Shown piece by piece: positions 1 to 64,000 of a DNA stretch of 64,000 nucleotides; the first letter of the stretch is position 1; every line of letters begins with the position of its first letter. This DNA is from Dromaius novaehollandiae (taxonomy: Eukaryota; Chordata; Aves; Casuariiformes; Dromaiidae): assembly GCF_036370855.1 (NCBI RefSeq), contig NW_026991466.1, forward strand, positions 89,520-153,519, read 5' to 3'. Below the pieces are notes generated by a model. It was not told where the DNA came from and ran no database searches. It was given only the letters and a program-made list of their open reading frames with translations. The position numbers and the translations under genes were made by a program.

Positions 1-440
1 GGGGGGTCCCCAGGGGTCCTGAGGGGGTTCAGAGGGGTCTGGGGGGCTGGAATAACCCTTGGGGGGGTCCTGGGGGGTTCCTGAGGGCCTTGGGGGGGTC
101 CTGGGGGACTTGGGGGGGTCCCCAGGGGTCCTAGGAGGTCCCTGAGGGTCTGGGGGGGTCCTGGGGGGTCCCTGAGTGTCTTGGGGGGGTCTTGAGGGAC
201 TGGGGTGGGTCCTGGGGGGGCTCAGAGGGGTCCTGGAGGGCTGGAATAGCCCTTGGGGGGGTCCTGGGGGGTCCCCAGGGGTTGGGGGGGGCCCTGGGGG
301 GGGCTCAGGGGCACTTGGGGGGCTCCCAGAGGGGCTGGGGGGGCTCAGTGGGGCCTTGGGGGGGGTCCCAGGGCAATGGGGGGGCTCTGGGGGGTCCGGG
401 GGGGTCCCAGTCCGTGTCCCCCCCCCCCAAAAACGCCTCC
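1..440. repeat. G-rich minisatellite upstream of the zinc-finger-like exon
   Basis: Degenerate tandem units of the type GGGGGGTCCTGGGGGGTCC with variants such as CCTGAGGG and CTTGGGGGG. It ends in a polypyrimidine tract (about 415-448) and an AG at 449-450, so it is most simply read as the intron before the exon starting at 451. Long open frames cross it in several registers only because the units lack stops. Confidence 0.7.
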
Positions 441-450
441 CCCCCCCCAG

Positions 451-1553
451 GAGAACGCCCGGAACTGCCTCTGCCTCGAGGGGCTGCCGGAGTCGAGCAG
501 CGACGACGAGGGGGAGCCGCGGCCCCGCCCCCGCCCCCGCCCGGTGCCCCCCCCGCCGCCGCCGCCGCCCCCCCCCGGCCGCCCCCCCGGCCCCGCTGCC
601 CCCTCTGCGGCAAGCGCTTCGCCCGCGCCGCCCGCCTGGCCCGCCACGCTGCCTGGCACGCCCGCCGCCCCCCCGCCCCCCCGGGAGAGGGAGAAACCCC
701 CGGCAACGCCGCCGAAGCAGCCAGCCACCCCCCCGCGGTCGCCACGGAAACGCCCGGAAACCTGTCACCTGCGGCCACGGAAACATCCGGAAACCTGTCG
801 CCCGCCACCACAGAAACACCTGGAAACGTGTCACCTGTCACCGCGGAAACATCCGGAAACCTGTTGCCAACCGCCGCGGAAACATCCGGAGACCTGTTGC
901 CTGTTGTCACGGAAATATCCGGAAACCTGTCGGCTGTTGACGCGGAAGTTTCCGGCTACCCACACTGCACCGCGGCGGAAGTTTCCGGCTACCCGCAGCT
1001 GACGGTGGCGGAAGTTTCCGGCTACCCACAATGCACCGTGGCGGAAATTTCCGGCTACCCACAATGCACCGTGGCGGAAGTTTCCGGTTACCCCTGCGAC
1101 GCCGTGGTGGAAGTTTCCGGCTACCCACAATGCACCGTGGCGGAAGTTTCCGGTTACCCCTGTGACACCGTAGTGGAGGTGTCGAGCTACCCACAATCCA
1201 CCGCGGCGGAAGTTTCCGGCTACCCGCACGCCGCAATGGCGGAAGTTTCCGGCTACCGTCAACCAACCGCGGCGGACGTTTCCGGCTACCCACGATGCAG
1301 CGGGGCGGACGTTTCCGGGGGCGGCTCGGGGCCCGGCCCCCCCCCGGTGCTGCTGCGGCTGGTGGCGCTGGCGGAGCTGGAGCTGGCGCCCGCCGGCCCC
1401 CCCGGCCCCCCCGGCCCCGTCCTGCTGCTGGAGCTGGCGCCCGAGGGGGCCCCCCGGCCCCCCCCCGGCCCCCCCCGGCCCATTAAAGCGCTGAGCCCCC
1501 CCCCCGGCCTCTTTCGGCGCCGCTTCGGGGGGAAACGCTGCGGTTTTGGGTAA
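451..1553 (+). CDS. C2H2 zinc-finger-like terminal exon, partial, possible frameshift
   Basis: I cannot name this gene. A strong splice acceptor (C-tract then CAG) precedes 451. The frame from 451 reads ENARNCLCLEGLPE followed by an acidic ESSSDDEGE cluster, then proline. A textbook C2H2 finger (CPLCGKRF...RLARHAAWH; C-x2-C-x12-H-x3-H) lies at 594-665 but in another frame, so a shift in the C-homopolymers near 545-595 is needed to join them. After the finger the frame stays open through about 17 repeats of 30-33 bp and a Leu/Pro/Gly-rich tail to a TAA at 1551-1553. An ATTAAA at 1482-1487 lies inside this frame, so the true 3' end is unclear. The gene converges on KCNN4. The finger is convincing; the rest could be untranslated. 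Confidence 0.4.
750..1320 (+). repeat. 30/33-bp minisatellite in an open frame (AEVSGYPQCTV-type repeat)
   Basis: The first part has about 30-bp units (ACGGAAACATCCGGAAACCT type) reading T-E-T-S-G-N-L-S-P-A. From about 945 the units are 33 bp (GCGGAAGTTTCCGGCTACCC type) reading A-E-V-S-G-Y-P-Q-C-T-V. Both lengths are multiples of three, so the frame containing the zinc finger is kept across the whole array. That would be expected if it is translated, but it also occurs by chance. Confidence 0.75.
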
Positions 1554-1580
1554 AAAGAGACGCTGGGAACGGAAATGTCG

Positions 1581-1586
1581 TTTAAT
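1581..1586 (-). promoter_or_regulatory. KCNN4: candidate polyadenylation signal of KCNN4 (ATTAAA)
   Basis: TTTAAT on the plus strand is ATTAAA on the minus strand, about 525 bp downstream of the KCNN4 stop. It is a common variant signal. It lies within 100 bp of a plus-strand ATTAAA (1482-1487), as expected for two convergent 3' ends. Confidence 0.45.
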
Positions 1587-1604
1587 GCGCTGGGGGGGGG
1601 AAAT

Positions 1605-2060
1605 GAGACCTAAAATGCCTCAAACTGGCCCCAAAAACCTGCCGAAGTGCCCCAAATCCCCCCAAACTGGCTCCCAAAATACCCCGAACTGCCCCAAAAC
1701 ACCCCGAACTGCCCCAAAACACCCCGAACTGATCCTAAATCCCTCTGAACTGCCCCAAAACACCCCAAGCTGCCCCAAATCCCCCTGAACTGCCACCAAA
1801 CCCCCTCAACTGGCCCCAAAACACCCTGAATTGCCCCAAATCCCCCTGAACTGCCCCCAAACACCCCAAACTGCCCCAAAACATCTTGAACTGCTTCCAA
1901 ATCCCCCTAAATTGCCCTAGAAACCCCTAAATTGCCCCCAGTTCCCCCCAAGCTTCCCCCAAACTGACCCAAAATCCCCTGAACTGACCCTAAATCCCCC
2001 CAAACTGGCACTAAATCCCCCCCAAGGCCCCCAAATTCCCCGCGAATCACCCCAAATCCC
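1605..2060. repeat. CCCCGAACTGCCCCAAAA minisatellite in the KCNN4 3' UTR region
   Basis: Roughly 18-25-bp degenerate units (CCCCAAAACACCCCGAACTG and CCCAAATCCCCCTGAACTG). If the signal at 1581 is used, the array is transcribed as the distal KCNN4 3' UTR. Confidence 0.75.
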
Positions 2061-2111
2061 TCAGGCGACCCCCCCAAACCTGAGCATCTATTAGCAGCAT
2101 TACGGCAGCCC

Positions 2112-5100
2112 CTAAAGCACCTCCGGGGGGGCCCCGGGCGGCTGAGACGGGGCATTACGGTAACAGGGGGCCGCGGCCCCTCCCTCCCCAGGGGCCCAGG
2201 CGTCCGGGGGGGGCCCAGGCGTCCGGGGGGCCCCGCCATCCCTGGGGGACGCGGACAGGAGGGGGTCGTCCTCAAGGGGCCCAGGCGTCCGGGGCTCATC
2301 CCAAAGGGGCCCAGGCGTCCGGGGAGCGTCCTCAAGGGGCCCAGGCGTCCTGGGGGTGTCCCCAAGGGGCCCAGGCGTCCGGGGAGCATCCCCAAGGGGC
2401 CCAGGCGTCCGGGCGGCCTCCAGCAGCTCCCGCAGCCGCTCCAGGCTCCGCTCCAGGCGCTCGAGGCGGCTCCGCGCGTCCCGCTGCCCCTCGGCCACCT
2501 CGGCCACCGCCGCCGCCACCTGCGCGGGGAGGGGCCCAGGCGTCCGGGAAAGGGCCCAGGCGTCCGGGAGACCCCCCCCCCCTGCCCCCCAGGGGCCCAG
2601 GCGTCCGGGCCCACCTTGCAGGGCCTCAGAGCGGCTTCCGCTTCCTCCTGGATCTTCCGGTGCCGGATCCGGGCGTCCCGAAAGCTGCGGGGGGGGGGGG
2701 GGGTTATGGGGGGGGCTGCGATGGGCCCAGGCGTCCGGGCATCCCCCCCACCCCCAACCATGGACCCAAGTGTCCGGCTTCCTCCCCAAAGGGCCCAGGC
2801 GTCCCCCCAACCCCCCCCCAGGGGCCCAGGCGTCCCCCCACCCTGCTGCAAGGGCCCAGGCGTCCCCCAGGGGCCCAGGCGTCCCCCTGCCCCCCCCCAG
2901 GGGCCTAGATGCCCCCCCCCTCCAGGGGCCCAGGTGTCCCCCCAAACCCTCCCCATGGGCCCAGGCATCCCCCAGGGGCCCAGGCGTCCCCCTGCCCCCC
3001 CCCCACAGGGGCCCAGGCGTCCCCTCGCCCCCCCCCGGGCCCAGGCGTCCCCCCAACCCCCACATTGGGGCCCAGGCATCCCCTGCCCCCCCCCCCCAGC
3101 CTGGGGCCCAGGCATCCCCCAGGGGCCCAGGAACCCCCCAGACCCCCTGCCAGGGGCCCAGGCGTCCGAGGGGCCCAGGCGTCCGGCACTCACGCCTCCA
3201 GCGCCAGCAGCAGCCGTCGCTCCCGTCGCCATCGACCCGGTTGGGCCGGCGCCGCCCGCCGCAGCCTCCAGGCGCCTTGGAGCAGCGTCGCCGCCCGCGC
3301 CCGCACCTGGGGGCCCAGGCGTCCGGGGGGGCCCAGGCGTCCGGCACCGCCCCCCCCCCCGACCCCCAGCGACCCCCCCAGTGCCTGGGCCCCCCCCGGA
3401 CGCCTGGGCCCCTCCCGGACACCTGGGCCACTCCTCGGACTCCTGGGCCCCCTCCCGGACGCCTGGGCCCCCTCCCGGACGCCTGGGCCCCCCCCGGACG
3501 CCTGGGCCCCTCCCGGACGCCTGGGCCCCCCCGGACGCCTGGGCCCCTCCCGGACGCCTGGGCCCCTCCCCGGACGCCTGGGCCCCCCCCGGACGCCTGG
3601 GCCCCTCCCGGACGCCTGGGCCCCCCCGGACGCCTGGGCCCCTCCCGGACGCCTGGGCCCCTCCCCGGACGCCTGGGCCCCCCCCGGACGCCTGGGCCCC
3701 TCCCGGACGCCTGGGCCCCTCCCTGGACGCCTGGGCCCCTCCCCGGACGCCTGGGCCCCCTCTGGACGCCTGGGCCCCCCCGGACGCCTGGGCCCCTCCC
3801 GGACGCCTGGGCCCCTCCCGGACGCCTGGGCCCCACCTCGCGGGCGCTGCGGTCGCTCTGCAGGACGTCGTAGAGGAGCCGCTCGGCCCGGCTGAACTGC
3901 AGCTTCTCGGCCACCACCGCCACCAGCAGCGCCGTGCAGCACACGCCCTGCGCACGCGGCACACGCTAGCGACACGCGCGCACACGCCAGCGGCACGCGG
4001 GCCGAGGACACACAGGGACGCGTGGGGACACGGCAGGACACACGGGGACACGCGAGGACACACGGGGACAGCCGAGGACGCGTGGGGACACGGTGGGACA
4101 CGCTGGGACGTGCAGCACACGCAGGGACACGTCAGGACACGCCAGGACACACAGGGACATGTGAGGACACGCAGGGACATCCAAGGACACGTGTGACACG
4201 GTGGGACACGCTGTGACACATCAGGACACACGAGGACATGGGAAGGACACATGAGGACACGTCAGGACACATGACACAGGGGACACACAGGGACACGTCA
4301 GGACACACGGGGTCACATGAGGACGGACGAGGACACAGGGGACACGCGGGGACATGGGGACACACGGGGACAGACAAGGACACACGAGGACACAGGGGAC
4401 ACACGGGACACATGAGGACACGCGGACATACGGGGTGACACGGGGGACACAGACACACAAGGACACGCCAGGACACGTGAGGACACACGAGGACACACAG
4501 TGACATGCAGGGCACACGTGAGGACACGTGGGGACACATGGGGACACGCAGACACACGGGGTCACATGAGGACAGACGAGGACACAGGAGGACATGGGGT
4601 CACACGAGGACACGGACACGCGATGACACGTGAGGACACACAGACATACGGGGTCACACGGGGGACACGGACACACAAGGACACGCCAGGACACACAAGG
4701 ACACACGAGGACACGGGGGACACACGGGACACGTGAGGACACGCAGACATACGGGGTCACAGACACACAAGGACACGCCAGGACACGCCAGGACACGCGA
4801 GGACACACGAGGACACACGAGGACACAGGGGACACACGGGACACGTGAGGACATGCAGACATATGGGGTCACAGACACACAAGGACACGCCAGGACACGC
4901 CAAGACACATGAGGACCCGCGAGGACACACGAGGACACGGGGGACACGTGAGGACACGCAGACATACGGGGTCACAGACACACGAGGACACGCCAGGACA
5001 CGCCAGGACACGCGAGGACACGCAGACATACGGGGTCACAGACACACAAGGACACACAAGGACACGCGAGGACACGCGAGGACACGGGACCACACGCGTG

Positions 5101-8100
5101 TGCGACGCACGGCGGCGCCGGCAGCCAGGCAGAGCAGGCGGCCGCCGGCGGTGACGGGGACGAGGTCGCCGTAGCCCACGGTCAGGAACGTCACCGGCAG
5201 CAGCCACAGCGCCCCGGGCAGGGTCCCCGCCGCCGACCCCCACGGCCTGCGCGCGCACGCAGCACGCGTGTCACCGCACACGCAACACGCGTGTCACTGC
5301 GCACGCGGCGCCCCCCCCCCCCCCGGCCCGGCGGCCTGCAGCGCACACGCGTGTCGCGGGGCCCCGGGGCCCGGCCGGGGTCTGCACACGCAATGGACAC
5401 GCGTGTTACTGCACACGCAATGGGCGTGTTACTGCACACGCAATGGACACGTGTGTTACTGCACACGCAATGCACACGTGTGTCACTGCACACACAATGG
5501 ACACGTGTGTTAGCGTGCACAGCACACGCCTGCAGCCCCCCGGGGCTCCCAGTGCTCCCCCAGTCCTCCCAGTGCCCCCCCAGTGCTCCCAGTCCCCCTC
5601 CCAGGCCTTCCCAGTGCTCCCCGTCCCTCCCAGTGCCCTGCAGTCCCCCTCCCAGTCCCTCCCAGTCCCCCCAGTCCCCTCTCAGTCCCTCCCAGTGCTC
5701 CCAGTCCCCCCAGTCCCTCTCCCAGTGCTCCCAGTTCCCTCACCTCTCGCACACCAGCAGCACCCAGTCCCCCCCAGTCCCTCCCAGTACAACCAGTCCC
5801 CCTCACCTCTCGCACACCAGCCCCCTCCCAGTCCCCCCCAGTATAACCAGTCCCCCCCCAGCCCCTCCCAGTCCCTCCCAGTACAACCAGTCCCCCTCAC
5901 CTCTCGCACACCAGCCCCCTCCCAGTCCCCCCCAGTATAACCAGTCCCCCCCCAGCCCCTCCCAGTCCCTCCCAGTACAACCAGTCCCCCTCACCTCTCG
6001 CACACCAGCCCCCTCCCAGCCCCCCCCAGTATAACCAGTCCCCCCCCCAGTCCCCCCCAGTCCCTCCCAGTACAACCAGTCCCCCTCACCTCTCGCACAC
6101 CAGCAGCACCCAGGCCCCCCAGTCCCCCTCCCAGTCCCCCCCAGCCCCCCCCAGTCCCTCCCAGTACAACCAGTCCCCCTCACCTCTCGCACACCAGCCC
6201 CCTCCCAGCCCCCCCCAGTATAACCAGTCCCCCCCAGCCCCCCCCCAGTCCCCCCCAGTATAACCAGTCCCCCTCACCTCTCGCACACCAGTCCCCCCCA
6301 GTCCCCCCAGTCCCCCCCAGTCCCTCCCAGTACAACCAGTGCCCTCACCTCTCGCACACCAGCAGTACCCAGTCCCTCCCAGTACAACCAGTCCCCCCCA
6401 GTCCCTCCCAGTCCCCCCAGTACAACCAGTCCCCCTCACCTCTCGCACACCAGTCCCCCCCAGTCCCCCCAGTCCCCCCCAGTCCCTCCCAGTACAACCA
6501 GTGCCCTCACCTCTCGCACACCAGCAGTACCCAGTCCCTCCCAGTACAACCAGTCCCCCCCAGTCCCCCCCAGTCCCTCCCAGTACAACCAGTCCCCTCA
6601 CCTCTCGCACACCAGCAGCACCCAGTCCCCCCCAGTCCCCCCCAGTCCCTCCCAGTACAACCAGTCCCCTCACCTCTCGCACACCAGCAGCACCCAGTCC
6701 CTCCCAGTACAACCAGTCCCCCCCAGTCCCTCCCAGTCCCTCCCAGTACAACCAGTTCCCCTCACCTCTCGCACACCAGCAGCACCCAGTCCCCCCCAGT
6801 CCCTCCCAGTACAACCAGTCCCCTCACCTCTCGCACACCAGCAGCACCCAGTCCCCCCCAGTCCCCCCCAGTCCCTCCCAGTACAACCAGTGCCCTCACC
6901 TCTCGCACACCAGCAGCACCCAGGCCCCCTCCCAGTCCCCCCCAGTCCCTCCCAGTACAACCAGTCCCCCTCACCTCTCGCACACCAGCAGCACCCAGTC
7001 CCCCCCAGCCCCTCCCAGTCCCTCCCAGTACAACCAGTCCCCCTCACCTCTCGCACACCAGCAGCACCCAGTCCCCCCAGCCCCTCCCAGTCCCCCCCAG
7101 TCCCCCCCAGTACAACCAGTCCCCTCACCTCTCGCACACCAGTCCCCCCCAGTCCCCCCCAGTCCCTCCCAGTACAACCAGTGCCCTCACCTCTCGCACA
7201 CCAGCCCCTCCCAGTCCCTCCCAGTCCCTCCCAGTACAACCAGTCCCCTCACCTCTCGCACACCAGCAGCACCCAGGCCCCCAGCGCCCCCCCGGCCGCC
7301 GCCGCCGCCAGCAGCAAGGAGGCCGGACGCTGCCTCAGCCGCGCCCGTAGCGCGAAGCCGGCGCCCAGCGGCACCCGGCCGAGGGCCCCCAGGCTGCGGG
7401 CGGCCCCGGCCCCGGCCCCGGCCCCGGCCCCGGCCCCGGCCCCGGCCCCGGCCCCGGCCCCGAGCAGCGCCCGCGGCGCCAGCACCAGCCGCGCCAACAT
7501 GGCGAGCGCCAGCGCCCGGCGCCAGGACCCAGCGGGCGCCTCGGGGGCGGGGCAAGGCGCGCCCGGGGGGCGGGGCCAGCGCGGCGGCGGGTGCAGCGCG
7601 CACAGCGCCAGCTCCAGCGCCGCCGCCGCCGCCCGCCGCGGCCCTAGCGCCGCCCGCCAGTCGCGCGCCCCCGCGTCCAGCGCCGCCACCTGCGGGGCGA
7701 GGGCGGCGGGGTCAGGCCGGGCGCGCGGAGGCGAGCGGAGGGCGCGGGGACCCGGGGGGAGCCCGGGGAGGGGAGGGGGGAGCCGGGGGAGCCCGGGGAG
7801 AGGAGGGGGGAGCCGGGGGGGGGGCGCAGGGGGCACAGGGACCCGGGGGGAGCCCGGCGAAGGGAGGGGGGAGTCGGGGGGCGCAGGGACCCGGGGGGAG
7901 CCCGGCGAAGGGAGGGGGGACCCGGGGGGAGCTGGGGGAGCCGGGGGGGCGCTGGGACCCGGGGGGAGCCCGGGGAGGGCGCAGGGACCCGGGGGGAGCT
8001 GGGGGAGCCGGGGGGGCGCTGGGACCCGGGGGGAGCCCGGCGAAGGGAGGGGGGAGTCGGGGGAGCCCGGGGAGAGGAGGGGGGAGTCGGGGGGGGCGCA

Positions 8101-10301
8101 GGGGGCACAGGGACCCGGGGGGAGCCCGGCGAAGGGAGGGGGGAGTCGGGGGGCGCAGGGACCCGGGGGGAGCCCGGGGAGAGGAGGGGGGAGTCGGGGG
8201 GCGCAGGGACCCGGGGGGAGCTGGGGGAGCCGGGGGGGCGCTGGGACCCGGGGGGAGCCCGGCGAAGGGAGGGGGGAGCCGGGGGAGCCCGGGGAGAGGA
8301 GGGGGGACCCGGGGGGCGCTGGGACCCGGGGGGCGCTGGGACCCGGGGGGAGCCCGGGGAGGGCGCAGGGACCCAGGGGGAGCCCGGGGAGGGGAGGGGG
8401 GAGCCGGGGGGAGCCCGGGGAGGGCGCAGGGACCCGGGGGGAGCTCAGGCAGGGGAGGCGGGGGGCGCTGGGACCCAGGGGGAGCCCGGGGAGGGGAGGG
8501 GGGAGCCGGGGGGCGCAGGGGGAGCTCGGGGAGAGGAGGGGGGAGCCGGGGGGCGCAGGGACCCAGAGGGAGCCCGGGGGGGTCCGGGGGGCTCAGGGAC
8601 CCAGGGGGAGCCCGGGGAGGGCGGGGGGACCCAGAGGGGACCCGGGGGGCGCTGGGACCCAGGGGGAGCCGGGGGAGCCCGGGGAGGGGAGGGGGGACCC
8701 GGGGGGGTCCGGGGGGCGCAGGGACCCGGGGGGAACCGAGGGAGGGGAGGGGAGGGGGACCCAGGGGGAGCCGGGGGGCACAGGGATGGGGGGGGGGGGG
8801 GGGGGACGGGGCACATGGGGGGACCCAGGTGTCCAGAGGGGCCCAGGCATCCGAGGAGGGGCCCAGGTGTCCAGGAGGGGCCCAGGCGTCCGGGGGGGAC
8901 CCAGGCGTCTGGGGGGGGGACCCCAGCCCACACGCTCCCCCGACCAGGAGGGGCCCAGGCGTCCCCCCCCCCGCGGTGTGTGTGCATGGGGGGGGGGGGG
9001 TCTCCCGGACGCCGGGGCCCACCCGGATCACCAGGCTGTGGTAGAGCAGCAGGAAGAAGAGGAGGGCGGCGGTGGAGGCCGACATGAGCAGCTCCAGCGC
9101 GAAGATGCAGCCGCGCCACTGCGGGACGGACGGCGGCCCCGACGCCTGGGTCCCCGCTGCCAGCCGGGCTGCTGGGGGGCCCAGGCGTCCGGGGGGCCCA
9201 GGCGTCCGGGGCGGGGTGGGAAGGAACCCAAGGGACCCAGGCGTCCGGGGAACACAGCCCCGGTGGGACCCAGGCAGCCTCCCACCCAGGGGCCCAGGTG
9301 TCCGGGAAGGGACCCAGGTGTCTGGGAGGGGCCCAGGTGTCCGGGAGGGGCCCAGGTGTCCGAGAAGGGCCCAGGTGTCTGGGGGACCCAGGTGTCCAGG
9401 AGGGGCCCAGGCGTCCGGGTGGCCCCAGCACCCCTCCCCTGGCCAGGAAGGGGCCCAGGCGTCCGGGCCTCCTGGGTCAATATTTACCCTGTCACTGAGC
9501 TGGGGCTTTTCCTGCCCCTCCCATCCCCACGGGGGGGGGTGTCCGGGGCCCAGGCGTCCGGGTGTTCCCCCCACACACACACCCAGGGGCCCAGGTGTCC
9601 GGGTACCCTCACCCAGGGGGGCCCAGGCGTCCGGGAGCTCCCCCCACCCAGGGGCCCAGGCGTCCGGCTGCCACCCCCACCCAGGAGGGCCCAGGCGTCC
9701 GGGGACTCCCCCCACCCAGGGGGCCCAGGTGTCCGGGTACCCTCACCCAGGGGCCCAGGCGTCCGGGAGCTCCCCCCACCCAGGAGAGCCCAGGTGTCTG
9801 GGTACTCCCACCCAGGGGCCCAGGCGTCCGGGTGTTCCCCCAACCCAGGGGCCCAGGCGTCCGGGAGCTCCCCCCACCCAGGGGGGCCCAGGCGTCCGGG
9901 GGTTCCCCCAACCCAGGGGCCCAGGCGTCCGGGGACTCCCCCCACCCAGGGGCCCAGGCGTCCGGGTACCCCCCCCCCCGCCACGGGCCCAGGTGTCCGG
10001 GTACCCCCACCCAGGCGGGCCCAGGCGTCCGGGTGCGCCCCCCCTCCTCCCCCCCCCCGGGGCCCCGGCGTCCGGGCGGTACCTGGCAGGGCGCCAGGGC
10101 CCCCAGCTCGGTGTGGGTCACCACGGCCCCCAGCCCCACGGCGGCGGCTGCCAGCGCCCGGCGCGACGCCCGCGACGCCGCCGCCACCAGCCCCTGCCGC
10201 CGGCCCAGGGCCCCCAGGGCTTCGCGGGGGCCCCGCCGTGGGGACACACGCCCGGGACACGCACACGCCTGCGTCACGGGACCCGCACACGCCTGCGCCA
10301 T
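2112..10301 (-). CDS. KCNN4: KCNN4, intermediate-conductance Ca2+-activated K+ channel (KCa3.1)
   Basis: Plasma-membrane K+ channel gated by Ca2+ through bound calmodulin. Coding exons in transcript order: 10301-10083, 9118-9023, 7689-7253, 5246-5111, 3947-3837, 3306-3194, 2684-2615, 2519-2112 (1590 bp, 529 codons). All junctions are GT-AG and the phases agree. Visible parts: S1 in exon 1; S2 in exon 2 (ALELLMSASTAALLFFLL); S3-S5 in exon 3; pore with TVGYGD in exon 4 (GYGD about 275-278); S6 as VCCTALLVAVVA in exon 5; calmodulin-binding region in exons 5-7 (RLLLALEAFRDARIRHRK); a coiled coil in exon 8. KCNN4 is favoured over KCNN1-3 by the short N-terminus and by exon 3 (DWRAALGPRR, ELALCALHP). 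Oddities: poly(Gly-Ala) near the S3-S4 region, a 99-residue repeat-derived C-terminal tail, and a start codon inside a 61-bp repeat, so the first ~20 residues are uncertain. The human protein is 427 residues. Confidence 0.9.
2160..3190. repeat. GGGCCCAGGCGTCC minisatellite, KCNN4 exon 8 and introns 6-7
   Basis: Dozens of GGGGCCCAGGCGTCC cores with variable G/C spacers, in the plus orientation. It fills introns 6 and 7 around the short exon at 2615-2684. Between 2262 and 2411 it forms coding sequence of exon 8 as five 30-bp units. In intron 6 the core is often degraded to CCAGGCGTCCCCC. Confidence 0.9.
3370..3836. repeat. Inverted GGACGCCTGGGCCC minisatellite, KCNN4 intron 5
   Basis: Same core as the 2160-3190 array but reverse-complemented (GGACGCCTGGGCCCCTCCC, about 17-19 bp, roughly 25 copies). 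The orientation switches close to exon 6 (3194-3306), so KCNN4 pre-mRNA carries long complementary arrays in introns 5 and 6. Confidence 0.92.
3955..5095. repeat. GGACACACGAGGACACG-type minisatellite, KCNN4 intron 4
   Basis: Units of about 10 bp (GGACACGCGA, GGACACACAA) are assembled into ~100-bp higher-order blocks. Each block includes CAGACATACGGGGTCACAGACACAC (about 4735-4765, 4855-4885, 4955-4985, 5025-5045). It fills the intron between the pore exon and the S6 exon. Confidence 0.88.
5250..5520. repeat. ACACGCAATGGACACGTGTGTTACT repeat at the 5' end of KCNN4 intron-3 array
   Basis: About five units of 30-40 bp containing CACACGCAATGGACACG and TGTTACTGCA at 5385-5515, plus more degenerate CACACGCGTG copies at 5255-5360. 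It lies just upstream, in transcript terms, of the pore exon acceptor at 5247. Confidence 0.75.
5740..7250 (-). repeat. Exon-edge array: 19 decoy copies of the KCNN4 exon 3 donor
   Basis: Each 60-95-bp unit carries, on the minus strand, the end of exon 3 (VCER, often preceded by WVLL) with its intact GTGAGG donor, then ACTGG(T/G)TGTACTGGGAGGGACTGGG-type spacer. Decoys are centred near 5755, 5805, 5900, 6000, 6090, 6185, 6275, 6350, 6445, 6510, 6605, 6675, 6770, 6830, 6905, 6975, 7050, 7130 and 7190. The copy at 7253-7270 is the real one, because only it is continuous with the exon body. Confidence 0.92.
7402..7461 (-). repeat. KCNN4: (GGGGCC)10 hexanucleotide repeat coding poly(Gly-Ala) in KCNN4
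   Basis: Ten perfect GGCCCC units on the plus strand give GGGGCC on the coding strand, read in frame as Gly-Ala within exon 3. It follows APRALL and precedes AARSLGALGR, where human KCNN4 has a short non-repetitive linker after S3. The hexamer is the motif expanded in human C9orf72 disease; here it is exonic. Confidence 0.93.
7735..8810. repeat. GGGACCCGGGGGGAGCCCGGGG minisatellite, KCNN4 intron 2
   Basis: Units of about 20-30 bp combine GGGACCCGGGGGGAGC, CCGGGGAGAGGAGGGG and GGCGCTGGGACCC. It ends in a G14-like run near 8788-8803. No other feature is seen in it. Confidence 0.9.
8815..9475. repeat. GGGGCCCAGGTGTCC minisatellite flanking KCNN4 exon 2
   Basis: GGGCCCAGG(C/T)GTCC cores lie at 8815-8965 and 9170-9470, on both sides of the short S2 exon (9023-9118). 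All are in the plus orientation. The T-for-C variant (CAGGTGTCC) is enriched at 9290-9400. Confidence 0.85.
9540..10070. repeat. GGGCCCAGGCGTCCGGG(TACC/AGCTCC) minisatellite, KCNN4 intron 1
   Basis: About 20 units of 25-35 bp: the GGCCCAGGCGTCCGG core plus GTACCCCCACCCAGG or GAGCTCCCCCCACCCAGG linker. Between the two intron 1 arrays (9476-9540) is a short unique stretch with TCAATATTTACCCTGTCACT, one of the few AT-containing segments. Confidence 0.88.
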
Positions 10302-10930
10302 GGGGCCTGCGCACGGGACACGCGTGGGTCACGCGCACGGGACACGCACACGCCTGCGCCATGGGGCCTGCGCACGGGACACGCGTGGGTCACGCGCCCG
10401 GGACACGCACACGCCTGCGCCATGGGGCCTGCGCATGGGACACGCGTGGGTCACGCGCACGGGACACGCACACGCCTGCGCCATGGGGCCTGCGCACGGG
10501 ACACGTGTGGGTCACGCGCACGGGACCCGCACACGGGACCTGCACACGTGTCCCACACACGCCTGCGCCACCATGCCTGCACACGGGATCGTGCACACGG
10601 GTCACACACACAGGACACGCACACAGGACCTGCACACGGGAACGGCACACGGGCCACGCACACGCCTGCGCCACCCCGCCTGCACATGGGGGACACGCGT
10701 GGGTCACGCACACGGGTCACGCACACGAGACACGCACACGGGTCCCGGACACGGGTCCCACACATGGATCTTGCACACGTGTCCCGCACACACCTTGGAC
10801 ACGGCTCCGACACGGGTCCTGCACACGCCTGGACACGGCTCCCGCACACGCCTGGACACGGCTCCGACACGGCTCCCGCACACGGCTCCCGCACACGCCT
10901 GGACACGGCTCCGACACGGCTCCGGGGCCC
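10240..10930 (-). repeat. 61-bp tandem array carrying the KCNN4 start codon; 5' flank
   Basis: CAT (start codon on the minus strand) recurs at exactly 61-bp spacing: 10299, 10360, 10421 and 10482, each as CCCCATGGCGCAGG on the minus strand. Since 61 is not a multiple of three, the ATGs are in different frames. Only the one at 10299-10301 is in frame with the channel. Beyond 10500 the array degrades into GGACACGGCTCC and CACGGGTCC units to about 10930. The promoter must lie in or beyond this repeat. Confidence 0.88.
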
Positions 10931-11110
10931 CACGGCCGGTGCCGGGAGCCGCCCAGTGAGTCACTGGGACGGGCCAAACTGGGGACACTGGGACCGGCCC
11001 CCCCCCCCCGGGCACCCAGCGGGGAACCGTGACTCACCCGGACGCCTGGGCCCCTTCACCCCGGCCCAGACGCCTGGGCCCCTCCCCTCCCCCCCCCCCA
11101 GGAACGAGGC
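10931..11110. other. KCNN4 upstream / PPP2R1A downstream spacer
   Basis: About 180 bp of mostly unique sequence with GTGAGTCACTGGGACGGG, a C10 run and two short GGACGCCTGGGCCCC copies. It separates the KCNN4 5' flank from the PPP2R1A poly(A) site. No TATA box or CpG island comparable to the other promoters is evident. Confidence 0.5.
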
Positions 11111-11130
11111 AGCCGAAACGGTCGAGAGTT

Positions 11131-11136
11131 TTTATT
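11131..11136 (-). promoter_or_regulatory. PPP2R1A: PPP2R1A polyadenylation signal (AATAAA)
   Basis: TTTATT on the plus strand is a canonical AATAAA for the minus-strand gene, about 440 bp past its stop codon. Confidence 0.85.
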
Positions 11137-11235
11137 AACCGCGAAAGTCGCCGGGTTTGGTAACGCCGGGGGGACGCGGGGACACGGCGGGGACACGGGG
11201 ACACGGGGGACACGGGGACACGGGGGGACACGGGG

Positions 11236-11525
11236 ACGTCACCCCGCGGCGGGTGTCACCGGCGTTGGGGACGTCGTGGTGGGTGTCACCGGCACCGGAG
11301 CCATCGTGACGGGTGTCACCGGCGTTGGGGACGTCACCGGCGTTGGGGACATTGCGGCGGGTGTCACCGGCACCGGAGCCATTGTGACGGGTGTTACCGG
11401 CGTTGGGGACATTGCGGTGGGTGTCACCGGCACCGGAGCCATTGTGACGAGTGTCACCAGTGCTGGGGACATCGTGACGGGTGTCACCGGCGTTGGGGAC
11501 GTCGCGGCGGGCGTCACCGGTCGCA
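11236..11525 (-). repeat. GGTGTCACCGGCGTTGGGGACGT minisatellite in the PPP2R1A 3' UTR
   Basis: Alternating ~21-24-bp half-units (GTGTCACCGGCACCGGAGCC and GTGTCACCGGCGTTGGGGAC) give roughly a 45-66-bp higher-order period over about 290 bp. It lies between the stop and the poly(A) signal, so it is in the mature mRNA. Confidence 0.88.
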
Positions 11526-11576
11526 TGCGGGGGGGGCGGGGCGGGGCCCTCGGGGGCCGTCAGTGGCTCCTCGGTG

Positions 11577-33252
<21,676 letters not shown>

Positions 33253-36200
33253 ATGGCGGGCGCGCGGCTGCGGCGGGCGCTCGCGGCGCTCGCGGCGCTG
33301 CTGGCGGCGCCAGGTACCGCGCGCCGGGGGGGGGGGTATAGGGGGCTATAGGGGGGTTCTATAGGGGGTGCATGGGGGGCTATAGGGGATGCATGGGGGG
33401 GCTATAGGGGGGTATGGGGGGCTCTATAGGGGTGCATGGGGGGGCTATAGAGGGGGTTCTATAGGGGGTGCATGGGGGGGCTATAGGGGGCTATAGGGGG
33501 GTTCTATAGGGGGTGCATGGGGGGCTATAGGGGGCTATGGGGGGTTCTATAGGGGGTGCATGGGGGGCTATAGGGGGTGCATGGGGGGGTTCTATAGGGG
33601 TGCATGGGGGGCTATAGGGGATGCATGGGGGGGTTCTATAGGGGTGCATGGGGGGCTATAGGGGATGCATGGGGGGGTTCTATAGGGGGTGCATGGGGGG
33701 CTATAGGGGATGCATGGGGGGGCTATAGGGGGCTATAGGGGGGTTCTATAGGGGATGCATGGGGGCTGCAATGGGGGTGCTATAGGAGGCTATAGGAGGC
33801 TATAGGGGATGCATGGGGGCTGCAATGGGGGTGCTATAGGAGGCTATAGGAGGCTATAGGGGATGCATGGGGGCTGCAATGGGGTTGCTATAGGGATGCT
33901 ATAGGGCTGCAATGAGGCTGCCATGGGGGTGCTATAGGGAGCTATAGGGGGTGCAACTGGGGTGCTATAGGGCTGCAATGGGACCGCAATGGAGATGCTA
34001 TGGGGGTGCGATGCAGGTGCTATAGGAGACTATAGGGGGTGCAATGGGTGTGCTATAGGGGGTTCCATGGGGTGCTATAGGGGGTGCAATGGGACTGCAA
34101 TGGGGCTGCAACGGGGGTTCTATAGGAGGCTATAGGGGGTGCCATGGGGTGCTATAGGGGCTGCAATGGGGCTGCAATGGAGATGCTATAGGGGTGCGAT
34201 GGGGGCACTATGGGAGCGCGATAGGGCTGCAATGGGGGGCTATGGGGGCTATAGGGGGTGCAATAGAGGTGCAATGGGGGGCTATAGGGGGCTATAGGGG
34301 GCTATAGGGGGTGCAATGAGACTGCAATGGGGTTGTAAGGGGGTGCTGTAGGGGTGCAACAGGGCTGCAGTGGGACTGCAGTGGGGGACGTATAGGCTGC
34401 TATAGGGGACACAGCGAGGCTGCAATGCTGTGCCGTGGGGGCTGCAGCGGGGGTGCTATAGTGTTCTATAGGGGCTGCTATGGGGGCTGCAGTGGGGCTG
34501 CAGAAAGGTGCTCTAGGCGTGCAATGGGGCCGCAGTAGGGGTGCTATAAGGGGCTATAGGGGCTGCAGTGGGGGGGCAGCAGGAGGCTATAGGGGCTGCA
34601 CTGGGGCTGCTATAGGGGCTGTGATAGGGGTGCACTGGGGCTGCAATGGCATGCTATAGGGGATGCCGTGGGGGTGCTATGGAGACTGCAGGGGGGATCC
34701 TATAGGGGATGCCATGCGGGTGCTATAGGGGGTGTGATGGGCTTCCTATGGGGGTGCTATAGGGGTGCAATAGGGTGCCATGGGGGGGCTATAGGGCTGC
34801 AGTGGGGGGCTATAGGGTTCTATAGGGGTGCTATGGGGTGCTATAGGGTGCTATGGGGGTGCCATAGGGTGTAGTGGGGGGGCAATGGGGTGCTATAGGG
34901 GTGCAGTGGGGGGCTATGGGGGCTATAGGGTGCCGTGGGGGTCGACAGGGTGCTCTGGGGGTGCTATAGGGGTGCAGCGGGGGGCTATAGGGGGCCATGG
35001 GGGGGCTATAGGGGTGCTATAGGGTGCTGTGGGGTGCTATAGGGTGCAGCGGGGGGGCATTGGGGGGCTACAGGGGTGCTATAGGGGTGCAGTGGGGGGC
35101 TACAGGGTGCTATAGGGTGCCATGGGGGTCTATAGGGGGCCATGGGGGTCTATAGGGGGCCGGGGGGGGGGCCACTGCGTGCGTGACCCCGCGGCCGGCA
35201 CACGCGTGTGCTCACATGTCAGGGCCCCCCCCCCGCCCCCCCTTCTCCTTCAAACCTCCTTCACCCCCCCGCCCCGGGGGGCCCAGGCGTCCGGGCGCTC
35301 CCCTCCCCCCTCTCTGCAGACCCCCCTCCCCCCCCCCCCGGGGGGAAGCGAACCGCGAAATTGCGCCAGGGCGGCTCTGCGCAGGCTCCGGCCCCCGGAC
35401 GCCTGGGCCCCCCGGACGCCTGGGCCCCTCCCGGACGCCTGGGCCCCCCCCCGGACGCCTGGGCCCCCCCGGACGCCTGGGCCCCCCCCACGGATGCCTG
35501 GGGCCCCCTGGACGCCTGGGCCCCCCCGGACACCTGGGTCCCCCCCCGGACGCCTGGGCCCTTCCCGGATGCCTGGGCCCCTCCCAGACTCCTGGGCCCC
35601 CCTGAACACCTGGGTTCCCCGGACACCTGGGCCCCCCCGGACGCCTGGGCCCCTCCCGGACGCCTGGGCCCCTCCCCGCAGGGCTCCTGGCGCTGGAGTA
35701 CCCCCCGACCGCTGACAACTACACCGTGTGCCAGGGTGACAACGCCACGCTGAGGTGAGCGGAGGTCGCCGGACGCCTGGGCCCCCCCTCGGCCCCGGGG
35801 CGGCTGGGTGGGGGGGGTGGGGGGATCGGAGCCCCCCCCAGCGGGACCCTGCCCCCGAATGGGACCTGTGGGGCGGGAGCCGTGGTGGGACCCACCAGCC
35901 GCCGCCGCGACGAGACCCCCATGGTGGCACCTGCCGTGGGACCCCCGTGGTGGGACCCGTGTTGGGATCTCCATGGTGGATCCTATGGTGGGATCTCCAT
36001 GATGGATCCTGTCATGGGATCTCCATGGTGGATCCTATGGTGGGATCTCCATGATGGATCCTGTCATGGGATCTCCATGGTGGGACCTGTGATGGGATCT
36101 CTATGATGGGACCCGTGGTGGGATCTCCATGGTGGGACCTGCAATGGGACCCGTGGTGGGATCTCCATGATGGATCCCGTCATGGGATCTCCATGGTGGG

Positions 36201-39200
36201 ACCTGTGACGGGAGCCGTGTTGGGATCTCCATGGGGGGACCTGCGATGGGACCCATGGTGGGATCTCCATGGTGGATCCTATGGTGGGATCTCCATGGTG
36301 GGACCTGTGATGGGATCTCCATGATGGGACCCGTGGTGGGATCTCCATGGTGGATCCTATGGTGGGATCTCCATGGTGGATCCTGTCATGGGATCTCCAT
36401 GGTGGGACCTGCGATGGGACCCGTGGTGGGATCTCCATGATGGACCCTATGGTGGGGTCTCCATGGTGGGACCTGTGATGGGATCTCTATGATGGGACCC
36501 GTGGTGGGATCTCCATGGTGGATCCCGTCATGGGATCTCCATGGTGGGACCTGTGATGGGAGCCGTGTTGGGATCTCCATGGGGGGACCTGTGATGGGAG
36601 CCGTGGTGGGATCTCCATGATGGATCCCGTCATGGGATCTCCATGGTGGGACCTGCAATGGGATTGCCATGGTGGGACCCGAGATGGATCCCGTCATAGG
36701 ATTGCCATGATGGGACCGTGATGGGACCCGTGGTGGGATCTCCATGACGCCTCCTGTCATGGGATCTCCACGGTGGGACCAGTGATGGACCCCATGGGGA
36801 GATCTCCATGATGGATCCCGTCATGGGATCTCCATGATGGGACCTGTGACGGGACCCACAGTGAGATCTCCATGGTGGGCCCCATGGTGGGATCTCCATG
36901 GTGGGACCTTCAATGGGACCCATGGTGGGATCTCCATGATGGATCCTGTCATGGGATCTCCATGATGAGACCGCGTTGGGATCTCCATGATGGATCCCAT
37001 CGTGGGATCTCCATGGTGGGACCATTGATGGACCCCATGGTGGGAGCTCCATGACGGGCCCCGTGGTGGGATCTCTCTCCATGGTGGGCTCTCTGTGATG
37101 GATCCCGTCATGGGATCTCCATGGTGGGGCCTGCGACGGGACCCGTGGTGGGATCTCCATGATGGATCCCGTCATGGGATCTCCATGATGGGCCAAATGG
37201 TGGGATCTCTCTCCGTGGTGGGATCTCCATGATGGATCCCGTCATGGGATCCCCATGGTGGGGGCCTGTGACGGGCCCCATGGTAGGATCTCTGTGATGG
37301 ATCCCATCGTGGGCCCTCCACGTCGGCCCCCCCCCCCCCCGTGCCGCGGTGGCCCCCCCGGGCGCCGTGTGGAGCTGGCGCGGTCCCCCCCCCCCCATCC
37401 CCCCCCCCCCCGCAGCTGCGCCATCGACGCCGAGGTGACGCGGGTGGCCTGGCTCAACGGCTCGCACATCCTCTACGCGGGGGGGGACAAGTGGTCGCTG
37501 GACCCCCGCGTGCGGCTCCTGGCCCACAGCGACGCCGAGTTCGCCGTGGCCATCGCCGCCGTGGGCCCCCACGACGAGGGCCTCTACACCTGCTCCTTCC
37601 AGACCCCCGCCCGGCCCCACACCGCCCACGTCTTCCTCATCGTCCACGGTCCGCCCCCCCCCCGCCGGGGACGCCGGGGACGCCGGGGACATTGCGGTCA
37701 TCAGGGCCATTGGGGACCATCAAAGACACTGGGGTCATCAGGGCCATCGGGGCCATTGGGGTCATCGGGGCCATTGGGGACCATCAAAGACATTGAGGCC
37801 ATCAGGGCCATTGGGGACTTTGGGGTCATCGAAGACATTGGGGCCATTGGGGACATTGGGGACCATCAAAGATATTGGGGTCATGGAAGACATTGGGGCC
37901 AATCAGGCCATTGGGGACATTGGGGTCATGGAGGACATTGGGGCCATCGGGGACATTGGGGTCATCAGCGACATTGGGACCATCAGGGCCATTGGGGACA
38001 TTGGGGTCATCAGGGACATTGGGGTCATCAGGGCCATTGGGGACCATCAAAGACATTGAGGCCATCAGGGACTTTGGGGTCATCAGGGACATTGGGGTCA
38101 TCAGGGCCATCGGGGCCATTGGGGTCATCGGGGCCATTGGGGACCATCAAAGACATTGAGGCCAATCAGGACATTGGGGACATTGGGGTCATGGGGGACA
38201 TTGAGGCCATCAGGGACATTGGGGCCATCGGGGCCATCAAAGACATTGGGACCATCAGGGACATTGGGGACATTGGGGCCATCAAAGACATTGGGACCAT
38301 CAGGGACATTGGGGACTTTGGGCTCATCAGGCACATTGGGGTCATGGGGGACATTGGGGTCATCGGAGACATTGGGGTCATGGGGGACATTGGGGACTTT
38401 GAGGCCATTGAAGACTTTGGGGTCATTGGAGACATTGGGAACATTGGGGTCACTGATGACATTGGGGTCATGAGGGCCATAGGGGCCATTGGGGTCATCG
38501 GAGACATTGGGGACATTGGGGTCATCGAAGATATTGGGGACATTGGGGTCATCAAAGACATTGGGGTCATCAGGGACATTGGGGACACTGGAGATGTTGG
38601 GGCACCTGGGGCCTCTGGGGCTACTGGAGGTCATTGGGGGCAACTGGGGCCATCAGGGACATTGGGGACATTGGGGCAACTGGCGCTATTGGGGACATCG
38701 GGGTCGTTGGGGCACCTGGGGCTACTGGAGGTCACTGGGGGCAACTGGGGCCATCAGGGCCATTGGGGACATTGGGGTCACTGGGGCTATTGGGGGGGTC
38801 ATTGGGGGCAACTGGGGTCTTTGGAGGTCATCAGGGGGCAACTGGGGCCATTGGGGGGGGCAACTGGGTCTACTGGGGGGCAACTGGGGCCACCAGGGCC
38901 ATTGGGACCGTTGGGGACACTGGGGGACGTCGGGGGGGCACCTGGGGGGCCAGTTAGGAGCAGGGGGGCAGGGAGGGGGCCCAGGCGTCCGGGGGGGGGG
39001 TTGTGGGCGGAGGGGCCCAGGCGTCCGGGCCAGCGGGACCCCCCCCCCCCCAGTGCCGGCGCGCATCACCAACATCTCGGCGGCGGTGACGGTGGACGAG
39101 GGCAGCGACGTGACACTGCTCTGCCTGGCGGCCGGGCGGCCCCCCCCCGCTGTCACCTGGCGCCAGCCCTGGGGTACGGGGACATGGGGGACATGGGGGA

Positions 39201-42200
39201 CACGGGGACGTGGGGGGACATGGAGGGACATGAGGGGACATGGGGGACATGGAGGGACATGGGGGGACATGGGGGGACATGGAGGGACATGGAGGGACAT
39301 GGGGGGACATGGAGGGACATGGGGGGACATGGGGGACATGGGGGACATGGAGGGACATGGAGGGACATGGAGGGACATGGGGGGACATGGGGGGACATGG
39401 AGGGACATGGGGGACATGGGGGGACATGGAGGGACATGGGGGACATGGGGGACATGGGGGACATGGAGGGACATGGGGGGACATGGAGGGACATGGAGGG
39501 ACATGGGGGACATGGGGGACATGGGGGACATGGAGGGACATGGGGGGACATGGGGGACATGGAGGGACATGGGGGGACATGGAGGGACATGGGGGGACAT
39601 GGGGGGACATGGGGACATGGAGGGACATGGGGGGACATGGGGGACATGGAGGGACATGGAGGGACATGGGGGGACATGGGGGACATGGAGGGACATGGAG
39701 GGACATGGGGGGACATGGGGGACATGGGGGACATGGAGGGACATGGGGGGACATGGGGGACATGGAGGGACATGGGGGGACATGGAGGGACATGGGGGAC
39801 ATGGGGGGAGATGGAGGGACATGGGGGACATGGGGGGACATGGGGGGACATGGAGGGACATGGGGGGACATGGAGGGACATGGGGGACATGGAGGGACAT
39901 GGGGGGACATGGGGGGACATGGAGGGACATGGGGGACATGGAGGGACATGGGGGACATGGGGGACATGGGGGGACATGGGGGGAGATGGAGGGACATGGG
40001 GGACATGGGGGACATGGAGGGACATGGAGGGACATGGGGGACATGGGGGGAGATGGAGGGACATGGGGGACATGGGGGGACATGGGGGGACATGGGGGAC
40101 ATGGGGGGAGATGGAGGGACATGGGGGACATGGGGGACATGGGGGGACATGGGGGGACATGGAGGGACATGGGGGACATGGAGGGACATGGGGGGACATG
40201 GAGGGACATGGGGGACATGGGGGGAGATGGAGGGACATGGGGGACATGGGGGGACATGGGGGGACATGGAGGGACATGGGGGACATGGAGGGACATGGGG
40301 GGACATGGGGGACATGGGGGACATGGGGGACATGGGGGACATGGAGGGACATGGGGGGAGATGGAGGGACATGGGGGACATGGGGGACATGGAGGGACAT
40401 GGGGGACATGGGGGGAGATGGAGGGACATGGGGGACATGGAGGGACATGGAGGGACATGGGGGACATGGGGGGAGATGGAGGGACATGGGGGACATGGGG
40501 GACATGGGGGGACATGGGGGGACATGGAGGGACATGGGGGACATGGAGGGACATGGGGGGACATGGAGGGACATGGGGGACATGGGGGGAGATGGAGGGA
40601 CATGGGGGACATGGGGGGACATGGGGGGACATGGAGGGACATGGGGGACATGGAGGGACATGGGGGGACATGGGGGACATGGGGGACATGGGGGACATGG
40701 GGGACATGGAGGGACATGGGGGGAGATGGAGGGACATGGGGGACATGGGGGACATGGAGGGACATGGGGGGACATGGAGGGACATGGGGGGACATGGGGG
40801 GACATGGGGACATGGAGGGACATGGGGGACATGGGGGGAGATGGAGGGACATGGGGGACATGGAGGGACATGGGGGGACATGGGGGACATGGGGGGACAT
40901 GGAGGGACATGGGGGACATGGGGGACATGGGGGACATGGGGGGACATGAGGGACATGGAGGGACATGGGGGGACATGGGGGACATGGGGGACATGGGGGG
41001 ACATGGGGACATGGGGGACATGGGGGGACATGAGGGACATGGAGGGACATGGAGGGACATAGGGGACATGGGGGAACATGGAGGGACATGGGGGGACATG
41101 GAGGGACATTGGGGGACATGGGGGGACATGGAGGGACATGGGGGGACATGGGGACATGGGGGACATGGGGACATGGGGGACATGGAGGGACATGGGGGGA
41201 CATGGAGGGACATGGGGGACATGGAGGGACATGGGGGGACATGGGGGGACATGGGGGACATGGAGGGACATAGGGGACATGGAGGGACATGGGGGACATG
41301 GGGGGACATGAGGGACATGGAGGGACATAGGGGACATGGGGGGACATGGAGGGACATAGGGGACATGGGGGACATGGAGGGACATGGGGGACATGGGGGA
41401 CATGGGGGGACATGGGGGATATGGAGGGACATGGGGGACATGGAGGGACCCCGGTGACCCCCTGTCCCCCCCCGGCAGCGGGGCCCCCCCGCGAGGGCGA
41501 GGTGCTGGAGGTGGCCGCCATCCGCCGGGGCCAGGCCGGCCGCTACCAGTGCCAGGCGGCCAACGGGGTGGCCCAGCCCGACACCCGCTGGGTCCCCGTC
41601 ACCGTCAACTGTGAGCGTCCTGGGGGGGGGGGGACGGGCCCATCACCCTGGCATCAGGGCTGGGCCCATCGCCAGGGCGTCAGGGCTGCCCCGGGGATGG
41701 GGACGGGGTCGAGCCCATCACCCTGGCGTCAGGGCTGCATCAGGGACGGGCCCCTCACCCTGGTGTCAGGGCTGCACCGGGGTCAGGGACGGGCTGCGCC
41801 AGGGCTGGGCCCATCGCCCCGGTGTCAGGGCTGCTCTAGGGACAGGGACGGGCCCATCACCGCAGCGTCAGGGCTGCGTTGGGGGGGGGGGGGAAACGAG
41901 CCCATCGCTCTGGTGTTGGGGCTGTGTCAGGGAGGGGCCCATCACCCCGGCGTCAGGGCTGCACCAGGGATGGGGCTGGGCCCATCACCCCAGCGTCAGG
42001 GCTGCGTCAGGGCTGGGCCCATCGCCAGGGTGTCAGGGCTGCCCCGGGGATGGGGATGGGGTTGAGCCCATCACCCCGGCGTCACGGCTGCTCTAGGGAC
42101 ACGGAGGGGCCCATCGCCCTGGCGTCAGGGCTGAGCCCATCACCCTGGCGTCAGGGCTGCTCTAGGGACAGGGATGGGCCCATCACCGCGGCGTCAGGGC

Positions 42201-45200
42201 TGTGGTGGGGACAGGGCTGGGCCCATCACCCTGGTGTCGGGGCTGCTCCAGGGTTGAGCCCATCACCCCGGCATCGGGGCTGAGCCCATCACCCCGGCGT
42301 CAGGGCTGCATCAGGGATGGGCCCATCACCATGGTGTCAGGGCTGCGTCAGGGCTGAGCCCATCACCGTGGCGTCAGGGCTGCTCTAGGGACAGGGCTGA
42401 GCCCATCACCGTGGCGTCAGGGCTGCGTTGGGGACGGGGTCGAGCCCATCACCCCGGTGTCACGGCTGCTCTAGGGACACAGAGGGGCGCCTCACCCTGG
42501 CGTCAGGGCTGAGCCCATCGTCCTGGCGTCAGGGCTGCTCTAGGGACAGGGACGGGCCCATCACCCCGGTGTCAGGGTTGAGCCCATCACCCCGGCATCG
42601 GGGCTGAGCCCATCACCCCGGCGTCAGGGCTGCATCAGGGACGGGCCCATCACCATGGCGTCAGGGCTGCACCGGGGTCAGGGACGGGCCCATCACCCCG
42701 GCATCGGGGCTGCGCCAGGGACAGAGACGGGCCCATCACCCCGGTGTCAGGGCTGAGCCCATCGCCCCGGTGTCGGGGCTGCTCTAGGGACAGGGCTGGG
42801 CCCATCACCCCGGCGTCAGGGCTGCACCGGGGATGGGGACGGGGTCGAGCCCATCGCCAGGGCGTCACGGCTGCTCCAGGGACACGGAGGGGCCCCTCAC
42901 CCTGGCCTCAGGGCTGGGCCCATCACCGCGGTGTCTGGGCGGCCCCGGGTCTCCCCCCCCTCCCCCCCCCCCGGCTCCCAGCGCAGCCCTGACGCCCGGG
43001 TGAGGGGCTCCCAGCACAGCCCGGGGCCGGGGGGGGGGGGGCGGCTCATTCAGGGCAGTTTTGGGGGTCCCGGGGGGGGTTGGGGGGGGTGTACAGGGGG
43101 GTGGGGGGGGCCGGGGTGACCCCCCCGTGCGGCCTGGGGGGGGCGGGGGGGGGTTTGGGGGGGTGTACAGGGGGGTGGGGGGGTCTGGAGGGCCGGGGGG
43201 GCGGCGCGTTGGGGGCGGTTTTGGGGGTCCCGGGGGGGGTTTGGGGGGGTTGTACAGGGGGGTTGGGACATTGGGGGTGACCCCCCCGCGCCCCCCCCAG
43301 ACCCCCCCAGCATCAAGGAGGCGCAGGGGGCCCGGCCCCCCCCGGGGCAGCGGCGGCGGGGGGGGGTGGTGCTTTCAGGGCAGTTTTGGGGGTCCCGGGG
43401 GGGTTTGGGGGGGTTGTACAGGGGGGTTAGAGGATTGGGGGTGACCCCCCCGCGCCCCCCCAGACCCCCCCAGCATCACGGAGGCGCAGGGGGCCCGGCC
43501 GGCCCCGGGGCAGCGGGGGCTGCTGCGCTGCGGCGCCCTGGCCGAGCCCCCCCCGGCCTTCGAGTGGTTCAAGGACGAGCGGCCGTGAGTGGGGGCTGGG
43601 GGGGGGCGGGGGGGGGGCTATGGGGGGGGCTGGGGGTGCTATGGGGGGCTGGGGGGGTGCAATGCAGTGCTATGGGGTGCTATGGGGTGCAACGAGGCGT
43701 TTTGGGGTGCGAGGGGGCATTTTGGGGTGCAACGAGGCGTTTTGGGGCATTTTGGGGTGCGAGGGGGCGTTTTGGGGTGTTTTGGGGTGCAACGAGGCGT
43801 TTTGGGGTGCGATGGGGCATTTTGGGGTGCAACGAGGCGTTTTGGGGTGCGAGGGGGCGTTTTGGAGTGCGTGGGGGTGTTTTGGGGTGTTCTGGGGTGC
43901 GATGGGGTATTTTGGGGTGCGACCGGGCATTTTGGGCTGCGAGGGGGTGTTTCGGAGTGCAGTGGGGTGTTTTGGGGTATGAGGGGGCGTTTTGGGGTGC
44001 GATGGGGCGTTCTGGGGCGTTTTGGGCCATTTTGGGGCGTTCTGGGCCGTTTTGGGCCGTTCCAGGGTGTCCCAGGGTGCGACGGGGTGTTTGGGGGCAT
44101 TTCGGGGCGTTTTGGGGCGTTCTGGGGTGTTTTGGGACATTTTGGGGCGTTTCAGGGCGTCCCGGGCCGTTTCGGGGCGTCCCGGGGTGCGACAGGGGGG
44201 CGACGGGGTGTTTGGGGGCATTCTGGGGCGTTCCGGGCCGTTTTGGGGTGTTTCGGGCCATTTGGGGGCGTCCCGGGGCGTTTTGGGGCGTTTCGGGCCG
44301 TTCTGGGGCATTTCGGGCCATTTCGGGGCGTCCCGGTCCGTTCTGGGGCGTCCCGGGGTGCGACGGGGGGGCGCCGGGGTGTTTTGGGGCGTCCCGGGCC
44401 GTTTCGGGCCGTTCTGGGGCGTTTCGGGCCATTTTGGGGCGTTTTGGGGCGTTTCGGGCCGTTTCGGGCCATTGTGGGGCGTTCCGGGCCGTTTTGGGGC
44501 GTCCCGGGGCGTTTTGGGGCGTCCCGGGGTGCGACGGGGGGGCGCCGGGGGCTCCCGCAGGCTGCTGGGGGGCCGCGAGGGGCTGCAGATCCGCACGGAG
44601 CGAACGCGGTCGCTGCTGCTGGTCGCCAACGTCACCCGCCGCCACTACGGCAACTACACGTGCCGGGCGTCCAACGGGCTGGGCAGCGCCGCCGCCGCCC
44701 TCCGCCTGCTCCGTGAGTGCGGGCCCAGGCGTCCGGGTGCCCCCCGCGGGGCCCAGGCATCCGGGAACCCACCCCCGAGGGGCCCAGGCGTCCGGGAACC
44801 CCCCTCCACAAACTGCCCCGGGGCCCAGGCGTCCGGGAACCCCCTCGCGGGGCCCAGGCGTCCGGGAACCCCCCCACATACCACCCCGGGGCCCAGGCGT
44901 CCGGGAACCCCCCTCCAGAAACCGCCCCAGGGCCCAGGCGTCCGGGTGCCCCCCCGCGGGGCCCAGGCGTCCGGGAACCCACCCCCGAGGGGCCCAGGCG
45001 TCCGGGAACCCCCCCACATACCACCCCGGGGCCCAGGCATCCGGGTGCCCCCCACGGGGCCCAGGCGTCCGGGACACCCCCCCAGGGCCCAGGCATCCGG
45101 GAACCCCCCTCCAGAAACCGCCCCGGGGCCCAGGTGTCCGGGTGCCCCCCACGGGGCCCAGGCGTCCAGGAACCCCCCCCGGGGCCCAGGCGTCCGGGAA

Positions 45201-45931
45201 CCCCCACATACCACCCCAGGGCCCAGGTGTCCGGGTGCCCCCCGAGGGGCCCAGGCGTCCGGGAACCCACCCACCCCGGGGCCCAGGTGTCCGGGAACCC
45301 CCTCACGGGGCCCAGGCGTCCGGGCACACCCCCGCGGGGCCCAGGCATCCGGGAGCCCCCACACACCACCCCAGGGCCCAGGCGTCCAGGTCCCCCCCCG
45401 GGGCCCAGGCGTCCGGGACACCCCCGTGGGGCCCAGGCGTCCGGGAACCCCCCCACACACACCGTCCCAGGGCCCAGGCGTCCGGGACCCCTCTGCAGGG
45501 CCCAGGCGTCCGGGAACCCCCCCCCCACACAAACCGCCCCAGGGCCCAGGCATCCAGGCACCCCCCCCCCGGGGCCCAGGCGTCTGGGTGCCCCCCCCAC
45601 AAACCGCCCCCCCGCGGGGCCCAGGCGTCCGGGAACCCCCCCACACACACCATCCCAGGGCCCAGGCGTCCGGGAACCCCCCCCCCCCACAAACCGCCCC
45701 GGGGGCCCAGGTGTCCGGGTCCCCCACCCCCACGGGGCCCAGGCGTCCGGGCTGCCCCAAGTCACACCCCCACACACACCCCTCTGCCCCCCCGAGGGGC
45801 CCAGGCGTCCGGGTGATCCCTCCCCCCCCGCAGATCCCGGCTCCTTGGACAGCGCGGCCCCCCTGGGCCCAGCCCCGACCTTCGGCCTCGCCGCCGCCTT
45901 CATCATCGTCACCTTGACGACGACGCCGTGA
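33253..45931 (+). CDS. IGLON5: IGLON5, GPI-anchored IgLON family cell adhesion molecule
   Basis: Neural cell-surface adhesion protein with three Ig domains and a lipid anchor. Eight coding exons: 33253-33313, 35682-35754, 37416-37648, 39054-39173, 41479-41610, 43464-43584, 44561-44712, 45834-45931; 990 bp, 329 residues plus TGA (human is 336). All junctions are GT-AG in phase. It starts [19 protein letters not shown] (signal peptide). Ig1 runs from [14 protein letters not shown] to GLYTCSF and includes [16 protein letters not shown]; Ig2 from [11 protein letters not shown] to YQCQAANG; Ig3 from [10 protein letters not shown] to [10 protein letters not shown]. Sequons are NYT, NAT, NGS, NIS, NVT and NYT. 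The C-terminus, DSAAPLG then a hydrophobic [12 protein letters not shown], fits a GPI signal. IGLON5 rather than LSAMP, NTM, OPCML or NEGR1 follows from the DNYTVC(E/Q)GDNATLSC and DPRVRLL segments and the 19q13 neighbours. The gene is divergent from PPP2R1A and convergent with ETFB. Confidence 0.95.
33330..35165 (+). repeat. CTATAGGGGGTGCATGGGGGG minisatellite, IGLON5 intron 1
   Basis: Units of about 10-22 bp built on GCTATAGGGGG, TGCATGGGGGG and GCTGCAATGGGG. The first 500 bp are most regular, then drift to GGTGCAATGGGACTGC and back to GGTGCTATAGGG. It is G-rich on the sense strand. Confidence 0.92.
35275..35680. repeat. GGACGCCTGGGCCCC array, end of IGLON5 intron 1
   Basis: One GGGCCCAGGCGTCCGGGCG copy at 35279-35297 is followed from about 35395 by some 17 inverted copies (GGACGCCTGGGCCCCTCC) running up to the exon 2 acceptor. 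Confidence 0.9.
35770..37330 (+). repeat. GGGATCTCCATGGTGGGACC minisatellite, IGLON5 intron 2
   Basis: About 75 units of 18-22 bp: GTGGGATCTCCATGATGGATCC and GATGGGATCTCCATGGTGGG. Many BamHI-like GGATCC and NcoI-like CCATGG sites recur. It fills the intron except for the last ~80 bp, which hold the C-rich acceptor tract. Confidence 0.93.
37655..38960 (+). repeat. GACATTGGGGTCATCAGG minisatellite, IGLON5 intron 3
   Basis: Units of 9-12 bp (GGACATTGGG, GGTCATC(A/G)(G/A)G, GGCCATTGGG) combine into ~60-bp blocks over 1 kb, then GGGGCAACTGGGGCC units at 38630-38960, and two GGGCCCAGGCGTCC copies before exon 4. Confidence 0.92.
39180..41450 (+). repeat. GGGGGACATGGAGGGACATGG array, IGLON5 intron 4
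   Basis: About 210 units of 10-11 bp: GGGGACATGG, GGGGGGACATG and GAGGGACATGG, with rare GGGGGGAGATGG and ACATAGGG variants. Same family and same sense-strand orientation as PPP2R1A intron 14. Four or more G-runs separated by ACAT occur throughout, satisfying the G3+N1-7 quadruplex pattern. Confidence 0.95.
41625..42990 (+). repeat. GGGCCCATCACCCCGGCGTCAGGGCTG minisatellite, IGLON5 intron 5
   Basis: About 35 units of 27-45 bp: GAGCCCATCACCCCGGCGTCAGGGCTGC with optional CTCTAGGGACAGGGACGG or ACCGGGGTCAGGGACGG inserts. Confidence 0.92.
43035..43463 (+). repeat. ~165-bp repeat with a decoy copy of the IGLON5 exon 6 acceptor
   Basis: GGGCAGTTTTGGGGGTCCCGG recurs near 43052, 43217 and 43378, each followed by GTGTACAGGGGGGT and GTGACCCCCCCG. 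The second unit ends with a duplicate of the exon 6 start at 43302-43375 (CAG acceptor, then [12 protein letters not shown]). The real exon at 43464 reads [12 protein letters not shown]. The first unit's copy (near 43125) is too decayed to read. Confidence 0.88.
43595..44550 (+). repeat. GCGTTTTGGGGTGCGAGGGG minisatellite, IGLON5 intron 6
   Basis: Units of 10-20 bp (GTTTTGGGGTGCGA, GGGCGTTTCGGGCC, GGGGCGTCCCGGGG) with three ~170-bp blocks marked by GGTGCGACGGGGGGGCG (about 44185, 44355 and 44530). Confidence 0.9.
44715..45825 (+). repeat. GGGGCCCAGGCGTCCGGGAACCCCCC minisatellite, IGLON5 intron 7
   Basis: About 40 units of 25-40 bp with GGGCCCAGGCGTCCGGG core and linkers AACCCCCCTCC, TGCCCCCCGCG or CACACACCACCCC. 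Plus orientation, opposite to the array in the 3' UTR of the same gene. Confidence 0.92.
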
Positions 45932-45944
45932 CGGGGCCGGGCCC

Positions 45945-46195
45945 CCCCCCGGACACCTGGGCCCCTCCAGGACGCCTGGGCCCCTTCCAGGACACCGGGG
46001 CCCCCCCCGGACGCCTGGGCCCCTCCCGGACGCCTGGGCCCCTTCCAGGACACCGGGGCCCCCCCAGATGCCTGAGAGCGCCCGGACACCTGGGCCCTTC
46101 CCGGACGCCTGGGCCCTTCCTGGATACCTGGAACTGCCCCAGACACCTGGGCCCCTCCCGGACGCCTGGGCCCCTCCCGGACGCCTGGGCCCCCC
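45945..46195 (+). repeat. Inverted GGACGCCTGGGCCCC array in the IGLON5 3' UTR
   Basis: About 12 copies of GGACGCCTGGGCCCCTCC-type units start 14 bp after the stop codon. They are exact complements of the intron 7 cores. Confidence 0.9.
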
Positions 46196-46612
46196 CGACC
46201 CCCACACTGTGAGCGACCGGAGCCCCGGCGGGACCCCGACGTTGGCGTGACGTTGGCGTGTGCGAGCCAGCCGCATCGCCCCCCCCCCGCATCCGTGAAC
46301 TGTGCCCCCCCCACACGCCCCGGGAGGCTCCGCCCCCCACACGCGTGTGCTTAGCATGTGCCGTCCGTGTCTGCCCCCCGTCCCGCGTCTGCGTGTTCCC
46401 CCCCCCCCGGGGCCGTGACACGCCAAGCGCACGCGTGTCCCCCCCGGGGTCCCTGCCCCCCCCGCGACACGGGTCGTCACGCGTGTGCGGGGGGGGCCCT
46501 GCACGCCGCCGTCTTCCAGGGCCATTTCGGGCCCGTTTCTAGCGGTTTTGGGTCTTTTCCAAAATCCATGAGGGCCCCGGGGGCCCCTCCCCCCCCCCAG
46601 GCCCCGTTTTCC
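46196..46612 (+). other. IGLON5: IGLON5 distal 3' UTR
   Basis: Mostly unique, C-rich sequence with scattered ACACGCGTGTGC motifs and a T-containing stretch (GGCCCGTTTCTAGCGGTTTTGG) before the poly(A) signal. I see no coding sequence in it. Confidence 0.6.
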
Positions 46613-46618
46613 AATAAA
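46613..46618 (+). promoter_or_regulatory. IGLON5: IGLON5 polyadenylation signal (AATAAA)
   Basis: Canonical AATAAA in TTTTCCAATAAAATCATGG, about 680 bp past the stop codon, just before the purine array. Confidence 0.88.
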
Positions 46619-46624
46619 ATCATG

Positions 46625-47420
46625 GAAAAGCAGGAAACGAGCGTGGGAAAGTGGGAGAAACGGGGGGAAACGGGGCAAAACGGGGCGGAAATGGGGGAAT
46701 GGGTCAAAACAAGGGGAAACAGGGCAAAAGGGGGCAAAACGGGGGGAAATGGGGCAAAACGGCAAAACAGGGAAACAGGGCAAAATGGGGCAGAAATGGG
46801 GTGGAAATGGGGGAAATAGGGCAAAATGGGGGAAATGGGACAAAATGGGGAGAGATGAGGGAAAATGGGGACTAAACGGAGGGAAACGGGGCAAAATGGG
46901 GGGAAACAGGGCAGAAACAGGGGGAAACGGGGCCAAACAAGGAAAAAAGAGAGACGGAAATAGGGGGAAAAGAGGGAAAACAGCGAAAATAGTCTGAAAC
47001 TGGGAAAAGGGGGAAAAGGAGGAAGGAAAATTGGGGAAAACTGGGAAAAAGAGACAAAATGGGGAAAAATGGGGAAACAGAGAAATATTAACGGGAGGAA
47101 AATGGGGGAAAACTGGGGAAAATGGGGGAAAACTGGGGAAAATGGGGGAAAACTGGGGAAAATGGGGGAAAACTGGGGAAAATGGGGGAAAACTGGGGAA
47201 AATGGGGGAAAACTGGGGAAAATGAGGGAAAACTGGGGAAAATGGGGGAAAACTGGGGAAAATGGAGGGAAACTGGGGAAAATGGAGGGAAACGGAGAAA
47301 ACAGGAAAAAAGAGAAGGAAAAATGGGGGGAAACGGGGTAAAAATGGGGAAAACGGCACGTCGGGAATGGGGGAAAACGGGCAAAATGGGCCGAAAGGGA
47401 GGAAAACGGGAGGTGGAGGA
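46625..47420 (+). repeat. Purine-rich array, 20-bp unit AAAATGGGGGAAAACTGGGG
   Basis: Almost pure A/G on the plus strand: loose GGGGCAAAATGGGGGAAA units first, then about nine near-perfect 20-bp copies at 47095-47285. It lies in the ~900 bp between the convergent poly(A) sites of IGLON5 and ETFB. Confidence 0.93.
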
Positions 47421-47529
47421 AGGTGGGGTGGCCCCGCCCACCAGGCCCCGCCCCCAGCCGCTGGCCCCGCCCACCCCAAGGCCCCGCCCACCCCAGACAG
47501 AGCAGGGACAACTGGTCAACCCCAATGGT

Positions 47530-47535
47530 TTTATT
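47530..47535 (-). promoter_or_regulatory. ETFB: ETFB polyadenylation signal (AATAAA)
   Basis: TTTATT on the plus strand, AATAAA on the minus strand, 222 bp past the ETFB stop. Confidence 0.87.
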
Positions 47536-47544
47536 GGGGGGGCC

Positions 47545-47756
47545 TGGACCCGTCCCGGACGCCTGGGCCCCTCCTGGACATCGGGGCCCGTCCCGGACGC
47601 CTGGGCCCATCCCGGACGCCTGGGCCCCCAGGCAGGAAGGCACTGGGATGCTCACGTGTGCAGAGCCGGGCTGCAAGGCACTTGGTCGCCTGGGCCCCTC
47701 CCGGACGCCTGGGCCCCTCCCGGACGCCGGGGCCCCTCCCGGACGCCGGGGCCCGC
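47545..47756 (-). repeat. GGACGCCTGGGCCCCTCCC copies in the ETFB 3' UTR
   Basis: Around eight copies of the core in the orientation opposite to the introns of this gene, interrupted by a unique ~60-bp piece (47625-47690). Confidence 0.85.
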
Positions 47757-50700
47757 TCAGAGGCGGCCGCTCTGGCGCAGCTGGGCCAGCAGCTCGGCGG
47801 TGGTCTCCAGGCGGCGGCCGGGCTGCCGGGCCGGGGGCTCAGCCAGCGCCAGCACCCGCAGCCCCGAGCCCAGCGTCACCCCCAGCTCCGCCGCCGTCGT
47901 CTCCTCCAGCCGCTTCTTCTTCGCCTTCTGCGGGGACACGCGGCGCCGCGGGCCCAGGAGTCCGGGGGGGCCCAGGCGTCCGGGCTTCCCCCCCCCCCCC
48001 CCCAATGCCAGGAAGACCAGGGGATCCCTCCCCGTCCCACCCAGGGAACCAGGGGGCCCAGGCATCCGGGGGGGCCCAGGTGTCCGGGAGGGGCCCAGGC
48101 ATCCGGCAGGGACCCAGGCATCTGGGGAGGGGCCCAGGCGTCCGGGAGGGGCCCAGGCGTCTGGGGGGGGGGGCCCAGGCGTCTGGGGGGGGCCCAGGTG
48201 TCCGGGAGGGGCCCAGGTGTCCCGGGGAGGGGCCCAGGTGTCCAGGAGGGGCCCAGGTGTCCGGGAGGGGCCCCAGTGTCCAGGAGGGGCCCAGGCATCC
48301 GGCAGGGACCCAGGCATCTGGGGAGGGGCCCAGGCGTCCGGGAGAGACCCAGGTGTCCTGGGGAGGGGCCCAGGTGTCCTGGGGGGGCCCCGGTGTCCGG
48401 GTGGGACCCAGGAGTCTGGGGAGGGGCCCAGGCGTCCGAGGGGCCCCGGTGTCCGGGGGGGGGGGGTCGCTCACCATGATGGCGGGCAGCGTGGCGTAGC
48501 GCGGCTCGTTGAGGCGCAGGTCGGCCGTCACCACGGCCGGCAGCCGCAGCCGCAGCGTCTCCAGGCCGCCGTCCACCTCGCGCTCCACCCGCACCGCCCC
48601 GGCCTCCACCGCCACCCGCGAGGCGAACGTCCCCTGCGCCCCCCCCCCCCCCCCGGCAGCGTCACCGCCGGCCCACGATGCACCGGGGCGCCCGGCCCAC
48701 GATGCACTGGGGCGGCCCCATCCCATGATGCACTGGGGCGCCTGGCCCACAATGCACTGGGGCGGCCCCATCCCACCATGCCCTGGGGCACCAGACCCAT
48801 GATGCACTGGGGCATCCCCATCCCACCATGCGCTGGGGTGTCATGGCCCACAATGCACCAAGACGTCCCCATCCCATAATGCACCGGGGCATCCCCATCC
48901 CACCATGCACCGGGGCGTCATGGCCCACAATGCACCGGGGCACCCAGCCCATGATGCACCCGGGCAGCCCCATCCCACAATGCACCAGGGCATCATGGCC
49001 CACAATGCACCTAGACATCCCCATCCCATAATGCACCAGGGCATCCCCATCCCACCATGCACCGGGGCGTCATGGCCCACAATGCACCAAGACATCCCCA
49101 TCCCATAATGCACCAGGGCGTCCCCATCCCATGGTGCACTGGGGCGTCATGGCCCACAATGCACCGGGGCCATCCCATCCCATGGTGCACCAGGGCAGCC
49201 CCATCCCACAATGCACCAGGGCACCACGGCCCATCATGCCCCAGGTCCCCCAGTGTCCCATGATGCCCCAGGTCTCCCTGGGTCCCCCCCCATGTCCCAT
49301 GATGCCCCTGGGCACCTGGGCCCTGCCCCAGTTTCCCAGGATGCCCCAGGCCCCCCCCGTATCCCACAATGCCCCGGGCTCCCCCAAGCCCCCCTCCAGC
49401 ATCCCATGATGCCCTGCCCCCCCATGTCCCCCCCGTATCCCATGTTACCCCGTGTCCCCCCCCCCGTATCCCATGATGCCCCATGTCCCCCCCGTATCCC
49501 ATGATGCCCCGTGTCCCCCCTGTATCCCATGATGCCCCGTGTCCCCCCCGTATCCCACAATGCCCCGGGCTCCCCCAAGCCCCCCTCCAGCATCCCATGA
49601 TGCCCCGTGTCCCCCCCCCCGTATCCCATGATGCCCCGTGTCCCCCCCCATATCCCATGATGCCCCGTGTCCCCCCCGGTATCCCATGATGCCCGGGGCC
49701 CCCCCCCGTATCCCATGATGCCCTGGCCCCCCCCCGTATCCCATGATGCCCCATGTCCCCCCCCATTTCCCATGATGCCCCATGTCCCCCCCCGTATCCC
49801 ATGATGCTCTGGGCCCCCCCCGTATCCCATGATGCCCTGGGCCCCCCCGGTTTCCCATGATGCCCCGTGTCCCCCCCCCATATCCCATGATGCCCTGGGC
49901 CCCCCCCGGTATCCCATGATGCCCTGGGCCCCCCCCCCCGTATCCCATGATGCCCCGTGTCCCCCCCATATCCCATGATGCTCTGGACCCCCCCGGTATC
50001 CCATGATGCCCTGGGCCCCCCCGTATCCCATGATGCCCCGTGTCCCTCCCCCCGTATTCCATGATGCCCCATGTCCCCCCCCATTTCCCATGATGCCCCG
50101 TGTCCCCCCCCCGTATCCCATGATGCCCTGGGCCCCCCCGTATCCCATGATGCCCCGCTCCCACCTGGGGCCAGTCCAGCAGCGCCGCCAGCATCTGCCC
50201 CGTCTGGTTGCAGTCGTCGTCGATGGCCTGGGGGGGGCGGGGGGGACACGGGACACGTGGGGACACGCGGGGACACGCAGGGGACACGGGACACGCCAAG
50301 GACACGCAAGGACATACGAGCACATGGGACACGCCAGGGACACGCGTGATGGGGACACGGGACACGGGACACGCAGGGGACACGCAGGGGACACGGGACA
50401 CGTGGGGACACGCAAGGACATACAAGCACACGGGACACGCCCGGGACACGTGTGATGGGGACACGGGACACGTGGGGACACGCAGGGGACACGGGACACA
50501 CCAAGGACACGCAAGGACATACGAGCACACGGGACACGCCCGGGACACGCGTGATGGGGACACGGGACACGTGGGGACATGCAGGGGACACGCAGGGGAC
50601 ACGGGACACGCCAAGGACACGCAGGGGACACGGGACACGCCAAGGACACACAAGCACATACGAGCACACGGGACACGCCCGGGACACGCGTGATGGGGAC

Positions 50701-53700
50701 ACGGGACACGTGGGGACATGCAGGGGACACGCGGGGACACGGGACACGCCAAGGACACGCAAGGACATACGAGCACACGGGACACGCCCGGGACACGCGT
50801 GATGGGGACACGGGACACGTGGGGACACGTGGGGACACGCAGGGGACACGGGACACGCCAAGGACACGCAAGGACATACGAGCACACGGGACACGCCCGG
50901 GACACGCGTGATGGGGACACGGGACACGTGGGGACACGGAGCCCTTACCCCCCCCCGGGCTCTCTAGGGGCTGGGGCACCTCTGTGGGGTCTGAGGGGGG
51001 TCTATAGGGGCTGGGGGGCCTGGGGGGGGGACCATGGGGTCTATAGGGCCCGGAGGAGCTGGGCGGGGTCCATAGGGGCTGGGGGAATCCATGGGACCTA
51101 TAGGGCCAGGGGAGTCTTTAAGGCCTGGGCAGCGCTATAGGGCGGGGGGGGGTCTCTATAGGGCTGGGGGGGGCTCTATAAGGGCCAGGGGAGTCTATAG
51201 AGCCCAGGTGGGGGTCTTTATAGGGCCAAGGGGTCTCTATAGGACTGGGGGGGTCTGTATGGGAGGAGGCAATAGGAGCTGGTGGGGTGTCTATAGGGCC
51301 AGGGAGGTCTCTATAGGGCCCGGGGGGACCTATAGGGCCTGGGGAGAGGGTGTTTAGGGCCCGGAGGGATCTATAGGGGCTCAGGGATGGTCTCTATAGG
51401 GCCGGGGGGGTCCATAAGGCCCAGGGGGGTCTCTATAGGGCCCAAGGGGGGGGTTCTATAGGGCCAGGGGTGTCTCTATAGGGCTGGGGGGGTCTATAGG
51501 GGGTCCACAGGGGCAGGGGGGGTCTATAGGGACCCAGAGGGGTCTATAGGAGCCACAAGGAGATTCTATAGGGGCCTGGGGGGCCTCTATAGGGCTGGGG
51601 GGGGCCCATAAGGTCCAGGGGGGTCTCTATAGGGCCCAAGAGGGGGGTTCTATAGGGCCAGGGGTGTCTCTATAGGGCTGGGGGGGGTCTATAGGGGGTC
51701 CACAGGGGCAGGGGGGGTCTATAGGGACCCAGAAGGGTCTATAGGAGCCACAAGGAGTTTCTATAGGGGCCTGGGGGGCCTCTATAGGGCTGGGGGGGGC
51801 CCCATAAGGCCCAGGGGGGGGGTCTAGAGGGCCTGGGGAGAGGGTCTATGAGGCCGGGGGGGGTCTATAGGGGGTCCACAGGGCTGGGGGAGGTCTATAG
51901 GGGGTCCACAGGGGCGGGGGGGGTCTATAGGGGGTCCACAGGGCCGGGGGGGGTCTATAGGGGGTCCATAGGGGCGGGGGGGGGTCTATAGGGGGTCCAC
52001 AGGGCTGGGGGGGGTCTATAGGGGGTCCATAGGGGCGGGGGGGGTCTATAGGGGGTCCACAGGGCCGGGGGGGGGTCTATAGGGGGTCCACAGGGCTGGG
52101 GGAGGTCTATAGGGGGTCCACAGGGCCGGGGGGGGTCTATAGGGGGTCCACAGGGGCGGGGGGGGTCTATAGGGGGTCCATAGGGGCGGGGGGGGTCTAT
52201 AGGGGGTCCACAGGGGCGGGGGGGGGTCTATAGGGGGTCCACAGGGCTGGGGGAGGTCTATAGGGGGTCCACAGGGCCGGGGGGGGGTCTATAGGGGGTC
52301 CACAGGGGCGGGGGGGGGTCTATAGGGGGTCCACAGGGCTGGGGGAGGTCTATAGGGGGTCCACAGGGCCGGGGGGGGTCTATAGGGGGTCCATAGGGGC
52401 GGGGGGGGGTCTATAGGGGGTCCACAGGGCTGGGGGAGGTCTATAGGGGGTCCATAGGGGCAGGGGGGGGTCTATAGGGGGTCCATAGGGGCGGGGGGGG
52501 TCTATAGGGGGTCCATAGGGGCAGGGGGGGGTCTATAGGGGGTCCACAGGGCCGGGGGGGTTCTATAGGGGGTCCACAGGGGCAGGGGGGGGTCTATATG
52601 GGGTCCATAGAGGCAGGGGGGGTCTATAGGGGGTCCACAGGGCCAGGGGGGGTCTATAGGGGGTCCACAGGGCCGGGGGGGTCTATAGGGGGTCCACAGG
52701 GCCGGGGGGGTCTATAGGGGGTCCACAGGGCTGGGGGAGGTCTATAGGGGGTCCATAGGGGCAGGGGGGGGTCTATAGGGGGTCCATAGGGGCGGGGGGG
52801 GTCTATAGGGGGTCCATAGGGGCAGGGGGGGGTCTATAGGGGGTCCACAGGGCCGGGGGGGTTCTATAGGGGGTCCACAGGGGCGGGGGGGGTCTATAGG
52901 GGGTCCATAGGGGCGGGGGGGGTCTATATGGGGTCCATAGAGGCAGGGGGGGTCTATAGGGGGTCCACAGGGCCGGGGGGGTCTATAGGGGGTCCACAGG
53001 GCCGGGGGGGGTCTATAGGGGGTCCATAGGGGCAGGGGGGGGTCTATAGGGGGTCCACAGGGCCGGGGGGGGTCTATAGGGGGTCCATAGGGGCGGGGGG
53101 GGTCTATAGGGGGTCCACAGGGCCGGGGGGGGTCTATAGGGGGTCCATAGGGGCAGGGGGGGGTCTATAGGGGGTCCACAGGGCCGGGGGGGGTCTATAG
53201 GGGGTCCATAGGGGCGGGGGGGGCACCTGCTTGCCGAGCAGCACCAGGTCGGGGCTCTCGCGCCGCGCCAGGGCCGCCAGCAGCCGGGCGACGTCCCAGG
53301 GGGTCAAGATGGCCGCCGCGGGGGGGGGCAGGGCCACCAGCAGCGCCCGGTCGGCCCCCAGCGCCAGCGCCGCCCGCAGCGTCTCCTGGGGGGGCCCCGG
53401 CGTCCGGGTGAGCCGCGGGGCCCAGGCGTCCGGGGGGGCCCAGGCGTCCGGGTGAGGGACACCCCCCCCCCCCCACTCAGGGGGACCCAGGGGTCCAGGT
53501 ATCTGAGGAGGGGCCCAGGCGTCCGGGGAGACCCACCCCCACCCATGGGGACCCAGGTGTCTGGGAAGGGGCCCAGGCGTCCGGGAGGAGCCCAGGCATC
53601 CAGGAGGGGCCCAGGCGTCCGGGTGAGGGACCCAGGTGTCCGGGAGGGGCCCAGGCGTCCGGGAGGGGCCCAGGCGTCCGGGAAGGGGCCCAGGCGTCCA

Positions 53701-54929
53701 GGAGGGACCCAGGCGTCCGGGGGGGGCCAAGGTGTCTGGGGGGGGCCCAGGCGTCCAGGAGGGGACCCAGGTGTCCAGCAAGGGGCCCAGGTGTCCGGGA
53801 AGGGACCCAGGCGTCCGGGAGGGGCCCAGTTGTCCGGGAGGGGGCCCAGGAGTCCGGGAAGGGACCCAGGCGTCCGGGAAGGACCCAGGCGTCCGGGAGG
53901 GACCCAGGCGTCCGGGGGGGGCCAAGGTGTCTGGGGGGGGCCCAGGCGTCCAGGAGGGGACCCAGGTGTCTGGGAGGGACCCAGGTGTCTGGGAGGGGCC
54001 CAGGCGTCCGGGAGGGGCCCAGGTATCTGGGGAGGGGCCCAGTTGTCCAGGAAGGCGCCCAGGCATCCGGGAAGGGGCCCAGGCGTCCGGGGGGGGGCCC
54101 CGGCGTCCGGGGGGGGGGGGGCGCACCTGGCAGGCGGGGGGCCCCACGCTGACGGCCAGCACCTCGCGGGCGGCCCCGCGCTCCCGCAGCCGCACGGCCT
54201 CCTCCAGCGCGATCTCGCAGAAGGGGTTCAGCGAGTGCTTGACGCCCTCGCTCTGCACCCCGGCCCCGTCCGGCCGCACCCGCACCTGCGGGGGCCCAGG
54301 CGTCCGGGGGGGGCCCAGGCGTCCGGGGGGCCCAGGTGTCCGGGAGGGGCCCAGGCGTCCGGGAGCTGTGGGCGACCCCCCCACCCAGGGGCCCAGGCGT
54401 CCAAGCAGCCCAGGTGTCCGGGAGCTATTGGAGACCCCCACCCAGGGGCCCAGGCATCCGGGGGGGCCCAGGCATCCGGGGGGGCCCAGGTGCCCGAGGG
54501 GCCCAGGTGTCCGAGGGGCCCAGGCATCCCGGAGCTATGGGCCACTCCCCCACCCAGGGACCCAGGCGTCCGAGGAGCCCAGGCGTCCGGGGGGCCCAGG
54601 CGTCCGGGGCACGGCGTTAGCGTCAGGGGCCCAGGCGTCCGGGAGCTACAAGCAACCCCTCCACCCAGGGGCCCAGGCATCCGAGACCCCCCACCCCGGG
54701 GGCCCAGGCGTCCGAGGGGCCCAGGCGTCCGAGCTCCACGGCCTCCCCCCTCCCCCGCCGCCCAGGGGGGCCCAGGCGTCCGACCACCCCCCCCCCCGGG
54801 GCCCAGGCGTCCGGGGGGCCCAGGCGTCCGGGGGGGCCCAGGCGTCCGAGGGGCCCAGGCGTCCGGGCGCACCTTCACCGCGTAGTCGATGACCCGCTTC
54901 ACCCCCACCAGCACCCGCAGCGCCGCCAT
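47757..54929 (-). CDS. ETFB: ETFB, electron transfer flavoprotein beta subunit
   Basis: Mitochondrial matrix protein that pairs with ETFA and passes electrons from acyl-CoA and amino-acid dehydrogenases to ETF-ubiquinone oxidoreductase. Six coding exons in transcript order: 54929-54873, 54285-54127, 53385-53227, 50227-50165, 48633-48475, 47927-47757; 768 bp, exactly 255 residues plus TGA, the human length. All junctions are GT-AG and phase 0. It begins [19 protein letters not shown]; the AMP-site segment [12 protein letters not shown] is exon 4. The recognition loop [15 protein letters not shown] keeps Leu195, and Lys200 and Lys203, which are methylated in mammals by ETFBKMT; Lys200 is the first residue of exon 6. 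There is no cleaved presequence, as usual for this subunit. Exon lengths of 159 bp occur three times. Confidence 0.97.
47945..48465. repeat. GGGGCCCAGGTGTCCGGGAG minisatellite, ETFB intron 5
   Basis: About 25 units of 17-22 bp in the plus orientation with frequent GTGTC and CATCC variants of the core, reaching the exon 5 donor. Confidence 0.9.
48645..50160. repeat. CCCACAATGCACCGGGGC and GTATCCCATGATGCCCCGTGTCC arrays, ETFB intron 4
   Basis: 48650-49250: about 30 units of ~20-30 bp (CCCATCCCA(T/C)(A/C)ATGCACCGGGGC and GTCATGGCCCACAATGCACC). 49250-50160: about 28 units of ~30 bp (CCCCGTATCCCATGATGCCCCGTGTCCCC). The two families share CC(C/A)A(T/C)(G/A)ATGC and may be related. Confidence 0.92.
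50235..50940. repeat. ~115-bp higher-order repeat of GGACACGGGACACGCC units, ETFB intron 3
   Basis: Six blocks hold AAGGACATACGAGCACA(C/T)GGGACACGCC followed by GGGACACGCGTGATGGGGACA. Blocks start near 50300, 50415, 50512, 50650, 50762 and 50871. Confidence 0.9.
50965..53222. repeat. GGTCTATAGGGGGTCCACAGGGCCGGGGGG minisatellite, ETFB intron 3
   Basis: 50965-51850: degenerate GGTCTATAGGGCC(A/C)GGGGG units. 51850-53222: about 45 highly regular units of 30 bp, differing mainly in CACAGGGCC versus CATAGGGGC and in G-run length. It runs to the exon 3 donor at 53226. Confidence 0.94.
53390..54120. repeat. GGGGCCCAGGCGTCCGGGAG minisatellite, ETFB intron 2
   Basis: About 35 units of 17-25 bp in the plus orientation. 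A ~245-bp segment is duplicated: GGGACCCAGGCGTCCGGGGG then GGCCAAGGTGTCTGGGGGGG occurs near 53703 and 53903. Confidence 0.9.
54290..54868. repeat. GGGGCCCAGGCGTCCGGGAGCTA minisatellite, ETFB intron 1
   Basis: About 28 units in the plus orientation; several carry a longer linker GGAGCTATGGGC(G/C)ACCCCC(C/A)CACCCA. Confidence 0.88.
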
Positions 54930-55030
54930 GGCTCCCCTCCGGCCCCGCCCCCCCCCCGCCGCGCCCGCAGCCAATCGCCGCGCCGCTCCTCCCGGACACG
55001 TGACCGGGCGGGGCGGGGCCAAGCGGCAGA
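54930..55030 (-). promoter_or_regulatory. ETFB: ETFB promoter
   Basis: CpG-rich 100 bp upstream of the ATG with a CCAAT box (54971-54975), a CACGTG E-box extended to CACGTGAC (54997-55004, the USF/TFEB-type consensus) and overlapping GC boxes GGGCGGGGCGGGGCC (55006-55020). No TATA box. This matches the usual make-up of a nuclear-encoded mitochondrial gene. Confidence 0.7.
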
Positions 55031-55079
55031 GGGGGAGGAGCGCGGTCTGCCCCGGGGGTCACCGGGGTCACGGCCAAGG

Positions 55080-55275
55080 GGAGGGGCCCAGGCGTCCGGG
55101 GGGGGCCCAGGTGTCCGGGGGGGCCCAGGCGTCCGGGAGGGGCCCAGGTGTCTGAGAGGGGCCCAGGTGTCCGGGGGGGGGCCCAGGCGTCCGGGAGGGG
55201 CCCAGGTGTCTGAGAGGGGCCCAGGTGTCCGGGGGGGGGCCCAGGCGTCCGGGAGGGGCCCAGGCGTCCGAGCTC
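55080..55275. repeat. GGGGCCCAGGCGTCCGGGAG array between ETFB and the next gene
   Basis: About 10 units in the plus orientation; GAGGGGCCCAGGTGTCTGAG alternates with GGGGGGCCCAGGCGTCCGGG. It ends 10 bp before a poly(A) signal on the minus strand. Confidence 0.88.
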
Positions 55276-55284
55276 GGTCCCGAC

Positions 55285-55290
55285 TTTATT
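55285..55290 (-). promoter_or_regulatory. Polyadenylation signal of an unidentified minus-strand gene
   Basis: CGACTTTATTGGTATC on the plus strand is GATACCAATAAAGTCG on the minus strand, a canonical AATAAA. It implies a transcript arriving from the right, tandem with ETFB. Confidence 0.65.
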
Positions 55291-55436
55291 GGTATCTGGC
55301 GACACGGGAAGGACACGTGGGGACACGGCAGCGACGCGGTGACATGTGTCGCCGTTGCGTGTCCTGGCGTGTCGAGGCATGTCATGGCGTGTCGAGGCGT
55401 GTCGTCACGTGTCCTGGCGTGTCCTGGCGTGCGGTC

Positions 55437-55555
55437 AGGGCGCCGGGGGCCCGGCCTGGGGGGCCACCGCCCTCTGGGGCCACCGGGGCCACCCGGACCA
55501 GTGGGGCCAGCGCCACTGGGCCAGCGTCACCAGCCCTGCACCGTGGGCACACGCG
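55437..55555 (-). CDS. Possible terminal coding exon of an unidentified minus-strand gene
   Basis: The only unique-looking, CpG- and codon-structured stretch between the poly(A) signal (55285) and the long array. On the minus strand a CACGGTGCAG acceptor-like site near 55541-55550 is followed by a frame that ends LVTLAQWRWPHWSGWPRWPQ...APQAGPPAP and stops; another frame (GPVALAPLVRVAPVAPEGGG) is also open. I do not recognise either, so frame and function are open. A non-coding 3' UTR is equally possible. Confidence 0.25.
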
Positions 55556-55649
55556 TGACACGTGTGACATGTGTGACACATGTGTGACCTGTGACACACG
55601 TGATGCACAGAGGGCGTGGGGACTGTCTGCTGCCCCCCGTCCCGTGTCC

Positions 55650-58600
55650 CCGTCCCGTGTCCCCTGTGTCCCATGTCCCCCCATGTCCCCCCATGTCCCC
55701 CATGTCCCCCCATGTCCCCCATGTCCCTCCATGTCCCCCATGTCCCCCATGTCCCCCATGTCCCTCCATGTCCCTCCATGTCCCCCCATGTCCCCCCATG
55801 TCCCCCATGTCCCCCCATGTCCCCCCATGTCCCCCCTGTCCCTCCATGTCCCCCCATGTCCCCCATGTCCCCCCATGTCCCTCCATGTCCCCCATGTCCC
55901 CCCATGTCCCCCCATGTCCCCCCTGTCCCTCCATGTCCCCCATGTCCCCCATGTCCCCCATGTCCCTCCATGTCCCCCCATGTCCCCCCATGTCCCCCAT
56001 GTCCCTCCATGTCCCTCCATTTCCCCCCATGTCCCCCATGTCCCTCCATGTCCCTCCATGTCCCCCATGTCCCCCATGTCCCCCATGTCCCCCCATGTCC
56101 CCCATGTCCCCCATGTCCCTCCATGTCCCTCCATGTCCCCCATGTCCCCCATGTCCCCCATGTCCCTCCATGTCCCCCATGTCCCCCCATGTCCCCCCAT
56201 GTCCCTCCATGTCCCTCCATGTCCCTCCATGTCCCCCATGTCCCCCATGTCCCCCATGTCCCCCCATGTCCCTCCATGTCCCTCCATGTCCCCCCATGTC
56301 CCCCATGTCCCTCCATGTCCCCCATGTCCCCCCATGTCCCTCCATGTCCCTCCATTTCCCCCCATGTCCCCCCATGTCCCTCCATGTCCCCCATGTCCCT
56401 CCATGTCCCCCATGTCCCCCCATGTCCCTCCATGTCCCTCCATTTCCCCCCATGTCCCCCATGTCCCTCCATGTCCCTCCATTTCCCCCCATGTCCCCCC
56501 ATGTCCCTCCATGTCCCCCATGTCCCTCCATGTCCCCCATGTCCCCCCATGTCCCTCCATGTCCCTCCATGTCCCCCATGTCCCCCCATGTCCCCCCATG
56601 TCCCTCCATGTCCCTCCATTTCCCCCCATGTCCCTCCATGTCCCTCCATGTCCCTCCATTTCCCCCCATGTCCCCCCATGTCCCCCCATGTCCCTCCATG
56701 TCCCTCCATGTCCCTCCATGTCCCTCCATGTCCCTCCATGTCCCCCATGTCCCCCCATGTCCCCCATGTCCCCCATGTCCCCCCATGTCCCTCCATGTCC
56801 CTCCATGTCCCTCCATGTCCCCCATGTCCCCCATGTCCCCCATGTCCCTCCATGTCCCCCATGTCCCCCCATGTCCCCCCATGTCCCCCCATGTCCCTCC
56901 ATGTCCCTCCATGTCCCCCCATGTCCCCCATGTCCCTCCATGTCCCCCATGTCCCCCCATGTCCCTCCATGTCCCTCCATTTCCCCCCATGTCCCCCATG
57001 TCCCTCCATGTCCCCCATGTCCCTCCATGTCCCTCCATGTCCCCCATGTCCCCCCATGTCCCTCCATGTCCCTCCATTTCCCCCCATGTCCCCCCATGTC
57101 CCTCCATGTCCCTCCATGTCCCTCCATGTCCCCCCATGTCCCTCCATGTCCCTCCATGTCCCCCATGTCCCTCCATGTCCCCCCATGTCCCTCCATGTCC
57201 CTCCATGTCCCCCATGTCCCTCCATGTCCCTCCATGTCCCTCCATGTCCCCCCATGTCCCTCCATGTCCCTCCATGTCCCCCCATGTCCCTCCATGTCCC
57301 CCATGTCCCTCCATGTCCCTCCATGTCCCCCATGTCCCCCCATGTCCCTCCATGTCCCCCCATGACCCCCCATGTCCCTCCATGTCCCCCATGTCCCTCC
57401 ATGTCCCCCCATGTCCCTCCATGTCCCCCCATGACCCCCCATGTCCCTCCATGTCCCCCATGTCCCTCCATGTCCCCCCATGTCCCTCCATGTCCCCCAT
57501 GTCCCCCCATGTCCCTCCATGTCCCCCCATGTCCCTCCATGTCCCCCCATGTCCCTCCATGTCCCTCCATGTCCCCCATGTCCCTCCATGTCCCTCCATG
57601 TCCCTCCATGTCCCCCCATGACCCCCCATGTCCCTCCATGTCCCCCATGTCCCTCCATGTCCCCCCATGTCCCTCCATGTCCCCCCATGACCCCCCATGT
57701 CCCTCCATGTCCCCCATGTCCCTCCATGTCCCCCCATGTCCCTCCATGTCCCTCCATGTCCCCCATGTCCCCCCATGTCCCTCCATGTCCCCCCATGTCC
57801 CCCATGTCCCTCCATGTCCCCCATGTCCCCCCATGTCCCTCCATGTCCCCCCATGTCCCCCATGTCCCTCCATGTCCCCCATGTCCCCCCATGTCCCTCC
57901 ATGTCCCCCATGTCCCTCCATGTCCCCCATGTCCCTCCATGTCCCCCATGTCCCCCCATGTCCCTCCATGTCCCCCCATGTCCCCCATGTCCCTCCATGT
58001 CCCCCATGTCCCTCCATGTCCCCCATGTCCCCCCATGTCCCTCCATGTCCCCCCATGTCCCCCATGTCCCTCCATGTCCCCCATGTCCCTCCATGTCCCT
58101 CCATGTCCCCCCATGTCCCCGTGTCCCCCATGTCCCCCCATGTCCCTCCATGTCCCCCATGTCCCCCATGTCCCCGTGTCCCCCATGTCCCCGTGTCCCC
58201 ATGTCCCCATGTCCCCATGTCCCCATGTCCCCCCATGTCCCCATGTCCCCGTGTCCCCCATGTCCCCCCATGTCCCTCCATGTCCCCCATGTCCCCGTGT
58301 CCCCCATGTCCCCGTGTCCCCATGTCCCCGTGTCCCCGTGTCCCCCATGTCCCCCCATGTCCCCATGTCCCCCCATGTCCCCATGTCCCCATGTCCCCAT
58401 GTCCCCCATGTCCCCGTGTCCCCCATGTCCCCCCATGTCCCCCCATGTCCCCCATGTCCCCCATGTCCCTCCATGTCCCTCCATGTCCCTCCATGTCCCT
58501 CCATGTCCCCCATGTCCCCCATGTCCCCCATGTCCCTCCATGTCCCTCCATGTCCCCCATGTCCCTCCATGTCCCCCCATGTCCCCCCATGTCCCTCCAT

Positions 58601-61600
58601 GTCCCTCCATGTCCCCCATGTCCCTCCATGTCCCCCCATGTCCCCCATGTCCCTCCATGTCCCTCCATGTCCCCCATGTCCCCCATGTCCCCCATGTCCC
58701 CCATGTCCCTCCATGTCCCCCATGTCCCCCATGTCCCTCCATGTCCCTCCATGTCCCCCATGTCCCTCCATGTCCCCCATGTCCCCCATGTCCCCCATGT
58801 CCCTCCATGTCCCTCCATGTCCCCCATGTCCCCCATGTCCCCCATGTCCCTCCATGTCCCCCCATGTCCCCCCATGTCCCCCATGTCCCTCCATGTCCCT
58901 CCATTTCCCCCCATGTCCCCCCATGTCCCTCCATGTCCCCCATGTCCCCCATGTCCCCCATGTCCCTCCATGTCCCCCCATGTCCCCCCATGTCCCCCAT
59001 GTCCCTCCATGTCCCTCCATTTCCCCCCATGTCCCCCATGTCCCTCCATGTCCCTCCATGTCCCCCATGTCCCCCATGTCCCCCATGTCCCCCCATGTCC
59101 CCCATGTCCCCCATGTCCCTCCATGTCCCTCCATGTCCCCCATGTCCCCCCATGTCCCCCCATGTCCCTCCATGTCCCTCCATGTCCCCCATGTCCCCCA
59201 TGTCCCCCATGTCCCCCATGTCCCTCCATGTCCCCCATGTCCCCCCATGTCCCCCCATGTCCCCCCATGTCCCTCCATGTCCCTCCATGTCCCCCCATGT
59301 CCCCCATGTCCCTCCATGTCCCCCATGTCCCCCCATGTCCCTCCATGTCCCTCCATTTCCCCCCATGTCCCCCCATGTCCCTCCATGTCCCCCATGTCCC
59401 TCCATGTCCCCCATGTCCCCCCATGTCCCTCCATGTCCCTCCATTTCCCCCCATGTCCCTCCATGTCCCCCCATGTCCCTCCATGTCCCTCCATGTCCCT
59501 CCATTTCCCCCCATGTCCCTCCATGTCCCCCATGTCCCCCCATGTCCCTCCATGTCCCTCCATTTCCCCCCATGTCCCCCCATGTCCCCCCATGTCCCTC
59601 CATGTCCCTCCATGTCCCTCCATGTCCCTCCATGTCCCCCATGTCCCCCCATGTCCCCCATGTCCCCCATGTCCCCCATGTCCCTCCATGTCCCTCCATG
59701 TCCCCCCATGTCCCTCCATGTCCCCCCATGTCCCTCCATGTCCCCCCATGTCCCCCCATGTCCCCCCATGTCCCCCCATGTCCCTCCATGTCCCCCATGT
59801 CCCCCATGTCCCCCATGTCCCTCCATGTCCCTCCATGTCCCTCCATGTCCCTCCATGTCCCCCCATGTCCCCCCATGTCCCTCCATGTCCCCCATGTCCC
59901 CCATGTCCCTCCATGTCCCTCCATGTCCCCCCATGTCCCTCCATGTCCCCCCATGTCCCTCCATGTCCCCCATGTCCCTCCATGTCCCCCCATGTCCCTC
60001 CATGTCCCCCCATGACCCCCCATGTCCCTCCATGTCCCCCCATGTCCCTCCATGTCCCCCATGTCCCTCCATGTCCCCCCATGTCCCTCCATGTCCCTCC
60101 ATGTCCCTCCATGTCCCCCCATGACCCCCCATGTCCCTCCATGTCCCCCATGTCCCCCCATGTCCCCCCATGTCCCCCCATGTCCCTCCATGTCCCTCCA
60201 TGTCCCCCCATGTCCCCCATGTCCCTCCATGTCCCCCATGTCCCCCCATGTCCCTCCATGTCCCCCCATGTCCCCCATGTCCCTCCATGTCCCCCATGTC
60301 CCCCCATGTCCCTCCATGTCCCCCATGTCCCTCCATGTCCCTCCATGTCCCCCCATGTCCCCGTGTCCCCCATGTCCCCCCATGTCCCTCCATGTCCCCC
60401 ATGTCCCCCATGTCCCCGTGTCCCCCATGTCCCCGTGTCCCCATGTCCCCATGTCCCCATGTCCCCATGTCCCCCCATGTCCCCATGTCCCCGTGTCCCC
60501 CATGTCCCCCCATGTCCCTCCATGTCCCCCATGTCCCCGTGTCCCCCATGTCCCCGTGTCCCCATGTCCCCGTGTCCCCGTGTCCCCCATGTCCCCCCAT
60601 GTCCCCATGTCCCCCCATGTCCCCATGTCCCCATGTCCCCATGTCCCCCATGTCCCCGTGTCCCCCATGTCCCCCCATGTCCCCCCATGTCCCCCATGTC
60701 CCCCATGTCCCCCATGTCCCTCCATGTCCCTCCATGTCCCCCATGTCCCCCATGTCCCCCATGTCCCTCCATGTCCCTCCATGTCCCCCATGTCCCTCCA
60801 TGTCCCCCCATGTCCCCCCATGTCCCTCCATGTCCCTCCATGTCCCCCATGTCCCTCCATGTCCCCCCATGTCCCCCATGTCCCTCCATGTCCCTCCATG
60901 TCCCCCATGTCCCCCATGTCCCCCATGTCCCCCATGTCCCTCCATGTCCCCCATGTCCCCCATGTCCCTCCATGTCCCTCCATGTCCCCCATGTCCCTCC
61001 ATGTCCCCCATGTCCCCCATGTCCCCCATGTCCCTCCATGTCCCTCCATGTCCCCCATGTCCCCCATGTCCCCCATGTCCCTCCATGTCCCCCCATGTCC
61101 CCCCATGTCCCCCATGTCCCTCCATGTCCCTCCATTTCCCCCCATGTCCCCCCATGTCCCTCCATGTCCCCCATGTCCCCCATGTCCCCCATGTCCCTCC
61201 ATGTCCCCCCATGTCCCCCCATGTCCCCCATGTCCCTCCATGTCCCTCCATTTCCCCCCATGTCCCCCATGTCCCTCCATGTCCCTCCATGTCCCCCATG
61301 TCCCCCATGTCCCCCATGTCCCCCCATGTCCCCCATGTCCCCCCATGTCCCTCCATGTCCCTCCATGTCCCCCATGTCCCCCATGTCCCCCATGTCCCTC
61401 CATGTCCCCCATGTCCCCCATGTCCCCCCATGTCCCTCCATGTCCCTCCATGTCCCCCATGTCCCCCATGTCCCCCATGTCCCCCATGTCCCTCCATGTC
61501 CCCCATGTCCCCCCATGTCCCCCCATGTCCCCCCATGTCCCTCCATGTCCCTCCATGTCCCCCCATGTCCCCCATGTCCCTCCATGTCCCCCATGTCCCC

Positions 61601-64000
61601 CATGTCCCTCCATGTCCCTCCATTTCCCCCCATGTCCCCCCATGTCCCTCCATGTCCCCCATGTCCCTCCATGTCCCCCATGTCCCCCCATGTCCCTCCA
61701 TGTCCCTCCATTTCCCCCCATGTCCCTCCATGTCCCTCCATGTCCCTCCATTTCCCCCCATGTCCCTCCATGTCCCCCATGTCCCCCATGTCCCTCCATG
61801 TCCCCCCATGTCCCTCCATGTCCCTCCATGTCCCTCCATTTCCCCCCATGTCCCTCCATGTCCCCCATGTCCCCCATGTCCCCCATGTCCCCCCATGTCC
61901 CTCCATGTCCCTCCATGTCCCTCCATGTCCCTCCATGTCCCCCATGTCCCCCATGTCCCCCCATGTCCCCCATGTCCCCCATGTCCCTCCATGTCCCTCC
62001 ATGTCCCCCATGTCCCCCATGTCCCTCCATGTCCCTCCATGTCCCCCCATGTCCCCCATGTCCCCCCATGTCCCCCATGTCCCCCATGTCCCCCCATGTC
62101 CCTCCATGTCCCCCCATGTCCCTCCATGTCCCCCATGTCCCCCCATGTCCCCCCATGTCCCCCCATGTCCCTCCATGTCCCTCCATGTCCCTCCATGTCC
62201 CCCATGTCCCCCATGTCCCCCATGTCCCTCCATGTCCCCCATGTCCCCCCATGTCCCCCCATGTCCCCCCATGTCCCTCCATGTCCCTCCATGTCCCCCC
62301 ATGTCCCCCCATGTCCCTCCATGTCCCCCATGTCCCCCCATGTCCCTCCATGTCCCTCCATTTCCCCCCATGTCCCCCATGTCCCTCCATGTCCCTCCAT
62401 GTCCCTCCATGTCCCTCCATTTCCCCCCATGTCCCCCCATGTCCCTCCATGTCCCTCCATGTCCCTCCATGTCCCCCCATGTCCCCCCATGTCCCTCCAT
62501 GTCCCCCATGTCCCTCCATGTCCCTCCATGTCCCCCATGTCCCCCCATGTCCCTCCATGTCCCTCCATTTCCCCCCATGTCCCCCCATGTCCCTCCATGT
62601 CCCTCCATGTCCCTCCATGTCCCCCCATGTCCCTCCATGTCCCTCCATGTCCCCCATGTCCCTCCATGTCCCTCCATGTCCCCCCATGTCCCTCCATGTC
62701 CCTCCATGTCCCCCCATGTCCCTCCATGTCCCCCATGTCCCTCCATGTCCCTCCATGTCCCCCATGCCTCCCCCATGTCCCTCCATGTCCCCCCATGACC
62801 CCCCATGTCCCTCCATGTCCCCCATGTCCCTCCATGTCCCCCCATGTCCCTCCATGTCCCCCCATGTCCCTCCATGTCCCCCCATGACCCCCCATGTCCC
62901 TCCATGTCCCCCATGTCCCTCCATGTCCCCCCATGTCCCTCCATGTCCCCCATGTCCCCCCATGTCCCTCCATGTCCCCCCATGTCCCTCCATGTCCCTC
63001 CATGTCCCCCATGTCCCTCCATGTCCCTCCATGTCCCTCCATGTCCCCCCATGACCCCCCATGTCCCTCCATGTCCCCCATGTCCCTCCATGTCCCCCCA
63101 TGTCCCTCCATGTCCCCCCATGACCCCCCATGTCCCTCCATGTCCCCCATGTCCCTCCATGTCCCCCCATGTCCCTCCATGTCCCCCCATGACCCCCCAT
63201 GTCCCTCCATGTCCCCCCATGTCCCTCCATGTCCCTCCATGTCCCCCATGTCCCTCCATGTCCCCCCATGTCCCCCCATGTCCCTCCATGTCCCCCCATG
63301 TCCCTCCATGTCCCCCATGTCCCTCCATGTCCCCCCATGTCCCTCCATGTCCCTCCATGTCCCTCCATGTCCCCCCATGTCCCCCTCCCCATGTCCCTCC
63401 ATGTCCCCCATGTCCCTCCATGTCCCCCCATGTCCCTCCATGTCCCTCCATGTCCCTCCATGTCCCCCTGTCCTCATGTCCCCCCATGTCCCTCCATGTC
63501 CCCCCATGTCCCTCCATGTCCCCCATGTCCCTCCATGTCCCCCCATGACCCCCCATGTCCCTCCATGTCCCCCATGTCCCCCCATGTCCCCCCATGTCCC
63601 CCCATGTCCCTCCATGTCCCTCCATGTCCCCCCATGTCCCCCATGTCCCTCCATGTCCCCATGTCCCCCCATGTCCCCCCATGTCCCCCCATGTCCCCCA
63701 TGTCCTCATTGTCCCCATGTCCCTCCATGTCCCCCATGTCCCTCCATGTCCCCTCCATGTCCCTCCATGTCCCCCCATGTCCCCCCATGTCCCCCCATGT
63801 CCCTCCATGTCCCTCCATGTCCCCCATGTCCCCCCATGTCCCTCCATGTCCCTCCATGTCCCTCCATGTCCCCCCATGTCCCTCCATGTCCCTCCATGTC
63901 CCTCCATGTCCCACCATGTCCCTCCATGTCCCTCCATGTCCCCCCATGTCCCCCATGTCCCCCATGTCCCTCCATGTCCCCCATGTCCCTCCATGTCCCC
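55650..64000 (-). repeat. 8.35-kb CATGTCCCC/CATGTCCCTC satellite array, continuing past the window
   Basis: About 800 units of 10-11 bp: CATGTCCCCC, CATGTCCCCCC and CATGTCCCTC, with rarer CATTTCC, CATGACC and CGTGTCCCC. A CGTGTCCCCATGTCCCC-rich block at 58121-58430 recurs at 60363-60670 with the same internal order, an offset of 2242 bp, and the match continues with small indels for about 1 kb. It probably fills an intron of the gene ending at 55285. All six frames are largely stop-free, so very long but meaningless open frames cross it. Confidence 0.95.

What the first reader, a model, noticed from the sequence alone, without database searches (positions are those of the whole stretch)
5247..43463. 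Recurrent exon-edge minisatellites: intron arrays that copy the adjacent exon end and its splice site
In nine separate places across three genes the tandem-repeat unit filling an intron includes 10-70 bp of the neighbouring exon plus its functional-looking GT or AG. By my count: KCNN4 exon 3 donor 19 decoys; PPP2R1A exon 12 acceptor 5, exon 10 donor 16, exon 10 acceptor 13, exon 9 donor 3, exon 8 donor 1, exon 4 acceptor 10, exon 2 donor 1; IGLON5 exon 6 acceptor 1. Intron growth seems to nucleate at exon boundaries and spread into the intron, leaving the exon itself intact. I know of no named description of this as a general mode of intron evolution. It also gives the spliceosome many near-identical sites to choose from.
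Basis: partly seen in the sequence, partly recalled or inferred. Interest (0 to 1): 0.92.

Follow-up and report, generated by a model that had tools for sequence, protein, structure and literature searches.

The report
Exon-edge repeat arrays ("exon stuttering")
In a small, very GC-rich piece of what is probably a bird genome, the ends of exons with their splice signals have been copied over and over into the neighbouring introns; the pattern is real but was described and named in chickens in 2026, so these are new examples of a recently known phenomenon.

Summary
I annotated four genes (KCNN4, PPP2R1A, IGLON5, ETFB: 32 introns, 64 junctions). At >=36 bits, exon copies occur in 9 of 64 adjacent exon-intron pairs and 0 of 1088 non-adjacent pairs (Fisher p 2.9e-12). 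70 of 71 keep GT or AG; 39 of 42 decoy donors have the true donor's 9-mer.

The claim that this is undescribed is wrong: Hron et al. 2026 (PMC12954441) report it as "exon stuttering" on chicken dot chromosomes. By their thresholds 37 hits in 7 of 32 introns qualify, none distal, none in 20 shuffles.

New here:
- "Nucleation at exon edges" is not needed: random array placement predicts 8 to 29 edge-overlapping arrays, 9 seen.
- No homology excess at nine exon breakpoints.
- G4 motifs are sparser in affected introns.
- The adjoining 89.5 kb has 8 more exon edges with copies, in CADM4, ETHE1 and others.

Most likely: random tandem duplication across junctions, then repeat-driven amplification, tolerated because exon definition favours the exon-proximal site. 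Splicing is untested.

The parts
5744..7218 (-). KCNN4 intron 3: array with 19 copies of the last ~30 bp of exon 3 plus donor (GAG|GTGAGG in all 19); source exon end 7253-7282
30492..30522 (-). PPP2R1A intron 2: one copy of the last 31 bp of exon 2, 31/31 identical, donor kept; source 30592-30622
28000..29426 (-). PPP2R1A intron 3: ten copies of the exon 4 acceptor and first ~31 bp, period ~154; 9 of 10 keep AG; source 27845-27875
22993..23029 (-). PPP2R1A intron 8: one copy of the last 37 bp of exon 8, 37/37 identical, donor kept; source 23127-23163
21161..21512 (-). PPP2R1A intron 9, upstream part: three copies of the last ~46 bp of exon 9 plus donor, 153-bp period, in frame without a stop; source 21620-21665
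20164..21030 (-). PPP2R1A intron 9, downstream part: 13 copies of the exon 10 acceptor plus 13 bp (42 bp in the nearest copy); source 20013-20054
17154..19760 (-). PPP2R1A intron 10: 16 copies of the end of exon 10 plus donor; last 52 bp identical to the exon in all 16; two diverged candidates further on, to 16898; source 19881-19947
15638..16309 (-). PPP2R1A intron 11: five copies of the exon 12 acceptor plus ~41-48 bp; source 15474-15521
43301..43357 (+). IGLON5 intron 5: one copy of the exon 6 acceptor plus 57 bp, 93% identical; source 43464-43520
11577..32195 (-). PPP2R1A gene, start codon to stop codon (15 exons; stop 11579-11577)
2413..10226 (-). KCNN4 gene as annotated here (8 exons; 5' end of exon 1 and 3' end of exon 8 not fixed)
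35682..45932 (+). IGLON5 gene, exons 2 to 8 (exon 1 not found)
47757..54929 (-). ETFB gene (6 exons), no exon-edge copies at >=36 bits: internal negative

Best explanation
These are cases of exon stuttering in a GC-rich, repeat-filled small chromosome region, probably avian. Step 1 (shown by structure): a segment of about 60-190 bp straddling a splice junction is tandemly duplicated, so a copy of the exon edge with its GT or AG lands in the intron. Step 2 (inferred): this first duplication comes from replication or repair errors with no need for exon-intron homology, at positions that are random with respect to junctions. Step 3 (pattern shown, mechanism inferred): once two copies exist, slippage, unequal exchange or conversion multiplies and partly homogenises them. 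Step 4 (inferred): duplications inside exons are removed by selection, those across one junction survive because the spliceosome pairs the true, exon-proximal site across the exon and largely ignores the decoys.
For: 9 of 64 adjacent vs 0 of 1088 non-adjacent pairs at >=36 bits, all sense strand and edge-touching. At each of the nine junctions copies run on through the splice site into flanking intron sequence, as a junction-spanning duplication requires. Hron et al.'s thresholds met by 37 hits in 7 introns, 0 distal, 0 in 20 shuffles. Random placement of the 111 arrays predicts 8.4 (present intron lengths) to 29.1 (lengths less extra copies) overlaps; 9 seen. No homology excess at the nine exon-side breakpoints (Fisher p 0.79-0.84). 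16 copies in intron 10 share identical 52-bp exon parts and vary in 10-bp intronic subunits. Decoys are not purged: 70 of 71 keep GT/AG although use of 65 of 71 would give a premature stop. All eight affected introns are 934-3192 nt; Carranza et al. 2022 cite 200-250 nt as the switch to exon definition and find the site nearest across the exon favoured there (PMC9225289, abstract and passages). Same pattern at 8 edges in the flanking 89.5 kb.
Against: No RNA, so exon-proximal site use is inferred from the conserved proteins only. The breakpoint test has nine events and low power; KCNN4 shows some similarity at its breakpoint (rank 0.07 in one of three window sizes). The placement model is crude: TRF itself shows only six of the nine arrays reaching >=13 bp into the exon, and the two length assumptions differ three-fold. 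No call names the organism; bird and dot chromosome are inferred from GC, repeats, gene content and a 153.5-kb contig. Read or haplotype support for array lengths is lacking. In one array (PPP2R1A intron 9 acceptor) the exon-derived core is much better kept than the flanking intron (0.047 vs 0.264 substitutions), which the neutral reading explains only by poor alignment and fast turnover of the intronic part.
Confidence: 0.75

Rival explanations
1. Nucleation: exon boundaries are preferred starting points of repeat growth, for instance because of R-loops, U1 binding or exon-intron chromatin, and arrays spread from there.
For: Nine arrays include junctions, five donors and four acceptors, and PPP2R1A intron 9 has arrays from both ends. 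TRF coverage begins a median of 10 nt inside the intron.
Against: Random placement predicts as many or more (8.4 to 29.1 vs 9). 55 of 64 junctions have no exon copies at >=36 bits although nearly every intron is full of arrays.
Confidence: 0.15
2. Homology-driven capture: the exon edge resembles the intron's own short repeat, and unequal exchange between the two makes the first duplication.
For: By eye several breakpoints share short motifs with the intron repeat, for example KCNN4 exon 3, PPP2R1A exons 10 and 12.
Against: Breakpoint windows are no more like the copy-masked intron than other exon windows: mean rank 0.60-0.64, Fisher p 0.79-0.84.
Confidence: 0.2
3. Selected splice-site arrays: the extra GT/AG copies are kept because they do something, such as regulated intron retention through decoy sites and nonsense-mediated decay, or new in-frame protein segments.
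For: 70 of 71 decoys keep GT/AG; 65 of 71 would give a premature stop; the three exon 9 decoys extend the frame by 51-residue steps without a stop. In the PPP2R1A intron 9 acceptor array the exon core varies far less than the flanking intron (0.047 vs 0.264).
Against: The other four arrays do not show this: exon vs intron part 0.106 vs 0.149 (PPP2R1A intron 3), 0.070 vs 0.085 (intron 11), 0.056 vs 0.071 (intron 10) and 0.093 vs 0.029, the reverse, in KCNN4. The intron 9 flank is itself made of shifting short repeats and aligns poorly. Youth and homogenisation explain intact sites.
Confidence: 0.12
4. Assembly artefact: a repeat-rich region was over-expanded by the assembler.
For: No reads available here; the window is the end of a short 153.5-kb contig.
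Against: Copies differ from each other by substitutions and 10-bp unit counts, and Hron et al. report that the general repeat structure of chicken PHF8 introns was verified in raw nanopore reads.
Confidence: 0.04

Closest known systems
Sequence stuttering / exon stuttering of avian dot chromosomes (Hron et al. 2026, Genome Biol Evol evag038, PMC12954441; abstract, sections 7, 9 and 16, the first of two parts of section 8 and found passages read)
   Same: Tandem copies of an exon's edge with its donor or acceptor in the adjacent intron only, exon intact, introns full of tandem repeats, 1-44 copies, exon part 20-187 bp (median 36); here 1-19 copies (two more doubtful), 13-67 bp.
   Different: Whether it is the same species is unknown (contigs unnamed). 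Denser here: 8 of 32 introns by my screen, 7 of 32 by their thresholds, against their 190 of 5,572 dot-chromosome introns. Some repeats here are not local: one minisatellite core recurs across introns of all four genes, and KCNN4 carries repeats inside coding exons, whereas the paper calls expansions strictly local and saw none crossing into adjacent exons.
Ordinary intronic minisatellites / VNTRs (general knowledge)
   Same: Tandem units of 10-190 bp, slippage-like unit-count variation, partial homogenisation.
   Different: Units include coding sequence and a complete splice signal.
Intron gain by internal tandem duplication (recalled, not looked up)
   Same: Tandem duplication of exonic sequence carrying splice signals.
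   Different: No new intron was seen; existing introns grow. Intron positions were not compared with relatives.

Membership tests
Exon stuttering (Hron et al. 2026) | Exon copies >=20 bp and >=42.1 bits (blastn-short) in the adjacent intron, above shuffled control | tested here: met
   37 hits at 8 of 64 junctions, 7 of 32 introns; 0 hits in 20 shuffles, whose best was 38.2 bits. The ninth site, PPP2R1A exon 4 acceptor, does not reach the threshold with exon bases alone.
Exon stuttering (Hron et al. 2026) | Copies in adjacent (proximal), not distant introns of the gene | tested here: met
   0 distal hits at the threshold; 0 of 1088 non-adjacent pairs at >=36 bits
Exon stuttering (Hron et al. 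2026) | Source sequence within about 1 base of the exon border | tested here: met
   37 of 37 hits at distance 0
Exon stuttering (Hron et al. 2026) | Direct tandem arrangement, copies carry the splice site, exon itself intact | tested here: met
   four open coding sequences
Exon stuttering (Hron et al. 2026) | Host intron heavily covered by simple tandem repeats | tested here: met
   37,247 of 41,175 intron bases of all 32 introns in TRF arrays; eight 2.5-kb pieces of larger contigs of the same genome 0-4%
Exon stuttering (Hron et al. 2026) | Location on a dot chromosome | tested here: inconclusive
   153.5-kb contig, 62.5-79.6% GC per 2-kb window, 73.9% in the flank; no chromosome or species assignment possible
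Exon stuttering (Hron et al. 2026) | Intron length polymorphism within the species | not testable with these tools
   No reads or other individuals held
Intron gain by tandem duplication | A new intron at a position absent in relatives | not tested
   No annotated vertebrate relatives in the collections used

The most novel reading that the evidence does not exclude
Exon stuttering is gated by how splice sites are recognised. Only once the neighbouring introns exceed the exon-definition length (~250 nt) does a junction duplication become harmless, because the exon-proximal copy then wins; in shorter introns the intron-proximal copy would win and the duplication would be removed. Intronic repeat growth would thus license exon-edge growth, and arrays such as PPP2R1A intron 10 (16 donors identical over 52 exon nt) are natural in vivo tests of the cross-exon proximity rule, with far more competing sites than the two-site minigenes of Carranza et al. 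2022.
Probability: 0.35. Interest if true: 0.65.

Novelty: new member of a known kind. Interest (0 to 1): 0.42.

Why it matters
It adds dense, exactly mapped cases of a newly named form of genome instability, argues that edge nucleation and exon-intron homology are not needed to explain it, and supplies genes in which up to 19 extra splice donors share the true donor's 9-mer. That makes the rule by which the spliceosome picks among identical sites testable in an animal's own genes, and it bears on why introns in such regions are long and unstable while proteins such as PPP2R1A stay conserved.

Tried and rejected
Microhomology at exon breakpoints: tested on nine events, no excess. G4 motifs as a special driver: fewer in the eight affected introns than in the other 24 (48.2 vs 95.0 motif starts per kb). 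Divergence gradient away from the exon: one of five arrays, driven by two doubtful copies. Selection on decoy splice sites: suggested by one of five arrays, not by the other four. Nucleosome-sized unit: five of nine nearest copies lie 151-163 bp from the true site and a spacing near 155 bp occurs in 10 introns, but spacings near 60 and 100 bp occur in 13 each; seen after the fact and not claimed. Donor anchoring of the dispersed GGACGCCTGGGCCCC core: 12 of the 14 introns with a sense copy have one starting within 25 nt of the donor (5.5 expected; my note says 15, the recount is 14), but 20 copies sampled from larger contigs are not donor-anchored (2 of 20 vs 7% background). Paralogue control: the PPP2R1A search found no second gene (14 of 14 matches on this contig; the search is not exhaustive); exons resembling CADM4 on contig C21 were located but could not be fetched. 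Viral-contig scan for the core: 8 contigs, one match each, not followed. Paper searches for earlier descriptions or the core motif.
Full report
WHAT IS THERE. The window carries four genes with open, GT-AG spliced coding sequences: KCNN4 (minus), PPP2R1A (minus, 15 exons, 589 residues), IGLON5 (plus, exons 2-8) and ETFB (minus, 6 exons). They give 32 introns and 64 junctions. 37,247 of 41,175 intron bases (90%) lie in TRF arrays; eight 2.5-kb pieces from larger contigs of the same genome have 0-4%. No call names the organism; that it is a bird is an inference.

CHECK OF THE OBSERVATION. Each of 36 exons was compared with each of 32 introns. At >=36 bits there are 41 hits in 9 of 64 adjacent pairs and none in 1088 non-adjacent pairs; all 41 are sense-strand and reach the exon edge (Fisher p 2.9e-12). 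At lower scores noise appears: 10 vs 4 pairs at >=32 bits, 10 vs 15 at >=28, 12 vs 69 at >=24. Alignments continue through the splice site into intron sequence at all nine junctions. The decoy list has 71 entries: KCNN4 19, PPP2R1A exon 2 donor 1, exon 8 donor 1, exon 9 donor 3, exon 10 donor 18 (16 clear, 2 doubtful with 22-24 of 52 mismatches), exon 4 acceptor 10, exon 10 acceptor 13, exon 12 acceptor 5, IGLON5 1. The exon 4 acceptor array is diverged; with a strict 18-mer only one copy counts. One further weak exon 10 acceptor-like site (CCG, no AG) was seen and left out of the 71.

ANATOMY. Exon-derived parts run from 13 to 67 bp and nearest copies sit 62-187 bp from the true site. PPP2R1A intron 9 is filled from both ends, by three exon 9 donor copies and 13 exon 10 acceptor copies. 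In intron 10 the last 52 bp of exon 10 are unchanged in all 16 clear copies while the intronic 10-bp subunits between them differ in kind and number. By spans entered by hand, exon-edge arrays cover roughly 9.1 of 13.7 kb of the eight introns.

SPLICE SITES. 70 of 71 decoys keep GT or AG; 39 of 42 decoy donors have exactly the true donor's 9-mer; 65 of 71 would bring a premature stop if used. The six that would not include all three exon 9 decoys, which extend the frame by 153, 306 and 459 nt. Substitutions among copies, exon part vs intron part: PPP2R1A intron 3 0.106 vs 0.149; intron 9 acceptor 0.047 vs 0.264; intron 10 0.056 vs 0.071; intron 11 0.070 vs 0.085; KCNN4 intron 3 0.093 vs 0.029. 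Only intron 9 stands out, and its intronic part is made of shifting short repeats that align poorly, so intact sites do not by themselves show function.

MECHANISM TESTS. (a) Placement: with 111 TRF arrays, random placement predicts 8.4 arrays overlapping an exon by >=13 bp at present intron lengths and 29.1 at lengths less extra copies; nine are seen. Edge preference is not needed; if ancestral introns were short there is a deficit, as expected if exon overlap is partly harmful. (b) Breakpoint homology: exon windows at the nine breakpoints are no more similar to the copy-masked intron than other exon windows, Fisher p 0.79 to 0.84 for three window sizes. (c) G4 motif starts: 48.2 per kb in the eight introns vs 95.0 in the other 24. 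(d) Distance and divergence: one of five arrays correlates. These point to a first duplication without special homology or G4 need, followed by repeat-driven amplification; all four tests are small.

WHY IT IS TOLERATED (inference). Classical work, as told in Carranza et al. 2022, found the intron-proximal of two competing sites preferred; that paper finds that with long flanking introns the site nearest across the exon is preferred, and cites earlier work placing the switch near 200-250 nt (PMC9225289; abstract and passages read). All eight affected introns are 934-3192 nt; they are longer than the other 24 (p 0.026), which the arrays themselves would cause. Only one of the 32 introns is under 500 nt, so the window cannot test the length gate itself.

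WIDER CONTEXT. The window is the last 64 kb of a 153.5-kb contig in a 1.468-Gb genome of 271 contigs. In the other 89.5 kb, a codon-bias screen trained on the window's genes gave 56 coding-like segments; eight of their edges have copies nearby that include the splice site, 18 copies in all: four edges in CADM4 (named), one in ETHE1, two in a gene that looks like CIC (recalled; Pfam gave no hit) and one unnamed. Other hits there are a dispersed minisatellite and were not counted. These edges were not given the control.

COMPARISON WITH THE LITERATURE. Hron et al. 2026 (PMC12954441) describe 'sequence stuttering' with its exon form: 115 genes, 236 introns, 190 of 5,572 dot-chromosome introns, copies including the splice donor or acceptor, sources within 1 base of the exon border in more than 90% of cases; they say they can only speculate about the mechanism (abstract, sections 7, 9, 16 and part 1 of section 8 read). 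By their thresholds this window has 37 hits at 8 junctions in 7 introns, all at distance 0, none distal and none in 20 shuffles. PPP2R1A is not in their main text; the supplement could not be read, so whether these genes are in their list is unknown. No other paper with the term 'exon stuttering' was found in the library.

VERDICT. Real, and a new set of members of a kind named in 2026. The additions are the absence of a need for edge nucleation or homology, the exact decoy inventory, repeats of non-local origin beside the local ones, and a testable splicing-gate idea.

Noticed in passing
window-wide; e.g. 3383-3834, 9580-10043, 14223-15359, 44724-45810, 53421-54864: A dispersed minisatellite core, CCCAGGCGTCC (sense GGACGCCTGGGCCCC), occurs 201 times in the window against 0.30 in dinucleotide shuffles, in 16 of 32 introns and all four genes; its 18-mer form occurs 6,606 times in the genome with 0 for the reversed control. 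It is not of local origin.
   Followed up: partly
12 introns, e.g. PPP2R1A introns 3 and 11 and IGLON5 intron 2: In 12 of 14 introns with a sense copy, that core first appears 7-20 nt into the intron after the donor; three introns have a single copy and it sits there. 20 copies sampled from larger contigs are not so placed (2 of 20).
   Followed up: partly
7401-7460: A perfect GGGGCC hexanucleotide repeat (10 units) inside KCNN4 exon 3, in frame, encoding a Gly-Ala run; a repeat inside coding sequence.
   Followed up: partly
2112-2519: The last KCNN4 exon reads on through copies of the dispersed minisatellite, giving a predicted tail with RTPGPLGD-like repeats before the stop at 2112-2114; whether the tail is real is untested.
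   Followed up: partly
55670-64000: An 8.3-kb array of a 10-bp unit (CCCATGTCCC, about 865 copies) runs to the end of the window, which is the end of the contig.
   Followed up: no
21161-21512: The PPP2R1A exon 9 donor array has a 153-bp period and stays open in frame, so decoy use would add 51-residue repeats to the protein.
   Followed up: no
flank of the window on contig C226, contig coordinates: 240-491 and 5445-5570 (L017), 15889-21012 (L018-L019), 63652-63813 (L023), 77976-78125 (L024): Further exon-edge copies with their splice sites in CADM4, ETHE1, a CIC-like gene and an unnamed gene; one CADM4 exon is copied on both sides.
   Followed up: partly
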